A DNA stretch of 64,000 nt from an uncultured Methylopila sp. (GTDB lineage: Bacteria; Pseudomonadota; Alphaproteobacteria; Rhizobiales; Methylopilaceae): assembly GCA_902168115.1 (NCBI GenBank), contig CABHPB010000082.1:1-64000 (forward strand). The letters run 5' to 3'. Numbering within the stretch: the first letter of the stretch is position 1; the number at the start of each line of letters is the position of its first letter. Below the pieces are notes generated by a model that was not told where the DNA came from, did not search any database, and saw only the letters and a program-made list of their open reading frames with translations. This document shows, piece by piece, positions 1 through 64,000 of the stretch. The position numbers and the translations under genes are program-made.

Positions 1-60
1 CGCTAAGCGTAGAGCCCGACGCTCGGCGACGGCGCTTAATTCTGAACGATCCCCACCCAG

Positions 61-83
61 CCCTCCCCTTTGCAAGGGGAGGG
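61..83. repeat. Perfect 10-bp inverted repeat (terminator-like hairpin)
   Basis: The arms at 61-70 and 74-83 (CCCTCCCCTT and its complement) are perfectly complementary around a TGC loop. The hairpin sits 11 bases beyond the stop codon of the leftmost minus-strand gene, so it may end that operon's transcript. No U-tract follows. CCCTCCCC/GGGGAGGG palindromes of this kind recur between genes in Hyphomicrobiales, so it could equally be a dispersed repeat. Bases 1-60 hold nothing I recognise. Confidence 0.6.
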
Positions 84-94
84 AAAGAGGCGCT

Positions 95-643
95 TCACGC
101 CGCCTGCGTCGCCGCCGGGTCGGTCAGCGCGCGCGTAAAATTGCCGATGGCGCGGTCGAGCATGTCGCGCTGGAGGTCGCCGACGACGAAGTCTTCGGAG
201 GCCACGTCGAGCGCGCTCTCGATGAGAAAACAGCCCTGCACCGAATGGCGCACGCCGAGCGAATGCAGCACCGGGCGGAAGGCGTAGTCGAGCATCAGCA
301 CATGGGCGAGCGACCCGCCGACCGCGAGCGGAAGCACCGCCTTGTCGGTGAGCGCGCGCTGCGGCAGCAGGTCGAGGAAGGTTTTGATCAGCCCGGAATA
401 GGACGCCTTGTAGGTCGGCGTCACGAAGACGACGCCATCGGCCTTGGCGAGCGCGGCCACGGCATCGGCGATCGCCGGCTCGCTGGAATCGCCGGCGAGC
501 AGCGGCCCGGCGGGAAGATCCCGCACCTTCACATGGGCGGTGGAAAAGCCGGCGGCGTCGAGCCGGGCGCGGACATGTTCGGCGAGGCGCGCGCTCTTGG
601 ACGTGGGCGCGGGGCTGCCGGATACGAACAGAACCGACGTCAT
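95..643 (-). CDS. NADPH-dependent FMN reductase (SsuE/MsuE-like)
   Basis: The 182-residue protein has the flavodoxin-like fold of the SsuE/MsuE/ArsH superfamily, which reduces free FMN with NAD(P)H in the cytoplasm. The N-terminal SGSPAPTSKS loop fits the FMN-phosphate site, and the VTPTYKASYSG segment near residues 74-84 is typical of the family. The length is normal. ATG at 643 overlaps the stop of the upstream glycosyltransferase by 4 bp (ATGA), making it the last gene of a six-gene coupled chain. No sulfonate monooxygenase is nearby, so its partner oxygenase, and why it ends a polysaccharide operon, are unknown. An SsuE-like role is a family-level guess. Confidence 0.85.
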   Translation of the reverse strand: MTSVLFVSGSPAPTSKSARLAEHVRARLDAAGFSTAHVKVRDLPAGPLLAGDSSEPAIADAVAALAKADGVVFVTPTYKASYSGLIKTFLDLLPQRALTDKAVLPLAVGGSLAHVLMLDYAFRPVLHSLGVRHSVQGCFLIESALDVASEDFVVGDLQRDMLDRAIGNFTRALTDPAATQAA

Positions 644-1842
644 GATACGCCCCCCGGCGTGTGGATCGCGCGGGAGGGCGCCCCTTTTCGGCCGGCGATC
701 GCGGCCCGATAGGCGTCTGCGTAGGAAGCCGCGACCTGCGGCCAGGAATAGACGGCGAGTTCCTCGCGCGTCGGCTTCGCGCCCGGCGCGCGCTCGACGA
801 GAGCGGCGTGGGCTGCGGCGACGGCCGCAGCTGCTGCGGAGGCGTCCGAGAAATCGACGAGCGCGACGCTCGGATGGCGCGCGGCGAGGGTCCGGAACGC
901 CTCGTTCGGATGCACGACGGGCTTCAGCCCGGCGCTCATCGCCTCGATCAGCGCGACGCCGAACCCTTCGTAGTCGGAAGCCGAGACGAACAGCGAGGCG
1001 CCGCGGAGGACGTCGGCCACGCCCTTGTCGTCGAGGCCGACATGCAGCCGCACGTTCTGCTCGACGCCGGCGCGGGCGATCTCCGCGCGCAGCTGCTCGA
1101 CCGTCCAGTCCGACGGCGCGCCGATCAGCTCGAGGCGCCAGTCGGGATCTGCGGCCGCCAGCGCCTTCGTCATGGCGATCAGGCGCTCGGGATGCTTGTT
1201 CTTTGAGAATCGGCCGAGGCTCGCCATGCGCTTCGTCGGCGTCGGGCTTGAGGCGCCCGCGAACTTGTCGAGGTCGGCCCCGTTCTCGATCACCTCGACG
1301 CCGGAGACGACCGCCGAGAAGGCGCGCGCGTCGCTCGGGCTGCAGGCGACGATGCGGTCGTAGAGGTTCGAGGTCAGCCGGGTCGGCCCGTTGAACCACA
1401 GCTTCTTCGCGGCCGAGAAGTCGCCAGTGTGGAAGAAGCCGCCATGGGTGGTCGCGACCAGCGGCAAGCGGTGGAAGGGCTTGGCCAGCGCCAGCGCGTC
1501 GAAGAAGAAGTCGACAGCATGGACATGCACGACGTCCGCACCGCCGACATGCCGGAACACGGCGGGCGCGACCGGATAGCGGGTCGAGCCGCGGAACGGC
1601 ACCCGACGCACCTCGACGCCGTCGATCACCTCGCGTTCCGGCAGGCGCTCCTCGAGCGTCCGGAACAGGCGATCGAGCGTGACGACGCGCACGGTCCAGC
1701 CGGCGCGCAGCTGTTCGCGGGCGAGATTGGCGACGACGTCCTCCAGCCCGCCCCGGTTCGGCCGGTACTGGCGCACGACATGGACCACGGAGAGCGGCGC
1801 GGCGGCGCCGGCAAGGCCATGATAGCGGAGCGGCGCGTTCAC
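640..1842 (-). CDS. Glycosyltransferase family 4 (GT-B fold)
   Basis: This 400-residue retaining GT4-type transferase probably adds one sugar from a nucleotide donor to the undecaprenyl-linked exopolysaccharide repeat at the inner face of the inner membrane. The N-terminal VVHVVRQYRPNRGGLE stretch is the usual acceptor-side glycine-rich loop. The C-terminal half carries SLGRFSKNKHPERLI and the YEGFGVALIEAMSAG donor-site motif (E-x7-E). I chose the GTG at 1842 because it overlaps the upstream stop (GTGA) and places the first beta strand where the family expects it; longer readings run antisense-like into the GH5 gene. Donor and linkage cannot be read from the sequence. Confidence 0.88.
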   Translation of the reverse strand: MNAPLRYHGLAGAAAPLSVVHVVRQYRPNRGGLEDVVANLAREQLRAGWTVRVVTLDRLFRTLEERLPEREVIDGVEVRRVPFRGSTRYPVAPAVFRHVGGADVVHVHAVDFFFDALALAKPFHRLPLVATTHGGFFHTGDFSAAKKLWFNGPTRLTSNLYDRIVACSPSDARAFSAVVSGVEVIENGADLDKFAGASSPTPTKRMASLGRFSKNKHPERLIAMTKALAAADPDWRLELIGAPSDWTVEQLRAEIARAGVEQNVRLHVGLDDKGVADVLRGASLFVSASDYEGFGVALIEAMSAGLKPVVHPNEAFRTLAARHPSVALVDFSDASAAAAAVAAAHAALVERAPGAKPTREELAVYSWPQVAASYADAYRAAIAGRKGAPSRAIHTPGGVS

Positions 1843-2873
1843 GAGCGGCCCCCGAGATCGCAGGCGGAGCCGCCGTTCGCCATCAGGGGCTTCAGCGCCG
1901 CCATCTGCGGGCGCTCGCCGGCGTCGGTCGGCTCGAGGTTGAACGGATAGTCCCTCGGCCACCACGCGCCCGCGGCCCAGGCGGTCCAGCCGATCCAGGC
2001 GTCGGGCGCGTCGTTCATCTTGCCGACCATGGCCTTAAGGGCGGTGACGCAATCAGGCCTGTCGGAGGCCGCGAACTCGCCGAGGAAGCCGCGCCGGCCG
2101 CCGGCCTTCAGCCAGGCGGTGACGTCGTCGATCGCCTTGAGCGCGCGCTCGGCGCCAGAGCATTCCGGCTGGCGGCCGGAGAAGTCGGCGTCGAGATACT
2201 GGTGGAAGTCGTAGGCCATGCGGCCGAGCGGGTCGGAGACCTTGGCCATCTCGACGTCGTTGCGCCCGACGGCGAGCTCGCTCGACCAGCTGTGGGCGCC
2301 GGTGTAGGCGGTGCCGGGCACGATGATCATCTGCAGCGCGCCGGTCTTGCGGATGGCGTCGACCGCCGCCTGCGAGGCCTTGGCCCAGTCCGCGGCCTGC
2401 ACGTCGTAGGGCTCGTTCATGAGCGAGAAGACGGTGCGGGGATTGCCCTTGTAGTGGGTGGCGAGACGCTTCCAGAGGTCGACGAACTGCGAGACCGGCG
2501 CCTCGGCCGAGCCGATCCGCTTGCCGCGGTAATAGGCGAAGTCGTGCGGGTCGACGATCACCGTCAGGCCAGCCGCGTTCGCCGCCTTCACCGCGCCGTC
2601 GAGGCGGGCGAGTTCGTCCTTGTCGAAGGGCGCGTTCGGCTTCGGCTGCAGCCGCTCCCAGCGGAACGGCAGGCGCACCGCCGTGCCGCCGTTCGCAGCG
2701 AGGCGATCGAAGGCCGCGGCGTCGGGATAGGCGTAGTCGAAGTTCGGGCGGCCGGGCGTCGGGCCGAAGTCGGCCCCAGAGATGTTGGCCCCGCGAAGGC
2801 ACGGCTCGGCGAGGGCCGGCGAGACGGCCGTCGCAAGCGCAAGCGCCGCAGCGAGGGCCGCCCGGGCGCTCAT
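1839..2873 (-). CDS. Secreted glycoside hydrolase family 5 (endoglucanase-like)
   Basis: The 344-residue GH5 (beta/alpha)8 enzyme has a clear signal peptide (residues 1-22, cut after the ALA of SPALA-EP), so it acts in the periplasm or outside the cell. The putative acid/base is E154 in LMNEP and the nucleophile E266 in FLGEF; R67 in VRLPFRW and H110/H224 are the other usual active-site positions. Lying inside the assembly operon, it probably trims or clears the polymer made here, like the glycanases of cellulose, xanthan and holdfast clusters. Both ends overlap their neighbours by 4 bp. The substrate, beta-1,4-glucan or a mixed heteropolymer, is not determined. Confidence 0.88.
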   Translation of the reverse strand: MSARAALAAALALATAVSPALAEPCLRGANISGADFGPTPGRPNFDYAYPDAAAFDRLAANGGTAVRLPFRWERLQPKPNAPFDKDELARLDGAVKAANAAGLTVIVDPHDFAYYRGKRIGSAEAPVSQFVDLWKRLATHYKGNPRTVFSLMNEPYDVQAADWAKASQAAVDAIRKTGALQMIIVPGTAYTGAHSWSSELAVGRNDVEMAKVSDPLGRMAYDFHQYLDADFSGRQPECSGAERALKAIDDVTAWLKAGGRRGFLGEFAASDRPDCVTALKAMVGKMNDAPDAWIGWTAWAAGAWWPRDYPFNLEPTDAGERPQMAALKPLMANGGSACDLGGRS

Positions 2874-4804
2874 TCCGCCGCCACGCTCTGGGTCACGGCC
2901 GGCGGCGCGACGACGCCGGCCAGCGTCGCCAGAAGGCGCGCGCGGGCGCCCTTGTGGGTAAAGTTGTGGTCGGCGTCCATCACCATGGCGCGCCAGACGT
3001 TCGGGTAGTTCGCGACCTTCTTGCCGTCCTCGCCGAAATAGGTGTGGAGCTCGGTGAGGCCGAGGTCGCCCTCGGAATAGACCAGCCAGACGCGCACGCC
3101 GCGCTTGTCGAGCGTCGTGAAGCGACGATGCACCTCGCGGTAGAGCCGGGCCTCCGGCGTCAGTTCGCCGAACAGCGGCGCGAGCTTCACGGCCGCCTTC
3201 CGGAGCAGGCGGTGAGTGACGTAGTGAGCGGCGGCGCCGACGCGCAGCTGGCCCTTGAGCAGGCGCTTCCAGCCGCCGCGCTTCCAGAGCGTCGCGCCGA
3301 AGTCGCCGATCGAGCGGTGCGCGTAGCGCAGCGCCTCGGCGATGTCCTCGCGCGGATCCCAGACGAAGCGCTCGGTGTTGACCATCACCACCTGGTCGAT
3401 GCGATCGTCCTGCACGGCGGCGTTGAAGGCGGCGTAGGCGCCGCTGCAGCGGCCGATGAGGAACGGGCGGTGGAAGCCGAGCTCGGCCATGGCGTCGACC
3501 GCCGCCTTCATGTCGTCGATCTGGGACTGGCTGTAGAGCACCTCGCCCGACATGCCCGGATGCGGGAGACTGTCGCCGATGCCGGCCGCGTCGAGACGCA
3601 GCGAGGGCACGCCGAGGCCGGCGAGCGCGCGCGCCTGCTCGACCGTCGCCCGCCCCCAGCCGATGTGGTAGTCGCGGCCGGCGTTGGCGAAGATCGCGGC
3701 CGGCTGCCCGTTGGCGTGCTCGGGCTCGCACAGCACCCCGAACAGCCGCCCTTCCGGACCGAAGCGGATCGGCCGCTCGCGATAGCCCTCGCCCTGCACG
3801 GGCGCGGGCGCGGCGACGATGGGCGCGGCGCGGCGCGGCAGGAAGGAGCCCGAGCCCGCCTCGATGTCGAGCGCGCCGATCCAGTCGGCGACGGCGTTCA
3901 GCACGGCGTAGGGCGGCTCGGCCTGGGTCGGGTCGGTGGCGAGGATCTCGTAGCCCTCATAGGGCAGAGCCTCGGTCTCGCAGCCGAGCGTCGCAAGGTG
4001 CGCGGCGAAGCGCTCGTCGCCGCCGTGATTGACGCGCGCGACCATCAGCGCGCGTGCGGCCGGGGCCGCGTCGAGCTTGGTCAGGTCGATCGTCTTGACG
4101 GCGGCCGCGCGCGAGGCGTCGAGCGCGATGCCGGCCACCGCGTGGCCGCCGGCGTCGTCCGGATCCGGGGTGATGCCGATCCGGTCGGTCAGCATGCGCG
4201 CCCAGAGCGAGAGCTCCCGGAGATAGATCCGGCCGCTCGTCACCGGCGCCATGAAGACGGTCGCCTCGACCGGCCCGAGATCGCGCGCGCTGAGCGCGGC
4301 GAGCGCGCCGCCAAAACCCTGTCCGACGACGACGATGCGCTCCCGGCCGGTCGCCCAGCGCAGGAAGCGCGCCGCCGCGCGGATCGACTCCAGCCAGTCC
4401 TCGAGCCCCTCGGCCCCGGAGGTCTCCGGCGAGTCGCCGACGCCCGGATAGTCGAAGCGCAGGCAGGGCGAGCCCTTGGCCTGGAGCCGTTCGGCGAGGG
4501 TGCGCCAGGTGGTGCGGACGCACATCTCCTCGTAGCCGATCGCGCCGAGCATCAGCACGGCGACCGGCCCGTCGGCCGGATAGAGCTGGCCGATGCAGTT
4601 TCCGAATGTGACGGGCACGCCGACATGCGCGTCCGGCTGGGTCGTCGCGGCGCCGATCGAGGCCGCGTAACCGCGCACCAGTTCGACCTGTTCCGCGACG
4701 CCGAGGTCTCCGGTTCCGCGCGCCATGGCGCCAGCAAGGTTGAGCATGGGCTGTGTCCTGCGGTCTGCTGCGTCTGCGGTCGAAAGCACGGGCGTTCCGT
4801 TCAT
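2870..4804 (-). CDS. Tandem alpha/beta hydrolase (two domains, one without nucleophile)
   Basis: The 644-residue protein contains two alpha/beta-hydrolase domains (about 60-315 and 340-635) joined by a Pro/Ala-rich linker. In the first, the nucleophile elbow reads GQGFG (161-165), with Gly at the catalytic position. In the second it reads GRCSG (451-455), placing Cys453 at the nucleophile, with a DADHNF histidine near the C terminus. Similar hydrolases occur in exosortase and exopolysaccharide clusters, where their role is unproven; deacylation or ester transfer on the glycan is plausible. No signal peptide is visible, so it is likely cytoplasmic. ATG at 4804 overlaps the flippase stop (ATGA). 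Confidence 0.8.
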   Translation of the reverse strand: MNGTPVLSTADAADRRTQPMLNLAGAMARGTGDLGVAEQVELVRGYAASIGAATTQPDAHVGVPVTFGNCIGQLYPADGPVAVLMLGAIGYEEMCVRTTWRTLAERLQAKGSPCLRFDYPGVGDSPETSGAEGLEDWLESIRAAARFLRWATGRERIVVVGQGFGGALAALSARDLGPVEATVFMAPVTSGRIYLRELSLWARMLTDRIGITPDPDDAGGHAVAGIALDASRAAAVKTIDLTKLDAAPAARALMVARVNHGGDERFAAHLATLGCETEALPYEGYEILATDPTQAEPPYAVLNAVADWIGALDIEAGSGSFLPRRAAPIVAAPAPVQGEGYRERPIRFGPEGRLFGVLCEPEHANGQPAAIFANAGRDYHIGWGRATVEQARALAGLGVPSLRLDAAGIGDSLPHPGMSGEVLYSQSQIDDMKAAVDAMAELGFHRPFLIGRCSGAYAAFNAAVQDDRIDQVVMVNTERFVWDPREDIAEALRYAHRSIGDFGATLWKRGGWKRLLKGQLRVGAAAHYVTHRLLRKAAVKLAPLFGELTPEARLYREVHRRFTTLDKRGVRVWLVYSEGDLGLTELHTYFGEDGKKVANYPNVWRAMVMDADHNFTHKGARARLLATLAGVVAPPAVTQSVAAE

Positions 4805-6174
4805 TCGGCTGCCTCGAAGCGGGTCTGGAGACGGATCTCGCGAGCCTTCGCGCCGGCGCCGCCGAACAGGAAGGGCCTGAAGAAGGCGGTCGCCATGTTG
4901 TCGATGCCCCAGGCGCCGGCGATCCAGCGCGCCGCCGCCCAGTTCGACGCGATCGCGAGCAGCAGGCCGGCGCTCGCGATGCCGATCAGGCCGAAGTTGC
5001 GGCCGAGCAGCCAGAGCAGCCCGAGATAGACGACGAACATCATCGAGCGCGCGATCAGGAAGAAGCGCTCGCCCCCGCCGATCATCAGCAGCCAGGAGCC
5101 GGGACCGAAGAAGGCCTGGCTCACCGCGAGGGCGCAGAGTACGACCAGCACCTCGGAATCCTGCGCGAAATGCTCGTCGAACAGGGTCAGCACGAACGGC
5201 CCGACGACCGCGAGCGCGAGCGCCCCGAGCAGCGAGATGCAGAACGCGCCCATCGAGAGCTGGCCGACCAGCTTCTGCGCGCCCGGCCGGTCGCCCGCCT
5301 GGAAGCGCGCCGCGATCAGCGGGATGCCGACGGTGTCGATCGCGGTGACCGGAAGGGTGAGCAGCATCGCGATGCGCAGCGCCACGAAGTAGAAGCCGGC
5401 CTGCTCGAGCCCGAGCAGCGCCCCGATCAGGATCGTCTCGAGATAGGCCTGCGCCGAGTTCAGCACGTTGTTGGCGATGAAATAGCCGCTCTCAGCGCGC
5501 CACTCGCGCGGCGACTCCTCGTCGGCGCGCGGGCGCAGGAAGGCGAGGCCCTCGTCCTTCAGGAAGGCCGCGACCTGATAGGCCGTCGCGCCGCCGAGCA
5601 GCAGCGTCACGATCACCATCGCGGCCGCGCCGCCGGACATCAGGCCGAAATGCGCCGCGCCGAAGAAGGCGGCGATGCTGGCCGCGCGCCAGATGATCTC
5701 GCGCGGCAGCAGCGAGATGTTGATGCTGCCGTGGATGCGGAAATAGTTCTGGAGATACTCGCTGAGCGAGAACACCGCCGCGAACAGGAAGCCGATCCAG
5801 AGGTGGTCGTAAGGGTACGGCAGGTCGTCTGAGAACACGTAGAGCCCCGCCGCCGCGAGCGAGAGCGCGCCGCAGCCGCCCATCAGCCACTCGGCGTTGA
5901 CGCGCAGCAGCGTGCGGTTGAGCGAGTCGTCCACGCCGGCGTCGCGGCGATAGTGCTTCACGACCAGGATCTGCTGGCCGAGCACCGCGATCAGCCCGAG
6001 CGCGCTGCCGATCGAGAACAGGAAGACGTAGAGGCCGTATTCGTGGGTCGAGAGCAGCCGGCTCGCGACCAGCATCACGAGGAACGACAGGAAGGTCGAC
6101 CCGAAGCGCGACGAGAAGGCGATGGCGAAGCGCCTCAGCTCGACGAAGCGCGGGGAGCGGATGAGCGCGATCAT
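4801..6174 (-). CDS. Polysaccharide flippase (Wzx/MOP superfamily)
   Basis: The 457-residue membrane protein has about 12-14 predicted hydrophobic helices, starting with SSRFGSTFLSFLVMLVASRLL and the short STHEYGLYVF loop typical of RfbX/Wzx flippases. It should move the lipid-linked repeat unit across the inner membrane for polymerisation. It is coupled at both ends by ATGA overlaps, between a glycosyltransferase and the two-domain hydrolase, matching a Wzx/Wzy-type assembly locus whose polymerase-like gene is at 10826. The length is normal for the family. I assign the family from topology and position rather than from a catalytic motif. Confidence 0.88.
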   Translation of the reverse strand: MIALIRSPRFVELRRFAIAFSSRFGSTFLSFLVMLVASRLLSTHEYGLYVFLFSIGSALGLIAVLGQQILVVKHYRRDAGVDDSLNRTLLRVNAEWLMGGCGALSLAAAGLYVFSDDLPYPYDHLWIGFLFAAVFSLSEYLQNYFRIHGSINISLLPREIIWRAASIAAFFGAAHFGLMSGGAAAMVIVTLLLGGATAYQVAAFLKDEGLAFLRPRADEESPREWRAESGYFIANNVLNSAQAYLETILIGALLGLEQAGFYFVALRIAMLLTLPVTAIDTVGIPLIAARFQAGDRPGAQKLVGQLSMGAFCISLLGALALAVVGPFVLTLFDEHFAQDSEVLVVLCALAVSQAFFGPGSWLLMIGGGERFFLIARSMMFVVYLGLLWLLGRNFGLIGIASAGLLLAIASNWAAARWIAGAWGIDNMATAFFRPFLFGGAGAKAREIRLQTRFEAAE

Positions 6175-7424
6175 GCCCGCGCTCCATGGACGGCGGCGGC
6201 CGGCGCGGGACGCGGGGGCGCGTCCAGCGAGGCGAAGACGGCGTCGAAGCCGGCGGCGACCCGCGGCGTCAGATACTTGGCGGCCGAGGCCAGCGCGCCG
6301 GAGGACAGCCGCGCGAGCCGCTGCGGCTCCGCGGCGATCGCCGTCATCTTCGCGGCGAGCTCCGCGTCGTCGCCGGGCTCGAACACGTCGCCGTTGAAGC
6401 CGGGCTCGATCGTCTCGGGCAGGCCGCCGGATCGCGCCGCGATCACCGGCACGCCATGCGCAAAGGCCTCGATCGCGACGCGGCCGAAGGGTTCGCGGAA
6501 CAGCGAGGGCACGACGAGAACGTCGATCTGGGGGAAGAAGTCAGCCGGCTTGGTCCAGCCGAGGAATTTCGCGTCGGCCGGGAATTTCGCAGGCAGCGTG
6601 TCGGCGTAGTCGCCGAAGCCCGTTCCGGCGATCAGGACCTCGGCCTGCCCCGGCGCCAGCCGGCGCGCGGCTGCGGCCAGCGTGTCGAGACCCTTCACCG
6701 GATCGAGCACGCCGATGAAGCCGAAGCGGACCGGCCGGCCCTCGGGCGCCGCGCGGGGCCCCGAGGCGACGATCTCGGTGATCGCGCCCGGCACGACATG
6801 CGTGGTCGCGTTCGGGAAGTAGCCGTGGTCGAGGTGGCGGCCGACGATGAAGCCGGTCTCGCCGACGACGGCGTCGACGAAGCGCGACGACAACTTCTTG
6901 CCGTAGGAGGTCACCTGGCACGAACCGCAGGCCCGCCCGCAATTTGTGTCGCCCTTGCGCATGCTGGCCTTCCAGCACAGCAGGAAGGCCGAGCGCAGGA
7001 TGTGGACCGTCGGCAGGCCGAGCGACTTCGCCGCCGCCCAGGTCGCGACATTCACGTTCTCGATCGAGTCGGTGAGCACGATGTCGGGGCGAAAACGCTT
7101 CATCTCCCGGCGCATCACGAAAAACGCGCGCGGGTTGAAGTTCTCCAACGCATGCCACAGCGCCTTGCGCCAGGCCGGCCGCGGCAGCCGGTAGTTCCAG
7201 TCGACGTTGAGGCTCTTCAGGCGCCGCACGGGCACGCCGTCGAAGACCTCGTGCCTGTCCTCACCCGAGACGTTGACGACCTTGACGTCGTGGCCGGCGG
7301 CGATCAGCAGCTTCGCGACCATCATGGCCGAGATCGGCCCGCCGCCGTCGATGAACGGCGGAAAGGCCGCGCACGCCATCAGGATGCGCTTGCCGCCCTC
7401 GCGATGTCGGATCGTCTCGCCCAT
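6171..7424 (-). CDS. Glycosyltransferase family 4 with Cys cluster
   Basis: The 417-residue GT4 transferase has an N-terminal AFPPFIDGGGPISAMMVAK loop, a RFGFIGVLDPVKGLDTL donor-domain strand and the EPFGRVAIEAFAHGVPVIA motif carrying the E-x7-E pair. Residues around 160-170 form a CGRACGSC cluster within the acceptor domain; such Cys triads occur in some GT4 enzymes and could bind metal or form disulphides. The ATG at 7424 has a GGGAGG ribosome-binding site about 10 bases upstream, the only good one in the chain, so this is probably the first gene of the six-gene operon ending at 95. The sugar added is unknown. Confidence 0.88.
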   Translation of the reverse strand: MGETIRHREGGKRILMACAAFPPFIDGGGPISAMMVAKLLIAAGHDVKVVNVSGEDRHEVFDGVPVRRLKSLNVDWNYRLPRPAWRKALWHALENFNPRAFFVMRREMKRFRPDIVLTDSIENVNVATWAAAKSLGLPTVHILRSAFLLCWKASMRKGDTNCGRACGSCQVTSYGKKLSSRFVDAVVGETGFIVGRHLDHGYFPNATTHVVPGAITEIVASGPRAAPEGRPVRFGFIGVLDPVKGLDTLAAAARRLAPGQAEVLIAGTGFGDYADTLPAKFPADAKFLGWTKPADFFPQIDVLVVPSLFREPFGRVAIEAFAHGVPVIAARSGGLPETIEPGFNGDVFEPGDDAELAAKMTAIAAEPQRLARLSSGALASAAKYLTPRVAAGFDAVFASLDAPPRPAPAAAVHGARA

Positions 7425-7521
7425 CGAGACTGCGCCTCCCTGCCTGCCGCTGTCATAGCGCGGGCGCCGTAAAGACTTCCCGAAGCGCCATGCTTAAATC
7501 GTGTTTAAGCGTTGCGTTTTC

Positions 7522-8346
7522 TTAGCTTTCCGGCCGCAGGCGGCGTGGCGCGAGATCGACCGCCTCCGAGGCGCGGCGAAGCTTGTGCCAGGCGATCCAG
7601 CCGAAGAAGCGCACCACGTCGATCGTGTAGCGCCGGCCGAGACGACGCGGCTCCTGGACGAGGCGGAACAACCACTCGGCGCGAAGGGCTCGCACGACGC
7701 GCGGCGCGCGCACGACGCGGCCCGCGATGAAGTCGAACAGCGCGCCGACCATCATGACCGCCGGCGCCTCGATGTCGGCGGCGTGCGTCGCCACGAAGTT
7801 CTCCTGCCGCGGGTTGCCGAGCGCGACGAGCACGAGGTCCGGCTGCGCGGCGTTGATCTCTGCCACCACCTCGCCCGCCTGCTCGTCCGCGAAATAGCCG
7901 TCGCGCACGCCGACGATCCGGTGGCGCGGAAAGCGCTCCTCAAGCCGCCGGCCCGCCTCGTCGGCGACGCCGGGCCTTGCGCCGAGCAGGAAGATCCTGA
8001 GCTCCTGCCGGGTCGCCCCGAGCAGCGCCGGCGTCAGGTCGGTGCCGTTGAGGTTCTGCTCGAAGCGGCGGCCGTTGATCAGGCGCGAGCAGATGTCGAC
8101 GCCGACGCCGTCATTCAGCACAAGGCATCGCGACAGCGTGCGGGCGTAGTCCCGCGACTCGAAGGCCTGCAGCATGGTGTTGGCGTTGCAGAAGGCGACG
8201 CGGATCTGCCGGCGGTCCTCGAAGGACTTCTGGATCGCCTGGATCGCCCGGGCGCGGTCGACATACGGGATCTCGAGCCCGCCGACCCGCAGATACGGGC
8301 CGATCCACCGACGTTCCGGCCCCTGATAGATCGCCTGATTGCCCAT
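7522..8346 (-). CDS. WecG/TagA/CpsF family glycosyltransferase (GT26)
   Basis: The 274-residue GT26 enzyme belongs to the family that adds ManNAc, ManNAcA or another hexose to the lipid-linked primer sugar, an early step of polymer assembly on the cytoplasmic face. Diagnostic motifs are FCNANT near residue 52, LNDGVGVD (77-84, with the catalytic Asp), the FLLGARPG strand and GNPRQE near 177. It lies 98 bases before the GT4 gene at 7424, with the same orientation, and about 380 bases from the divergent chain-length gene, so the intervening AT-rich region probably drives both sides. No strong Shine-Dalgarno sequence is visible before the ATG. Confidence 0.92.
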   Translation of the reverse strand: MGNQAIYQGPERRWIGPYLRVGGLEIPYVDRARAIQAIQKSFEDRRQIRVAFCNANTMLQAFESRDYARTLSRCLVLNDGVGVDICSRLINGRRFEQNLNGTDLTPALLGATRQELRIFLLGARPGVADEAGRRLEERFPRHRIVGVRDGYFADEQAGEVVAEINAAQPDLVLVALGNPRQENFVATHAADIEAPAVMMVGALFDFIAGRVVRAPRVVRALRAEWLFRLVQEPRRLGRRYTIDVVRFFGWIAWHKLRRASEAVDLAPRRLRPES

Positions 8347-8519
8347 ATGCGCCCGCGTCTTTCCGCAGATTTTCTGTCGGGACGCCGCCGTGATTCCGGC
8401 AGGCGTCCGCTCATGTTCGGCCCATCCGCCCGTAGGCGAGTGAGGCTCGGTTCGTCCGTCCCGCCGTCGAACGCCACGCGGCGCGGCTGACGGGAGTTAC
8501 CTAAGCCAGCCCCAGCGCA

Positions 8520-8720
8520 GGCTCAAGTTTTATAACAGGGCATACTTAAGTTGTTTTCATCTGTTTCTTTGAAAAATGGCCAGACATAAGTAACTATTCG
8601 TTAAATACATTTCAGTTCGCCAGTTATAGAAAAATTAACCATGGCGGCGCACGGTCGGCCGGACGCGTTGCGCACGCCTCGCGAGCCGGCCTAGCAACGA
8701 AAAAGTCGAGACGGAGCAAG
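8520..8720. promoter_or_regulatory. AT-rich divergent promoter region
   Basis: Between the WecG gene and the GumC-like gene lies a block markedly richer in A/T than its surroundings (8528-8641), with runs such as TTTTATAAC, TTAAATACA and AAAAATTAACC. It is flanked by divergent starts and must hold the promoters of both arms of the polysaccharide locus. I cannot fix -35/-10 boxes with confidence. A TTAACCAT string at 8634-8641 resembles a CtrA half-site, but the second half is absent. Confidence 0.45.
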
Positions 8721-8768
8721 GGCGTGGCCCAAGGCGTGTCCCAAGGCGGGTCCCACGGGATGGCCCAA
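8721..8768 (+). repeat. Four tandem 12-bp repeats spanning the start codon
   Basis: Units 8721-8732, 8733-8744, 8745-8756 and 8757-8768 are imperfect copies of GGCGTGGCCCAA. They encode the N-terminal AQG-VSQG-GSHG-MAQ sequence of the chain-length protein, and units 1, 2 and 4 each contain a potential start codon (GTG, GTG, ATG). The unit is four codons, so copy-number changes keep the reading frame. Confidence 0.75.
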
Positions 8769-10829
8769 TCCTTTCCGGCGGCGGTGCGCGAACCCGCGCC
8801 GCCCTCGGTCGAGGAGACGGTCGCCAGCACGGCCTCGGACTTCGCCGAGCTCGCCCGGCGCCGGGTCAAGCTGATCGCGGCCACCGCGGCCGCGACGACG
8901 CTGCTCGCCATGGCCTTCCTCGCGCACCAGACGCCGCTCTACCGCGCGACCGCCGAGATCCTCGTCGATCCGCAGGCGCTGCAGGTCGTCGGCAAGGACA
9001 TCGTGCGGCAGGACACCGCGGCCTCGATCGACTTCGCCAATGTCGACAGCCAGGCGATGGTGATGGTCTCCGGCTCGCTGCTGAACCAGCTGATCGACGA
9101 GCTCGACCTCGAATCCGACCCGGTGTTCCGCGCGCAGCCCGGTGTCCTCAGGCGCCTGCTGGGCGGCGACACGCCGACCCAGTCGCGCGCGACCACCATC
9201 GAGGCGCTGCGCAAGGCGGTCGTGGCGCGCCGCGTCGACAACTCGCTCGTGTTCGAGATCACCGTCTCGCATCCGGACGCCGAGAAGTCGGCGCTGATCG
9301 CGAACCGCCTCGCCTCGCTCTATCTCAAGCAGGGCAACGACGGCCGCGGCCAGGCGGTCAAGCGCGCCGGCGACACGCTGCTCGGGCAGCTCTCGAGCCT
9401 GCGCAAGCAGCTCAACGACGCCGAGGTGGCGGTCGAGAAATTCCGCGGCGACAACAACCTGATCTCGACCGGCGAGGCCGGCCTGATCGTCAATCAGCAG
9501 TTGCGCGATCTCTACGGCCAGATCACGCAGGCCGAAACCGAGACCGCGCGACTCGCCGCCCGGCGCGACCAGGTCGCGAAGATCGGCCCGGACTCGCTGC
9601 TGTCCGACCGGATCTCGGAGGCCCTCAACGCTCCGACCATCATCGCGCTGCGCAGCCAGTACGCCCAGACCGCGCAGGAAGCCGCGCGCATGGCGGAGAC
9701 GCTGCTGCCGCGCCATCCGCGCCTCGTCGAGGCCCGCGCGGAGCTCGCCGCCGCCCGCAGGGCGCTGTCGGACGAGCTCGACCGGGTGCGCGCCTCGATC
9801 GTGCAGGACTACGCTCAGGCGCAGGACAACCTGAAGAAGCTGAGGGACCGCGCCGCGGCGCTCACCAAGAACCAGGTGTCGAGCAGCGAGAGCGAGATCC
9901 GGCTGCGCCAGCTCGAGAGCGAGGCCGAGGCGATCCGCACCGTCTACAACGCCTCCCTCGGCCGCGCGAAGGAACTCGAGCAGCAGCAGCAGATCCAGAC
10001 CAACAACTCCCGCCTGATCTCGGCCGCGTCGGTGCCGCTCAAGCCCTCCAAGGCGCCCGCGCTGATCGTCGCGCCGGCCGCGCTGGTGTTCGGCGCGTGT
10101 CTTGGCCTTGCGCTCGGCTTCCTGCTCGACCTGCTGCGCGGCGCCGCCCCGAACGCCCGCTCGGCCGCCGAAATGCTCGGCGTCGAGAGCTACGCGACGC
10201 TGAGGCGTCGCGGCTCCGGCCCGGCGCTCGACGAGCGCGATCCCGCCGCGCTTCTCGCGGTCGCCCGGCGCCTGCAGGGCCGCGCCGGAACCAAGTCGCC
10301 CGCCGTCGTCGTCATGGCCGGAGCGCATGATCTCGACCCGGCGCTCCGCCGCAACGTCATCCAGGGCCTCGCCCGGGCGCTCGCCGGCATCGGCGAGGGT
10401 GTCTGGATCTGCGAGCAGACCGACCGCGACGAGCCGATGCATGTCGAGCGCATCCAGCCCATCCACGCCGCCTCGCACGAGGCGACGACGACCGGCGGCC
10501 CGCTGATCGAGGCCGCCAAGCGCGCCCGCGCCGCGCGCGTCGTCGAGGCGCTTCAGGGCCGCACGGGCGAGCGCGTCGAGGGGGCTGAGTTCCTTCTCCT
10601 GTCCGACGACGACGCCTCCGGCCTCGCCGCCTCGGCGGCGATGTCCGACGCCGTGGTCGTCCTGTTCGAGCCCGGCCGCACGCGCCGCCGGACGCTGCGC
10701 GACCTCGTCGCGATGCTCGATCCGGCGGGCGACCGCATGGCGGCGATGATCGCGGTCGAGCCGTCGCGTCCGTCCCGGATCGCGGTTCCGGAGTTCGCGG
10801 CTCGGCGCTTCCGCAAGGCCGCGGCGTGA
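8724..10829 (+). CDS. GumC/Wzc-like polysaccharide chain-length protein, kinase domain degenerate
   Basis: The 701-residue inner-membrane protein has a Wzz domain (first TM about 55-72, periplasmic part to about 140), a long coiled coil (210-400), a GNVR-type segment and a second TM near 440-470 with a Pro-rich lead-in (PLKPSKAPALIVAPAAL). It should set polymer length and contact the outer-membrane exporter. The C-terminal cytoplasmic region (475-701) matches the BY-kinase position but has no Walker A loop (SPAVVVMAGAHDLDP where GxxxxGKS is expected) and no terminal Tyr cluster, so kinase activity is unlikely. GTG at 8724 follows GGAG at 8712 by 8 bases; ATG at 8760 is an alternative. Confidence 0.87.
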   Translation: MAQGVSQGGSHGMAQSFPAAVREPAPPSVEETVASTASDFAELARRRVKLIAATAAATTLLAMAFLAHQTPLYRATAEILVDPQALQVVGKDIVRQDTAASIDFANVDSQAMVMVSGSLLNQLIDELDLESDPVFRAQPGVLRRLLGGDTPTQSRATTIEALRKAVVARRVDNSLVFEITVSHPDAEKSALIANRLASLYLKQGNDGRGQAVKRAGDTLLGQLSSLRKQLNDAEVAVEKFRGDNNLISTGEAGLIVNQQLRDLYGQITQAETETARLAARRDQVAKIGPDSLLSDRISEALNAPTIIALRSQYAQTAQEAARMAETLLPRHPRLVEARAELAAARRALSDELDRVRASIVQDYAQAQDNLKKLRDRAAALTKNQVSSSESEIRLRQLESEAEAIRTVYNASLGRAKELEQQQQIQTNNSRLISAASVPLKPSKAPALIVAPAALVFGACLGLALGFLLDLLRGAAPNARSAAEMLGVESYATLRRRGSGPALDERDPAALLAVARRLQGRAGTKSPAVVVMAGAHDLDPALRRNVIQGLARALAGIGEGVWICEQTDRDEPMHVERIQPIHAASHEATTTGGPLIEAAKRARAARVVEALQGRTGERVEGAEFLLLSDDDASGLAASAAMSDAVVVLFEPGRTRRRTLRDLVAMLDPAGDRMAAMIAVEPSRPSRIAVPEFAARRFRKAAA

Positions 10830-12088
10830 CCATCGCGGCCGCGCGCGCGGCGCCGGCCTCGCTGCGCGACCGGCTGCACCCGACGGCGACGCTCGCGGTC
10901 CTGCTCGGCGCACTGACTTTCAACGCGGGCCTGTGCTTCCTCAACACCTCGATGCTCGCCGTCACCGACACGATGGTGATGGCGATGGAGGGCCTGCTGC
11001 TCGCGCTCGCCTTCAGTTTCGCGCTCGGCCGCTCGGTGCCGGTCTATCTGGTGCTGATCGTGTTCCTCACCTACGCCGCGCTGCTGATGGCGCTGAGGCC
11101 GCTGATCGACCCGAAGGCGGTGCGCGACATCTTGATCCCGATCGCCTTCTACGCGCTCGGGCGCCGGATCCCGGACATGAAGCTCGCCGACAAGGCGGTG
11201 TTCTGGAGCGCGGCGATCGTGCTCGCGATGGGCTGCTTCGAGTACTTCGCGCTCGACGTGTTCACGAGCTTCTTCAACGTCATCAAGTACTATGTCGCGC
11301 GTGGCACTGTGGCGCCGAGCGACGTGTCCGAGCAGACCGGCGCGCTGTTCCAGAGCGGCGTCAGGCCGGACGCCCGGGCGCTGCTGCCGTTCCTCGGCCA
11401 GCACCGGGTTTCGTCGGTGTTTTTGGAGCCGGTCTCGGCCGGCAACTTCGGCGCGATCGTCTATCTCTGGGCGCTCTACCGCAAGAACATGAAGCTGCGC
11501 TGGCTCGTCGGCCTGATGGGCGTCGCCTGCATCATCCTCGCCGACGCGCGTTTCGGGGCCTACGTCTCGCTCTGCGCGACGGCGGTCTATCTCGTCGCCC
11601 GCCACCTGCCGCGCGCGCCCTTCGTGGCGGCGCCCTTCCTGATCCTTTCGGTTCTCGCGGTCTACGGGCTGACGACGGCCGAAAAGGTCTGGTCGAACGA
11701 CATCGGCGGCCGGATGCTCTGGACGTCGATGCTGCTGACGTCGCTGACGCCCGAGGCCGTGTTCGGCCTGTCGCCCGACAAGCCGTTCCTGTCGGATTCC
11801 GGCTACGCCTACACGCTGAACCAGATCGGGCTGATCGGCTTCGCCGGCCTCTGGTCGCTGTTCGTGCTGCTGCCGCAGGAGACGCGGCGCGCCTGGCCGT
11901 ACAAGGCCGCCGCCATCACCTACATCCTGCTGCTGCTGCTGATCTCGGACTCGGTCTACACGATCAAGACCGCCGCCCTGTTCTGGTTCCTGCTCGGCAC
12001 CAGCGACGGCGCGCCGGCCGAGGCGGCGCGACCGCGGCCCGTCCGCCGTCAGGCGACGGCGCGCGAGCCTGTCGGCGCCGGAGCCTGA
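10826..12088 (+). CDS. O-antigen ligase/polymerase-like membrane protein (Wzy candidate)
   Basis: The 420-residue integral membrane protein has roughly 10-12 hydrophobic helices and a large periplasmic loop (about 150-210), the architecture of Wzy polymerases and WaaL/ExoQ ligases. The family has little sequence conservation, so the call rests on topology, an Arg-containing loop (around SGVRPDARALLPFLGQHR) and position after the chain-length gene. It would polymerise flipped repeat units in the periplasm. The GTG start overlaps the upstream stop (GTGA). Its last 40 bases overlap the convergent acyltransferase gene. The C-terminal 30 residues are Arg/Ala/Pro-rich and probably cytoplasmic. Confidence 0.75.
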   Translation: MTIAAARAAPASLRDRLHPTATLAVLLGALTFNAGLCFLNTSMLAVTDTMVMAMEGLLLALAFSFALGRSVPVYLVLIVFLTYAALLMALRPLIDPKAVRDILIPIAFYALGRRIPDMKLADKAVFWSAAIVLAMGCFEYFALDVFTSFFNVIKYYVARGTVAPSDVSEQTGALFQSGVRPDARALLPFLGQHRVSSVFLEPVSAGNFGAIVYLWALYRKNMKLRWLVGLMGVACIILADARFGAYVSLCATAVYLVARHLPRAPFVAAPFLILSVLAVYGLTTAEKVWSNDIGGRMLWTSMLLTSLTPEAVFGLSPDKPFLSDSGYAYTLNQIGLIGFAGLWSLFVLLPQETRRAWPYKAAAITYILLLLLISDSVYTIKTAALFWFLLGTSDGAPAEAARPRPVRRQATAREPVGAGA

Positions 12089-13233
12089 GCCGTGGCGGGG
12101 ACCGCAAGGGTCTTCGCCGGCGCCTGACGCGAACCGCGCCGGCGCAGCTTCAGGATCGGCTTCTCGACGAAGCGCCAGGACAGCACGGCGACCGGCGCGA
12201 CCACCGCGAGCGACAGCAGGAAGAAGACTGCGCCGTTCTTCAGGTCGGGGAAGGCGGCGACGAGCGACTGCTGCAGCGGGAAGGCGTAGAGATAGATCCC
12301 GTAGGAGTAGTCGTTGCCCTTGAGGGCCGACACTTCAAGGGACGGCGACAGCCCGGCGGCGATCACGACATAGGCGTAGAGCGGCGCGGTCGCGAGATTG
12401 TAGAGCGGGTTCTGCGCCCACTCCGGCGTCCCGAACGAGGAGATCGCGAAGTAGAGCGCGACCGCGGCGAAAGCGAAGTCCCGCCGGCACGGGATCGCCC
12501 GGCGGTAGTGGTAGAACAGCATCCCCAGCATGAAGATCGGGATCAGCCGCGCCGCGCCCCGCGTCACGAAGACATAGGACAGCGCCCGGTCGAACGGCAG
12601 CGGCGAGCCGAGCCGCTCGAACAGGTAGATCGCGGCCGCGACCGCGAACAGGCCGATCGTGATCGCAAGCAGCGCGCCGCGCCTGCGGTGGAGGCCGAAC
12701 GCCATCAGCAGCGCGACGCCGAGATAGCAGGACACCTCGTGCGGCACGGTCCACAGCGAGCCGTTGACGATCGGGCCGACCGGGTCGGTGGCGAAGAGGC
12801 CCGGCAGTTCCGGGCGCGTCAGGCCGACGATGTTCAGGAAATAGGACGCGAACTTCGGATCGGCGAAGTAGGAGCCGAGCGGCAGGGTCGTGAGAAGCGG
12901 ACCGAGCAGAAGCGCGGCGAGAAAGATCGCGACGGCGAGAGCCGGCAGGATCCGCAAGAACCTGTTGGTCAGGAACTGGCCGACGCTGAGCCGCTCGGCG
13001 CTCGCAGCGATCAGGAAGCCGGACAGCGCGAAGAACATCGGCACCGCCGCGATGTCGATCGCCCAGCGCCCGAACGGCGCCCCCGGAAAAGCCGGGTCGC
13101 TGTCCGCGATCCCGCCGACCAGCGAGGTGTGGATGAAGACGACGAGGACCGCGAGCGCAAGCCGCGTCAGGTCGAAACCGGGCCCCACGCCGCCGAAGCG
13201 GTCGAGCCGATCTCCGATTGTCTCGCGCGTCAT
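12049..13233 (-). CDS. Acyltransferase family 3 (OafA/YrhL-like)
   Basis: The protein has about 394 residues from ATG 13233, and 426 if a GTG at 13329 is used. This inner-membrane acyltransferase O-acetylates or otherwise acylates surface polysaccharides. FDLTRLALAVLVVFIHT is the hallmark first helix with its catalytic His; PMFFALSGFLI, the NRFLRILPAL Arg motif, the SLWTVPHEVSCY segment and the terminal SWRFVEKP motif follow in family order. I prefer 13233 because it puts the first helix about 15 residues from the start, as in homologues; neither candidate has a strong ribosome-binding site. It probably decorates the polymer made by the neighbouring genes. Confidence 0.9.
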   Translation of the reverse strand: MTRETIGDRLDRFGGVGPGFDLTRLALAVLVVFIHTSLVGGIADSDPAFPGAPFGRWAIDIAAVPMFFALSGFLIAASAERLSVGQFLTNRFLRILPALAVAIFLAALLLGPLLTTLPLGSYFADPKFASYFLNIVGLTRPELPGLFATDPVGPIVNGSLWTVPHEVSCYLGVALLMAFGLHRRRGALLAITIGLFAVAAAIYLFERLGSPLPFDRALSYVFVTRGAARLIPIFMLGMLFYHYRRAIPCRRDFAFAAVALYFAISSFGTPEWAQNPLYNLATAPLYAYVVIAAGLSPSLEVSALKGNDYSYGIYLYAFPLQQSLVAAFPDLKNGAVFFLLSLAVVAPVAVLSWRFVEKPILKLRRRGSRQAPAKTLAVPATAQAPAPTGSRAVA

Positions 13234-13710
13234 GAGCCGGCGCCCCGCATCCAGGTACGTGAAAACCTCGGCTTCGATCGCTTGGATTTGAGTTAAATCC
13301 GGCGCCGGATCAACGATCCGCGAGAACACGGACGAAACGTCGCCAATGCAGGGTTAATTCATACGAATAAAATTCGGATGCATCTCATTGCGCCCTTGGC
13401 GCCCAATCACCCGATATTTAGCTCAATTTTGAGGAAAAACCACCACGACGACTCGCGAGACGGCATGTCGTTTACACAAAATATACTATGATACGTCGCA
13501 TTTACTGCTTTATTTTTCGAAGTTCAGCGCAAGGCCGCGTTAAACCTCCTGCTGTATGACTTTCCTCCGACACGCAACCAGCGACGCCCGAGACGCTCGG
13601 CAAAGGCTCTCGGCAAGACGAAGCGCACGCGTGACAGGGATCTTTCAACGGCGGAAGGCCGCGCAAGCGCTCGACGAGCGGCCGCGGCTCCGGGACAGGA
13701 GCATCGGGCA
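13234..13710. promoter_or_regulatory. AT-rich intergenic region with 21-bp imperfect palindrome
   Basis: This gap separates the divergent acyltransferase and carrier-protein genes. At 13360-13380 there is a dyad, CAT-A-CGAAT-AAA-ATTCG-G-ATG, suited to a dimeric regulator. Further on, 13470-13520 is strongly AT-rich (ACAAAATATACTATGATAC) and is the most likely core-promoter area. AGGAG at 13698-13702 is the ribosome-binding site of the carrier-protein gene. I found no convincing additional gene here. Confidence 0.4.
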
Positions 13711-13959
13711 ATGAAGAGCACCATTCGCGACATCCTGGCCAAGCACGGCCGCCTTCCGGCGCCGGTCGAAGGCCTTTCGGACGACGCCGACCTCCACGCC
13801 GCCGGCCTCACCTCCTTCGGGTCGGTCGAGGTGATGATGGCGCTCGAGGAAGCGTTCGGCATCGAGTTTCCCGACCGCATGCTCAACCGCCGCAACTTCT
13901 CCTCGATCTCCGCGATCGAGCAGGCGGTGATGACGGTCCAGGCCGAGGAAGCCGCGTGA
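13711..13959 (+). CDS. Acyl/aminoacyl carrier protein
   Basis: The 82-residue four-helix carrier protein has Ser35 in the GLTSFGSVEVM motif, aligned with the DSL serine that receives 4'-phosphopantetheine. The acidic MALEEAFGIEFPD helix II/III region is typical. The TSF variation in place of DSL, and the two genes downstream, suggest a dedicated carrier for an amino acid rather than the fatty-acid synthase ACP. ATG at 13711 is preceded by AGGAG with 8-base spacing, and the stop overlaps the next start (GTGA). It is the first gene of a coupled operon extending to 17332. Confidence 0.9.
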   Translation: MKSTIRDILAKHGRLPAPVEGLSDDADLHAAGLTSFGSVEVMMALEEAFGIEFPDRMLNRRNFSSISAIEQAVMTVQAEEAA

Positions 13960-15188
13960 CCTCCGCTCTCGCCCGGCGCGACGAAATCGCCGAGGCCCTC
14001 GCGCTCGTCCCGCCCGCGGTCGACGAGCGCGCGCTGGTCAAGGCGGCGCGCGCCATTGCGTCCAAGATCGCGGCGCCGAACGCCGCCGACGTCGACGAGA
14101 ACGCCCGGTTCCCGTCGGAGACCTTCGCCGCGCTGAAGGAAGCCGGCCTGCTCGGGATCATGGTCCCGCAGGCGCTCGGCGGCCAGGGCGCGAGCGTCGC
14201 CTGCGTCTCGGAGATCTGCGCGGTGCTGGCGCAGGCCTGCGCGAGCTCGGGCATGATCTACTCGATGCACCAGATCAAGATGTCGAGCCTGACGGTGCAT
14301 TGCCTCGACAGCGAGTGGCACCGCGGCTTCATGCGCGCCTGCGCCGAGGAGCAGCTGCTGCTCGCCTCCGCGACCACGGAAGGCGGCGGCGTCGGCGGCG
14401 ACATGCGCCAGTCGATCTGCGGCGTCCAGCGCGACGGCGACATGTTCGACCTCGCCAAGGAGGGCTGCCTGATCTCCTACGGCGCCTATGCCGACGCGAT
14501 CCTGATCACGGCGCGCCGCACCCCGGACGCGCCGGCCTCCGACCAGGTGATGGCGGTGATGCGCGCCGACCAGTACCGGCTCGAAAAGACCGGCGCCTGG
14601 AACACGATGGGCATGCGCGGCACCTGCTCGGACAACTTCACCTTCGCCGGCCGCGCGCCGGCCGAGCAGATCATCCCGCTCGCCTTCGCCGACATCTCGG
14701 CCCAGTCGATGCTGCCCTACGCGCATCTGCTGTGGGCGTCGGTCTGGTACGGCATCGGTTCCGACGCGGTGGCGCGGTCCGAGGCCTTCGTGCGCGCCGA
14801 GGCCCGCAAGCGCCCCGGCGCGACCCCGCCGAGCGCGCTGCGCCTCGCCGAGCTGCTCACGCTTCAGCAGAGGTTCAAGTCGCTCGTCGTCGCCGGCATC
14901 GACCGCTACGAGCGCGCCAAGGACGACGCCGACGAGCTAACCTCGATCGGCTTCGGCGTCGCGATGAACGCGATCAAGATCTCCGCCAGCCAGTCCGCCG
15001 GCGAGATCGTCAACGCGGCGTTCCTGATCTGCGGGATCATGGGCTACCGCAACGACAGCCCCTACAGCCTCGCCCGCCCGATGCGGGACGCGCTGTCGGC
15101 GCCGATCATGATCAACAACGACCGCATCCTCGGAAACGTCTCCAACCTGCTGGCCGTGTACAAGCACGACGCCAGCCTGCTGAGGTGA
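13956..15188 (+). CDS. Acyl-CoA dehydrogenase-like flavoprotein
   Basis: The 410-residue protein has the acyl-CoA dehydrogenase fold: an all-alpha N-terminal domain, the [15 protein letters not shown] beta-domain region that contacts [16 protein letters not shown], and a C-terminal helical domain ending in [21 protein letters not shown]. By context its substrate is probably an aminoacyl or acyl group on the adjacent carrier protein rather than a CoA ester, as for flavoproteins that oxidise prolyl-S-PCP. The segment where medium-chain enzymes have their catalytic Glu (IYEG) reads IMINND, so the base must be elsewhere or the chemistry differs. The GTG start overlaps the carrier-protein stop. 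Confidence 0.85.
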
Positions 15189-15195
15189 TCAGACC

Positions 15196-16134
15196 ATGTG
15201 CGTGATCTGCGACGAGGTCGAACCGACCACCCTGCTCGAGCAGCTGATCTCCCACGGCATCCTCATCGACACCGGCATCGACGGCATCTATGGCCGCTCG
15301 GGCGTGTTCGAGGACGTCATCGCCCGGTTCGAGGACCTGGTGACGCGCACCGGAGCGACCGGCGCGAACCCGATGTCGCCGGAGGTGATGCGCTTCCCGC
15401 CGGCCATGAACCGCTTCCACTTCGAGCGGTCCGGCTACATGAAGTCGTTCCCGCAGCTCGCCGGCACGATCCATTCCTTCATGGGCGATGATCGCGGCCA
15501 CTTCGATCTGCTCGAAAAGCTCTCGAACAACGAGGACTGGACCGGCCAGCAGAAGACCACCGGCGTCGTGCTGACCCCGGCCGCCTGCTACACGCTCTAT
15601 CCGATCGTCGCCAAGCGCGGCCCGCTCAAGGCCGAGGGCGCGCTGTTCGACCTGCAGAGCTACTGCTTCCGCCACGAGCCCTCCAAGGACCCGGCGCGCA
15701 TGCAGATGTTCCGCATGCGCGAGTTCGTCCGCTTCGGCAAGCCCAAGCAGGTGCAGGAGTTTCGGGCCGGCTGGCTCGAGAACGGCGAGACCATGATGAA
15801 GAAGCTCGGCGTGCCGATCCACGTGGATCTGGCCAACGACCCGTTCTTCGGGCGCTCGGGACGCATGCTGAAGAACAACCAGCGCGACCAGGGCCTCAAG
15901 TTCGAGATGCTGATCCCGATCGAGAGCGAGGAGAAGCCGACCGCCTGCCTCTCCTTCAACTATCATCAGGACCATTTCGGCACGACCTGGGGCCTGATCG
16001 ACGCAGACGGCGAGACCGCGCACACGGCCTGCGTGGGCTTCGGCCTGGAACGCGTCGCGCTCGCTCTGTTCAAGCATCACGGCTTCGACGTCGAGGCCTG
16101 GCCGAAGGCCGTGCGCAAGGCTCTGTGGCAGTGA
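15196..16134 (+). CDS. Amino acid--[acyl-carrier-protein] ligase (class II aaRS-like)
   Basis: The 312-residue homologue of the catalytic core of atypical seryl-tRNA synthetase lacks a tRNA-binding domain. Such enzymes, first described in Bradyrhizobium, activate a small amino acid (glycine or alanine) with ATP and transfer it to the phosphopantetheine of a dedicated carrier protein. Cys131, Glu176 and Cys279 form the expected Cys-Glu-Cys zinc site. Class II motif 2 is [10 protein letters not shown] and motif 3 [12 protein letters not shown] (282-292). An AGGTGA ribosome-binding site overlaps the stop of the flavoprotein gene. Amino-acid choice cannot be read by eye; the physiological product of these ligases is, to my knowledge, unknown. 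Confidence 0.93.
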
Positions 16135-16316
16135 CGATCGGCGGAACCTCCCGGCGCGAGCCGCTGCCGACGCAGGCGCTCGACAAGCGACCGGCGCAGC
16201 GGCTGCGCGCCCATGCGCATGGCGCGATGACGGCGCTGCCGGCGGTCTCGGCCGGCGGCTTCGCGCCCGTCCGCCAGTCCGGCGGCGCGTCCGTGCCGAT
16301 GAGGATGCCGCGATGA
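16131..16316 (+). CDS. Small coupled ORF, 61 codons, unknown function
   Basis: The frame starts with a GTG that overlaps the ligase stop (GTGA) and ends with a TGA that overlaps the start of the DUF1839 gene (ATGA), exactly filling the gap. About 56 of 61 codons end in G or C, as in neighbouring real genes. The peptide is Arg/Ala/Pro-rich, has no hydrophobic helix or signal peptide, and begins [14 protein letters not shown] recognise no family. It could be a real small protein, a translational bridge, or an old gene remnant. The double overlap argues for translation at least as a coupling device. Confidence 0.5.
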
Positions 16317-17332
16317 CCGCCGTGCCGCTTCGCGCCCATCCCGCGACGCCGGCTGCGCCGCGCGTGCTGCCGATCGACCCGATCGGCTGGAAGAACCACG
16401 CCATGCACGGGGCCGACCGCAGCTGGCCGCAGACCAACTGCTACGCCGACCTCTGGATCGAGGTGCTGCACGCCATGGGCGCGGAGCCCGCGGCGGCGTT
16501 CGGCTTCGCGATCAGCCAGGATTTCGAGGGCGACCAGTTCACCTTCTTCAAGCCGCCGCTCGAGGACCTCGAGTCGCTCTACGGGCTGCGCGTCACCGAA
16601 CTCGCGCTCTACGACGACCTCGTCTCCCATCTCGAAACGCAGGCCGCGCTCGGGCGCATCGTGCTGATCGAGCTCGACAGCTTCTACCTGCCGGACACGC
16701 AAGGGGTGACCTACCGAGTCGCGCACGGCAAGACGACGGTCGCGATCAACCGCATCGACCGCGCCGCCAAGGAGCTCGACTACTTCCACAACGAGGGCTT
16801 CTTCCGCGCGACCGGCGAGGACTTCGACGGGCTGATGCGGCTGCTGCCGGGCCAGGCGCGCGAGGACACGCTGTTCCCCTACGCCGAGGTCATGCGGCTG
16901 CCGAAGGAGCGCGCCTCCTCCGCCGAGACCGCCGCCGCGGCGCTCGCGCTGCTCGTGCGCCACATCCGCCGGCGTCCCGAGACGAACCCGCTGATCGGCT
17001 TCCGCGCCGTCGTCGAGGCGCAGGGCGCCGCGCTGAAGGACCGGCCGACGGAAAGCTTCCACCACTACGCCTTCAACACGCTGCGCCAGCTCGGCGCCAA
17101 TTTCGAGCTGTTCGCGAGCCATCTCGAGTGGCTTGGGCGCGAGGGCCTCGAGGGTCTTGGAGAGGCCGAAGGCGCCGCCCGCTCGATCGCCGAAGGCGCC
17201 AAGATCGCGCAGATCGTCATGGCGCGCTCGGTGCGGCAGCAGTCCTTCGGCCGGCTCGACGGCGCTCTCGCGGTGATCCAGTCAGATCACGACAGGCTGG
17301 TCGCAGCGCTGACGGCCCGGTTTCCGGACTGA
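16313..17332 (+). CDS. DUF1839 family protein
   Basis: The 339-residue cytoplasmic protein of unknown function matches the DUF1839 family, which I associate with aminoacyl-carrier-protein ligase operons in rhizobia. Visible features are a DPIGWKNHAMHGADR-type N terminus, QTNCYADLWIEVLH (possible active-site Cys at about residue 42), FEGDQFTFFKPP, IELDSFYLPDTQG near 120-135, and an alpha-helical C-terminal half. The N-terminal C...H...D pattern loosely resembles papain-like or butirosin-BtrH-type transferase folds, so it could move the aminoacyl group from the carrier protein to an acceptor; that is speculation. It is the last gene of the coupled operon, followed by a palindromic repeat. Confidence 0.85.
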   Translation: MTAVPLRAHPATPAAPRVLPIDPIGWKNHAMHGADRSWPQTNCYADLWIEVLHAMGAEPAAAFGFAISQDFEGDQFTFFKPPLEDLESLYGLRVTELALYDDLVSHLETQAALGRIVLIELDSFYLPDTQGVTYRVAHGKTTVAINRIDRAAKELDYFHNEGFFRATGEDFDGLMRLLPGQAREDTLFPYAEVMRLPKERASSAETAAAALALLVRHIRRRPETNPLIGFRAVVEAQGAALKDRPTESFHHYAFNTLRQLGANFELFASHLEWLGREGLEGLGEAEGAARSIAEGAKIAQIVMARSVRQQSFGRLDGALAVIQSDHDRLVAALTARFPD

Positions 17333-17390
17333 CGGCGCGCCGCGAAGTTCGACCTCGTGATCGGGGCGCCAGCCGCGGGCCGGCGTCCGA

Positions 17391-17511
17391 CATGAGGGAC
17401 GTTGAGTACGGCGGAGACCGCGTGTTGCGTAACGAGTTGCGTTCGGCCCATCCCCCTCGCCGTCCTCATGCCGAGGGGCCGCGCGCCAGCGCGGCGTCCC
17501 GAAGCGCGCAG
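17391..17511. repeat. Palindromic repeat copies after the DUF1839 gene
   Basis: Bases 17391-17406 are identical to the complement of part of the repeat near 20062-20080. Bases 17462-17511 are a diverged copy of the 49-bp repeat at 19983 and 20315, in the opposite orientation, with the CCTCATGC-CGAGG dyad at 17464-17476 and a perfect 7-bp stem (17478-17484 with 17489-17495). The hairpin could terminate the upstream operon. Reading the next gene from an upstream frame at 17402 would wrongly translate this repeat. Confidence 0.7.
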
Positions 17512-17527
17512 CCGGCCTGACGCCGTC

Positions 17528-19954
17528 ATGGCGACCATCCGCGCCTTCTCCGGCCGTTCGCGCGAGCAGCTTGGCGGCTGGACCTTCCGCGCAACGGCGC
17601 CCGACGCCGCGCCGACCCCGGCCGAGCTGCCGCAGGACGACTGGGCGCTGTTCGTCGTCCCCGGCACGGCCGCCGGCGCGCTCCGCGCGGCGGGCAGGCT
17701 GACCGACGCGACGGCGCAGCATATCGACTTCAAGGACCACTGGATCCGGACAAGGCTCGACCGGCCGCTCGCCGGGACGCTCGAGTTCGAGGGGCTGGCC
17801 GTCGTCTCGGAGATCTGGATCGACGGCGGAAAGCGCGCCGAAAGCCGCTCGATGTTCGAGCCGGTGGAGCTTGCGGTCGACCTGCCCGCCGGCGCCGAGA
17901 TCGCGGTCGCGTTCCGCGCGCTCGGCCCGAAGCTCGCCGCCATGCCGAAGCGCTCGCGCTGGCGCCCTCAGATGATCCAGCCGAACGGCCTGCGCTTCTT
18001 CCGCACGACCGCGCTCGGCTCGACGCCGGGCTGGAGTCCTGCCGGCCGCCCGACCGGTCCCTGGCGGCCGGTCACGCGGCTCGACGGCGCGCCGGCGCCG
18101 CAGGTCGACGTGCGGGCGAGCTACGCCGGCGAGGTCGGGCGGCTGGCGATCGCGATCGACGCTTCGCCTGACGCGGACGGGACCGTCTCGTGCGCCGGCT
18201 TCAGCACGCCCCTTTTTGCGACCGACGGCGGCCGTCTGGTCGCCGAGCTCGCCTTGCCCGGCGTCGCGCCGTGGTTTCCGCACACCCACGGCGAACCGAT
18301 CCTGCACGACCTGAAGGTCACCGTCGGCGGCGAGACGCTGGACCTCGGCCGCGTCGGGTTCCGGTCGATCGGGATCGACCGCGACGTCGACGGCGACGGC
18401 TTTGGGCTCGTCGTCAACGACGTTCCCGTCTTCTGCCGCGGCGCGTGCTGGTCGAGCGCGGACGCCGTGTCCCTCGCCGGCTCGCGCGAAGCCTACGAGC
18501 CGTGGCTGCGGCTGGCGGCCGAGGCGGGCATGAACATGGTCCGCGTTCCCGGCGTCATGGCCTACGAGACGAACGACTTCTTCGGTCTCTGCGACGAGCT
18601 CGGCCTGCTGGTCTGGCAGGAGGCGGCGCTCGCCAACTTCGACTATCCGCAGGCCGACGAGGTTTTTCGCGAAAGCGTCCGGCGGGAGGCCGAGGCCTTC
18701 CTCGACCGAACGCAGACGCATCCCTGCCTCGCCGTATTTTGCGGCGGCTCGGAGGTTTTCCAGCAGGCGGCGATGCTCGGCGCACCGCCGGAGCTCTGGG
18801 GCGGTCCGGTGTTCGACGAGGTTCTGCCGGGCGCGATCGCGAAGCTGAGGCCCGACCTCGTCTATGTGCCGAATTCGCCGTCCGGCGGCCCTCTCCCCTT
18901 CGTCGTCGACCGCGGCGTCGGGCACTACTACGGCGTCGGGGCCTATCGCCGGCCGCTCGACGACGCCCGCCGCGCGCGCGTGCGCTTCGCCTCCGAATGC
19001 CTCGCCTTCTCGAACGTGCCCGAAGACGTCTCGCTCGCGAAGGCGAAGCTGGCGCCGGTCGTCCATACGCCGGAGTGGAAGCGCGGCGTGCCGCGCGACA
19101 TGGGCGCGTCCTGGGACTTCGAGGACGTCCGCGACCACTATGTCGAGCAGCTTTTCGGCGTCTCCGTCCTCGCCCTCAAGCGCGAGGAGCCGGAGCGCTA
19201 TCTCGCGCTGTCGCGGGCGGCGGTCGCGGAGGTGATGGAAGAGACCTTCGCCGAGTTCCGCCGGCCGGGCTCGCCGACGCGCGGCGCGCTGGTCTGGCTG
19301 CTGCAGGACCTCATGCCGGGCGCCGGCTGGGGCGTGATCGCCGTGGACGGCGAGCCGAAGTCGGCCTGGCACGGACTGAAGCGCGCCTTCCGTCCGGTGC
19401 AAGTCTCCGTCACCGACGAGGGGACCAACGGGCTTGCAATCCATCTCCTCAACGAACGCCCGGAGCCGTTCGAGGGGACGCTGTCCCTCACCTGCTGGCG
19501 CGACGGCGAGACGCCGGTGATCCGCGCCGAGGCGCCGGTCGCCATCGCGCGGCAGGAGCAGAAGACGATTTCGGCCTTCGACCTGATCGGCCGCTTCTTC
19601 GACGTGACCTACGCCTACCGCTTCGGCCCGCCCGGCCATGACGCGACCTCGGTCGCGCTGAGGAACAAGGACGGCGCGACGGTCGCGGAGGCGTTCCATT
19701 TCCCGACGGGGCGCGGGAACGCCCGCTGCAAGCTGGGGCTGTCCGCCCGGATCGAAGGTGATTCCCTCTACGTCTCAACCGAACGCTTCGCGCAGTCCGT
19801 GCACGTCGCGGACGACGGGATGCGGCCGGCCGAAAACTGGTTCCACCTCGCGCCGAGCGTGGAGAAGCGGATCGCCCTCGCCCCCCGCCGCGACGGCGCG
19901 AAGCCGGGCGGCGTGGTCCGCGCGGTGAATGGGCTCGACGAAGCGGGTTACTGA
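17528..19954 (+). CDS. Glycoside hydrolase family 2, beta-mannosidase-like
   Basis: The 808-residue protein has GH2 architecture: an N-terminal sugar-binding jelly-roll (about 1-150), an immunoglobulin-like domain, a (beta/alpha)8 barrel (about 290-600) and C-terminal beta domains. The likely acid/base is the Glu in FCGGSEV (equivalent to the NE motif) and the nucleophile the Glu in FASECLAF. DLMPGAGWGVIAVDGEPKS resembles the beta-mannosidase W-x-D region. There is no signal peptide, so it is probably cytoplasmic. I start at ATG 17528, since upstream codons translate a repeat. Its target may be an oligosaccharide of the neighbouring polymer or an acylated glycan made with the carrier-protein operon. 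Confidence 0.82.
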   Translation: MATIRAFSGRSREQLGGWTFRATAPDAAPTPAELPQDDWALFVVPGTAAGALRAAGRLTDATAQHIDFKDHWIRTRLDRPLAGTLEFEGLAVVSEIWIDGGKRAESRSMFEPVELAVDLPAGAEIAVAFRALGPKLAAMPKRSRWRPQMIQPNGLRFFRTTALGSTPGWSPAGRPTGPWRPVTRLDGAPAPQVDVRASYAGEVGRLAIAIDASPDADGTVSCAGFSTPLFATDGGRLVAELALPGVAPWFPHTHGEPILHDLKVTVGGETLDLGRVGFRSIGIDRDVDGDGFGLVVNDVPVFCRGACWSSADAVSLAGSREAYEPWLRLAAEAGMNMVRVPGVMAYETNDFFGLCDELGLLVWQEAALANFDYPQADEVFRESVRREAEAFLDRTQTHPCLAVFCGGSEVFQQAAMLGAPPELWGGPVFDEVLPGAIAKLRPDLVYVPNSPSGGPLPFVVDRGVGHYYGVGAYRRPLDDARRARVRFASECLAFSNVPEDVSLAKAKLAPVVHTPEWKRGVPRDMGASWDFEDVRDHYVEQLFGVSVLALKREEPERYLALSRAAVAEVMEETFAEFRRPGSPTRGALVWLLQDLMPGAGWGVIAVDGEPKSAWHGLKRAFRPVQVSVTDEGTNGLAIHLLNERPEPFEGTLSLTCWRDGETPVIRAEAPVAIARQEQKTISAFDLIGRFFDVTYAYRFGPPGHDATSVALRNKDGATVAEAFHFPTGRGNARCKLGLSARIEGDSLYVSTERFAQSVHVADDGMRPAENWFHLAPSVEKRIALAPRRDGAKPGGVVRAVNGLDEAGY

Positions 19955-19982
19955 ACGGTCGCACGTTGGCCTGCATCGGCCG

Positions 19983-20031
19983 ACTGCGTGCTTCGAGTCG
20001 GCCCTTCGGGCCTCCTCAGCATGAGGAAGGT
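19983..20031. repeat. 49-bp palindromic repeat, copy 1
   Basis: This copy matches 20315-20363 at 46 of 49 positions in the same orientation. It contains two small hairpins, GGCCC-TTC-GGGCC and CCTCA-GCA-TGAGG. It lies 29 bases after the GH2-like gene and may serve as its terminator. The CTTCGAG...CCTCAGCATGAGG sequence is of a type dispersed in intergenic regions of Hyphomicrobiales genomes. Confidence 0.8.
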
Positions 20032-20061
20032 CGGGCTGCACTTCCGTGTCGTCGTCTGCGA

Positions 20062-20090
20062 TCCTCAACGTCCCTCATGCTGAGGAGCCT
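20062..20090. repeat. Inverted partial repeat copy
   Basis: The CCTCA-TGC-TGAGG dyad at 20073-20085 is the same hairpin as in the 49-bp repeats but on the other strand, extended by TCCTCAACGTC, which recurs inverted at 17391-17406. It lies where the N-terminal half of the following GIY-YIG gene should be. Confidence 0.7.
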
Positions 20091-20091
20091 C

Positions 20092-20309
20092 GCTCTCGCG
20101 AACGCCTGGCCGAGCATCAGAGCGGAGCGTTCGACGGATACACCGCCGCGCGGCTTCCCATCGCGCTCGTCTGGTCGGAAAGCTTCGAGCGGATCGAGGA
20201 CATGATCGCGGCGGAGCGACAGATCAAAGGCTGGTCGCGCGCCAAGAAAGAGGCGCTGATCGCCGGGCGCCTCGATCTGCTGCCCGACCTGTCACGAAGA
20301 CGCAGCTGA
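20092..20309 (+). pseudogene. Truncated GIY-YIG nuclease (C-terminal part)
   Basis: The frame encodes the C-terminal two-thirds of a small single-domain GIY-YIG nuclease: LAEHQSGAFDGYTA, LPIALVWSESFERIEDMI, AAERQIKGWSRAKKEALI, then a basic tail and TGA at 20307-20309. The region that should carry the GIY...YIG catalytic tyrosines is missing; upstream codons translate the palindromic repeat at 20062-20090. A GTG at 20046 would allow an 87-residue product, but without the active-site strands. It sits between direct 49-bp repeats. It is most likely a remnant created by repeat-mediated recombination. Confidence 0.75.
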
Positions 20310-20314
20310 GACCA

Positions 20315-20363
20315 ACTGCGTGCTTCGAGACAGCCCTTCGGGCCTCCTCAGCATGAGGACGGT
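20315..20363. repeat. 49-bp palindromic repeat, copy 2
   Basis: This second direct copy differs at 3 of 49 positions from 19983-20031 and begins 6 bases after the stop of the GIY-YIG fragment. With copy 1 it brackets the fragment at a 332-bp offset. It is also 29 bases beyond the 3' end of the convergent transporter gene and could terminate both. Confidence 0.8.
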
Positions 20364-20391
20364 CCGGAGGGCCGTATCGCGAACCAAGACC

Positions 20392-21705
20392 TCAGTCGTT
20401 CATCACCAGCTGGCGGTTGATGAACAGCGAGGCGAGCGTGCAGATGGCGCCGGAGATCAGATAGCCGCCGACGGTGAACAGCCCGAAATGGCTCGACAGG
20501 CCGAGCGCCACGAACGGCGCGAAGCCAGCGCCGACCAGCCAGGCGAGGTCCGAGGTCAGCGCGGCGCCGGTGTAGCGGTACTTCGAGGAGAAGTTCGAGG
20601 TCAGCGACCCGGACGACTGCCCGAAGGTGAGGCCCAGCAGCGTGAAGCCGATCAGGATGAACGCGGTCTGCGCCGCCACCCCGCCGCCGAGCAGCCAGGG
20701 CGTGAAGAAGCTGTAGATCGCGATCGCGGCGGCGGACCAGCCGATCAGCGTGCGCCGGCCGATCCGGTCGGCGATGACGCCCGAGGCGACGATCGCCGCG
20801 GCGAGCGCCAGCGCGCCGAACATCTCGATGATCAGGAAGGTGCGCGCGTCGAGGCCGGAGAACAGCGTCGCCCAGGACAGCGTGAAGATGGTCACCAGAT
20901 GGAACAGCGCGAAGCTCGCGAGCGGCGCAAAGGCTCCGATCAGCACGTTGAGCCCCTGCTCGCGGATCATCTCGAACACCGGCGCGGGCGCCAGCGAGCG
21001 CGTCTCGAGCATCTGCGAATAGGCCGGGCTGAGGACGAGGCGCAGCCGGGCGAACAGCGCGACGACGTTCACCGCGAAGGCGCAGAAGAACGGATAGCGC
21101 CAGCCCCAGCTGAGGAAGTCCTCCTGCGGCAGGTAGGTGACGAAGAAGGCGAACAGCCCGGCGGCAATCAGGAAGCCGAACGGCGCGCCGAGCTGCGGCA
21201 TCATCGCATACCAGCCGCGCTTTCCTGCCGGGGCGTTCAGCGACAGCAGAGAGGCGAGGCCGTCCCAGGCGCCGGCGAGGCCGAGCCCCTGCCCGATCCG
21301 GCAGGCGGCCAGCAGCCAGGCCGCCACGTAGCCGACCTGCGCGTAGCTTGGCAGGAAGCTGATCGCGGCGGTGGACGATCCCAGCAGGAACAGCGCGATC
21401 GTCATCTTCACGCCGCGCCCGTAGAGGTGGCCAATATGCATGAAGAGGATCGAGCCGACGGGTCGTGCGACGAAGGCGAGCGCGAAGATCCCGAAGGAGT
21501 AGAGCGTCCCCATCACGGGGTCGAACTCCGGGAACATCAGCTTCGGGAACACGAGGACCGAAGCGATGCCGTAGACGAAGAAGTCGAAATATTCCGACGT
21601 GCGGCCGATCACGACCGCGAGGGCGATCTCGCCCGGGGTCACCTTGCCGTGGGATTCGGTGGCCTGGTCCATCGCGCCGGGAGGCGCTGCGATGTCATGG
21701 CTCAT
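20392..21705 (-). CDS. MFS transporter, metabolite:H+ symporter (MHS) type
   Basis: The 437-residue protein has 12 predicted transmembrane helices and clear MHS-family sequence: GRTSEYFDFFVYGIASVLVFP in helix 1, FARPVGSILFMHIGHLYGRG (the family version of the MFS loop 2-3 motif), and DRIGRRTLIG in the central loop. MHS members import organic acids, osmolytes or aromatic acids; the substrate here is not inferable. I start at ATG 21705, with GAGGAG about 11 bases upstream, instead of an in-frame start 12 codons earlier. It is a single gene, convergent with the repeat region and divergent from the cyo operon. Confidence 0.9.
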   Translation of the reverse strand: MSHDIAAPPGAMDQATESHGKVTPGEIALAVVIGRTSEYFDFFVYGIASVLVFPKLMFPEFDPVMGTLYSFGIFALAFVARPVGSILFMHIGHLYGRGVKMTIALFLLGSSTAAISFLPSYAQVGYVAAWLLAACRIGQGLGLAGAWDGLASLLSLNAPAGKRGWYAMMPQLGAPFGFLIAAGLFAFFVTYLPQEDFLSWGWRYPFFCAFAVNVVALFARLRLVLSPAYSQMLETRSLAPAPVFEMIREQGLNVLIGAFAPLASFALFHLVTIFTLSWATLFSGLDARTFLIIEMFGALALAAAIVASGVIADRIGRRTLIGWSAAAIAIYSFFTPWLLGGGVAAQTAFILIGFTLLGLTFGQSSGSLTSNFSSKYRYTGAALTSDLAWLVGAGFAPFVALGLSSHFGLFTVGGYLISGAICTLASLFINRQLVMND

Positions 21706-21842
21706 GGTTCGAGCCGCTCCTCGGTCTGGTCCGGGCGCCACAATAGCCGCAGTCCGGCGTCGCGCCCAAAGGCCGGGTTGAAATCCGGGGGGCGGACTTG
21801 GTTACAATGCGCCGTGGGGGCGCCGCGCGCATCTAGACCATT

Positions 21843-21882
21843 TGCGACATTCGCGCCCATAGGACAAAGCGTCCAATGTCGC
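21843..21882. promoter_or_regulatory. Inverted repeat upstream of cyoA
   Basis: GCGACATT (21844-21851) is complementary to AATGTCGC (21875-21882), and inside it GGAC (21862-21865) pairs with GTCC (21871-21874) around AAAGC. The 3' arms are contiguous while the 5' arms are separated by 10 bases, so it could form a bulged hairpin or be a DNA dyad. It lies 54 bases before cyoA and may be an operator or leader structure for the oxidase operon. The rest of 21706-21935 shows nothing else I can support. Confidence 0.4.
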
Positions 21883-21935
21883 GCTGCACAACAGCGGCGT
21901 AGAGGGGCGGCGCATAGCCTCGGGTCGGGTCCACG

Positions 21936-23078
21936 ATGAAGCCGTTCGGCAGACTTTTCCGCGCTCTAGCCATCATTCCGGCGTTTCTTGCGCTGGCCGG
22001 CTGCGAGATGGTCGTCATGTCGCCGTCGGGCGATATCGCAGCGCAGCAGCGCGATCTCGTTGTCATTTCGACCGTGCTGATGCTGCTGATCATCGTGCCG
22101 GTGATCGCGCTCACCATCGCCTTCGCGTGGAAGTACCGGGCCTCGAACAAGGACGCTGACTACGATCCGGACTGGCATCACTCCACCGGTCTCGAGGTCG
22201 TGATCTGGGCGGCGCCGCTGGTGATCATCATCGCGCTCGGGGCGATCACCTGGGTGTCGACGCACCTGCTCGACCCCTACCGCCCGCTCGCGCGCCTCGA
22301 CGCCTCGCGGCCGGTTCCGGAGGGAACCCAGCCGCTGCGCGTCCAGGCCGTCGCGCTCGACTGGAAGTGGCTGTTCTTCTACCCGGACTACGGCGTCGCG
22401 ACGGTCAACGAACTCGCCGCGCCGGTCGACAGGCCGATCAGCTTCCAGCTGACCTCCTCGTCGGTGATGAACTCGTTCTACGTGCCCGCGCTCGCCGGCA
22501 TGATCTACGCCATGCCCGCGATGGAGACCAAGCTCCACGCAGTCATCAACAAGGCCGGCGTGTTCGACGGCTTCTCGGCGAACTATTCGGGCGCCGGCTT
22601 CTCCGACATGCGCTTCAAGTTCCACGGCCTTTCCCAGGCCGACTTCGACAAGTGGATCGAGAGCGTGAAGGCGTCCGCCGACCAGCTCGACCGCGCCGGC
22701 TTCATCGAGCTCGAGAAGCCGAGCGTGCGCGTCGCGCCCCGCAAATACGGCTCGACGCCGGCGGACCTCTATGACGCGATCCTCAACCGCTGCGTCGACA
22801 GCGCCAAGATGTGCGTGAAGGACATGATGCGCGTCGACGCGCAGGGCGGCATGGGCCTCGCCGGCCTCGGCAACGTGTTCTCGCTCGCCTACGACCAGCC
22901 GCGCCGGCAGGGCGCGCATGTCGCGCCGCAGGCGCGCTACGTGGCGGCGATCTGCACGCCCGAGGCGCCGCGCGACGGCCGCACGGTGGAGGCGCCGATC
23001 GCCGCTCCGCTCGGCAAGCGCGCGTCGCTCGAGCCTTCGACTTCCGCGGGCACGGCCCGCGTCGCGTCTTCGAACTGA
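21936..23078 (+). CDS. cyoA: Cytochrome o ubiquinol oxidase subunit II
   Basis: The 380-residue lipoprotein subunit of the bo3-type quinol oxidase has signal lipobox LALAGC (Cys23), two transmembrane helices (about 40-65 and 85-110) and a periplasmic cupredoxin domain. The domain lacks the Cys-x3-Cys CuA ligands (the region reads [14 protein letters not shown]), as expected for a quinol rather than a cytochrome c oxidase. [20 protein letters not shown] is typical of CyoA. The C-terminal 100 residues, with Cys pairs and a long Ala/Pro tail, extend beyond the cupredoxin core. It is the first gene of cyoABCD-SURF1. Confidence 0.96.
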
Positions 23079-23091
23079 CGGTGCATCCGCG

Positions 23092-25098
23092 ATGACCCCC
23101 GCCCACCAGGCTCCCGAAAGCGTCCTCTTCGGACGCCTCTCGCTCGAGGCGATCCCGTATCACGAGCCGATCCTGCTCGCGACCTTCGCGGTCGCGGCGC
23201 TCGGTGGGATCGGCGTCTTCGCCGCGATCACCTACTTCCGCCTCTGGGCGTGGCTGTGGCGCGAGTGGATCACCTCGATCGACCACAAGAAGATCGGGAT
23301 CATGTACATGATCCTCGGCCTCATCATGCTGCTGCGCGGCTTCGCCGATGCGCTGATGATGCGCCTGCAGCAGGCGATCGCCTTCGGCGGCGCCGAGGGC
23401 TATCTGCCGCCGCACCACTACGACCAGATCTTCACCGCCCACGGCGTGATCATGATCTTCTTCGTGGCGATGCCGTTCGTCACGGGTCTGATGAACTATC
23501 TCGTGCCGCTGCAGATCGGGGCGCGCGACGTCGCCTTCCCGTTCCTGAACAACTTCTCGTTCTGGATGACCACGGCAGGCGCCGTGCTGGTCATGGTCTC
23601 GCTGTTCGTCGGCGAGTTCGCGACCACCGGCTGGCTCGCCTATCCGCCGCTGTCGGGCATCTATTCGTCGCCGGGCGTGGGCGTCGACTACTACATCTGG
23701 GCGCTGCAGATCGCGGGCGTCGGCACGACGCTTTCGGGCGTCAACCTGATCGCGACCATCGTGAAGATGCGCGCGCCGGGCATGACCATGATGCGCATGC
23801 CGGTGTTCACCTGGACCGCGCTGTGCTCGAACGTGCTGATCGTCGCGAGCTTCCCGGTGCTCGGCGCGACGCTCGCGCTGCTCTCGCTCGACCGCTACGT
23901 CGGCACCAACTTCTTCACGAACGACCTTGGCGGCAGCGCCATGATGTACGTGAACCTGATCTGGATCTGGGGCCACCCGGAGGTCTACATCCTGATCCTG
24001 CCGGCCTTCGGCGTGTTCTCGGAGGTCGTGGCGGCGTTCTGCGGCAAGCGCCTGTTCGGCTACGCATCGATGGTCTACGCGACCGTCGTCATCACGATCC
24101 TGTCCTACCTCGTCTGGCTCCACCACTTCTTCACGATGGGGTCGGGCGCGAGCGTGAACTCGTTCTTCGGCATCACGACGATGATCATCTCGATCCCGAC
24201 GGGCGCGAAGATCTTCAACTGGCTGTTCACGATGTACAAAGGCCGGATCCGCTTCGACCTGCCGATGATGTGGACGGTGTCGTTCATGATCACCTTCACC
24301 ATCGGCGGCATGACCGGCGTGCTCCTCGCCGTCCCGCCGGCCGACTTCGTGCTGCACAACTCGCTGTTCCTGATCGCGCACTTCCACAACGTGATCATCG
24401 GCGGCGTGCTGTTCGGCATGTTCGCCGGCATCTACTTCTGGTGGCCGAAGGCGTTCGGTTTCCGGCTCGATCCGTTCTGGGGCAAGGTCTCGTTCTGGTG
24501 CTGGACGGTCGGCTTCTACTTCGCCTTCATGCCGCTCTACGTGCTCGGCCTGATGGGCGTGACGCGCCGCATGTCGAAGTTTGACGATCCTTCGCTGCAG
24601 ATCTGGTTCGTGATCGCGGCGATCGGCGCGCTGATGATCCTCGGCGGCATCGCGGCCTTCCTGGTGCAGATCTTCGTGAGCTTCATGAAGCGCGAGGAAC
24701 TGAAGGACGAGACCGGCGATCCCTGGAACGCCCGCACGCTGGAGTGGTCGACTTCCTCTCCGCCGCCGCCCTACAACTTCGCCTTCACGCCGATCGTCCA
24801 TGACCTCGACGCGTGGTGGGACATGAAGCGGCGCGGCTATATCCGGCCGACCGAGGGCTTCATCCCGATCCACATGCCGAAGAACACCGGCGCCGGCTTC
24901 GTGCTGGCGGTGATCGCCACCATCGCGGGTTTCGCTCTGATCTGGCACATCTGGTGGCTGGCGGTGGCGGGCTTCGTCGCGCTGGTCGCGACGGCCATCG
25001 TCCACACCTTCAACTACAAGCGCGACTTCCACATCCCGGCCTCGGAAGTGGTCGAGACGGAGGACGCGCGCACGAAACTGCTCGCGGCGAGGGCCTGA
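23092..25098 (+). CDS. cyoB: Cytochrome o ubiquinol oxidase subunit I
   Basis: The 668-residue catalytic heme-copper oxidase subunit pumps protons while reducing O2 with quinol electrons. The quinol-site residues of E. coli CyoB are all present with conserved spacing: R82 and D86 (RGFAD), H109 and Q112 (HHYDQ). The CuB/cross-link motif is WGHPEVY, followed by the HH pair in WLHHFF and by AHFHNV, which holds the heme ligands. ATG 23092 is 13 bases after cyoA; a longer upstream frame is only a shadow of the cyoA end. The length is normal for the family. Confidence 0.97.
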
Positions 25099-25102
25099 GA
25101 CC

Positions 25103-25756
25103 GTGAGCGCATCCGCCACCGCAGACATCGCCGCGACCGACGCCGCCATGCAGGGGCCGACCCCCGGCCGGGACTTCTACGTCCGGGGCGAGCACCATCC
25201 GGAGAACGGCACGCTTCTCGGGTTCTGGCTCTACCTGATGAGCGACTGCCTGGTCTTCGCGGTCCTGTTCGCCTGTTACGGCGTGCTCGGCCGCAACTAC
25301 GCGGCCGGCCCGTCCGGCGCCGACCTGTTCGATTTGAAGCTCGTCGCGATCAACACCGGCTTCCTGCTGGCCTCGTCGATCACCTACGGCTTCGCGATGC
25401 TGGAGATGCAGCAGAACCACAAGGGCACGACGCTCTTCTGGCTGTTCGTCACCGGCTGCTTCGGCGCCGCCTTCCTCGCGCTCGAGCTCTACGAGTTCTG
25501 GCACCTGATCCACGAGGGCGCGACGCCGCAGCGCTCGGCCTTCCTGTCGAGCTTCTTCACGCTGGTCGGCACCCACGGGCTGCACGTCACCTTCGGCTGC
25601 ATCTGGCTCGTGACGCTGATGGTCCAGGTGATCAAGCACGGGCTGATCCCCGCCAACCGCCGGCGGCTGATCTGCCTGTCGATGTTCTGGCACTTCCTCG
25701 ACGTCGTCTGGATCGGCGTCTTCACCTTCGTCTATCTGATGGGATCGCTGGCATGA
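25103..25756 (+). CDS. cyoC: Cytochrome o ubiquinol oxidase subunit III
   Basis: The 217-residue, five-helix subunit of the bo3 oxidase shows GFWLYLMSDCLVFAVLFACY in helix 1, FEGATP-like HEGATPQRSAFLSSFFTLVGTHGLHV and the terminal WHFLDVVWIGVFTFVYLMG, all characteristic of CyoC/CoxC. It starts with GTG 25103, four bases after cyoB, and its stop overlaps cyoD (ATGA). It stabilises the complex and lacks redox centres. Confidence 0.96.
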   Translation: MSASATADIAATDAAMQGPTPGRDFYVRGEHHPENGTLLGFWLYLMSDCLVFAVLFACYGVLGRNYAAGPSGADLFDLKLVAINTGFLLASSITYGFAMLEMQQNHKGTTLFWLFVTGCFGAAFLALELYEFWHLIHEGATPQRSAFLSSFFTLVGTHGLHVTFGCIWLVTLMVQVIKHGLIPANRRRLICLSMFWHFLDVVWIGVFTFVYLMGSLA

Positions 25757-26196
25757 GCGCCGCCGGAGCGAGCCACGAGGCGCACGACGCCCACGGCCAC
25801 GACCATCACGACCCGCATGACGGGACCGCCTATCACGGCACGATGAAGCACTACCTGATGGGCTTCGTCCTGTCGGTGATCCTGACCGGCATCCCGTTCT
25901 GGATCATCATGGGTGACGTGTTCCGCAGCCAAGTCACGGCGGCGGTGGTGGTGATGGTCTTCGCCGTCGCGCAGATCTTCGTCCACATGGTCTACTTCCT
26001 CCACATGAACCCGCGGTCGGAAGGCGGCTGGAACATGCTGGCGGCGATCTTCACCATCGTCATCGTGGTGATCGCGCTGTCCGGCTCGATGTGGGTGATG
26101 TCGCACCTCCACCACAACATGGCGCCGATGCCGGCGGGCGGGCATGAGATGGCGCCGGCCGACACGCCGGTTCCTGTAAAGCCCTCCCACGAGTGA
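25753..26196 (+). CDS. cyoD: Cytochrome o ubiquinol oxidase subunit IV
   Basis: The 147-residue small membrane subunit has three transmembrane helices (YLMGFVLSVILTGIPFWII, VVVMVFAVAQIFVHMVYFLHM and a third near 100-120). The N terminus is unusually His-rich (ten His in the first 32 residues), and the C terminus carries more His/Met, so metal binding is possible. Four-bp overlaps couple it to cyoC and to the SURF1 gene. The family role is assembly of the CuB site in subunit I. Confidence 0.94.
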   Translation: MSAAGASHEAHDAHGHDHHDPHDGTAYHGTMKHYLMGFVLSVILTGIPFWIIMGDVFRSQVTAAVVVMVFAVAQIFVHMVYFLHMNPRSEGGWNMLAAIFTIVIVVIALSGSMWVMSHLHHNMAPMPAGGHEMAPADTPVPVKPSHE

Positions 26197-26945
26197 GCGA
26201 AAGCGCGCCGCGCCGGCCCCGTCCCGCGCGGCTCGCCACGGTCGCGATCGGCGCGGCCGTCCTGACCGCAGGCTTTTCCGCGCTCGGCGTCTGGCAGGTC
26301 GAGCGCCGCGCCTGGAAGCTCGACCTCATCGAGCGGGTCGAGACCCGGGCGCATGCGGCGCCCTCCCCCGCGCCGGGCCCGGACGAGTGGGCGGCGGTCA
26401 CCACAGAGATGGCCGAGTACCGGCGGGTCCGGCTTTCCGGGACCTTCGACAACGCGCGTGAGACGCTCGTCCAGGCCGCGACCGACTACGGCGCCGGTTT
26501 CTGGGTCCTGACGCCGCTCCGCACCGACGGCGGCTTCACCGTGCTCGTCAATCGCGGTTTCGTTTCGCCCGAGCGCAAGGACCCGGCGAGCCGCGCCGCC
26601 GGTCTATCCTCAGGCCCCACGAACGTGACCGGCCTTCTCCGCATCACCGAGCCGCACGGCGCCTTCCTGCGCGACAACGACCCCGCCGCCAATATCTGGC
26701 GCTCCCGCGACGTCGCCGCGATCGCGGGCAAGCGCGGCCTCGAAGGACCGGTCGCGACGTACTTCGTGGACGCGGACGCTGCGCCCAATCCCGGCGGCTG
26801 GCCGATCGGCGGACTGACGGTCATCGCATTCCGCAACGACCACCTCGTCTACGCGCTGACGTGGTTTTCGCTGGCGATCGGGACATTGGCCGGCGCGTGG
26901 CTGATCGCGCGACACGAGCTGCGGCGGAGAACGGCCGGCGACTGA
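26193..26945 (+). CDS. SURF1 family oxidase assembly protein
   Basis: The 250-residue protein has two transmembrane helices, at about 15-35 and 220-240, bracketing a periplasmic domain, the standard SURF1/Shy1 layout. LGVWQVERRAWKLDLIERVE, YRRVRLSGTF and VLTPLRTDGGFTVLVNRGFVSPERKDP are the family motifs, and GWPIGGLTVIAFRNDHLVYALTW closes the fold. It helps insert heme into the oxidase subunit I encoded just upstream. The GTG start overlaps the cyoD stop. The convergent RND gene ends only 24 bases downstream. Confidence 0.94.
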   Translation: MSESAPRRPRPARLATVAIGAAVLTAGFSALGVWQVERRAWKLDLIERVETRAHAAPSPAPGPDEWAAVTTEMAEYRRVRLSGTFDNARETLVQAATDYGAGFWVLTPLRTDGGFTVLVNRGFVSPERKDPASRAAGLSSGPTNVTGLLRITEPHGAFLRDNDPAANIWRSRDVAAIAGKRGLEGPVATYFVDADAAPNPGGWPIGGLTVIAFRNDHLVYALTWFSLAIGTLAGAWLIARHELRRRTAGD

Positions 26946-26969
26946 TCGGATTGCACTGAGCGCGCCGCC

Positions 26970-29900
26970 TCACTCGGCCGGCTGCGCGTCCCCTTCGGTC
27001 CGTCCGGCCTCCCGCTCGTCATGGCCGCGGCGGGCGCGGCGCTCCAAGCGGTCGAGATAGAGGTAGACGACCGGGGTGGTGAACAGGGTGAGCATCTGGC
27101 TGACCAGCAGGCCGCCGACCATCGCGTAGCCGAGCGGCTGGCGCAGCTCGAAGCCGACGCCGGTGCCGAGCATCAGCGGCACGCCGCCGAGCATGGCGGC
27201 CATCGTCGTCATCAGGATCGGCCTGAACCGCAGCATGCAGGCCTTGCGGATCGCCTCCTCGGGCGAAAGGTGCTCGGTCCGTTCGGCGACGAGCGCGAAG
27301 TCGACCAGCATGATGCCGTTCTTCTTCACGATGCCGATCAGCAGCACCACCCCGATCAGCGCGATCAGGCTGAACTCGTAGCCGGCGAGATGCAGGATGC
27401 CGAGCGCGCCGACGCCGGCCGAGGGCAGCGTCGACAGGATCGTCAGCGGGTGGACGAAGCTCTCATAGAGCACGCCGAGTATGATGTAGACCGCGACCAG
27501 TGCGGCGAGGATCAGCAGCGGCACGGTCGAGATCGACGCCTGGAAGGCCTGCGCGGTGCCGGCGAACGAGCCGACCATGGAGGCCGGCGCGCCGAGGCCG
27601 CGCATCGTCTCCTGGATGGCGGCCGTCGCCTGGCCGAGCGCGACGCCGGGCGCGAGATTGAAGGAGAGCGTCACCGCTGGGAACATGCCCTGGTGGTTGA
27701 TCGTGAGCGGCGCCGTCTCCTCGCGCGACCAGGTCGACAGCGCCGACAGCGGCACCTGATCGCCGTTCGAGGCGCGCACATAGAGGCGGCGCAGCGTCTC
27801 GACATCGCCGCGCTCTGCGCGCGGCGCCTCGAGGATCACCTTGTAGGTGTTCACCTGCGTGGAGAACTGCGCGACCTGCCGCTGGCCGAAGGCGTCGTAG
27901 AGCGTGTCCTCGATCACCTTGGGCTGCACGCCGTAGCGCGAGGCCTGGTCGCGGTCGATCCTGAGCGTCAGCGTCGCGCCTGAATCCTGCTGGTCCGAGG
28001 CGACGTCGCGCAGCTCCTTGAGGCCCTTGAAGGCCTCCAGCGCCCGCGGTGCGAACTCCTTCAGCGTTTCGAAATTGGCGTCCTGCAGCACGTACTGGAA
28101 CTGCGTGCGGGTGCGGCGGCCGCCGAGCCGGACGTCCTGCGCCGACTGCAGCAGCAGCGTCGCGCCCTCGACCTCGGCGAGCTTCGGCCGCAGCCGCGCG
28201 ATCACCTCGTCGGACGTGGCGTCGCGCTCGTTCTGCGGCTTCAGCTGGATGAAGTTGCGCCCGGCGTTGGGCGCCGCCGCGCCGCCGCCCGCGCCGATCA
28301 GGCTGGCATTGGTCTCGACCGCGGGATCGGCGTTGACGATCGCGTCGAGCGCCTGCTGGCGGCGCGACATCTCGTCGAAGGAGACATCCTGCGCCGCCTC
28401 GCTCGCCCCGGTGATGAGCCCCGTGTCCTGCTGGGGGAAAAACCCCTTCGGGATGGTGACGAACAGCCAGACCGAGGCCGCGATGGTCGCGAAGAAGACG
28501 AGCAGCGTCAGGAACTGGTGGCGCAGCACAACGTTCAGGCCGCGGCCATAGGCGTTCAGCATGCCGTTGAACGCCGCCTCGATCCCGCGATAGAGCGCGC
28601 CATGCCCGCGATGGCTCTCGTCGCGCAGCAGACGCGCGGACAGCATCGGCGCGAGCGTGAGCGAGACCACCGCCGAGACCGCGATGGTGATCGCGACCGT
28701 CATCGCGAATTCGCGGAACAGGCGGCCGATGATGCCGCCCATCAGCAGCAGCGGGATGAAGGCGGCGACCAGCGACACCGAGATCGAGACGATGGTGAAG
28801 CCGATCTCGCCCGCGCCCTTGAGCGCGGCGGCGAAGGGCTTCATGCCCTCCTCGATGTGGCGCGAGATGTTCTCGATCACGACGATCGCGTCGTCGACCA
28901 CGAAGCCGACCGCGATGACGAGCGCCATCAGCGACAGGTTGTTGAGCGAATAGCCGAAGGCGTACATCAGCGCGCAGGCGCCGAGCAGCGAGATCGGCAC
29001 CGCAAGCGAGGCGATCACCGTCGCCTGCCAGCTTCTCAGGAACACGAAGATCACCGCCACGACGAGCGCGACGGTGATGACGAGCGTCAGCTCCACCTCG
29101 TGCAGCGAGGCGCGGATCGTCGTGGTGCGGTCGCTGAGGATCTCGACCTTCAGCTCCGGCGGCAGCGAAGCGGTGAGCCGCGGCAGCTCCGCCTTGATGG
29201 CGTCGACCGTGTCGACGACGTTGGCGCCGGGCTGCTTGCGGATGACGAGGAACAGGCCCTTCTTGCCGCCGACCCAGGCGGCCTGCAGCCGGTCCTCGGG
29301 GCCCGAGACCGCGCGGCCGACGTCGCGCACGCGGACCGGCGCGCCGTCGCGATAGGCGAGCACGACGTCGTTCCAGCGATCGGCCTCGGCGAGCTGGCCG
29401 TCGGCGTAGATGGTAAGCTGGCGCTTGGCGCCGTCGATCGCGCCCTTCGGGCTGTCGCTCGTCACCGTCGCCATGACGCCGCGGATGTCTTCCAGCGTCA
29501 GGTTCTTGGAGGCGATCTTGGCGGGGTCGATCTGCACGCGGATCGCCGGCTTCTGCTCGCCGCCGATCGTCACCTGCCCGACGCCCTTGATCTGGCTGAT
29601 CTGCTGGGCGAGCCGCGAATCCACGAGGTCGTTGACCTCGACGATCGGGATCGTGTCGGAGCGCGCCGAGAGAAGCAGGATCGGGCTGTCGGCGGGGTTG
29701 GTCTTGCGATAGGTCGGCGGCGCGGGAAGGTTCGCGGGCAGGTCGCCGCTCGCCGAGTTGATCGCGGCCTGGATGTCCTGCGCGGCCGCGTCGATATCGC
29801 GGTCGAGATCGAACTCGGCGGTGATCGTCGTCGCCCCGACCGCGCTGACCGAGGTGAGCTCGGCCATGCCGGGGATCTGCGCGAATTCGCGCTCGAGCGG

Positions 29901-30125
29901 CTGCGCGACCGAGGCCGCCATCGTCTCGGGGCTCGCGCCCGGCAGGGTCGCCGTCACCTGGATGGTCGGGAAGTCGATCTGCGGCAGCGGCGCCACCGGC
30001 AGGCGCATGAAGGCGGCGAGCCCGATCAGCAGGATCGCGGCCATGGCGAGCCAGGTCGCGACCGGCCGCCGGATGAACGGGCCGGAGACGCCGCCCGTAT
30101 GGGCGGCCGGACCGTCGGGGGTCAC
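26970..30125 (-). CDS. RND efflux permease (AcrB/MdtBC-like, HAE family)
   Basis: The 1051-residue inner-membrane pump has the usual 12 helices and two large periplasmic loops. FIRRPVATWLAMAAILLIGL opens the protein. PLPQIDFPTIQVTATLPGASPETM is typical of multidrug RND pumps, and the proton-relay Asp pair is in GFVVDDAIVVIENI. GTG 30125 overlaps the membrane-fusion gene stop (GTGA), and about 100 upstream codons in the same frame are shadow. The MdtBC-like sequence suggests export of drugs, bile-like compounds or detergents. No outer-membrane TolC gene is adjacent. Confidence 0.93.
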   Translation of the reverse strand: MTPDGPAAHTGGVSGPFIRRPVATWLAMAAILLIGLAAFMRLPVAPLPQIDFPTIQVTATLPGASPETMAASVAQPLEREFAQIPGMAELTSVSAVGATTITAEFDLDRDIDAAAQDIQAAINSASGDLPANLPAPPTYRKTNPADSPILLLSARSDTIPIVEVNDLVDSRLAQQISQIKGVGQVTIGGEQKPAIRVQIDPAKIASKNLTLEDIRGVMATVTSDSPKGAIDGAKRQLTIYADGQLAEADRWNDVVLAYRDGAPVRVRDVGRAVSGPEDRLQAAWVGGKKGLFLVIRKQPGANVVDTVDAIKAELPRLTASLPPELKVEILSDRTTTIRASLHEVELTLVITVALVVAVIFVFLRSWQATVIASLAVPISLLGACALMYAFGYSLNNLSLMALVIAVGFVVDDAIVVIENISRHIEEGMKPFAAALKGAGEIGFTIVSISVSLVAAFIPLLLMGGIIGRLFREFAMTVAITIAVSAVVSLTLAPMLSARLLRDESHRGHGALYRGIEAAFNGMLNAYGRGLNVVLRHQFLTLLVFFATIAASVWLFVTIPKGFFPQQDTGLITGASEAAQDVSFDEMSRRQQALDAIVNADPAVETNASLIGAGGGAAAPNAGRNFIQLKPQNERDATSDEVIARLRPKLAEVEGATLLLQSAQDVRLGGRRTRTQFQYVLQDANFETLKEFAPRALEAFKGLKELRDVASDQQDSGATLTLRIDRDQASRYGVQPKVIEDTLYDAFGQRQVAQFSTQVNTYKVILEAPRAERGDVETLRRLYVRASNGDQVPLSALSTWSREETAPLTINHQGMFPAVTLSFNLAPGVALGQATAAIQETMRGLGAPASMVGSFAGTAQAFQASISTVPLLILAALVAVYIILGVLYESFVHPLTILSTLPSAGVGALGILHLAGYEFSLIALIGVVLLIGIVKKNGIMLVDFALVAERTEHLSPEEAIRKACMLRFRPILMTTMAAMLGGVPLMLGTGVGFELRQPLGYAMVGGLLVSQMLTLFTTPVVYLYLDRLERRARRGHDEREAGRTEGDAQPAE

Positions 30126-31282
30126 GGCGCGGCGCTCTCGCCGGCCGGTTTGGCTTCGGCGCTGCGCGCGTCGGAGACGTCGAGCCGCGCGCCCGCGCTG
30201 ACGCGCGAGGCGCCGGCGGTGACGACCCGCTCGCCGGCCTTGAGGCCTTCGCGCACCACCGCGACGCCGTCGGCCTGGCGGGCGACGACGATCTTGCGCC
30301 GCTCGGCCGCGCCGTCGGCGGCGACCACGAAGGCGTAGGCGCCCTGCGGCCCGCGCAGCACGGCGTCCTCGGGCGCGGTGACGACCTGGTTCAGCGTGTC
30401 GGTGCGCACGCGCACGGTGACCGACTGGCCGGGCCACAGCACGCCGTCGGCGTTGGCGAACTCGGCCTTCGCCCGGAACGTGCCGGTCGCCTGGTCGATC
30501 AGGCTATTCAGCACCGACAGCTTGCCGGTCGCGAGCTCTCGGCCGTCGGGGGCGAAGGCGACGGCCTGCACCTCGCCGCGCTTGAGCGCGGTCGAGACGT
30601 CGGAGAAGTCGCGCTCCGGCAGCGTGAACACCGCGGTGATCGGATCGAGCTGGGAGATGGTGACGATCCCCGTCGCGTCGGACGAGCGCACGAGGTTGCC
30701 CTGGTCGACGAGGCGGAAGCCGGTTCGGCCGGTGATCGGCGCGCGGATCGTGGCGTAGTCGAGCTGCACCTGCGCGCTCTCCACAGCCGCCTTGTCGCCC
30801 TCGATCTGCGCCTTCAGCTGGGCGACGGTGGCGCGCTGCTGGTCGACGGTCTGTTTGGAGGCGTAGGCGTTCTGCGCGAGTTGGGTCGAGCGGGCGAGAT
30901 CGCGCTCGGCGTTGGCGAGCGTCGCCTCGTCCTGTTGCTGCTTGGCCCTGGCCTGATCGAGCGCGGCCTTGTAGGGCCGGGCGTCGATCTGCACGAGCAG
31001 GTCGCCCTGCTTGACGAGCCGGCCCTCCTCATAGGCGACTTCCGTCACCGCGCCGTCGACGCGGCTCCTCACCGTCACGACGTTCAGCGGCTGGACGACG
31101 CCGAGACCCGAGAGGGTCACGGGCACGTCCGCCTGCTTCGCCTCGGCGACGGTGACAGGGATGCGCGGCTTCGGCTTCTCGGCCGGCGCGGCGGCGTCGG
31201 CGGCCCAGTGCATGCGGTACGCGCCGAAGCCCGCCCCCGCCGCGAGAGCGAGCGCCAACACGAGGATTGCGCGTCCGGCCAT
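30122..31282 (-). CDS. RND periplasmic membrane-fusion protein
   Basis: The 386-residue adaptor (from ATG 31282) has an N-terminal membrane anchor, a beta-barrel/lipoyl region with RSRVDGAVTEVAYEEGRLVKQGDLLVQID, an alpha-hairpin rich in Gln/Ala (about 95-160), and ATIRAPITGRTGFRLVDQGNLV marking the second lipoyl half. It links the permease downstream to an outer-membrane channel. A TTG at 31345 could add 21 residues, but the ATG gives a cleaner signal anchor. It is the first gene of the pair. The AT-richer stretch 31340-31460 probably contains its promoter. Confidence 0.9.
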   Translation of the reverse strand: MAGRAILVLALALAAGAGFGAYRMHWAADAAAPAEKPKPRIPVTVAEAKQADVPVTLSGLGVVQPLNVVTVRSRVDGAVTEVAYEEGRLVKQGDLLVQIDARPYKAALDQARAKQQQDEATLANAERDLARSTQLAQNAYASKQTVDQQRATVAQLKAQIEGDKAAVESAQVQLDYATIRAPITGRTGFRLVDQGNLVRSSDATGIVTISQLDPITAVFTLPERDFSDVSTALKRGEVQAVAFAPDGRELATGKLSVLNSLIDQATGTFRAKAEFANADGVLWPGQSVTVRVRTDTLNQVVTAPEDAVLRGPQGAYAFVVAADGAAERRKIVVARQADGVAVVREGLKAGERVVTAGASRVSAGARLDVSDARSAEAKPAGESAAP

Positions 31283-31523
31283 CAGTCGAAATCCAACGCT
31301 TGCGAAACGCGCGGCCAGCGCCGCGCGAGGTACGCCAAAGACCAAAATACCTCAAAACCGATCAGCACGCTCGCCTCATGCGATGACATGCGCGTGTCGC
31401 GTCTCGGCGCCATGTCATTTGACTAAATCTTTGGACGGACATTGAAAAAATTCCGCCAATGGGTCTTTTCACCGCTCACCGGGGCGTCATCTAAGAAGGT
31501 CTCCGCCCCCGAGGAGACGTGAA

Positions 31524-31715
31524 GTGCACGCATTCGACATCGGCGCGACAGCGCAATTCCTTGGCAGCCCCATCGGCGCCAAGGCGCAGCCGGCGGAAAT
31601 CATCGCCCAGCTCCCGGCCGAGGAAGGCCAGCTCGGGTACCATGTCCGTTGCCTCGACGACGGCCGCATCCGCCACGTCCGCGAATCCGAGCTGCAGACC
31701 GCCAAGCGCGACTGA
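31524..31715 (+). CDS. Small conserved hypothetical protein (63 aa)
   Basis: A GTG at 31524 with GAGGAG 7 bases upstream opens a 63-codon frame. The pattern FDIGATAQF...AEIIAQLPAEEGQLGYHVRCLDDGRIRHVRESEL resembles a group of short Hyphomicrobiales proteins with a Q-L-P-x-E-x-G...Y-x-V/I-R/K...E-R-V...E-S-E-L consensus. It is probably a small SH3-like beta barrel and no function is known to me. It is monocistronic, convergent with the ELM1-like gene, and apparently driven from the AT-rich 31400-31500 region. It is clearly coding by codon bias and ribosome-binding site. Confidence 0.75.
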   Translation: MHAFDIGATAQFLGSPIGAKAQPAEIIAQLPAEEGQLGYHVRCLDDGRIRHVRESELQTAKRD

Positions 31716-31723
31716 CCCGCCCA

Positions 31724-32806
31724 TCATGCCGGCGCGAACAGCGCCTTGACGCGCGCGGCGACGACCTCGTCGCCGTCGAACCGAGCCGGCGGCGCGACGT
31801 TGAGCGAGCCGTCGAACACCCGGCCCCAGCCTCGCTGCTCGATCATGGCGTGTAGATCCGCGAGGTCGCGCCGCGGCGAGATCCAGCCGTCGGTCATGAT
31901 CCAGCCGAGAACGGGCGACAGCGCCCGAGACGTCGCCGCCTTGGCGATCACGCTGCGGATGCGCAGGATCGCCGACGCGGGCCGCGCGACCAGCGGATAG
32001 ATCGTCAGCGGCCTGCCGCTCGCGGCGGCCTCCGCCAGCATCGATTCGCTCTCGCCCGTCACGACCATGAAGTCGGCGTTGGCGAGATAGGACAGATAGG
32101 GATTTCCGACCGCGTCGGGCTTCCATTCGAAGAGCGCCGCGAACGGCGCGCCCCTCCTTAGCGCCGCGACGCCGCCCGCGCCTGTCCGGCGGCTCGTGAC
32201 GATGGCGAGCGAGGCGCCTGCGGCCGCCGCCGCCCGCGCGACGTCCGCCGCCATGCGCTCGGCGAAGGCCGGTTCGAAGCGATGGCGCCCCGTCTCCCCG
32301 CCGACCAGCAGCAGGCACACCGGCTTCGGCATCGAAGCGAAGGGGTCGGGCTTTTCGGCGCGGACGCGCGCGAGCGTCGGCCCGTCGACCTGCGTCGGCG
32401 GCAGCGTCACCTCGACCAGATTGGGCGTCGCCGCTTGCCGGAAATAGGCGCAGCGGATGACGAGATCCGCCTCCTCCGCCGGCGTCCGGCGGCCGATCAG
32501 CACGATCCGCGCCGCGCCGCTCGTCGCGCGGCGGACATGGCGCGCGACCGGCACGGCGCGGCGACCCGCGGCCAGGACAAGGTCCGGCCAGGGCGGCGAG
32601 ATCTCCGATCGCGCGTGATCCTCCAGCGTGTCGAGCGTCGCGCCGAGCGCGGCGGGCGAGCCGTGCTGGAGCGCGTTGAAGGCGAGCTTCTTCTCGACGA
32701 AGGGCCACCCGAGCGCGCGCGCGACGCCGAGAGCCTGGGTGCGGTTTCCCGGACGGTCGTCGGTCAGGACCCAGATCGAGGGCGCGGAGGGCGATGGAGA
32801 CGTCAT
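31724..32806 (-). CDS. ELM1/DUF1022 family protein (GT-B-like)
   Basis: The protein has 360 residues from ATG 32806; ATG 32854 would add 16. WVLTDDRPGNRTQALGVARALGWP at the N terminus and VTGESESMLAEAAASGRPLTIYPL in the second half are the two signatures of the family named after plant mitochondrial fission factor ELM1. The bacterial members have a GT-B-like double Rossmann shape and are suspected nucleotide-sugar or lipid glycosyltransferases, unproven. It stands alone on the minus strand next to the sphingolipid locus, so a lipid-modifying role is possible but only inferred. Confidence 0.85.
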   Translation of the reverse strand: MTSPSPSAPSIWVLTDDRPGNRTQALGVARALGWPFVEKKLAFNALQHGSPAALGATLDTLEDHARSEISPPWPDLVLAAGRRAVPVARHVRRATSGAARIVLIGRRTPAEEADLVIRCAYFRQAATPNLVEVTLPPTQVDGPTLARVRAEKPDPFASMPKPVCLLLVGGETGRHRFEPAFAERMAADVARAAAAAGASLAIVTSRRTGAGGVAALRRGAPFAALFEWKPDAVGNPYLSYLANADFMVVTGESESMLAEAAASGRPLTIYPLVARPASAILRIRSVIAKAATSRALSPVLGWIMTDGWISPRRDLADLHAMIEQRGWGRVFDGSLNVAPPARFDGDEVVAARVKALFAPA

Positions 32807-33047
32807 GTGAAGCGCTGATCTAGAGGGCGGAGACGCCGCGTCCGTATGCGCCATGGTTCGGGTCCCGAATTATCGCATCGCTGGCATACGGGGCGATCGA
32901 ACGGGTTTTTCCGCCCGGCGACATGACGCCGCGCCGCGGCCCCGTCGCTGCGCGCGCTTGAGACCGGCGCCGATTGCTCCTAGAAAGCGCGCGTCGCCGG
33001 GCGCGCCGCGCCGCCCGCGGACCATCGGAGCTCACGGCCCCCGCTTC

Positions 33048-34883
33048 ATGTCCGAACCACGGACCCATTCACCGGTCGCCCCCCGGCCGGCCGCCGACCG
33101 TACCCATCGCTCGTCGACGCTGCTGCGCATCGCGCGGGTGATCCCGCTGCGCCGCACCGCCATGACGCTGTTTCTGCTCGCGCTCGCCGGCGCCGCCGAA
33201 GGGCTCGGCGTGGCGAGCCTGCTCCCGCTCGTCGCCGCCATCGGCCCGGACGCGACGCAGCCGACCAAGGGAACCAGCGGCAAGGTCTTCGAGGCGCTGA
33301 ACTCGGTCGGCCTCGAGCCGACGCTCGGCCTGTTCGCGGTGATCCTCATCGTCGGCATGTCGGTCAAGGCGATCCTGACGATCCTCGCCATGAACCGCGT
33401 CGGCCGCGCCGGCGCGGACGTCGCGACCAAGATGCGCCTCGACCTGATCGACGCGCTGCTCGCGGCCCGCTGGTCCTATTACGTCCGCCAGCCGGTCGGT
33501 CGCTTCTCGGCGGCGCTGTCGGTCGAGGCGATGCAGGCCGGCGAGGCCTACAACGCCGCCGCCAAGTTCGCGGCCGAGATGATCCAGGTGATCACCTACG
33601 TGATCGTCGTCGCCGTGTTCTCGTGGAAGCTCGCGCTGCTCTCGCTCGGCGCGGGGCTCCTGATGGTGCTCACGCTCAACCGCTTCATGTCGATCGCCAA
33701 GAAGAACGCGCGCCTGCAGAAGAAGCGCGTCAGCTCGATGGTGGCCGGGCTGACCGACCTGCTCGTCGGCATCAAGCCGATGAAGGCGATGGGCCGACAC
33801 GCACGGTTCCAGGAGCTGTTCGAGCGCGACGCGGAGAAGATCCGGAAGGCGCAGCGCAAGCAGTCGCTCGCCCGCGACACCAACAAGGCGCTGCAGGAGC
33901 CGATCCTCGCCGGCTTCCTCGCCGCCGGCATGTACCTCACCATCGGCGTCTGGGAGATGCCGGCCGGACAGGTCATCATCATGGCGCTGCTGCTAGCGCG
34001 CACCGTCGCCACCATCGGCAAGGCCCAGCAGGCGCTCCAGAACGTCCGCATCCAGCAGGCGGGCTTCAACGCGATCGCCGACACGATCGACATCGCGCGG
34101 GCGATGCGCGAGCAGTCGCATGGCGGCCTGAAGCCGAAGTTCGAGCGCTCCATCGAGTTCCGCGACGTGACCTTCGGCTTCGGCGACACGGAGATCATCC
34201 GCGGCGCCTCTTTCGTCGCGCCGCAGGGCAAGGTGACGACGCTTACCGGGGCCTCCGGCGCCGGGAAGACCACGACGGTCGACCTGCTGCTCGGACTGCA
34301 CGAGCCGTCCGGCGGCGAGATCCTGATCGACGGCGTGCCGCTCGGCGACATCGACCTCGTCGCCTGGCGCCAGATGACAGGCTACGTGCCGCAGGAGCTC
34401 ACCCTCTTCCACGACACGCTGAAGGCCAACGTCACGCTCGGCCATCCCGATTTTTCCGACGAGGACGTCGCCCACGCGCTGCAGCAGGCCGGGGCTGCCG
34501 ACTTCGTCGCGAGCCTGCCCGAGGGCATCGAGACGGTCGTCGGCGAGCGCGGCGCGCGGCTGTCCGGCGGGCAGCGCCAGCGCATCTCCATCGCCCGCGC
34601 GCTGCTGCACCGGCCGAAGATCCTGATCCTCGACGAGGCGACCACCGCCCTCGACCCGGCGACCGAGGCGAACATCGTCGCGAACGTCATCGACCTCACC
34701 CGGCGCGCCGGCCTCACCGTGCTCGCGATCTCGCACCAGCCGGCCTGGGCGGCGGCCTCCGACACGGTGGTGCGGCTGCGCGAAGGCAAGACCGAGACGG
34801 TTGACAGGCGCCCGGCGGAGTGGTCGACCGCCGCCGAGGGAGACGCAACGCCGCGCGCCGAGGCTCTCGGCGCCGCGAGCTGA
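33048..34883 (+). CDS. ABC exporter, fused permease/ATPase (MsbA-like)
   Basis: The 611-residue half-transporter has a six-helix permease domain (about 35-335) and an ATPase with Walker A GASGAGKTT, Q-loop YVPQEL, signature LSGGQRQR and Walker B ILILDEATT. Members of this group export lipids or lipid-linked glycans. Only 20 bases separate it from the fatty acyl-AMP ligase gene, suggesting the two are co-transcribed and that it flips a product of the sphingolipid pathway. ATG 33048 gives a normal N terminus; the frame is open further upstream but there without homology. Substrate assignment is inference from position. Confidence 0.88.
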   Translation: MSEPRTHSPVAPRPAADRTHRSSTLLRIARVIPLRRTAMTLFLLALAGAAEGLGVASLLPLVAAIGPDATQPTKGTSGKVFEALNSVGLEPTLGLFAVILIVGMSVKAILTILAMNRVGRAGADVATKMRLDLIDALLAARWSYYVRQPVGRFSAALSVEAMQAGEAYNAAAKFAAEMIQVITYVIVVAVFSWKLALLSLGAGLLMVLTLNRFMSIAKKNARLQKKRVSSMVAGLTDLLVGIKPMKAMGRHARFQELFERDAEKIRKAQRKQSLARDTNKALQEPILAGFLAAGMYLTIGVWEMPAGQVIIMALLLARTVATIGKAQQALQNVRIQQAGFNAIADTIDIARAMREQSHGGLKPKFERSIEFRDVTFGFGDTEIIRGASFVAPQGKVTTLTGASGAGKTTTVDLLLGLHEPSGGEILIDGVPLGDIDLVAWRQMTGYVPQELTLFHDTLKANVTLGHPDFSDEDVAHALQQAGAADFVASLPEGIETVVGERGARLSGGQRQRISIARALLHRPKILILDEATTALDPATEANIVANVIDLTRRAGLTVLAISHQPAWAAASDTVVRLREGKTETVDRRPAEWSTAAEGDATPRAEALGAAS

Positions 34884-34903
34884 CGCTGGAGGCGAGGACA
34901 CCG

Positions 34904-36604
34904 ATGCCGATCGACGTCGCGCCGGAGCGGTCCGGCGCCGCCACGATCCTCGACGCTCTGGAGGCCGCCGGGCGCGGCCCGGAAGGCTTCAACTTCCATT
35001 CCGGCAGGGGCGAACTGACCGAGGCGCTGGGCTACGCCGCGCTCGTCGAGCAGTCGCGCGCGCTGGCGCTGAAGCTCCTCGGCGCGGGCGTAAAACCCGG
35101 CGACCATGTCGCTCTGATCGCCGACACCGAGGGCGACTTCGTCAGGCTGTTCTTCGCCTGCGCCTATGCCGGGGTGGTGCCGGCGCCGATGCCGCTGCCG
35201 ATGGCGTTCGGCGGCCGCGAGGGCTACGTCGCCCATGTCCGCAGGATGATCGAGGTTTCCGACGCCTCCGCCGCCTTCGCCCCCGCGATGATGAGCGAAT
35301 GGCTGAAGGAGGCGGCCGAGGGCCTTCCCCTCCACCTCGTCGGAACCATCGCTGACCTCGCCGAGGTCGCGCCGTCGACGGCGCCGCTGCCGAAGCCCGC
35401 CCCGGACGCGCTCGCCTATCTGCAGTTCTCGTCGGGCTCGACGCGCTTCCCGAAGGGGATCTCGGTCACGCACCGCTCGCTGATGGCGAACGCGACCGCG
35501 ATCAGCCGCCATGGCCTCCAGACCCGGCCCGGCGACCGCTGCGTCTCCTGGCTGCCGTTCTACCACGACATGGGACTGGTCGGTTTCATGCTGTCGCCGA
35601 TCGTGGCGGGGCTGACGGTCGACTATCTCGCGACCCGCGACTTCGCCCGGCGGCCGCTGCTGTGGCTTCAGATGATCGCCCGCGCCAAGGCGACCATCTC
35701 CTACTCGCCGAGCTTCGGCTACGAGCTCGCCGCCCAGCGCGCCGCGACCGTCGATCTCGGCGACCTCGACGTCTCGTCCTGGCGCTGCGCCGGGATCGGC
35801 GGCGACATGATCCGCCCGCATGTGCTGCGCGCGTTCGCCGACCGCTTCCGGCCGCACGGCTTCGATCTCGACCGCTACGTCGCGAGCTACGGCATGGCGG
35901 AGGCGACGCTCGCTTTGTCCTTCGCGCCGCTCGGGCCGGGACTGCGGACGGAGGTCATCGACCTCGACCGGCTGGAGGGAGACGGGGCGGCGGACGCGCC
36001 GCAACCGGGCGCCGGCCGCACGCGCGAATTCGTGCTGTGCGGCCCCGCCTTGCCAGGCCACGAGCTCGCCGCCCGCGGGCCGGAAGGCGAGGCGCTGCCG
36101 GAGCGGCGGGTCGGCAAGATCTACGCGCGCGGCCCGAGCCTGATGCGGGACTATTTCCGCGAGCCGGAGGCGACCGCCGAGACGCTCTCGCCGGACGGCT
36201 GGCTCGACACCGGCGACCTCGGCTACTTCACCAATGGCGAGCTGGTCATCACCGGCCGCGCCAAGGACCTCATCCTCGTCAACGGCCGCAACGTCTGGCC
36301 GCAGGACCTCGAATGGGCGGTCGAGGCGGGGGTCGCCGGCGTCCGTTCCGGCGACGTCGCGGTGTTCTCGGTCGACCGCGACGAGGGCGAGGAGGTGGTC
36401 GCGCTGATCCAGTGCCGCTCGCGCGAACCGGCCGCGCGCGCCGCGCTGCAGGACGAGGCGGCGAAGCTGCTCCGCCTGCAGTTCGGCACGCCCGTCGTGG
36501 TGCGCCTCGTCGGCGCGCACGCCCTGCCCGTCACCTCGTCCGGGAAACTCAGCCGCAGCCGGGCCCGCGAGCTCTACCTGACCTTGCCGGCCGAGGCCGC
36601 CTGA
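34904..36604 (+). CDS. Fatty acyl-AMP ligase / acyl-ACP synthetase
   Basis: The 566-residue ANL-superfamily adenylation enzyme has the P-loop LQFSSGSTRFPKG (about 175-187), WLPFYHDMGLVGF (FAAL-specific), YGMAEATLALSF, DTGDLGYF near 430 and GKLSRSRAREL with the C-terminal catalytic Lys. The HDMGL and FAAL-type insertions suggest it activates a fatty acid as acyl-AMP and loads a carrier protein rather than CoA. The nearby ACP at 37071 is the likely acceptor, matching the acyl-ACP synthetase of Caulobacter-type sphingolipid loci. GGAGGCGAGG lies upstream of ATG 34904. Confidence 0.9.
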   Translation: MPIDVAPERSGAATILDALEAAGRGPEGFNFHSGRGELTEALGYAALVEQSRALALKLLGAGVKPGDHVALIADTEGDFVRLFFACAYAGVVPAPMPLPMAFGGREGYVAHVRRMIEVSDASAAFAPAMMSEWLKEAAEGLPLHLVGTIADLAEVAPSTAPLPKPAPDALAYLQFSSGSTRFPKGISVTHRSLMANATAISRHGLQTRPGDRCVSWLPFYHDMGLVGFMLSPIVAGLTVDYLATRDFARRPLLWLQMIARAKATISYSPSFGYELAAQRAATVDLGDLDVSSWRCAGIGGDMIRPHVLRAFADRFRPHGFDLDRYVASYGMAEATLALSFAPLGPGLRTEVIDLDRLEGDGAADAPQPGAGRTREFVLCGPALPGHELAARGPEGEALPERRVGKIYARGPSLMRDYFREPEATAETLSPDGWLDTGDLGYFTNGELVITGRAKDLILVNGRNVWPQDLEWAVEAGVAGVRSGDVAVFSVDRDEGEEVVALIQCRSREPAARAALQDEAAKLLRLQFGTPVVVRLVGAHALPVTSSGKLSRSRARELYLTLPAEAA

Positions 36605-37070
36605 ACCGGCCGCGCCGTAACATTCGGCGCCGAATTATTTCAAAGCTGAAGCAATTTCGGGCGTAAGGGGCCACCTCCGGACGTGGTCGACGCGCACGCC
36701 GGGGCCACGACACAGGCGGCCGGCATCCGGCCCGCCGGATCGCGGCGCCCGGGGCCGCAGGCGAAGAGATTGAAATCGATAGATGATTTTCTGGACTGCG
36801 CGCCCGGAGCCGCGTCGTTTCTCTTCAGGCCGGCGCGGGCCAGATCTGCGAAATCGTCCTTCGGGCATTTGCGCAACACCTCCTTAACAAACCTTTCCGG
36901 GCGCCTACCGGGGCCGCCTCGACTCATGATTCAGTAAGGAGATCGGCATGTAACATGCTGCATTGATTAGTGTTTCCGGAAGTCTCCGGCGAACTTTACA
37001 TGGCGACTTCGCCTACCTAGGTTCCGGTCGCTGAGAAAGGCTTGCACTGGCGTAAAGCCAAGGCAATGAG
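36605..37070. promoter_or_regulatory. 466-bp intergenic region before the ACP/synthase pair
   Basis: No gene is convincing here. The last 190 bases (36880-37070) are distinctly AT-richer than the flanks, with TTAACAAACC, TGCATTGATTAGTG and AACTTTACATG, and probably contain the promoter for the two-gene unit starting at 37071. AAGG at 37059-37062 is the only ribosome-binding-like sequence. The size of the leader allows a regulatory site, but none is recognisable. Confidence 0.4.
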
Positions 37071-37322
37071 ATGAGTGAAGATCAGACAGCGTTGTTGAAC
37101 GAGGTTTCAGACGTTCTCGAAAGCGTTCTGAACAAAAAGGTCGAGCTAAAGCCCGAGATGAATATTGTGAATGACCTCGGTCTCGACTCCATCGCCGTGA
37201 TGAATTTCACGATGGCGCTGGAAGATAAGTTCGACATCTCGATCCCGCTGAATGACATGGCCAGCGTCGTGACGGTTCAGGATCTGCTGAACACGCTCGA
37301 GACGCTGCGGAGCGCTGCGTAA
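37071..37322 (+). CDS. Acyl carrier protein dedicated to the synthase
   Basis: The 83-residue carrier protein has Ser40 in GLDSIAVMNF as the phosphopantetheine site and an acidic helix II (MALEDKF). Its stop overlaps the next start (TAATG), tying it to the alpha-oxoamine synthase, as with the AcpR-Spt pair of alphaproteobacterial sphingolipid loci. Codons are noticeably AT-richer than in neighbours (AAT ATT, GTT TCA, AAA AAG), which may reflect high expression or a different history. It likely carries the fatty acyl chain supplied by the ligase at 34904. Confidence 0.93.
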   Translation: MSEDQTALLNEVSDVLESVLNKKVELKPEMNIVNDLGLDSIAVMNFTMALEDKFDISIPLNDMASVVTVQDLLNTLETLRSAA

Positions 37323-38626
37323 TGTCCCTGCTTTCGAAGTTCCAGCCCCTCGCGGCTCGCTACGACGCCCTGCGCGAGAGCGGCGCGGATCCGTTCTCGG
37401 TCAAGTTCGACGACATCATCTCGTCGGTCGAGGGCGTGCTGAAGGGCAAGCGAACCCTGCTGTTCGGCACCAACAACTACCTCGGCCTGACCTTCGATCC
37501 GCATTCGATGGAGCGGTCGATCGACGCCATCCGCATGCACGGCACCGGCACGACCGGCTCGCGCATCGCGAACGGCTCCTACGACGGCCACGCCGAACTC
37601 GAGCGCGCGATCGCTGACTTCTACGGCCGCAAGCACTGCATGGTGTTTTCGACCGGCTATCAGGCCAACCTCGCGATGATCTCGACGCTGGTCGGCAAGG
37701 ACGACCACCTCGTCATCGACGCCGACAGCCACGCCTCGATCTATGACGCCTCGCGCCTCGGCCACGCGCCGGTCGTGCGCTTCCGTCACAACAACCCGGA
37801 CGACCTCGCCAAGCGCCTCGCGCGGCTGAAGGACCAGCCGGGCGAGAAGCTGATCGTGGTCGAGGGCATCTATTCGATGCTCGGCGACACCGCGCCGCTG
37901 AAGGAGTTCGTCGACGTCAAGAAGGAGTTCGGCGCCTACCTGATGGTCGACGAGGCCCACTCCATGGGCGTGCTCGGCGAGCGCGGTCGCGGCCTTGCGG
38001 AGCGTGAGGGCGTCGAGGACGACGTCGACTTCGTGGTCGGCACCTTCTCCAAGAGCCTCGCCTCGGTCGGCGGCTACTGCGTCTCCTCGATGGAGGGCTT
38101 CGAGATCCTGCGGATCGCGGCTCGCCCATACATGTTCACGGCCTCGCTGCCGCCCGCGATCATCGCCTCGACGACCGCCGCGCTCGAGACGCTGCGCGCC
38201 GAGCCGCAGCGCCGCGAGAAGCTGACCGCGAATTCGCGCCGCTTCTACAACGGCCTGAAGAGCGCCGGCTTCACCGTCGGTCCGGAGGCGAACCCGATCG
38301 TCGCGGTGATCATCGACAAGGTCGACGTCGCGGCCGCGTTCTGGAAGCGGCTCGTGGACGAGGGCATGTACCTCAACCTCGCGCTGCCGCCCGCGACGCC
38401 GAGCCACCAGGCGTTCCTGCGCTCCAGCGTCAGCGCGGCGCACACGTTCGAGCACATCGACTTCGCGATCGAGCTGATGACCCGCGTCGGCCGCGAGTTC
38501 GGCCTGCTGCCGGAGAACGTCCATCCGTTCCCGCCGCGCGTCGTCACCGCAGAACGCCTTTCCGCCAGAGCCGCCACAATGCCGGTCCGGCGGCCAGCAG
38601 CGGATGTCGGCGCTGGAATGGCGTGA
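37322..38626 (+). CDS. Alpha-oxoamine synthase (serine palmitoyltransferase-like)
   Basis: The 434-residue PLP enzyme belongs to the KBL/BioF/SPT family. K244 in GTFSKSL is the Schiff-base lysine, D210 and H213 (VDEAH) contact PLP, and the HGTGTTGSR loop (73-81) binds substrate. With its own ACP and an acyl-ACP ligase nearby, the likely reaction is condensation of serine with an acyl thioester to a 3-ketosphinganine-type base, the first step of sphingolipid synthesis. The last 28 codons (38541-38626) overlap the convergent gene and look less conserved. BioF is less likely, since no biotin genes are present. Confidence 0.87.
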   Translation: MSLLSKFQPLAARYDALRESGADPFSVKFDDIISSVEGVLKGKRTLLFGTNNYLGLTFDPHSMERSIDAIRMHGTGTTGSRIANGSYDGHAELERAIADFYGRKHCMVFSTGYQANLAMISTLVGKDDHLVIDADSHASIYDASRLGHAPVVRFRHNNPDDLAKRLARLKDQPGEKLIVVEGIYSMLGDTAPLKEFVDVKKEFGAYLMVDEAHSMGVLGERGRGLAEREGVEDDVDFVVGTFSKSLASVGGYCVSSMEGFEILRIAARPYMFTASLPPAIIASTTAALETLRAEPQRREKLTANSRRFYNGLKSAGFTVGPEANPIVAVIIDKVDVAAAFWKRLVDEGMYLNLALPPATPSHQAFLRSSVSAAHTFEHIDFAIELMTRVGREFGLLPENVHPFPPRVVTAERLSARAATMPVRRPAADVGAGMA

Positions 38627-39497
38627 CGATCTCCTTGTGGCCGGAATGCCGCTCGATCTTCCAGGCGATGTAGTCCGCGCCGCCTGAGAAGGTGAAGGCG
38701 GCCTTCGCGAGCCGCGCAAGGTTCAGGGGCTTGGCGAGACGCGCGCGCGTCCGCCAGGCCCTTTTTGCATCCGCCCGCTGCTGCTCGGAGATACGAGGCG
38801 CGAGGACGGGGGCGCCTGTCCCGCCTCGCTCCTCGAATTCGATGCCCTCCGCCGCCCAGGCGAGCCGCAGCATGGCGTCGTAGCGCTCGGGCGCGGCGTC
38901 GATGATCGAACCGGGCCGGTTCGTGCCTTCGACGCGCAGCTCGGAGGCGTAGGTGCGCGAGAACAGCGCCTGCCAGAACTCGCCCGCGCGTCCCCGCTCC
39001 GGCCCGAGATGCGCGGCCCACCAGGCGGCGCCGCGGCAGGCGACGGCGACGGCCTCTGCGATCTGCTGTCCGGCGAAGGCGTCGCGTCGCCAGGCGAGAC
39101 CCGCCGGCTGGGCGAAGCGCGCCCAGATGGTGGTGTCGAGGCTCATCGCCCGCGCGTGGTCGACGAACTGCTCGAGCGTCATCACCGCGAGCTTGGCCCG
39201 CAGCGTCATGCCGGCCGCGGTGGATTCCGCGTATTCCACGTTCGGCGGAAGGCGGCGATTGCCGGCCCGCTGGAACGGCGTCTGGTCCCAGGCCTCGAGC
39301 TGGTCGAGCAGGACGTAGAAGTCGAGCAGCCCGTCGGTCGCGCCCGTCCGGAGCGCCGAGCCGTAGAACAGCACGCCGACGACCCCGCGCCCGCCGCGCG
39401 CCGCGAGCTCGGCGGCGAAGGTCGTCACCGCCGGCGCGATCGGCCGATCGAGCTCGTCGGCGACGAAGCGGGTCAGGGTCGCGGCGGCTTCGGTCAT
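38544..39497 (-). CDS. Nucleotidyltransferase-like protein of the sphingolipid locus
   Basis: The 317-residue protein has a Pol-beta-type nucleotidyltransferase signature, GVLFYGSALRTGATDGLLDFYVLLD (residues 42-66), where GS and D-x-D positions match the catalytic core. The rest is mostly helical and unfamiliar. It is the last of three coupled minus-strand genes with the lipid kinase and CDP-alcohol phosphotransferase, so it probably acts on the sphingolipid headgroup. ATG 39497 overlaps the kinase stop (ATGA). Its 3' end overlaps the synthase gene by 83 bp. No precise reaction can be assigned. Confidence 0.72.
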   Translation of the reverse strand: MTEAAATLTRFVADELDRPIAPAVTTFAAELAARGGRGVVGVLFYGSALRTGATDGLLDFYVLLDQLEAWDQTPFQRAGNRRLPPNVEYAESTAAGMTLRAKLAVMTLEQFVDHARAMSLDTTIWARFAQPAGLAWRRDAFAGQQIAEAVAVACRGAAWWAAHLGPERGRAGEFWQALFSRTYASELRVEGTNRPGSIIDAAPERYDAMLRLAWAAEGIEFEERGGTGAPVLAPRISEQQRADAKRAWRTRARLAKPLNLARLAKAAFTFSGGADYIAWKIERHSGHKEIVTPFQRRHPLLAAGPALWRLWRKGVLR

Positions 39498-40420
39498 AGC
39501 CTCACGAAGGTGAATTCGGGACCCGCCGTGAGTTCGACGCGGCCGTCCGCGCCGGGCGAGAAGGTGTCGCCGTCGAAGATGAAGGGCTCGCGAAGCGTCA
39601 GCGACACGCGATCGGCCTTGGCGCTGCGGTATCCGTACTCCGCCGCCCATGACGGCGGGCGGCCGAGGCCGGCGGTGGCGAGGGTGCGGATCAGCCGGCG
39701 CGGGGGCGCGGCGATCTCGGTGACGTCGAAACCGCCCCCGCCCGTCCCCCAGAACGGCCAGAGGCCGAGCATCAGCCGCTTCAGCGAGGTCGCGAGCATG
39801 GCGAAGGAGTGCCGCATCTGCGGCTCCTCGCCGTCGACCGAGATCGCGATCGGCACGCCGCTGCGCCAGACCTCGCGGTCCTTGCCGAGCGCGGCGGCGC
39901 CGGACATGACGACGCCCATGGCGACGCCCATCTTCTGCGCGAAGCCGCGGGAATGGACCCGCTCGTTGACGAGCCGGGTCGCCCGCTCGAAGGCGCCGAG
40001 GCCGAACACGAAGCCGAGCATGCGCGCCTCGCCGACCTCGACCTGGATCGGACGGCGGACCTCACGCTTCAGCGCGGCGCCCGCACGCGCCGCCTCCGCG
40101 AGCGCCGGGAGCTGGTCGCGCGCGATCCCGCCGACGTCGGCGGCAGCGACGTTGGTCTTGCCGCTCGCCAGCAGCGCGACCTCGGGCAGCGCGCCGCCAT
40201 AGGCCCATGGCAGCACGCTCATGACGTCGCGCAAGGTGCCGTCGCCGCCGTCGACGGCGACGAGGGTCACGCCCTCCTCGGCGAAGCGGCGCAGGAGAAG
40301 CGGATAGCCGTCCGGACCGTCCGCCGAGGCGTAGAGCGCGTCCCCGAGGTCGGGCCTGTCCTGCGTCGCGTCCCGGTTCTTCCAGCTGAGCGTGTTCGCG
40401 ACGACCCCGAGCCGTCCCAT
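39494..40420 (-). CDS. Diacylglycerol-kinase-family lipid kinase (ceramide kinase candidate)
   Basis: The 308-residue protein has the DAGK catalytic fold, with the ATP-binding VDGGDGTLRDV motif and the LASGKTN loop that in relatives reads P-x-GTxN. By locus composition it is the likely counterpart of the ceramide kinase (CpgB) of Caulobacter, which phosphorylates ceramide during anionic sphingolipid synthesis. ATG 40420 overlaps the stop of the upstream phosphotransferase gene (TGATG). It acts at the cytoplasmic membrane face. The lipid substrate is inferred from neighbours; a plain diacylglycerol kinase cannot be excluded. Confidence 0.83.
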   Translation of the reverse strand: MGRLGVVANTLSWKNRDATQDRPDLGDALYASADGPDGYPLLLRRFAEEGVTLVAVDGGDGTLRDVMSVLPWAYGGALPEVALLASGKTNVAAADVGGIARDQLPALAEAARAGAALKREVRRPIQVEVGEARMLGFVFGLGAFERATRLVNERVHSRGFAQKMGVAMGVVMSGAAALGKDREVWRSGVPIAISVDGEEPQMRHSFAMLATSLKRLMLGLWPFWGTGGGGFDVTEIAAPPRRLIRTLATAGLGRPPSWAAEYGYRSAKADRVSLTLREPFIFDGDTFSPGADGRVELTAGPEFTFVRL

Positions 40421-41553
40421 CACGCGTCGAGCCAGGAGACGAGCGGCGTGCGGCGGTTCTCGACCGCCCCCTGCAGCACCTGCGCGCCGTGCACGACAAG
40501 CGACAGCACGATCCAGATGCAGACCGCCGCCATGCCGAGGTCGGGCCGGCCGACGATCGTGAACAGCGTCAGGATCACGAGGTTCGGATTGCGCCGGGCG
40601 GTGAACAGCCGGAAGAACGAGTCGAACGGCCGCCAGACATGCATGTGGAAGCCCCACAGGCGGATGAAGGCGCCCTCGAACAGCCGCTGCACGATGTAGC
40701 CGACCAAGATGACGGCGATCATCAGCCCGCCGTAGTCGACGGGGTAACCGGCCTTGGGCAGCCCATAGATCCAGGCGATCCACCAGAACGGCGGGTGGAT
40801 GAGGTCGATGCCGTGGTCGAGGATGTCGCCGAACTTCGAGGACGTCATGGTGACGCGCGCGAGCTTGCCGTCGACCGTGTCGAGGAAGGTCATGATCCAG
40901 GCGGGGATCAGCCCGAGCAGGAAGTTGCCGTTCCAGAACAGGAACAGCGCGACGAACATCAGGACGAGGCCGAGATAGGTGACCTGGTTCGGCGTGACGG
41001 CGCGCTCGGCGCACCACTTGGTCACCGCGCGCGCGGGCTTGGGCCACCAGAACTTCGTGACGAAGTCGGTGACGCCCTTGTAGGAGCCGGCGAAGCTGCG
41101 CTGCTCGACGTCGGAGACCGAGGCCTCCGACAGCGGGATCAGGAAGGCGATCTCGCGCTTGCGCAGTTTCCGGTCGTACGAACCCGCGAGGCCCTCGGGG
41201 TCGAGCTCCTCGGTTCCGGCCGGGACGTCGCCATTTGCAATCGCGCCCGCCGCCTCTTGCGCCCGCGCGCCGGCGACGCTGACCGCGACCGCTTCGGCGC
41301 CCGAGACGAGGCATGCGCCCGGCCGCTCGAGCAGGGCGGCGATCAGCCGCTGGTCATAGGCCCAGTCGAGCCGCAGGATGAGCGCGTCGGCCTGCTCTTC
41401 GAGGCCTTCGGCGCTCGCCCGCACGTCAGTCACCCCGGCGCGCAGGAGCTGCCGCCTCAGCCGTTCCGCCGAGCTCATGCCCCAGATCCTCACCGTCGTT
41501 GCGCCAACGAGCACGGCGACGCGGGGGCGGGGCGACATCTGCGGGTCGGTCAT
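40420..41553 (-). CDS. CDP-alcohol phosphotransferase with N-terminal nucleotidyltransferase-like domain
   Basis: The 377-residue protein carries the full CDP-alcohol phosphotransferase signature D-G-x2-A-R-x8-G-x3-D-x3-D (DGKLAR...GDILDHGID) within a six-helix membrane domain (about 160-365). The first 150 residues look like a degenerate sugar-nucleotide transferase (VAVLVGATTVRIWGMS in place of the usual LAAGxGxR) followed by SYDRKLRKRE. It would transfer a phospho-alcohol from a CDP donor to the sphingolipid. The donor may come from the separate nucleotidyltransferase at 45598. It is the first gene of the three-gene minus-strand unit. Confidence 0.85.
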   Translation of the reverse strand: MTDPQMSPRPRVAVLVGATTVRIWGMSSAERLRRQLLRAGVTDVRASAEGLEEQADALILRLDWAYDQRLIAALLERPGACLVSGAEAVAVSVAGARAQEAAGAIANGDVPAGTEELDPEGLAGSYDRKLRKREIAFLIPLSEASVSDVEQRSFAGSYKGVTDFVTKFWWPKPARAVTKWCAERAVTPNQVTYLGLVLMFVALFLFWNGNFLLGLIPAWIMTFLDTVDGKLARVTMTSSKFGDILDHGIDLIHPPFWWIAWIYGLPKAGYPVDYGGLMIAVILVGYIVQRLFEGAFIRLWGFHMHVWRPFDSFFRLFTARRNPNLVILTLFTIVGRPDLGMAAVCIWIVLSLVVHGAQVLQGAVENRRTPLVSWLDA

Positions 41554-41708
41554 TCCAGTTGCGTTTCCATCGTGGCCGGTCCAATCCGGCGTGTCGTTTA
41601 GCGACGAATTCCCTATGGCGCCACCGCAGCGTCCTCGAATGCGCCGTAACAGCGTATAGAAGCTCAGCGCACACCGTCCGCGCCGAGACAGAGATTGACG
41701 ACGCCGAT

Positions 41709-42146
41709 ATGACGAACGCGACGCTCGAGAAGTTCGGATTTCCGCGGACGACCGTCGCCGAGGTCGGCCGCTGGACCGTGCTCGTGCGACCGAAGCAGCC
41801 GACGCTCGGATCGCTGGTTCTCGTGTGCCGCGACGAGGCGAAGGCGTTCTCGGACATCAGCGCCGTCGCCTTCGCCGATCTCGGCGAGGCGGTGTCAAAG
41901 ATCGAGCGCGTCCTCAAGGCGCATGTCGCCTACGAGCGCATCAACTACCTGATGCTGATGATGGTCGACCCCGACGTCCACTTCCACGTCATCCCACGAT
42001 ATAATGGGACGCGGGAACACGCGGGCGCCGTATACGAGGATTCGGGCTGGCCCGGTCCGCCCGCTCTCGCCTCGGGGATCGATCTCGAAGGCGAGGCGCT
42101 CGACGCGCTGGTCGCCGGGCTCAAGTCGCGATGGGCCGAGGCCTGA
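41709..42146 (+). CDS. HIT family hydrolase/transferase
   Basis: The 145-residue protein has the histidine-triad segment DPDVHFHVIPRY, with two of the usual H-x-H-x-H histidines (HFHV, then IPR), as in galactose-1-phosphate uridylyltransferase-like and diadenosine-type HIT proteins. LGSLVLVCRDEAKAFSDIS is the family's N-terminal strand pair. It may cleave or recycle a nucleotide intermediate of headgroup synthesis. Its stop overlaps the LptF-like start (TGATG). ATG 41709 is the first in-frame start outside the divergent promoter. No strong ribosome-binding site is visible. Confidence 0.82.
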   Translation: MTNATLEKFGFPRTTVAEVGRWTVLVRPKQPTLGSLVLVCRDEAKAFSDISAVAFADLGEAVSKIERVLKAHVAYERINYLMLMMVDPDVHFHVIPRYNGTREHAGAVYEDSGWPGPPALASGIDLEGEALDALVAGLKSRWAEA

Positions 42147-43351
42147 TGCCGAAACTGCGCATTCTCGACCGCTATATCCTCGGCCTGACGCTCAAGCCGA
42201 TGATGCTCTCGCTCAGCATCGTGCTGCTCGCGCTGCTGCTCGAGCGCATCCTGCGGCTGATCGACGTGCTCGCGACCGCCGGGGCGCCGATCTTCGTGGC
42301 CTTCGCGCTCGCCGGAAATCTGGTCCCGCATTATCTCGGCTTCGCGCTGCCGGCGGGCTTTGCGCTCGGCGTCTACAGCGCGATCTCCAAGCTGAGCCTC
42401 GGCGCCGAACTCGAGGCCGGGCTCGCCTCGGGCGTGTCGGTCCGGACCATGACGCGGCCGCTGATCATCCTCGGCTGCGTCCTGAGCGTCTTCAGCGTCA
42501 TCATCGTCGGCTTCGCCTCGCCCTATTGTCGCTACGTCTATCGCGAGATCATCAATCAGAGCACGGCCTACGCCTGGCGCGCGCACGCGCCGGCCGCGAC
42601 CTTCATCAGCGTCAAGGACGGGCTCACCGTGACGGCCGACGAGGTCGACAAGACCGGCCGCGGGCTGAAGGGCGTCTTCATCCAGAACCGCAAGGACGGC
42701 CAGGACGTCGTGACCTCCGCGGCCACCGGCCGGCTGGAGCTGACGCCCGACCAGAGCGCGATCCAGCTCAAGCTCTTCAACGGCTCCGTCGTGCGCGACA
42801 TCGGCGCGGCCGAGCCCTCGACGCTGCGCTTCAAGGAGTTCGTGCTCGACAAGAAGTTCGACCTCGAGGCCCCGCCGTTCCGGCCGCGCGGCGGCAGCGA
42901 GCGCGAGCTCACCATGTTGGAGCTCTGGAGCGAGATGCACGCCCCGGTGCCCTCGCAGTACTATCGCGAGCTCTCCGCCGAGTTCCACGGACGCCTCGCG
43001 CGCTCGCTGTCGCTCGCCTTCCTGCCGCTGCTGATCGTGCCGCTGTCGATGACGATGCGCCGGAACGCGCGCGTGGCGAACATGGTCGCGGCCGGCGTCG
43101 CCATGGTCGTCTATCACAACGCTCTCCAGATCGGAGAGACCATCGCCCACAAGGGAACCGCGCCGGCGATCCTGACCTGCTGGGCGCCCTTCCTGATCTT
43201 CCTGGCGCTGTCGCTGTGGCTGTTCCGGACGAGCACCGACCGCCCGGGCGACACGCTGGTGTCGCGCGCGATCGACGGCGTGCGCGGCGCCGTTCTGCGC
43301 GCGGCGCGCAAGCGGCCGGCGGCCGAGCCCCAGGTCGCGGCGGGAGGCTGA
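42146..43351 (+). CDS. LptF-like permease (YjgP/YjgQ family)
   Basis: The 401-residue inner-membrane protein has three N-terminal helices, a periplasmic beta-jellyroll (about 135-265) and three C-terminal helices, the LptF/LptG plan. ILDRYILGLTLKPMMLSLSIVLL and LSLAFLPLLIVPLSMTMRRNARV are recognisable. LptFG with LptB2 extracts LPS from the inner membrane. Here the gene sits in a sphingolipid locus and I infer a paralogue exporting sphingolipid, as proposed for Caulobacter. The start follows from the TGATG overlap; an ATG at 42131 would add 5 residues. No LptB, LptC or LptA gene is in the window. Confidence 0.88.
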   Translation: MPKLRILDRYILGLTLKPMMLSLSIVLLALLLERILRLIDVLATAGAPIFVAFALAGNLVPHYLGFALPAGFALGVYSAISKLSLGAELEAGLASGVSVRTMTRPLIILGCVLSVFSVIIVGFASPYCRYVYREIINQSTAYAWRAHAPAATFISVKDGLTVTADEVDKTGRGLKGVFIQNRKDGQDVVTSAATGRLELTPDQSAIQLKLFNGSVVRDIGAAEPSTLRFKEFVLDKKFDLEAPPFRPRGGSERELTMLELWSEMHAPVPSQYYRELSAEFHGRLARSLSLAFLPLLIVPLSMTMRRNARVANMVAAGVAMVVYHNALQIGETIAHKGTAPAILTCWAPFLIFLALSLWLFRTSTDRPGDTLVSRAIDGVRGAVLRAARKRPAAEPQVAAGG

Positions 43352-43352
43352 G

Positions 43353-44483
43353 ATGCGGCTCGCACGCTACATGAGCGTCACGCTGGTGAAGCTCGCGCTC
43401 GTCGCGACGCTGATCCTCGCCTTCATCGCCGAGGTCCTCGACCTGGTCGACAACGCCGGCGACATCATCGACGCGGGCGAAGGCGTCGGAGGCATCCTGC
43501 TCTATGCTGGGCTTCGCATGCCGATCCTGCTGGTCCACGCGATGCCGCTCGGCGCGCTGATCGGCGCGCTGCTGACGCTCGCTTTGCTCGCCCGCAACAG
43601 CGAAATCTCGGCGATGCGCTCGGCCGGGCGGGGCATGTTCAACCTGTTCGTCGCGATGCTGCCGGGCGCCTTCGTGCTCGTCGTGCTGCATTCGACGCTG
43701 ATCGACGTCGTCGCGCCGCGCGCCCAGGCCAAGCTCGCGATCCAGATCACGCAGCGGCTCGAGGCCAAGCAGGACGGCGTGCGCGACCTCAAGACCACGC
43801 GCCTGCGGGTCGGCGAGGACATCGTCACCTTCGACCGGGTGAGCGACAAGGGCCGCCGGCTGAAGAACGTGCGCATCTACGACCGCGGCTCCGACAAGAT
43901 CGTCACCGCCCGCACCGTCGCCCAGGAGGCGCGCTGGCGCGACGGCAAATGGACGCTGACGGGGGCCGAGAAGGTATCCTGGGCGAAGGACACGATGAAC
44001 CAGAAGACGGTCGCGGACGGCGTCTGGGACACGACGATGACGCCCGACGACGTGCTCGGCGCGCTGAGCCCCGAAAGCCGCATCTCGCTGGATTCGGCGC
44101 GCAAGGTGCTCGCCGGGGAGCAGACCCCGAACGCGCCGCTGCCGTTCTACCAGACGCTCGTGGAGCGGGTGTACGCCATGCCGCTCGGACTGATCGTGAT
44201 GGTGCTGCTCGCCATGCCGGCGGCGCTCGTGAACTGGCGCGACGTCCGCTCCTCGCGGCACATGGCGTTCGCCCTCGTCGCCGGCCTCGGCTTCCTGTTG
44301 ACGGACGGCGTCCTGACGACGCTCGGGCTGACCGGCGTGGTGGCGCCCATGTTCGGCGCGTGGGCCGGGGTGGTGGCTTTCACCGTCATCGGGATACTGC
44401 GCGTCATGCAGATCGACGCCGGATGGTCGACGCGCAGGATCGGTCGGCGCGAGCGGAAGCGACTTGCGGAGGCCGGCGCGTGA
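43353..44483 (+). CDS. LptG-like permease (YjgP/YjgQ family)
   Basis: The 376-residue partner of the preceding protein has the same six-helix plus periplasmic jellyroll plan. LARYMSVTLVKLALVATLILAFIAEVLD opens it, LLARNSEISAMRSAG is the coupling-helix region expected to dock on LptB, and YAMPLGLIVMVLLAMPAALVNWR and FLLTDGVL follow. It begins one base after the LptF-like stop and its own stop overlaps the N-acyltransferase start (GTGA), so transport and ceramide-forming genes are coupled. A dedicated lipid export role is inferred from this arrangement. Confidence 0.88.
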   Translation: MRLARYMSVTLVKLALVATLILAFIAEVLDLVDNAGDIIDAGEGVGGILLYAGLRMPILLVHAMPLGALIGALLTLALLARNSEISAMRSAGRGMFNLFVAMLPGAFVLVVLHSTLIDVVAPRAQAKLAIQITQRLEAKQDGVRDLKTTRLRVGEDIVTFDRVSDKGRRLKNVRIYDRGSDKIVTARTVAQEARWRDGKWTLTGAEKVSWAKDTMNQKTVADGVWDTTMTPDDVLGALSPESRISLDSARKVLAGEQTPNAPLPFYQTLVERVYAMPLGLIVMVLLAMPAALVNWRDVRSSRHMAFALVAGLGFLLTDGVLTTLGLTGVVAPMFGAWAGVVAFTVIGILRVMQIDAGWSTRRIGRRERKRLAEAGA

Positions 44484-45598
44484 GCGGCATCGAAATCAGA
44501 CCCGTCCAGTCCTCGCGCGAGCTGGACGAGTTCATCACTCTGCCGAAGGCGCTGCACGCGGGCGATCCGGCCTTCATCGCGCCGCTCAGGCTCGAGCGTC
44601 GCCAGGCGCTCTCGGCCAAGCATAATCCGCTGCTTCGGAAGATCGAGGCGCGGTTCTGGACGGCGCGTCGGAACGGCCAGCCGGTCGGGCGCATCAGCGC
44701 GCAGGCCGATCCGCGGCAGGGCGAGATCGGACTGTTCGGCTTCGTCGCCGCGCAGGACGACCCTGAGGTCTTCCACGCGCTGTTCCGCACCGCCGAGCGC
44801 TGGCTCGCGAGCCGCGGAAAGACCGAGGCGCAGGGTCCGTTCCACCTCAACATCAACGAGGAGACCGGCGTGCTGGTCGACGGCTTCAAGACGCCGCCGA
44901 TGCTGTTGATGCCGCACGATCTGCCTTACGTCGCCGGCCGCATCGAGGCCGAGGGCTACGTCAAGGCGATGGACATGTTCGCCTACCTGCACGACACGCA
45001 GGTGCCGTTCCCGAAGTCGATCGACCGCCTGCTGAAGCGGCCGAAGCCGGCGAACGTCGTGATCCGCCACATGGACTGGTCGCGCTACGACGACGAAATC
45101 CGGACGGTCGTCGACATCTTCAACGACGCCTGGTCGGAGAACTGGGGCTTCATGCCGTTCGGCGAGGACGACCTCGCGCATATGGCGAAGTCGATGAAGC
45201 TGCTGCTCGACGAGAAGCTGCTGTGGTTCGTCGAGGTGGACGGAAGGCCGGCGGCCTTCGGCCTGTCGCTGCCGAACCTGAACGAGATGATCCGCGATCT
45301 CGACGGCGAGCTCTTTCCGCTCGGCTGGGCGAAGCTCCTGCTGCGGCTGAAGCGGCGCTCCTACACCTCGGGCCGCATCCCGCTGATGGGCGTGCGCAAG
45401 GAGCACCACAAGAGCTATCTCGGCCAGCTCCTCCCGCTCTACATCTTCGAGAAGTTCCGCGAGGAGGGGCGCGCCCGCAACGTGCGGCACGTCGAGATGT
45501 CGTGGGTGCTCGAGACCAACAAGCCGATGCGCCATTTCGGGGAAGCGCTCGGCTCGGCCTACAAGACCTACAGGGTCTATTCCAAGAAGATCGCCTGA
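44480..45598 (+). CDS. GNAT-type N-acyltransferase (bacterial ceramide synthase candidate)
   Basis: The 372-residue cytoplasmic protein has two GNAT-like halves; IRPVQSSRELDEFITLPKALHAGDPAFIAPL at the N terminus and GPFHLNINEETGVLVDGF in the middle are typical of the family that includes the Caulobacter ceramide synthase, which N-acylates the sphingoid base with an acyl-CoA. The C-terminal part contains SYLGQLLPLYIFEKFREEGRA and VEMSWVLETNKPM. It starts with GTG 44480 overlapping the LptG-like stop and is followed with TGATG overlap by a nucleotidyltransferase. Assignment as ceramide synthase rests on remembered family resemblance plus locus content. Confidence 0.8.
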   Translation: MSGIEIRPVQSSRELDEFITLPKALHAGDPAFIAPLRLERRQALSAKHNPLLRKIEARFWTARRNGQPVGRISAQADPRQGEIGLFGFVAAQDDPEVFHALFRTAERWLASRGKTEAQGPFHLNINEETGVLVDGFKTPPMLLMPHDLPYVAGRIEAEGYVKAMDMFAYLHDTQVPFPKSIDRLLKRPKPANVVIRHMDWSRYDDEIRTVVDIFNDAWSENWGFMPFGEDDLAHMAKSMKLLLDEKLLWFVEVDGRPAAFGLSLPNLNEMIRDLDGELFPLGWAKLLLRLKRRSYTSGRIPLMGVRKEHHKSYLGQLLPLYIFEKFREEGRARNVRHVEMSWVLETNKPMRHFGEALGSAYKTYRVYSKKIA

Positions 45599-46344
45599 TG
45601 ACTTCCGCCCTCATTCTGGCCGGCGTGCGCAAGGGCGGCGACAAGCTCGCCGCTTTCGCGGGGGTCGAGCACAAGGCGCTGATCCCGATCGGCGGCCGCA
45701 CCATGATCGAGCGCGTGATCGCCGCGCTGCGCGCCAGCGGCCGGATCGACCGCATCCTCGTCTCGGTCAACCGCCCGAAGGCGCTGCAGGATCTCGACGT
45801 CGAGGTCATCAAGTCCGCCGACACGCTGAGCGAGAGCGTCGTGGAAGGCGTGACCGCGCTCGGGACGCCGGCGCTGGTCACCACCGCCGACCACGCGCTG
45901 CTGGAACCCGAATGGGTGCGCTATTTCCTCGACAACCTCCCCGACGTGCAGGTCGCCGCCGGCATCGCCCGCTCCGAGGTGGTGATGGGCGAGACGCCCG
46001 ACACCAAGCGCACCTTCCTCAAGCTCGCGGACGGCTCTTTCTCGGGCTGCAACCTGTTCTACCTGCGGGACATGGACTCGCTCCGCGGCGTCGAGCTTTG
46101 GCGGGAGTTCGAGGCGCTGAGGAAGCGCCCTCTCAAGATGCTGCAGAAGCTGGGGCCGCGCGCGATCCTCGCGGCCGCGACCGGCCGCCTGACGACGGAC
46201 CGCGTGGCGGCCGAGGTCCAGCGCCTGTCCGGCGGGCTGACGGCCGGCAAGGTCGTCATGCCCTTCGGCCGCGCCGCGATCGACGTCGACAAGCCGGAAG
46301 ACCTCATTTTGGTGCGCAGGCTGGTGGGCGACACGGCGGCGTGA
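45598..46344 (+). CDS. NTP transferase (MobA/IspD-like nucleotidyltransferase)
   Basis: The 248-residue single-domain nucleotidyltransferase has ALILAGVRKGGDKLAAFAGVEHKALIPIGGRTMIERV at the N terminus (nucleotide-binding loop and Lys), VTTADHALLEPEW with the catalytic Asp where relatives have D-x-P, and DVDKPEDLILVRRL at the C terminus. It should couple an NTP to a phospho-alcohol or sugar phosphate. Being the last gene of the LptFG/N-acyltransferase operon, it may supply the CDP donor used by the phosphotransferase at 40420. The stop is 12 bases from the convergent ligase gene. Confidence 0.82.
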   Translation: MTSALILAGVRKGGDKLAAFAGVEHKALIPIGGRTMIERVIAALRASGRIDRILVSVNRPKALQDLDVEVIKSADTLSESVVEGVTALGTPALVTTADHALLEPEWVRYFLDNLPDVQVAAGIARSEVVMGETPDTKRTFLKLADGSFSGCNLFYLRDMDSLRGVELWREFEALRKRPLKMLQKLGPRAILAAATGRLTTDRVAAEVQRLSGGLTAGKVVMPFGRAAIDVDKPEDLILVRRLVGDTAA

Positions 46345-46356
46345 GCCCGCGTCGCG

Positions 46357-48000
46357 CTAGGCGATCTCACGCTCCGCGATCAGCTTTTCCAGACTCTCAA
46401 GCCGGTCCGCCTCGGCGGTCGGCTTGTCCCAGCGGATGCGCGAGACGCGCGGGAAGCGCATGGCGACGCCCGACTTGTGCCGCGCCGAGCGCGCGATGCC
46501 CTCGAAGGCGATCTCCAGCACGAGCCCCTGATCCTCGGTGTGGACGACCTCCCGCACCGGGCCGAACCGGTTGGTCGTGTTGCGCCTGACGAACCGGTCG
46601 AGCTCGGCGAGCTCCTCGTCGGTGAAGCCGAAATAGGCTTTTCCGACCGGCACCAGTTCCTGCCCCTCCCCGGCCTCGCGCCAGACGCCGAAGGTGTAGT
46701 CCGAATAGAAGGACGAGCGGCGGCCATGGCCGCGCTGGGCGTACATCAGCACGGCGTCGACCGTCATCGGGTCGTGCTTCCACTTGAACCAGAGCCCCTT
46801 GGGCCGGCCGACGACATAGGGGCTGTCGCGGCGCTTCACCATCAGCCCCTCGACGGCCGCAGCGTCGTCGCCGGCGCCGGCGGAAGCCGGGTCGAGCCGG
46901 GCGGCGGCGAGGCCGTCCCAGTCGTCGAAGGCGACGAGCGGCGAGATGTCCACGACGTGATTGGCCTCGCGCGCGACGAAGGCCTCGAGGCGCTTGCGCC
47001 GCTCGCTGAACGGAAGCTCGCGCAGATCTTCCCCGCCCTCGAACAGCAGGTCATAGGCCCGGATGTGCGCCGGAAACTCGGCGAGCAGTTTTGGCGTCAC
47101 GCTCTTCCGGTTGAGCCGCTGCTGCAGCACGTTGAACGTCTGCACCCGCCCCTCGCGCAGGATCAGCAGCTCGCCGTCGATCGCCCCGTCGAAAGTCAGC
47201 GCCTCGACGAGGTCGGGGAACGCTTCGGAGACGTCCTCGCCGGACCGGCTCCAGAGCCGCGCGACATGCTTGCCCTCGCCGTCGGTACCGGCCGAGGCCT
47301 GGACGCGGATGCCGTCCCACTTCCATTCGGCGGCGAACTCCTTCGGGTCGAACGCCCGGAAGTTCGCATCCTCGAGCGGATGGGCGAGCATCGGCGGCCG
47401 GAACGGCGCCGGGTCCTCCGCGAACGGCTTTTCGCCGCGCCCCTCGACCCAGGCGAACAGGTCTTCGTAGGGAGGCTCCAGCCCCGGCCAGACCAGCTCG
47501 ACGTCGTCGGGCTTCACCTCGGCGCCGAGGGCCGCGACGGCGGTCTTCGCCAGGCGCGCGGAGGCGCCGATGCGCAGGGAGCCGGTGATCAGCTTGAGCA
47601 GCGCCCAGCGCCCGGTCTCGTCGAGCGCGTCGAGCCAAGTCTCCAGCCGCTTCGGCAGGTCGAGCTTGGCGGTGGTCGCCAGCCCGTCGACGATCTCGGA
47701 CAGCGGCGGCGTCCGGTTGGCGCGGGGTTCGCCCGGCCACATCAGAGCGACCGTCTCCGCAAGGTCGCCGACGAAGTCGTAGGAGAGGTCGAACAGGACC
47801 GGGTCGGTCCGCTCCATGATGAGGCCGCGGATCAGGCCGGATTTGGCGTGCCGGAACTTCAGCGCCCCGGTCAGCGCCGCGAGCGCCCAGCCGCGCTCGG
47901 GGTCGGGCGTCTCCCGAAAATAGTCCGCGATCAGCCGGATCTTGGCGTTGCGCCGCGGCTCGTAGGACAGGCGGTCGAGCAGGAAGGCGAAGCGGTTCAT
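46357..48000 (-). CDS. ATP-dependent DNA ligase of the ligase-associated repair island
   Basis: The 547-residue enzyme has the nucleotidyl-transfer lysine K227 in the KWDG motif, an N-terminal DNA-binding domain (1-200), motif III in DGELLIL, motif IV near AVEGLMVKRRDSPY, and the OB fold with LWFKWKHD (motif V). It seals nicks using ATP. This clade travels with an exonuclease, an Lhr-like helicase and the PdeM phosphoesterase, all present here. The start overlaps the exonuclease stop (ATGA); frames extending upstream of 48000 are shadows. It is not a LigD and no Ku gene is in the window. Confidence 0.94.
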   Translation of the reverse strand: MNRFAFLLDRLSYEPRRNAKIRLIADYFRETPDPERGWALAALTGALKFRHAKSGLIRGLIMERTDPVLFDLSYDFVGDLAETVALMWPGEPRANRTPPLSEIVDGLATTAKLDLPKRLETWLDALDETGRWALLKLITGSLRIGASARLAKTAVAALGAEVKPDDVELVWPGLEPPYEDLFAWVEGRGEKPFAEDPAPFRPPMLAHPLEDANFRAFDPKEFAAEWKWDGIRVQASAGTDGEGKHVARLWSRSGEDVSEAFPDLVEALTFDGAIDGELLILREGRVQTFNVLQQRLNRKSVTPKLLAEFPAHIRAYDLLFEGGEDLRELPFSERRKRLEAFVAREANHVVDISPLVAFDDWDGLAAARLDPASAGAGDDAAAVEGLMVKRRDSPYVVGRPKGLWFKWKHDPMTVDAVLMYAQRGHGRRSSFYSDYTFGVWREAGEGQELVPVGKAYFGFTDEELAELDRFVRRNTTNRFGPVREVVHTEDQGLVLEIAFEGIARSARHKSGVAMRFPRVSRIRWDKPTAEADRLESLEKLIAEREIA

Positions 48001-49037
48001 GAGGACGGCGCGTCCTCTTCCCCGGCGCTTTCCCCCTCGCCCTCGTCGCCATAACCCACCAGCCGAAGCGGACGCGCCTTGAGGCCCGACGTCCCGCACC
48101 AGTGGACCAGCGCATCCTCCTCGCCATGCGTGACCCAGATCTCGCCGGCGCCCGTGTCGACGATCGTGCGGCGGAGCTCGTCCCAGTCGGCGTGGTCGGA
48201 GACGACGAGCGGCAGCTCCACCCCGCCCTGTCGCGCCCGCGCCCTCACCCTCAGCCATCCGGACGCCGCGACCGCCACAGGATCAGGAAACTTGCGCGCC
48301 CACAGCTCGCGGAGCGCCGAGGGCGGGCAGATCACGATCGCGCCCGCGAGCTTGGGCCGCTCGGCGGCGGCGACCTGGATCGTCTCGCCGACGTCGACGC
48401 CGAGCGCGCGATAGGCCTCGGTGACCCGCACCATCGCGCCGTGCAGATGGATGGGCTCGTCCCAGCCGGCCTGCCGCAGCAGCAGCATCAACCGCTGCGC
48501 CTTGCCGAGCGAATAGGCCCCGACGAGATGGGCCCGCTCGGGAAACAGTTTTACGCTGTCGAGCAGTTTTTCGACCTCGGCGGCCGGATCGGGATGGCGG
48601 AACACCGGTAGTCCGAAGGTCGCCTCGGTCACGAAAAGATCACAGGGCACGACCTCGAAGGGCGCGCAGGTCGGATCGGGCGCGCGCTTGTAGTCGCCGG
48701 AGACCACCGCCCGGAACCCCTTCCATTCGAGCAGGATTTGCGCCGAACCGAGCACGTGGCCCGCGGGGTGGAAGCTGACCGCGACGTCCCCGACCTTCTG
48801 GCGTTCGCCATAAGGCGACGGCTGGCGGGACCGGCAAAACTCCTCGCCGTAGCGCGCGGCCATGATGGCGATCGTCTCCGGCGTCGCCATCACCGCGGCG
48901 TTGCCGGGGCGAGCGTGGTCGGCGTGGCCGTGCGTGACCAACGCGCGGTCGACCGGCCGGAGCGGATCGATGAAGGCGTCGGCCGGCGGGCAGTAGAGGC
49001 CCTTGGGCGTGGGGATCAGGAGGTCTTCGGGGCGCAT
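47997..49037 (-). CDS. Ligase-associated exonuclease (metallo-beta-lactamase fold)
   Basis: The 346-residue protein of the metallo-beta-lactamase/beta-CASP superfamily has THGHADHARPG as the metal-binding HxHxDH motif, FHPAGHVLGSAQI, a VSGDYKRAPD strand with the bridging Asp, and a late SDHADWDEL motif. It is the exonuclease (TIGR04122-type) of the ligase-associated DNA damage response and should process DNA 3' or 5' ends for the co-transcribed ligase. ATG 49037 gives a normal length. The C-terminal tail is acidic (GDEGEGESAGEED). The gene is divergent from the helicase across a repeat. Confidence 0.93.
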   Translation of the reverse strand: MRPEDLLIPTPKGLYCPPADAFIDPLRPVDRALVTHGHADHARPGNAAVMATPETIAIMAARYGEEFCRSRQPSPYGERQKVGDVAVSFHPAGHVLGSAQILLEWKGFRAVVSGDYKRAPDPTCAPFEVVPCDLFVTEATFGLPVFRHPDPAAEVEKLLDSVKLFPERAHLVGAYSLGKAQRLMLLLRQAGWDEPIHLHGAMVRVTEAYRALGVDVGETIQVAAAERPKLAGAIVICPPSALRELWARKFPDPVAVAASGWLRVRARARQGGVELPLVVSDHADWDELRRTIVDTGAGEIWVTHGEEDALVHWCGTSGLKARPLRLVGYGDEGEGESAGEEDAPSS

Positions 49038-49117
49038 CTGGTTTCAAGATAAGGGGCTCAGCAGCGAGGAACAGGCGGCGCGCTCGACAGCATGAAGCGA
49101 TCAGAATGAGACTCGTC

Positions 49118-49197
49118 ATGGTCCGGCTTGACCGGACCATCCACGCGGGCCGTCGAGCTCGACGCGAAACGTGGGTCCTCCGGTCAAGCCGGAGGAC
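49118..49197. repeat. Nested palindromic repeat element
   Basis: The element contains two hairpins, ATGGTCCGG-CTTGA-CCGGACCAT (49118-49140) and GTCCTCCGG-TCAAG-CCGGAGGAC (49175-49197). Between them CCACG (49141-49145) pairs with CGTGG (49170-49174), and GTCGAGCTCGAC (49152-49163) is a perfect central palindrome. The whole unit is roughly self-complementary. It belongs to the GTCATGGCCGGGCTTGACCCGGCCAT-like class frequent in Hyphomicrobiales and sits in the divergent promoter space of the exonuclease and helicase. Confidence 0.8.
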
Positions 49198-49254
49198 GAC
49201 GGCGAGGTTCGCGCAGGCGCTTTGAACAGCAGCGCGCACGCCTATCTCAACAGT

Positions 49255-51816
49255 GTGCTTTCACCCGGCTCCCCTTCCGTCGCCGCCCTCCCCGATCGCT
49301 TCGCCGACTGGTTCGCGGGACGCGGCTGGACGCCGAGGCCGCATCAGCTCGCTCTGCTCGCCCATGCGCGGGACAAGCGCGACGCGCTGCTGATTGCGCC
49401 GACCGGCGCCGGCAAGACGCTGGCCGGCTTCCTGCCGAGCCTGATCGAGCTTGCCGAGGCTCAGGAGACCGGCGAGGGACTGCACACCATCTATGTGTCG
49501 CCCCTGAAGGCGCTCGCCGTCGACGTCGCCCGCAACCTGACGGCGCCGGTCGAGGAGATGGGTCTGCCGATCCGGATCGAGGGCCGCACCGGCGACACGC
49601 CGGCCGGGCGGCGCAAGCGGCAGAAGCAGCGTCCGCCCGACATGCTGCTGACGACGCCCGAACAGCTCGCGCTGCTGATCGGCGATCCGGGCGCGGGACG
49701 GCTGTTCGAGACGGTGCGGCGCGTCGTCGTCGACGAACTGCACGCGCTGGCGCCGACCAAGCGCGGCGACCAGCTCGCGCTGGCGCTGGCCCGCATCCGC
49801 GCGCTCGCGCCGGAGCTCGTGACCGTCGGCCTGTCGGCGACGGTGCGCGCGCCCGCGGAACTCCGGCGGTGGCTGGTCGATCCGCGCCGCGGCGCGCCGC
49901 TCGCCGAGCTCGTCGAGATCACCGGCGGCGCGGCGCCGGACATCTCCGTGCACGAGACGGACGAGCGGCTGCCCTGGTCTGGCCATGGCGGGCGGCACGC
50001 CATGGCCGAGATCTACGAGGCGATCCGGCGCCACAAGACGACGCTGATCTTCGCCAACACCCGCGCGCAGGCGGAACTCACCTTCCAGGAGCTCTGGCGG
50101 ATCAACGAGGACACGCTGCCGATCGCGCTCCATCACGGCTCGCTCGACGTCGGCCAGCGCCGCAAGGTCGAGGCGGCGATGGCGGAGGGGCGGCTGAAGG
50201 CGATCGTCGCGACCTCGACGCTCGACCTCGGCATCGACTGGGGCGACGTCGACCTCGTCGTCCACATGGGCTCACCCAAGGGCGCCTCTCGCCTGCTGCA
50301 GCGGACCGGAAGGGCAAATCACCGGCTCGACGAGCCGTCGAAGGCGATCATCGTGCCGGCGAACCGCTTCGAGGTGCTCGAATGCGAGGCCGCGCGCGAC
50401 GCGGCGCTCGACGGCGAGCAAGACGCGGAAGCGACGAAGCCCGGCGGCCTCGACGTGCTCGCCCAGCACGTGCTCGGCGTCGCCTGCGGGACGCCGTTCG
50501 ACGAGGACGCGCTGTTCGAGGAGGTGACCTCGACCGCGCCCTACGAGGGCCTCGACCGCGAGACCTTCGGCGACGTCGTCCAGTTCGTCGCGACCGGCGG
50601 CTACGTACTGAAGAGCTACGACCGGTTCGCCAAGATCCGCCGCAACGCGGATGGGCTGTGGCGGGTCTCGAACCCTGCGATCGCGCAGGCCTGGCGCATG
50701 AACGTCGGCACCATCATCGAGGCCTCGACCCTGAAGGTGAAGATGGGGCGGGTGCGCCGCACGGCCGCCGGCGCGGTCAACCCGGCGGGCTACGGCGGCC
50801 GGGTGATCGGCGAGATCGAGGAGTATTTCGTCGAGACCATGACGCCGGGCGACACCTTCATGTTCGGCGGCGAGATCCTGAAATACGAGGCGCTGATCGA
50901 GAACGAGATCTACGTCTCGCGCTCGGCCTCGGAGGAGCCGAAGGTGCCGACCTATGTCGGCGGCCGCATGCCGCTGACGACCGGCGTCGCCGCCCGGGTG
51001 CGCGCCATCCTCGACGACCCCTCGCAATGGTCGCGCCTGCCGACGCAGACGCGCGAGTGGCTCGGCTTCCAACAGGAGCGGTCCGTGATCCCCGATCGCG
51101 CGCGGCTGCTGGTCGAGACATTTCCGAAAGCTGGCAAATATTTTCTCGTCGCCTACCCCTTCGAGGGCCGGCTCGCGCACCAGACGCTCGGCATGCTGCT
51201 GACGCGGCGGCTGGAGCGCGCCCACGCCCGGCCGCTCGGCTTCGTCGCCAGCGACCATGCGCTCGCGATCTGGGGTCTGTCGGACATGTCGGCGATGGTC
51301 GCCGGCGGACTGCTCTCGCTCGACGCCCTGTTCGACGAGGACATGCTCGGCGACGACCTCGAAGCCTGGCTCGCCGAGAGTTCGCTGATGAAGCGCACCT
51401 TCCGCAACTGCGCGATCATCGCAGGCCTCATCGAGCGCAACGTGATCGGCGCCAAGCGCAAGACCGGCCGGCAGGTCACCATGTCGACCGACCTGATCTA
51501 CGACGTGTTGCGCCGCCACGAGCCGGACCACGTGCTGCTGCGCGCGGCCTATGCCGACGCCGCGCGCGGCCTGATCGACCTCTGGCGCGTCGCGGATTTC
51601 CTGAAGCGCGTGAGGGACCACATCGAGCACCGCCCGCTCGACCGCGTCTCGCCGCTCGCGGTGCCGATCCTGCTCGAGGTCGGCCGCGAGCCGGTCTATG
51701 GCGCGGCGCAGGACGCGCTGCTGCGGGAGGCCGCCGAGACCCTCGTCGAAGAAGCGATGGGTCCCTTGCCGGGGACGAAAGGCGGCGGGCCGCCGGGCTT
51801 CCGGAGCTCGCGCTGA
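49255..51816 (+). CDS. Ligase-associated DEXH-box helicase (Lhr-like)
   Basis: The 853-residue superfamily 2 helicase has Walker A APTGAGKTLA, motif Ib TTPEQLALL, motif II VVVDELHAL (DELH), motif III LSATVR, motif IV FANTRAQAE, motif VI LLQRTGRANHR, then the Lhr winged-helix and C-terminal domains. It translocates 3' to 5' on single-stranded DNA in relatives and works with the ligase, exonuclease and PdeM. Start choice is uncertain: GTG 49171 lies in the repeat and would translate it, TTG 49222 and GTG 49255 follow. I use 49255 because it begins just before the conserved LPDRFADWF. Confidence 0.92.
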   Translation: MLSPGSPSVAALPDRFADWFAGRGWTPRPHQLALLAHARDKRDALLIAPTGAGKTLAGFLPSLIELAEAQETGEGLHTIYVSPLKALAVDVARNLTAPVEEMGLPIRIEGRTGDTPAGRRKRQKQRPPDMLLTTPEQLALLIGDPGAGRLFETVRRVVVDELHALAPTKRGDQLALALARIRALAPELVTVGLSATVRAPAELRRWLVDPRRGAPLAELVEITGGAAPDISVHETDERLPWSGHGGRHAMAEIYEAIRRHKTTLIFANTRAQAELTFQELWRINEDTLPIALHHGSLDVGQRRKVEAAMAEGRLKAIVATSTLDLGIDWGDVDLVVHMGSPKGASRLLQRTGRANHRLDEPSKAIIVPANRFEVLECEAARDAALDGEQDAEATKPGGLDVLAQHVLGVACGTPFDEDALFEEVTSTAPYEGLDRETFGDVVQFVATGGYVLKSYDRFAKIRRNADGLWRVSNPAIAQAWRMNVGTIIEASTLKVKMGRVRRTAAGAVNPAGYGGRVIGEIEEYFVETMTPGDTFMFGGEILKYEALIENEIYVSRSASEEPKVPTYVGGRMPLTTGVAARVRAILDDPSQWSRLPTQTREWLGFQQERSVIPDRARLLVETFPKAGKYFLVAYPFEGRLAHQTLGMLLTRRLERAHARPLGFVASDHALAIWGLSDMSAMVAGGLLSLDALFDEDMLGDDLEAWLAESSLMKRTFRNCAIIAGLIERNVIGAKRKTGRQVTMSTDLIYDVLRRHEPDHVLLRAAYADAARGLIDLWRVADFLKRVRDHIEHRPLDRVSPLAVPILLEVGREPVYGAAQDALLREAAETLVEEAMGPLPGTKGGGPPGFRSSR

Positions 51817-51893
51817 ATCCCGGGCGCGGCGATGCGCGGTCGCGCGACGGGCTCCTTCGCCCTATATGAGCGGCGTACAGAAGGAGTTCGAGT

Positions 51894-52040
51894 ATGGACC
51901 AGATCATACAGGAGGGCCGTGAGGCCTTTTCGTACGGCGTCGAGATGCGGCGCTGCCCCTATCGCGACGCCACCCGCCGCGACGCCTGGCTCAAGGGCTG
52001 GATCGAGGCGCGTCAGGCCTCCCGTCAGCCGGACCGGTAA
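51894..52040 (+). CDS. Ribosome modulation factor-like small protein (48 aa)
   Basis: The short frame has AAGGAG at 51880-51885, 8 bases before ATG. The peptide carries the Rmf pattern G-R-E-A-F-S-x-G, C-P-Y and R-x-A-W-L-x-G-W (positions 8-15, 21-23 and 28-36). Rmf binds and dimerises ribosomes in stationary phase or stress. It is slightly shorter than E. coli Rmf and rich in Arg. It sits between the helicase and PdeM genes in the same orientation, 78 bases after the helicase stop. It is easily missed because of its length. Confidence 0.85.
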   Translation: MDQIIQEGREAFSYGVEMRRCPYRDATRRDAWLKGWIEARQASRQPDR

Positions 52041-52056
52041 GCTTTCGAGCCTTTGC

Positions 52057-52094
52057 GCAAGTCACGTCCTCCGGCCTTGCCGGGGGACGCTTGC
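52057..52094 (+). terminator. Strong hairpin after the Rmf-like gene
   Basis: GTCCTCCGGC (52066-52075) pairs with GCCGGGGGAC (52079-52088) around CTT with one G-U pair, extended by GCAAG (52057-52061) with CTTGC (52090-52094). No U-tract follows, so rho-independent termination is uncertain. The sequence resembles the second hairpin of the repeat at 49118-49197 and may be a degenerate member of that family. Confidence 0.5.
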
Positions 52095-52144
52095 ATGACC
52101 CCTGTCATGGACCGGACGCCGAAGTTCCTGCTACGTTCCGGCTA

Positions 52145-52858
52145 ATGATTCTCTCAGCCCTCCTTCGCGCCGACGAGATCGAGCCGACGCTCAGCGTCTG
52201 CGGCGTCGCGCTCGTCGCCCATCCGGCGGGCGCCCTCTACGATCCAGCGTCGGGCGCACTGGTGGTGGCGGACCTCCATCTGGAGAAGGGCTCGAGCTTC
52301 GCGCGGCGCGGGCAGATGCTGCCGCCCTACGACACGGCGACCACGCTCGGGCGGCTCGCACGGCTGGTCGACGTCTACCGCCCCCGCGCCGTGATCGCGC
52401 TCGGCGACAGTTTTCACGACCGCGGCGGCCCCGCCAGGCTGACGGAGGCCGACCGCAGCGCGCTCGCCGCGCTCCAGCGCGGCCGCGACTGGATCTGGAT
52501 TTCCGGCAATCACGACCCCGAGCCTCCGGCCGGCTGCGGCGGCGAGGCGAGCGCCGAGGCGACGCTCGGCTCGCTCACGCTGCGGCACGAGCCGTCCAAG
52601 GGAGCGCGGCAGGGCGAGGTCGCCGGCCATCTGCATCCCGTCGCAAAGATCGCCGTGCGCGGGCGGGGCCTCCGCCGCCGCTGCTTCGCGACCGACGGGG
52701 CGCGCATCGTGCTGCCGGCCTTCGGGGCCTATGCGGGCGGGCTGAACGTTCGGGACGCGGCCTTCGGCGGCCTGTTCGCGCCGGGCGCGCTCACGGCCTG
52801 GATGCTCGGGGAGACCGGCGTCTACGCCATCGCGGGCGGCGCTCTGCGGCCCGACTGA
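52145..52858 (+). CDS. pdeM: Ligase-associated DNA damage response endonuclease PdeM (metallophosphoesterase)
   Basis: The 237-residue calcineurin-like phosphoesterase carries its metal-binding motifs in order: VADLHLEKG (D-x-H), ALGDSFHD (GDxxHD), SGNHDPEP (GNHD) and the late VAGHLHPVAK (GHxH). In the ligase-associated system this Mn-dependent enzyme has endonuclease/phosphodiesterase activity. ATG 52145 gives a normal N terminus (ILSALLRADEIEPTLSVCGV), and the upstream part of the frame overlaps the hairpin region. It is the last gene of the repair island in this window, convergent with the PagL-like gene 43 bases on. Confidence 0.93.
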   Translation: MILSALLRADEIEPTLSVCGVALVAHPAGALYDPASGALVVADLHLEKGSSFARRGQMLPPYDTATTLGRLARLVDVYRPRAVIALGDSFHDRGGPARLTEADRSALAALQRGRDWIWISGNHDPEPPAGCGGEASAEATLGSLTLRHEPSKGARQGEVAGHLHPVAKIAVRGRGLRRRCFATDGARIVLPAFGAYAGGLNVRDAAFGGLFAPGALTAWMLGETGVYAIAGGALRPD

Positions 52859-52901
52859 CGCCGCGGCCGGCCCGGCGGAGGCGCCGGGACCTCGCGTCAG
52901 T

Positions 52902-53606
52902 TCACCAGTGGTAGCGCAGGCCGACCGTCTGGTACTGCGAGCCGCCGCCGGTGTTGTTGAACACGCCGAGATTGCCGCCGGAACGATGGTGGAAGCGGAA
53001 CACGAGGTCCAGGTTCGGCTGGCTCGGAAGTCCGAAGGTGATCTCGGGCGAGAGATAGTGCAACACTTCCGAGGTGTGGCCCGGCGACTTCAGCCGCTCC
53101 CAGCGCGAGACGTCGGTGGCGTAGTTGACGCCGGTCGACAGCGCGACGGAGGTGCGGATGTAGTCGTTCCAGGGGAACTTCTTCCACCGGCCGTAAAGCG
53201 CGCCCCAGAACTCCCATTCGTCCTGGCCGCCGAAGCGCTTGCCGATGCCGACCTCGGTCTCGAAGGCGAAGTAGTCCTCGTAAGTCAGGATCTCGCGGCT
53301 CAGCGAGCCGGACACCAGCGTCGAGTCTTTCGTGTGCCACTGCCACGGCGGGTTCTCGTAGCGCAGGAAGATGCTCGACATCGTGGTCGAGATGTAGCGG
53401 CCCACATAGACCGTGCCGGCGCAATGGCCGTCGCAGGGTGTGAAGGGGTTGATGAAACGCCAGCCGCTCTCGATCGGCGCCGTCGCCTGGACCGCCGGAT
53501 CGGGCTGGTAAACGTCGGCGGCCTGCGCGGAAGACAAGCCGATAATGGCGGCAGAAAAGAACGCCGCCGCACCGATCACGCCGCGCGCGGCAGCAAGAAA
53601 TGTCAT
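52902..53606 (-). CDS. PagL-like outer-membrane beta-barrel (lipid A deacylase candidate)
   Basis: The 234-residue protein has a signal peptide (cut near SSAQA-AD) and an amphipathic beta-strand pattern ending in Trp (VGLRYHW), typical of outer-membrane barrels. The FRFHHRSGG segment has the H-x-S pair (His208 and Ser210 counting from a GTG one codon upstream) of PagL-type 3-O-deacylases, and the spacing to the terminal strand fits. If active it would remove an acyl chain from lipid A. Overall similarity to PagL is low, so the enzyme call is tentative. A Cys pair (CDGHC) near the N terminus is unusual for the family. Confidence 0.55.
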   Translation of the reverse strand: MTFLAAARGVIGAAAFFSAAIIGLSSAQAADVYQPDPAVQATAPIESGWRFINPFTPCDGHCAGTVYVGRYISTTMSSIFLRYENPPWQWHTKDSTLVSGSLSREILTYEDYFAFETEVGIGKRFGGQDEWEFWGALYGRWKKFPWNDYIRTSVALSTGVNYATDVSRWERLKSPGHTSEVLHYLSPEITFGLPSQPNLDLVFRFHHRSGGNLGVFNNTGGGSQYQTVGLRYHW

Positions 53607-53713
53607 CACTTTGGCGAGTCCCCTCGAACGCCGGTCATGCCGCCATTGAGGCGGACGCTATCAGCTAGTGCTTACGGAACCAAGTTCGGCCGCATTCCAC
53701 GCACGTTCGCCGC

Positions 53714-54208
53714 TCAAGAAACCCAGATCTGTTGCGACGCGATGACAGCGCCGGCCGCCACCGTCGCGATCGTCGCGAGCGCGGCGAGCAGTAGCCGCAG
53801 CCGGCCATACCAACGTGGCGCGGCGAATCGGCTCGACCACAACCCGTCGGCGATCCCGTGCGCAGCGAGCCCCGCGCCGAGCATGAACAGTCCCGACGCG
53901 CCCCCCACGAGCAGCGCGCCCCAGGCCCAGAGCGGAGGCGCCATCGCCGCGACGAAAAGTCCGCGACGCGTCTCGGCGTTCGGATGCCGCAGCGCCAGCC
54001 CCCAATGCGCGCCGCCAAGGAAGGACAGGATCGTCGCGCCGTATCCGAGCAGGGCCGTCGCGGCGTCGAGCCCGAAGAGGTCGCGTCCGTGCAGGGCGAT
54101 CGCGAGGGCGAGGCCGATGAAGGGGATCAGTCCGAGCAGGCCGAGCCAGAGCGGAAGCGCCGGGATCTCGGCGTCGTCGCGAATCGGCTCGGACGCGATC
54201 AGTGTCAT
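53714..54208 (-). CDS. DUF3429 family membrane protein
   Basis: The 164-residue protein has four to five hydrophobic helices (LPLWLGLLGLIPFIGLALAIAL, ATALLGYGATILSFLGGAHWGLAL, PLWAWGALLVGGASGLFML and a C-terminal helix). The YGATILSFLGGAHWGLAL segment is the signature of DUF3429, a family of unknown function. I start at ATG 54208, whose peptide begins MTLIASEPIRDD; upstream codons in the frame are a shadow of the next gene. Nothing is known to me of its role. It lies downstream of the sulfite-exporter pair but with a 35-base gap. Confidence 0.8.
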   Translation of the reverse strand: MTLIASEPIRDDAEIPALPLWLGLLGLIPFIGLALAIALHGRDLFGLDAATALLGYGATILSFLGGAHWGLALRHPNAETRRGLFVAAMAPPLWAWGALLVGGASGLFMLGAGLAAHGIADGLWSSRFAAPRWYGRLRLLLAALATIATVAAGAVIASQQIWVS

Positions 54209-54243
54209 CGTTCGGCGCCTCGGCGAAGCGGCGGGAGCGGATG

Positions 54244-55026
54244 TCAGTCCCGCCGGAAGATAACGCTCGCGAGCCAGCCGGACAGCAGCGCGAGCGCGAC
54301 CGCAGCCAGACCATAGGCGAGGCGCTGGTCCTCGGCGAGACCCGCCACCCGCGCCTCGAAGTTGGACTTCACCACCTGGAAGGAGGTGGTCTCCCGCGCG
54401 AGCGTCTCGCCGCCCTGCATCAGGCGCACCTCGACGTCGAATGTCCCGAACGGGACGTTCGGCGGCAGCGCGATCTCGCCCTGGAACAGCGAGGCGCCGA
54501 TGAAGTCGACGCCGCGCGGGTCCTCCCGCCACAGCCGCCGGCCCTCCTGCAGCCGGCGAAGCGCGGCGACGAAGGCGGCGTCCTCGCCCGTCAGCTTCTC
54601 GCCGGCCCCGGCGATCCGGCGCTCAGCCGCGGCCTCGAGGCCGAGGTCCTCGTGCTTCAGCGTCTCGGGATCGGCGATCTCGGCGACGGGCCGGTTCGTC
54701 AGCACGGCGAGGAAGGTCGGCGCGCGGACGAAGTCGCGCCCCTCGCGGTTGATCCACATGCCGAGGGTGCGGGTCTTCTCGCGGACGTCGATCGTCTCGA
54801 GCGGACCGCGCACTGTGACGACGAGGTCGTAGGGTCCGGGGGGACGCACCTCGCCGTCCTTGTCGAGCGCCGCGCCGAACACGGTGATCGAGCCGCCCTG
54901 GTAGTTCGAGGCGATCACGACCTCGCGCGACGACAGCGACACGATCAGCCCGTCCGCGCGCGCCGCCGATGCGCCGGCCGCGAGGGCCAGTCCGACCGAA
55001 ATGAGCGGAAGGCGGAGCCGGCTCAT
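54244..55026 (-). CDS. TIGR02186 family periplasmic protein
   Basis: The 260-residue protein has a signal peptide (ALAAGASAARA), a periplasmic beta-rich domain and one C-terminal transmembrane helix (LAYGLAAVALALLSGWLASVIF) with a short basic tail. SSREVVIASNYQGGSITVFGA and TRTLGMWINREG are characteristic of this alphaproteobacterial family, which nearly always follows a TauE/SafE permease, as here. It is probably an accessory to sulfite or sulfonate export. The ATG overlaps the TauE stop (ATGA). Confidence 0.9.
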   Translation of the reverse strand: MSRLRLPLISVGLALAAGASAARADGLIVSLSSREVVIASNYQGGSITVFGAALDKDGEVRPPGPYDLVVTVRGPLETIDVREKTRTLGMWINREGRDFVRAPTFLAVLTNRPVAEIADPETLKHEDLGLEAAAERRIAGAGEKLTGEDAAFVAALRRLQEGRRLWREDPRGVDFIGASLFQGEIALPPNVPFGTFDVEVRLMQGGETLARETTSFQVVKSNFEARVAGLAEDQRLAYGLAAVALALLSGWLASVIFRRD

Positions 55027-55940
55027 GCGCGCTCCGTCTGGGAGATCGAGAACGGCTCGTCGGGCTCGATCACGAGATCGGCGAGGAAGCGCCCGGCGAC
55101 GACGAGCAGCATCACGGCGAGCAGCAGCCTGAGGCGCTGCCCGGAGAGCTTCTGTCCCACCCGCACGCCGAACTGGGAGCCGATCGAGCCGCCGATCATG
55201 AGCAGGATCGCGAGCACGATGTCGACCGAGGCGTTGGTCGTCGCGTGCATCACGGTCGAGGCCAGCATCGTGACCAGGATCTGGAACAGCGAGGTTCCCA
55301 CCACCACGGCGGTCGGCACGCGGAACACGTAGACCAGCGCCGGCACCAGCAGGAAGCCGCCGCCGACGCCCAGCACGGCGCCAGCGAAGCCGATGAACGC
55401 GCCGAGCCCCGCGAGCGGGATCGCGCTCGCATGGATCATCGAGCGGCGGAAGCGGAGCTTGAGCGGAAAACGGTCGAAGAAGCGGCGGGTCGGGGTGCGG
55501 CGCGGGCGCGGCTTCGGCGCCCGGTCGAGATTGGAGCGCACCGACTCCACCAGCATCAGCCCGCCGATGGTCCCGAGCATCAGCACGTATGAAACCGCGA
55601 TGAAGGCGTCGAGCTGGCCGGCCGCCCGGAGGGAGTTGAAGAAGGCGACGCCGACGGCGCTGCCGAAGACGCCGCCGACGAGCAGCACGGCGCCGAGCTT
55701 GAAGTCGATCGCCCGCCGTCGCCAGTAGGCCAGCACGCCCGTGAAGGCGGAGGCCGCGATCTGCGGCGCCTCGGAGGCGACCGCGACGGCCGTCGGCACG
55801 CCGATGAAGATCAGCAGCGGGGTCATCAGGAAGCCCCCGCCGACGCCGAACATGCCGGAGACGAAGCCCACGGCGAGGCTCATCGCGAGCACGAGCAGCA
55901 CGTCGACGGGCAGTTCCGCGATCGGGAGATAGATCTGCAT
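55023..55940 (-). CDS. TauE/SafE family sulfite exporter
   Basis: The 305-residue membrane permease has two internally repeated halves, each with the glycine-rich GxxGxGGGFLMTPLLI / GAVLGVGGGFLLVPALVY motif (about 30-50 and 190-215), and about eight helices. Members export sulfite, sulfoacetate or related anions. A basic loop in the middle (APKPRPRRTPTRRF) joins the halves on the cytoplasmic side. It forms a two-gene unit with the TIGR02186 protein downstream. The actual substrate is not determinable. Confidence 0.93.
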   Translation of the reverse strand: MQIYLPIAELPVDVLLVLAMSLAVGFVSGMFGVGGGFLMTPLLIFIGVPTAVAVASEAPQIAASAFTGVLAYWRRRAIDFKLGAVLLVGGVFGSAVGVAFFNSLRAAGQLDAFIAVSYVLMLGTIGGLMLVESVRSNLDRAPKPRPRRTPTRRFFDRFPLKLRFRRSMIHASAIPLAGLGAFIGFAGAVLGVGGGFLLVPALVYVFRVPTAVVVGTSLFQILVTMLASTVMHATTNASVDIVLAILLMIGGSIGSQFGVRVGQKLSGQRLRLLLAVMLLVVAGRFLADLVIEPDEPFSISQTERA

Positions 55941-56039
55941 GCGCGTCCGGACGCCGGCCTGCGACCTGAAGTTCGGCCGGAAGCTTTCAAGAGGCGTCAG
56001 GCGCGGCCGCGGTCAAGTCCGCCGGTCGCCGCGCCCGGT

Positions 56040-59000
56040 TCAGCGCGAGGCGGTCCGGGCCCCGGTCTCGCTGCGCGCAGTCGCCCGGTCCCAGCCGCCG
56101 GCCGGCGTCTCGGGATCGTTCGCGGCCGGATCGACCGGCTTCGGCTGGAACGACGCGATGGCGGCCTTTGCGACGCCGATGGAGGCGCCGAGCGCCTTGC
56201 CCACCTCGTCGCGCTTCTTCGCGGCGTCCTGGTCGCCCTGGTCCGCGGCGACGGAGAACCACTTGTAGGCCTCGACGAGGTCGCGCTTGCCGCCGAGACC
56301 GCGCGCCTGGAGCACGGCGAGATTGTAGGCGCTGTCTTCGAGGCCGCGTTCGGCGGCCATCCGGAACCAGACGATCGCCGCGTTGTAGTCGGGCTTGCCG
56401 AGGCCGCCCTCGGCGTGGACGACGCCGAGATTGTGCATGGCCCGGACGTTGCCGGAGGCGGCGGCCTGCTCGTACCAGCGGCGGGCGGCCGCGACGTCGC
56501 GCGTCACGCCGCGCCCCTTCTCGTAGAGGCTGCCGAGCCGGTGCTGCGCGGGCGCGGAGCCCTGCGCGGCGGCCTTTTCGAACCAGCGCGCCGCCGCGGC
56601 GGCGTCGGCCGGAACGTTGCGGCCGTCGAGCAGCCGGTCTCCGACCTCGAGCTCGGCGGCGGCGTCCCCGGCCCGGGCGCGGGACTTCAGCGTCGCTCCG
56701 CCGATCTCTTCCGGCAGGGCGGACGGATCGCGCGAGATCGAACCCGTGACGGCCGGCTCGGCGGCCTTCCAGTCCGTGCGGGACTTGGCGGCGGCGGCGC
56801 CCGCCTCGGCGAAGGCGAAGTTGGTCAGATCGCGCGCCGGGGCCTTGGGCGGCGTCGCCTGGTCGCGGGCGGCGGCCGGCGGCGTCGCCGCGGCCACGCT
56901 GGCGGAAGGCGCATCGGCCGAGGGCTCGTCGGGCGCACGGGCGAGGTCGGCGTCGATCCGCTCGTCCTGGACGGGCTCCGCGCGAGCTTCCTTGGAGGGC
57001 GCCGCAGCGGCGGGCGCGATCCGCGGCTCTTCGGCCGGCGCGAGACGCGATTGCGGCGCGGGCGGGGCCGGCTGCTCCGCCGGCTCCGGATCGCCGGACA
57101 TCCCGCTCGCCACGTAGAGCGCCGAGAACACGATCAGCATCGCCGCGACGCCGAGCAGCAGGGGCCGCTTGCGCTGCTTCAGAAGTCCCAGCGCGCCGGC
57201 GAAGGGCGCCGGCTTGCGGGCCTCGCCCGCCTCCGGCAGAGGCTCCGCCAGCGGCTCGGGGGCGCCCTGCATCGTCGCGCGCCGCGCCGAGGCGATCAGC
57301 GAGGCGGCAGACTGGGCGGCGGGAGCGGCCGGCTGATGCTCTGCGCGCGGAAGGCCCGCGCCGGGCTCGATCGGATCGTCCGGACCGAAATCGCCGAGAT
57401 CGGAGCGGAACGTCGGGGCGTCGTCGACGCCGAGCGAGGGGCGGACCGGGGCCGTCGGCTCCTCGGCGATCTCCTCCATCGCGCGGCGCGCCGCCGCGCG
57501 CGCGACCTCCGTCGCGTTCTCCACCCGCGGCTCGGAGTCGCGACCGAAGCGGCGGCGCGGCTCGAACGGCTCTGCAACTTCGGCGTAGGCGGGGGCCGGC
57601 TGGTTCTCGAGACGGTCGAGCATGCGCTCGAGCGTCGAACGGACGGCGTCGAGCGCGTCGGCCGCGCGCCGCTCGCTCTGCGCGGACGACGCCCGCATGT
57701 CGGCCAGCGCCGAAGCGAGTTCGCTTTCGAGCCGGCCGCCGGACTGGTCGGCCTCGAGCATGCTCCGCGCGGCGTTCACGGCCGTCTCGGTCGCATGAGC
57801 CCCCAGATCGGCGCAGCTGCGCTCGATCCTGGAGGCGAGGCCGCCGAAGGCCTCGTGCAGGTCTTCGAGGCGCTCGCCGTTGCGCGTGAGGCTCTCGACG
57901 ATCTTGGCGACTTCGGCCTCGAGCGCCCCTGCGTTCTCCGAGGGCGCAGCGGCCGTCAGCATCTGCTCGGCGATCGCGCGGACGGATTCCTCGACCTGCT
58001 CGAAGGCGGCGCCCCGCGCGCGCGTCGCCGCCGCCATGGTGTCGAAGCGCTCGCCGAGCTGCTCGATCCGGGCGGTGACGTCCTCGATCCGGGCGCCCGC
58101 GCCGTCCTGGCGATCGGACTCGAGATGTTCGGCGAGCTGCTCGATCCGCGACGACAGCTCGTCGAGGCCGATCGCCACGGGCGCGCTGCGCTCTTCGGCG
58201 ATACGGGCGGTCAGCGCCTCGATCCGGCGGCTCAGGTCGTCGAAGGCTTCGGGCCGCCGCGCGGCGAAGGACGAGATCTTCTCGTCGAGAGAGTCGATGC
58301 GGCGACCGAGCCCCTCGAACATTTCGGGGCGCGCGGCGGCGGCGATCTCGTCGCGTAGCGCGTCGGTCAGCCAGCCCGCCTCTTCTTCACGGCGCGCGGC
58401 CATGCCGGCGATCTTGTGATCGATCGAGTCGATCCGGCGACCCAGGCCCTCGAACGCCTCGGGCCGGGCGACGGCGGCGATCTTGCCGTCGAGCGCCTCG
58501 ACCTTGCCGGCGAGGCCCTCAACCGCCTTGAGCGCGGGGCCGATCGCGGAGCGCGACTTCAGGCCTTCCGTCAGGGCGTCGATCTGGCGGCCGAGGTCGC
58601 TCACCGCTTCAGCCCGCGGCAGTCCGTCGAGTTCGGTGCGGATGGTGGCGTTGATGCGCTCCAGCGCCACGTCGCGGGCGGCGGTGGCGTCGGCGATGGC
58701 GGCGATGCGGCCGTCGAGCGCATGGACGCGGCCGGCGAGGCCGACGACCGCCTCGCGGGTCGGCGCGATCGCGGCTTCCTGCGCGTCGAGGCGCATGATC
58801 AGCGTCTGGATTTCGCCGGCGACCGCGTCCACCGCGGACAGGCGCGGGAAGTGGTCGAGTTCGCCGCGGATGTCCTCGACGCGACGCGCGAGCGCCTCGA
58901 CCGCGCTTGCGTTGCGGGGGCCGATCGCGTCGAGCCTCGTCGAAATCGAATGCAGCTCTTCGGCGAGCCTTGTGATCATCTGCGGGCTCGCCGCCTCCGA

Positions 59001-59879
59001 CCGCATGCGGTCGACTTCGGTGACGAGCTGGTCGATCGCCGACAGAGAGTCGCGGTCGAGGCGCGCCGGCCGGTCTTCCGTCAGGCGCTGGGCGAGATCG
59101 GACATCTCGCGGGTCATCCGGTCGATCTCGGCGCGCGTCGGCAGGTCGGCGACCGAATTGCCGAGACGGTCGATCTCGCCACGAAGCTCGCGCAGCGCCG
59201 CCGACGGAATCGGCTCAGGCGCGGGCGCCGGACGCGCGGCGGCCTGGTAGCGGTAGGACTTGGGGGCGTCCGACGAAGGAGCCGCAGCCTGCCGTGGCGC
59301 AGGTTCGGACCGGCGCGCAGGCGCCTCGGCGCGTGACCTCGGCGCCGCGGGCTCGGGCTCGGTGTCGAGCGCCTTCTGGCGCGCGGAGATCTCCGCAAGC
59401 GCGGAACGGAGCGAGGAGACGGGCGCCTCGGGCCTCGGCGCGGGCCGCGCCGGCTCGGGGCTCGGGCGCGGTTCGGGCGCACGACGCTCGGCCGGGCGGG
59501 AGTCAGGCAGGATGCGGGCGAACTCGGCGATGCTGCGCTCCAGCTCGCCGAGCTCCGGCGACTGCGCGCGCGCATCCCTGCGCGGCTGAGCGGAAGCCGG
59601 CCGGTCGCGACGGCGATCGTCGTCGGCGCGCGGGTCGGGTCGGGCGGAGCGGCGCTCCTCGGACAGCCGCGCGAAACCCTCCAGCGCGCTCGTCAGCCGC
59701 TCGCCGGGATCGATCTCGCTTCGCGCCAGCAGGTCGACCAGACGTTCGAGCTCGTCCGGCGCGGGGTCGCCCGCGCGCCGCGCCTCGGCCAGACGGTCGG
59801 CGAGGTCCGCCAGTCGCCGGTCAGAGCCGCGATCGGGGGAACGTCCGGCGCCTTTCGCCCAGGAGTCGCTCACGCTCAT
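56040..59879 (-). CDS. PodJ-like polarity protein: coiled coil, one TM, SEL1 repeats
   Basis: The 1279-residue protein has an acidic/Arg/Pro-rich disordered N terminus (1-220), a long coiled-coil region (225-780) with a repeated R-P-E-x-F-x-x-L-x-R-R-I-D-S/A-x-D/T-x-K/R-I unit, a single transmembrane helix (about 930-950, LLLGVAAMLIVFSALYVASG), a Pro/Ala linker, and about four SEL1 repeats (1100-1235; GDAAAELEVGDRL, GSAPAQHRLGSLYEKG, GNVRAMHNLGVVHAEG, GLEDSAYNLAVLQARG). This order matches PodJ-type pole organelle factors. ATG 59879 has GAGGTG 8 bases upstream. It probably marks one cell pole. Confidence 0.85.
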   Translation of the reverse strand: MSVSDSWAKGAGRSPDRGSDRRLADLADRLAEARRAGDPAPDELERLVDLLARSEIDPGERLTSALEGFARLSEERRSARPDPRADDDRRRDRPASAQPRRDARAQSPELGELERSIAEFARILPDSRPAERRAPEPRPSPEPARPAPRPEAPVSSLRSALAEISARQKALDTEPEPAAPRSRAEAPARRSEPAPRQAAAPSSDAPKSYRYQAAARPAPAPEPIPSAALRELRGEIDRLGNSVADLPTRAEIDRMTREMSDLAQRLTEDRPARLDRDSLSAIDQLVTEVDRMRSEAASPQMITRLAEELHSISTRLDAIGPRNASAVEALARRVEDIRGELDHFPRLSAVDAVAGEIQTLIMRLDAQEAAIAPTREAVVGLAGRVHALDGRIAAIADATAARDVALERINATIRTELDGLPRAEAVSDLGRQIDALTEGLKSRSAIGPALKAVEGLAGKVEALDGKIAAVARPEAFEGLGRRIDSIDHKIAGMAARREEEAGWLTDALRDEIAAAARPEMFEGLGRRIDSLDEKISSFAARRPEAFDDLSRRIEALTARIAEERSAPVAIGLDELSSRIEQLAEHLESDRQDGAGARIEDVTARIEQLGERFDTMAAATRARGAAFEQVEESVRAIAEQMLTAAAPSENAGALEAEVAKIVESLTRNGERLEDLHEAFGGLASRIERSCADLGAHATETAVNAARSMLEADQSGGRLESELASALADMRASSAQSERRAADALDAVRSTLERMLDRLENQPAPAYAEVAEPFEPRRRFGRDSEPRVENATEVARAAARRAMEEIAEEPTAPVRPSLGVDDAPTFRSDLGDFGPDDPIEPGAGLPRAEHQPAAPAAQSAASLIASARRATMQGAPEPLAEPLPEAGEARKPAPFAGALGLLKQRKRPLLLGVAAMLIVFSALYVASGMSGDPEPAEQPAPPAPQSRLAPAEEPRIAPAAAAPSKEARAEPVQDERIDADLARAPDEPSADAPSASVAAATPPAAARDQATPPKAPARDLTNFAFAEAGAAAAKSRTDWKAAEPAVTGSISRDPSALPEEIGGATLKSRARAGDAAAELEVGDRLLDGRNVPADAAAAARWFEKAAAQGSAPAQHRLGSLYEKGRGVTRDVAAARRWYEQAAASGNVRAMHNLGVVHAEGGLGKPDYNAAIVWFRMAAERGLEDSAYNLAVLQARGLGGKRDLVEAYKWFSVAADQGDQDAAKKRDEVGKALGASIGVAKAAIASFQPKPVDPAANDPETPAGGWDRATARSETGARTASR

Positions 59880-59985
59880 TGGCTTCACCTCGAGCGCCTC
59901 GACGGAATCTTCCGCGAGGTCGGTTCGATCTGGCGACGCGACGCGCCGTCGACCATCGCCGACTTTTTACCGACAGGGTAAACAA

Positions 59986-59997
59986 CCGGTTAACCGG
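59986..59997. promoter_or_regulatory. 12-bp perfect palindrome between divergent genes
   Basis: CCGGTTAACCGG lies midway between the PodJ-like and NdvA-like genes in the AT-richer centre of the gap (59970-60030). It could be an operator. GGTTAACC also contains the TTAACC half-site recognised by CtrA, a plausible regulator for a polarity gene, but the canonical TTAA-N7-TTAA spacing is absent. Confidence 0.35.
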
Positions 59998-60094
59998 ACC
60001 CGGATTTCGTAAGGGTTTCTTAGCCGAGGTTACCGAGACCCTTCTTCGCCCCAAGGGGTGGCGAAGGCGCGCGCGATGCGCCAAAACACGGCTC

Positions 60095-61939
60095 GTGGAC
60101 GCAAAACCCTCCTCCCCCGCTCCCGTCTCGACGGCCCCGAAGCGCAGACGCGGCCCGTTCGCCGTCTATCGGCGCACCATCGCGCTGCTCGGGAACGAGA
60201 AGAAGCTCGCCGCCGGGATGGTCGCCGCGAACGTCGCGCTCGCGGGCGCGGCCTTCGCTGAGCCGGTGCTGTTCGGCAAGATCATCGACCGGCTGACCAA
60301 GGGCGGCGCCGGCATCATGGAGATCGCGCTGATCTGGGCCGCGATCGCTCTTGCCGCGATCGCCGGCCGCGTGATCGTCGGGCTCCATGCCGACCGCCTC
60401 GCGCATCGCCGCAGGCTCGCCGCCATGACCGAGGTGTTCGGCCATACGCTTGGTCTGTCGCTCAGCTGGCACCGCAAGACCCATTCGGGCCGCATCGTGA
60501 AGGCGCTCGCCGTCGGCACGAACTCGCTCGCCGACGTCTGGCTCACCTTCTTCCGGTCCGGCTGCGCCACGCTGATCGGCCTCGTCGCGCTGCTGCCGGC
60601 GAGCCTCATGCTGAACATGTGGCTCGGCCTGATCCTGATCGGGCTGGTGGTCATCTTCGGAATCGCGCTCACCATCCTGATGCGCAACACCCAGACGCGG
60701 CAGGAGGACGTCGAGGCCTATCACTCCGACGTCGCCCAGCAGGCCGCCGACGCGATCGCGCAGGTCGCGGTGGTTCAGAGCTTCGCGCGCATGAAGTCGG
60801 AGATGACCTCGCTCGGCGCGGTCATGCAGCGCCTGCTCGACGCGCAGATGCCGGTGCTGTCCTGGTGGGCCTACGCGACCGCGGCCACGCCTGCCGCCGG
60901 CACGCTCACCGTGCTCTGCGTCGTGGTCGGCGGTGCCTGGCTGAACGCGAATGGGCTCGCCAGCGTCGGCGACATCGTCACCTTCGCGGCGCTCGCGACG
61001 CTCACGATCGGCAAGCTCGGCGAGGCGGTCGCGCTGGTGAACCTGCTGATGTCGAACGCCCCGCGCATCGGCGAGATGCTCGACATCGCCGACGCGATCC
61101 CGGAGGTCGCCGAGCGTCCCGGCGCGACCGATCCCGGGCGCCTCAAGGGCGACATCGTCTTCGAGAACGTCTTCTTCCATTACGAGCCCAGCCGCCCGAC
61201 GCTGGTCGACGTCTCCTTCGAGGCCCGGCCCGGCCAGACCGTCGCGCTGGTCGGGGCGACCGGGTCGGGCAAGTCGACGGCGCTCTCGCTGCTGCACCGC
61301 GCGTTCGATCCGCTGGAGGGCCGCATCGCCATCGACGGCATGGACATCCGCGACATGACCCTCGACGGGCTGAGGCGGAACATCGGCGTCGTGTTCCAGG
61401 AGCCGATGCTGTTCGCGCGATCGATCCGCGCCAACCTGCTGGTCGGCAAGGAGGACGCGACCGAGGCCGAGCTCGAGGCCGCCTGCGAGAAGGCCGAGGT
61501 GCTCGACGTCATCCGCCGCCTGCCGGATGGCTTCGACGCGATCCTCGGCGAGCGCGGCGCCTCGCTTTCGGGCGGCGAGCGCCAGCGGCTCGCGATCGCC
61601 CGCGCCTTGCTGAAGGATCCGCCGATCCTCGTGCTCGACGAGGCGACCAGCGCGCTCGACGCCGGGACCGAGCAGCGCGTGCAAGCCGCTCTGGAGCATG
61701 CGCGCGAGGGCCGGACGACGCTCGTCATCGCGCACCGGCTCGCGACGGTGCGGAGCGCCGACCTCGTGCTGGTGTTCGAGCGCGGCCGGATCGTCGAGCG
61801 CGGCCCGTTCGACGAGCTCGCGGGCGCCGACGGCGCCTTCGCCAAGCTGGTGGCGGCCCAGGAACTTAGCCACGGCGCGCCGAAGGCCGGCAAGCAGGGT
61901 CGAGACCCCGTGATTGGCAATCCCGGCGCCGGCGGTTAA
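60095..61939 (+). CDS. ABC exporter, glucan (NdvA/ChvA)-like
   Basis: The 614-residue fused permease/ATPase starts from GTG 60095. AFAEPVLFGKIIDRL, ADRLAHRRRLAAMTEVFGHTLGLSLSWH and VAVVQSFARMKSEM in the six-helix domain resemble NdvA/ChvA cyclic beta-1,2-glucan exporters. The ATPase has Walker A GATGSGKST, signature LSGGERQR and Walker B ILVLDEATS. It exports a glucan or other polysaccharide to the periplasm. No cyclic glucan synthase is in the window. The start is uncertain: no ATG or clear ribosome-binding site exists in frame nearby, and the frame is open far upstream. Confidence 0.85.
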   Translation: MDAKPSSPAPVSTAPKRRRGPFAVYRRTIALLGNEKKLAAGMVAANVALAGAAFAEPVLFGKIIDRLTKGGAGIMEIALIWAAIALAAIAGRVIVGLHADRLAHRRRLAAMTEVFGHTLGLSLSWHRKTHSGRIVKALAVGTNSLADVWLTFFRSGCATLIGLVALLPASLMLNMWLGLILIGLVVIFGIALTILMRNTQTRQEDVEAYHSDVAQQAADAIAQVAVVQSFARMKSEMTSLGAVMQRLLDAQMPVLSWWAYATAATPAAGTLTVLCVVVGGAWLNANGLASVGDIVTFAALATLTIGKLGEAVALVNLLMSNAPRIGEMLDIADAIPEVAERPGATDPGRLKGDIVFENVFFHYEPSRPTLVDVSFEARPGQTVALVGATGSGKSTALSLLHRAFDPLEGRIAIDGMDIRDMTLDGLRRNIGVVFQEPMLFARSIRANLLVGKEDATEAELEAACEKAEVLDVIRRLPDGFDAILGERGASLSGGERQRLAIARALLKDPPILVLDEATSALDAGTEQRVQAALEHAREGRTTLVIAHRLATVRSADLVLVFERGRIVERGPFDELAGADGAFAKLVAAQELSHGAPKAGKQGRDPVIGNPGAGG

Positions 61940-62010
61940 GCATGTCGCTCCGAGACGGGCGCTGACGCGGGCGGGGCTCCGCACGCTTCCTGAGTTTGGA
62001 CGGTCGAGTT

Positions 62011-63288
62011 TTGCCGAAGACGACGTCGATCCGCCGCCGCGCCGCGGCATGTCTGTTCGCGTTCCTTGCGGGGGCCGGCGGCGCCGAGGCCGCTTCGGCC
62101 GCGCCGCTGCTGGTCGCCGACATCGCGACCGGGCAGGTGCTCGAGGCGCGCGAGGCGACCACGCCGTGGTATCCGGCCTCGCTGACCAAGCTGATGACCA
62201 CCTATGTGGTCCTGAACGCCGTCAAGGCGGGCAAGCTCCAGCTCCAGACGCCGCTCGTCTACACCGAGCGCGCCCAGAAGGAGCCGCCGAGCAAGATGGG
62301 CTTCCAGGTCGGCCAGCAGGTGACGGTCGACGACGCGCTCAAGATGCTGATGGTGCAGTCGGCCAACGACATCGCCTTCATCCTGGCCGAGGGCGTCTCG
62401 GGCTCCGTCGAGGCCTTCGTCGTCGAGATGAACCGCACCGCGCGGCAGATCGGCATGAGCGGCACCAACTTCGTCAATCCGAACGGCCTGCCGGTGAAGC
62501 CCGGGCCGGACCTTCAGCGCACCACCGCGCGGGACATGGCCCTGCTCGCCAGCGCGCTCTACCGCGACCACCCGCAAATGGCCGGCCTGTTCGCGCTCGA
62601 CGCGATCAAGATCGGCCAGCGCACCATGCGCAACCACAACGGCCTGATGGGCCGCTATCCCGGCACCGACGGGATGAAGACCGGCTATGTCTGCTCGTCC
62701 GGCTACAACGTCGTCGCCACCGCGACGCGCGGCGGGCGGCGGCTGGTCACAGTCGTGCTCGGCGCCTATTCGCCGCTCGAGCGGTCGGAGACCGCGGTCG
62801 ACGCCTTCGAGCGCGGCTGGGCGGCGAGCAAGGCCGTCGGCACGCTCACGACCCTGCCTTCCGTCACCGCCGCCTTCCCGGTCGACCTGCGCGAGGACAT
62901 GTGCGGCAAGACCGGCGCGCAGATCCGCAAGGCGCGGCGGCTGATGCTGGAGAACCACCCCTGGGCGCCGGCGCTGATGTCGAAGCCGCCGGTGTCGCCG
63001 GTCATGGTCTATGCGACCCCGGCGCCGGGCCAGCCGGACGTCCAGCCCGAGCCGAGCGGGATCGACGAGGACGCGCCCGCGGCCGCCAAGCCGCCGGCGC
63101 TCGCCTCCACGCCCGGCGCCAAGAAGCCCGCCGCGAAGGCCGCGCAGAAGCCGGTCAAGGGCAAGGCCGGCGCCGCCGACAAGAAGCCGGCCGCTGCGAA
63201 GACCAAGACCGGCCGTGTGAAGATCGAGCTCCAGCCGTCCGCCGGCATGAACGCGGCGGTCGGCGCCAAGCCCGCCGGAGCGCTCTGA
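62011..63288 (+). CDS. D-alanyl-D-alanine carboxypeptidase (peptidase S11)
   Basis: The 425-residue penicillin-binding protein of the DacA type has a signal peptide (RRAAACLFAFLAGAGGAEA). Its three active-site motifs are SLTK (catalytic Ser), SAND (SxN) and MKTGY (KTG). It trims the terminal D-Ala from peptidoglycan pentapeptides in the periplasm. The catalytic domain ends near residue 280; a C-terminal tail of about 100 residues is rich in Lys/Ala/Pro (GAKKPAAKAAQKP), possibly binding the wall or membrane. Only TTG starts are available (62011 or 61996); I chose the nearer to the signal peptide. Confidence 0.92.
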   Translation: MPKTTSIRRRAAACLFAFLAGAGGAEAASAAPLLVADIATGQVLEAREATTPWYPASLTKLMTTYVVLNAVKAGKLQLQTPLVYTERAQKEPPSKMGFQVGQQVTVDDALKMLMVQSANDIAFILAEGVSGSVEAFVVEMNRTARQIGMSGTNFVNPNGLPVKPGPDLQRTTARDMALLASALYRDHPQMAGLFALDAIKIGQRTMRNHNGLMGRYPGTDGMKTGYVCSSGYNVVATATRGGRRLVTVVLGAYSPLERSETAVDAFERGWAASKAVGTLTTLPSVTAAFPVDLREDMCGKTGAQIRKARRLMLENHPWAPALMSKPPVSPVMVYATPAPGQPDVQPEPSGIDEDAPAAAKPPALASTPGAKKPAAKAAQKPVKGKAGAADKKPAAAKTKTGRVKIELQPSAGMNAAVGAKPAGAL

Positions 63289-63349
63289 GCGCCAGACTGC
63301 GGCGATCTCCAAACGCCTCCGGCTTGCCTGACGAGCAACACCGACGCAC

Positions 63350-64000
63350 ATGAGGCGGATGCCGCCCAAGACAGCGCCCGCGCCGATCCCCCTGACCGTC
63401 CTCACCGGGTTCCTCGGCGCCGGCAAGACGACGCTGCTGAACCGCCTGCTGCGCGATCCCGCGCTCGCCGACGCGGCGGTGGTCGTCAACGAGGCCGGCG
63501 AGGTCGGGATCGACCATCTGCTCGTCGAGCACGTCGCGGACGGGATCGTGGCGCTGGCTGGCGGATGCCTCTGCTGCTCGATGCGCGGCGACCTGATCCA
63601 GACGCTCGAGGATCTCCTGAGGGCGCGCGACAACGGCCGCATCCCGCCCTTCGCACGGCTCGTCATCGAGACCAGCGGACTCGCCGATCCCGTCCCGATC
63701 CTGCAGACGCTGACGCTGCATCCCTATCTCGCCATGCGCTACCGCCTCGCCGCGGTCGTCACGGCCTTCGACGCCGTCGACGGCCCGGACGTCGTCGAGC
63801 GCCACGAGGAAGCGCGGCGGCAGCTCGCCATGGCTGACCGGATCGTCCTGACCAAGACCGACGTCGCCGATCCTTCCCGGCTCGCGGCGGCGCAGGCGAC
63901 GCTCTCGCGGATCGCCCCGGCGGCGGAGGCGATGGACGCGGCGCAGGCGGACGCGCGGGCCCTAATCGCCGAACCGCCGCTCCGCGCGCGCGACCTCGAC
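63350..64000 (+). CDS. CobW/COG0523 family GTPase, cut by window end
   Basis: At least 217 codons run open to the last base. The G3E GTPase has Walker A LTGFLGAGKTT, the metal-binding GGCLCCSMRGDL (CxCC), IETSGLADPVPI and the guanine-specificity TKTD. Members are metallochaperones for zinc, cobalt or nitrile-hydratase-type metal sites. ATG 63350 or ATG 63359 may be the start; both precede the P-loop closely, as usual. It is 61 bases after the carboxypeptidase gene. The C-terminal CobW domain is outside the window, so the metal cannot be guessed. Confidence 0.9.
   Translation, partial: MRRMPPKTAPAPIPLTVLTGFLGAGKTTLLNRLLRDPALADAAVVVNEAGEVGIDHLLVEHVADGIVALAGGCLCCSMRGDLIQTLEDLLRARDNGRIPPFARLVIETSGLADPVPILQTLTLHPYLAMRYRLAAVVTAFDAVDGPDVVERHEEARRQLAMADRIVLTKTDVADPSRLAAAQATLSRIAPAAEAMDAAQADARALIAEPPLRARDLD

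Follow-up and report, generated by a model that had tools for sequence, protein, structure and literature searches.

A widespread bacterial operon for the probable loading of an amino acid onto a carrier protein, its oxidation and its attachment to an amino sugar

Described relatives and make-up of the operon

In 2010, genomic context led to the prediction that a DUF1839-type protein couples an amino acid with an amino sugar of the surface (PMC2922099). The note added in proof to that work (Iyer et al. 2010, PMC2922099) describes Bll0957/Atu2573-type systems with an amino acid:carrier protein ligase, an ACP, a redox enzyme, a conserved ORF (Atu2574), a glycosidase and surface-sugar genes, and proposes amide transfer to a sugar amine. 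From its place in this gene set, Atu2574 would be the DUF1839 protein. DUF1839 has also been classified as papain-like, with a C(T/S)H active site proposed and a glycan role guessed from context (PMC10318531). A comparable reaction is described for lincosamide synthetase, in which CcbD, a papain-like Cys enzyme, links carrier-protein-bound proline with an amino sugar, at its amino group, through a ping-pong mechanism of the Cys-His-Glu type (PMC12945683).

The locus compared here with these systems lies in a 64,000-nucleotide stretch of DNA from an uncultured Methylopila sp. (the window). Pfam and NCBIfam profiles confirmed all four genes of the operon, encoding a carrier protein (CP), an acyl-CoA-dehydrogenase-fold flavoprotein (ACAD), an aminoacyl-tRNA synthetase (aaRS)-like amino acid:CP ligase (LIG) and a DUF1839 protein. 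The order CP-ACAD-LIG-DUF1839-GH2 on one strand was found in 71 of the 80 kept loci, and six of the nine departures from it were interrupted by a contig end. The four-gene unit claimed by the sequence-only reading is thus confirmed. Its label of an orphan operon did not hold, because GH2 follows in those 71 loci and a double alpha/beta hydrolase co-occurs with the set; a relative of the ligase was also encoded in at least 577 of 593 pattern-matched stretches of the genome collection. Type B loci, 12 of 28, had a CP-like ORF, the flavoprotein and the ligase and neither DUF1839 nor GH2.

The ligase is common, scoring above the NF005479 cut-off in 28 of 398 Pseudomonadota genomes and in 61 of 150 genomes from a single family, presumably of Burkholderia type. 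Rare co-occurrence, which the sequence-only reading had set as counting against it, was not seen: all 16 genomes with DUF1839 among the 398 carried the ligase, and the double hydrolase was found in 17, namely these 16 and one more. In the second set (n=150), ligase, DUF1839 and double hydrolase occurred together in 54 genomes and were all absent from 85 (pairwise Fisher p ≤2.3e-31, kinship ignored). The exceptions were four genomes in which DUF1839 did not accompany the ligase and double hydrolase (G407, G438, G441 and G460) and three in which DUF1839 and a ligase or weak ligase were present but no double hydrolase was found at the threshold applied (G426, G471 and G511), although in G471 one adjoins the operon.

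Loading and transfer of the amino acid

The carrier protein (13711..13959, + strand; NF005480 6.7e-32, PF00550 1.2e-9) has its predicted phosphopantetheine site at Ser35, a column whose conservation reached 97 % or more in an alignment of 78 CPs. The class II aaRS-like ligase (15196..16134, + strand) scored 485.4 bits against a curated NF005479 cut-off of 357 and matched the solved ligase entries 4h2w (3.8e-95) and 3mey (Bll0957; 1.5e-90). Its 312 aa gave a single Pfam match, to the class II core, with no tRNA-binding domain. Cys131, Glu176 and Cys279, which we take to be zinc ligands as the sequence-only reading had claimed, were invariant in 21 aligned ligases. Residue 281 separates the two types: all 81 type A ligases had Gly there and all 12 type B ligases Ala, a difference that may reflect specificity for Ala and Gly respectively.

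A 63-aa ORF at 16125..16316 (+ strand), counted as an operon member by the sequence-only reading, is probably not a gene. Its frame is not maintained in the nearest relative, L084, which has several indels indivisible by 3. Moreover, the median distance from the ligase stop to the first aligned DUF1839 base was 17 in the 57 named loci with both genes called, too short for such an ORF.

The ligase seems to be exchangeable with an NRPS-type adenylation (A) domain, since the double hydrolase also follows A domains accompanied by the same CP family. Three genomes encoded an NRPS-type A domain directly upstream of that CP family and a double hydrolase, and one genome with no ligase match carried such a domain on the same contig. 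The earlier proposal of an aaRS-like ligase standing in for an A domain is supported by these cases.

The DUF1839 protein (16313..17332, + strand; PF08893 4.4e-117) was modelled with a pLDDT of 91.3. The model matched CcbD with a Z of 19.5 (rmsd 3.6 over 288 residues), AziU3/U2 with 18.6 and CtaG with 17.4; solved structures of these three spanned Z 15.8–19.5, and the next unrelated row had 9.0. A DUF1839 sequence profile searched against the PDB with E up to 10 returned none of CcbD, AziU3 and CtaG (the best match was vinculin, E 1.1), so the CcbD link is by fold only. CcbD is not named in the account of DUF1839 in PMC10318531, which shares the papain-like assignment; the nearest solved structures are identified here. 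The setting also differs from that of CcbD/LmbD, with an aaRS-like loader and surface-polysaccharide genes.

Cys43, the candidate counterpart of the CcbD Cys, was present in 75 of 78 DUF1839 rows. Of the other three, L084 is misframed and has the Cys, and L053 and L062 keep it in a second copy. Two or three DUF1839 copies were present in 24 of 150 genomes; at least one copy retained Cys43, Thr129 and His138 in all 24, and another copy lacked Cys43 in 22. DUF1839 occurred without a ligase above cut-off in three of the 150 genomes (no match in G402 and G486, a weak one in G426), and Cys43 was gone in all three. Among the copies examined, every loss of Cys43 thus coincided either with an intact second copy or with a genome in which no ligase reached its cut-off. 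DUF1839 is therefore predicted, from its model and this pattern of loss, to be a CP-dependent, amide-forming aminoacyl transferase acting through Cys43, in support of the transferase role suggested earlier.

The fused double alpha/beta hydrolase (2870..4804, − strand; TIGR03101 3.4e-13, TIGR03100 5.9e-29) has a Cys nucleophile elbow (Cys453) in its C-terminal half, and the GxCxG elbow was found in 47 of 48 rows. Its halves resemble exosortase-A-associated hydrolases 2 and 1, with scores below the curated cut-offs of both families (101.2 vs 168.45 bits for TIGR03100; 49.7 vs 202.75 bits for TIGR03101). The exosortase-A (XrtA) module consists of ligase_PEP_1, ACP, hydrolase 2 and hydrolase 1. 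Among five ligase_PEP_1 loci examined (L199–L203), a complete module of this type was found in L200 only; L201 and L203 had one hydrolase-like ORF each, and L199 and L202 none. In L200, ligase_PEP_1 is divergent from a small ORF matching the CP profile (8e-7), and hydrolase 2 precedes hydrolase 1 in the same order as in the fused protein. Hydrolase 1 of the module likewise has a Cys elbow, whereas the hydrolases are separate there and the ligase is a different one.

A flavoprotein without the usual base

The flavoprotein gene (13956..15188, + strand; PF02771 3.6e-17) has a GTG start, overlaps the CP stop by 4 bases and is a neighbour of the ligase gene in all 28 loci compared. The sequence-only reading had likened it to the enzymes that oxidise prolyl-PCP to pyrrole, and the prolyl-PCP dehydrogenases (RedW, PigA, 4irn) do likewise combine an acyl-CoA-dehydrogenase-fold flavoprotein with an adjoining carrier protein and a loader of amino acids. 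However, the window protein scored 36.6 bits against the RedW model NF045652 (cut-off 650), and its family profile matched amino-sugar nitrososynthases (2.4e-19 to 1.8e-18) more strongly than the prolyl-ACP dehydrogenase 4irn (1.5e-12). These nitrososynthases are of KijD3, DnmZ and ORF36 type, and one of them, 3mxl, carries that name in its entry. In the alignment, Ile386 stands where short-chain acyl-CoA dehydrogenases have Glu, a position that we take to be their catalytic base site; it was I or V in all 90 homologues and Glu in none. The position that we assume to be the base site of isovaleryl-type dehydrogenases held S, A, T or C. This lack of the usual Glu base weakens the prolyl-PCP analogy, which is not supported.

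The same data bear on the earlier proposal that the flavoprotein is a true dehydrogenase, giving dehydroalanyl-CP or an alpha-imino acid and hence a pyruvoyl-like or dehydro unit. The model (pLDDT 88.5) has the acyl-CoA dehydrogenase fold (Z 41.5 to 2jif), short-chain acyl-CoA dehydrogenases were the best profile matches (6.3e-26), and the structure matches included ColB1 (7xp7, Z 40.3), whose title refers to dehydrogenation of an assembly-line-tethered cysteine. Nevertheless, the structure matches at Z 38.8–41.5 include both dehydrogenases and monooxygenases, which the fold does not separate, and the missing Glu and the nitrososynthase matches argue against dehydrogenation. The family also accompanies type B ligases, whose solved member is glycine-specific, and glycine has no beta carbon. 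We consider a true dehydrogenase doubtful.

Surroundings and the proposed pathway

The GH2-like glycosidase (17528..19954, + strand; PF22666 28.3 bits, cut-off 27), its start set by alignment to 17528 instead of 17402, conserves E451 and E532 (counted in the 850-aa ORF), presumably the catalytic Glu pair. No signal peptide was evident by eye in 25 N-termini. Polysaccharide genes lie upstream of the operon in the window: Pfam matches identified GT4 (640-1965 and 6171-7424), Wzx-like (4801-6174) and WecG/TagA (7522-8346) genes on the − strand and Wzz/GNVR (8724-10829) on the + strand, followed by an ORF without a Pfam match (10826-12088, + strand). Six families of neighbouring genes were considered, of which five match polysaccharide Pfam families and the sixth is unassigned; at least one of them lay within ~10 kb of 41 of 96 type A and 3 of 12 type B loci, a modest positional link to polysaccharide. 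Several Rhizobiaceae loci were flanked by EF-P and two genes read by eye as EpmA/EpmB-like.

We put at roughly 0.6 the probability that a small alpha-amino acid, probably flavin-oxidised, is passed through CP aminoacylation to an amino-sugar amine in the cytoplasm, most likely in a unit from which a surface polysaccharide of the Wzx/Wzy type is built. As reported for its homologues, the ligase would adenylate the amino acid and load it on the Ser35 phosphopantetheine. The flavoprotein would then oxidise the tethered residue, with N or C-alpha-N oxidation likelier than alpha,beta-desaturation. DUF1839, judged by fold and co-loss, would take the acyl group on Cys43 and hand it to the amine as CcbD does. 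The double hydrolase may be a second Cys-based acyltransferase or an editing enzyme on the same CP, and cytoplasmic GH2 might trim or rearrange a glycan intermediate, the weakest step. Exopolysaccharide, suggested earlier as the acceptor, is plausible.

The product could instead be a free small metabolite, a lincosamide-like aminoacyl amino-sugar. The closest DUF1839 folds stem from small-molecule antibiotic biosynthesis, the Rhizobiaceae loci noted above are not flanked by glycan genes, and fewer than half of the type A loci lie near one of the six families. Against this, Wzx-like, Wzz/Wzc, Wza-like or glycosyltransferase genes surround either the operon or the double hydrolase in L182, L235, L241 and the window, and the hydrolase halves have exosortase-A-associated proteins as their closest named relatives; we regard a free metabolite as rather doubtful. 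It is unlikely that GH2 and the double hydrolase are linked to the operon only through shared polysaccharide clusters, with no action on the aminoacyl product. Although the double hydrolase gene is not part of the operon itself in the window and sits on a separate contig in G107 and G191, and GH2 was not found in L112 and L136 despite their DUF1839, the hydrolase tracks DUF1839 even when unlinked, directly adjoins the ligase in L238, and in G486 has lost its Cys along with Cys43 and the ligase match. A short nonribosomal peptide, according to PMC2922099 the first proposal for these ligases and one against which that paper itself argues, fits the exchange with A domains and is very improbable given the glycosidase within the operon and no condensation domain among the annotated neighbours (a minority of all neighbours).

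A fuller form of the CP aminoacylation pathway is offered tentatively, as a general way of tagging glycans. A former tRNA synthetase, or interchangeably an NRPS A domain, would activate the amino acid, and the base-less flavoprotein would oxidise it on the CP. DUF1839 and the double hydrolase, as Cys acyltransferases that differ in fold, would then move it to an amino sugar and on to its surface polymer. The resulting amide of an oxidised amino acid, such as an N-hydroxy- or iminoacyl amide, is to our knowledge not known from any bacterial polysaccharide.

The DUF1839–CcbD fold match, the Cys43 co-loss pattern, the Cys-type double hydrolase with its exchangeable loader and the flavoprotein without a Glu base are new here; the note added in proof in PMC2922099 makes no mention of the double hydrolase, CcbD-like structure, A-domain exchange or coupled Cys loss. 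The 2010 prediction can now draw on a structural template and on particular catalytic Cys candidates, and its gene set acquires a new partner and an exchangeable loader, so that the question can be reduced to a short biochemical experiment, and the structural and co-loss evidence makes the idea testable. If it is true, bacteria would decorate their surface sugars through thioesters, much as lincosamides are assembled.

Operon structure and distribution of the gene set

Clear family matches were obtained for four plus-strand genes in the window, encoding a carrier protein (CP; 13711–13959), a dehydrogenase-fold flavoprotein (13956–15188), an amino acid:CP ligase resembling aminoacyl-tRNA synthetases (15196–16134) and a DUF1839 protein (16313–17332), confirming that the four genes proposed from sequence are real. 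Downstream of the DUF1839 gene lies a GH2-like gene whose start was placed at 17528 by alignment. A small ORF (16125–16316), previously counted as part of the operon, has a broken reading frame in L084, the locus of the nearest named relative Chenggangzhangella methanolivorans (ligase 95 % identical to that of the window), and is probably not a gene. Reading-frame breaks also occur in L084 (8753–12161) in the genes for the flavoprotein and DUF1839, through either sequencing error or decay.

The operon is preceded by a polysaccharide region encoding two GT4 enzymes, a Wzx-like flippase, a WecG/TagA enzyme and a Wzz/GNVR protein; counted across loci, the closeness of polysaccharide genes to the operon is only suggestive. 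Scanning the operon region against Rfam and for promoters and terminators yielded no useful result. The intergenic stretch 5′ of the operon (13330–13700) has a G+C content of 54 %, compared with 70 % in the operon and the window, and is a probable regulatory region, with no sigma-70-like match within it. An Acyltransferase_3 membrane protein gene on the opposite strand (12049–13329) adjoins the operon, as it also does in Bosea-type loci such as L089 and L090. Further along the window, a probable bacterial sphingolipid region (34820–44483) comprises a fatty acyl-AMP ligase (34820–36604), an ACP (37071–37322), a serine palmitoyltransferase (37322–38626; NF047599, 8.5e-203), a CDP-alcohol transferase (40420–41553) and an LptF/LptG-like feature (42131–44483). 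It is followed by a divergent pair (46357–51816) of an ATP-dependent DNA ligase (TIGR04120) and a ligase-associated DEXH helicase (TIGR04121), both annotated by NCBI as DNA-damage response proteins.

The ligase exceeded its cut-off in 28 of 398 Pseudomonadota genomes, and the flavoprotein adjoined it in all 28 loci. Two types were distinguished: type A (16 loci, including the window), with DUF1839 and GH2 in 16/16, and type B (12 loci), with both in 0/12. In 10 of these 12 type B loci, a small ORF from a CP-clustering family points away from the flavoprotein gene. Among 80 named loci, which are the best 80 of at least 577 and therefore biased towards the window's type, the order CP-flavoprotein-ligase-DUF1839-GH2 was kept on one strand in 71; six of the remainder were cut by a contig end, L112 and L136 were without GH2, and L097 had the CP and ligase only. 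The survey of co-occurrence proposed in the sequence-only reading did not refute that reading; the four genes stood together in those same 71 named loci. In L097 (9526–10891), the CP stands alone with a type A ligase, and the flavoprotein, DUF1839 and GH2 were unmatched across the 20-kb locus. The ligase, DUF1839 and the double hydrolase described below were all unmatched in G095, the other sampled genome of the window's genus. Scripted gene calls used a simple GC-position heuristic by which genes were missed or misframed, and they show no ligase in some loci where tblastn finds one. Alignments retained the rows within length limits (90/103 flavoproteins, 93/95 ligases, 78/83 CPs, 78/80 DUF1839 and 83/90 GH2 proteins), with type B rows included for the flavoprotein and ligase.

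Fold and conserved cysteine of the DUF1839 protein

The structural model of the DUF1839 protein (pLDDT 91.3) matched CcbD, AziU3/U2 and CtaG at Z 15.8–19.5, with the next row at 9.0, and on this basis the protein looks like a CP-dependent transferase. CtaG and AziU3 were presumptively identified from PDB titles. None of these proteins was found by a DUF1839 sequence profile search. CcbD is described as using a Cys-His-Glu triad to link CP-bound proline to an amino sugar, with the amide formed at the sugar's amino group (PMC12945683), and the DUF1839 family has been classed as papain-like, with a proposed C(T/S)H active site (PMC10318531).

Cys43 was present in 75 of 78 DUF1839 rows from the named loci; of the three exceptions, the Cys of L084 is encoded in a different frame, and a second copy keeps Cys43 for L053 and L062. 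More than one DUF1839 copy was found in 24 of 150 genomes from the family of G322, a genome with an alternative loader (see below), and in each of the 24 Cys43, Thr129 and His138 occur together in one or more copies. Another copy was without Cys43 in 22 of these; in G483 both copies had it, as in G511, where Thr129 and His138 were gone from one. In 10 of these 22 genomes the ligase gene lies next to the altered copy, so that the operon does not always hold the intact one. Second copies in G421, G450, G488 and their relatives were without Cys43 and otherwise kept the family pattern; such copies sit on other contigs than the intact one and may be non-catalytic partners or enzymes that have changed.

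The Cys43 reading covered all 24 multi-copy genomes and 9 of the 35 single-copy genomes among the 150. Six of the nine retained it (G249, G324, G467, G471, G503 and G522), and the three without it (G402, G426 and G486) were the three that have DUF1839 and no ligase over the cut-off. This pattern of loss connects Cys43 with the ligase step.

Proposed loading and oxidation of the amino acid

The flavoprotein has an acyl-CoA-dehydrogenase fold (Z up to 41.5), a comparison that does not separate dehydrogenases from monooxygenases. In a family-profile search, short-chain acyl-CoA dehydrogenases matched best (6.3e-26), and KijD3, DnmZ and a nitrososynthase (2.4e-19 to 1.8e-18) ranked above prolyl-ACP dehydrogenase (1.5e-12). 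His105, His257, Asn388 and Arg390 were invariant in the alignment. The position aligned with the catalytic Glu of the short-chain type is occupied by Ile386, and all 90 aligned homologues have Ile or Val there. The analogy with prolyl-PCP oxidation drawn in the sequence-only reading is therefore weak, both by profile score and at the aligned base. Given the missing Glu base and the higher rank of the nitrososynthases, oxidation at N or C-alpha–N would be favoured, with moderate confidence, over alpha,beta-desaturation. In a table for a Bradyrhizobium phaR mutant, the first fold-change value is 3.0 for both bll0957 (ligase) and bll0958 (acyl-CoA dehydrogenase), with 2.5 and 1.7 respectively in the second column (PMC10888616); the shared value fits joint use of ligase and flavoprotein.

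Ligase residue 281 was Gly in 81/81 type A and Ala in 12/12 type B proteins, a difference that, given the specificities of known ligases, may mark a change between Ala and Gly as substrate. A distant ligase subfamily (L077, L078, L079 and L082; proteins of ~400 aa, E about 1e-42 to 1e-51) has other neighbours and occurs in several families of the phylum. In one genus, a 312-aa protein adjoins the ligase in some of the type B loci (L064, 8522–9460); it is GNAT-like by eye, was unmatched in Pfam and NCBIfam at 0.001 and may be the type B transferase.

In three genomes (G322, G508 and G412), an NRPS-type A domain precedes a CP of the same family and the double hydrolase; in G322 the A domain scored 346 bits (cut-off 317) and the CP matched NF005480 at 4.5e-32. 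The double hydrolase, CP, flavoprotein and DUF1839 were present in G402 with the ligase unmatched, and an A domain 52 % identical to that of G322 lies ~15 kb from DUF1839 on the same contig. No G322-like A domain was found at 1e-60 in G486, where the ligase was also unmatched. At L238, the double hydrolase directly follows the ligase, and DUF1839 was unmatched in that genome. The loader, whether ligase or NRPS-type A domain, seems to be exchangeable. The A-domain specificity residues, read by eye against the GrsA motif, have Asp at the first position, which suggests an alpha-amino acid substrate and nothing more specific.

A sixth gene and the proposed pathway

The window also encodes a fused double alpha/beta hydrolase (2870–4804, minus strand), the halves of which resemble exosortase-A (XrtA)-associated hydrolases 2 and 1 and both score below the respective cut-offs. 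Gene calls placed it no more than ~10 kb from the operon in 52 of 96 type A loci, a set with one duplicate pair of identical ligases (L056 and L135) and several short contigs, versus 0 of 12 type B loci. Of the 398 genomes, 17 encode it, namely all 16 with DUF1839 plus G322; in G107 and G191 it is unlinked, on other contigs than the ligase. Across the 150 genomes of the G322 family, 61 had the double hydrolase (counted at 1e-60, which missed the G471 copy beside the operon, L242), 62 the ligase (61 over the cut-off) and 59 DUF1839, with all three in 54 and none in 85; Fisher tests of this co-occurrence ignore relatedness.

The N-terminal half had no Ser at the nucleophile elbow among the rows inspected, and the C-terminal half had GxCxG with Cys453 in 47 of 48 rows, which include the window, loci holding the same gene twice and two XrtA loci. 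This Cys was gone in G486 and kept in G402. A Cys nucleophile suggests acyl transfer. In the XrtA locus L200, ligase_PEP_1 lies opposite a small ORF matching the CP profile (8e-7), followed by hydrolases 2 and 1; the whole module was seen only there among five ligase_PEP_1 loci examined, and a search of the open-licence literature gave no match to it.

Relevant literature on the ligase family includes PMC2922099 and PMC9437257. A note added in proof by Iyer and colleagues (2010) placed the ligase alongside an ACP, a redox enzyme, a glycosidase, genes for surface sugars and the conserved ORF Atu2574; they predicted that a modified amino acid is joined to a surface sugar by amide transfer (PMC2922099), so the central idea of the earlier reading, transfer of an oxidised aminoacyl unit by DUF1839, is not new. 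Its observation of the gene set stands with corrections, and its interpretation is partly supported. The points added here, which were not found in print within the open-licence literature searched, are a structural template, a sixth gene, A-domain exchange, coupled losses and the missing base. The best explanation, to which we give a probability of roughly 0.6, is that a CP-borne amino acid would be passed by DUF1839 to an amino sugar, probably after being oxidised.
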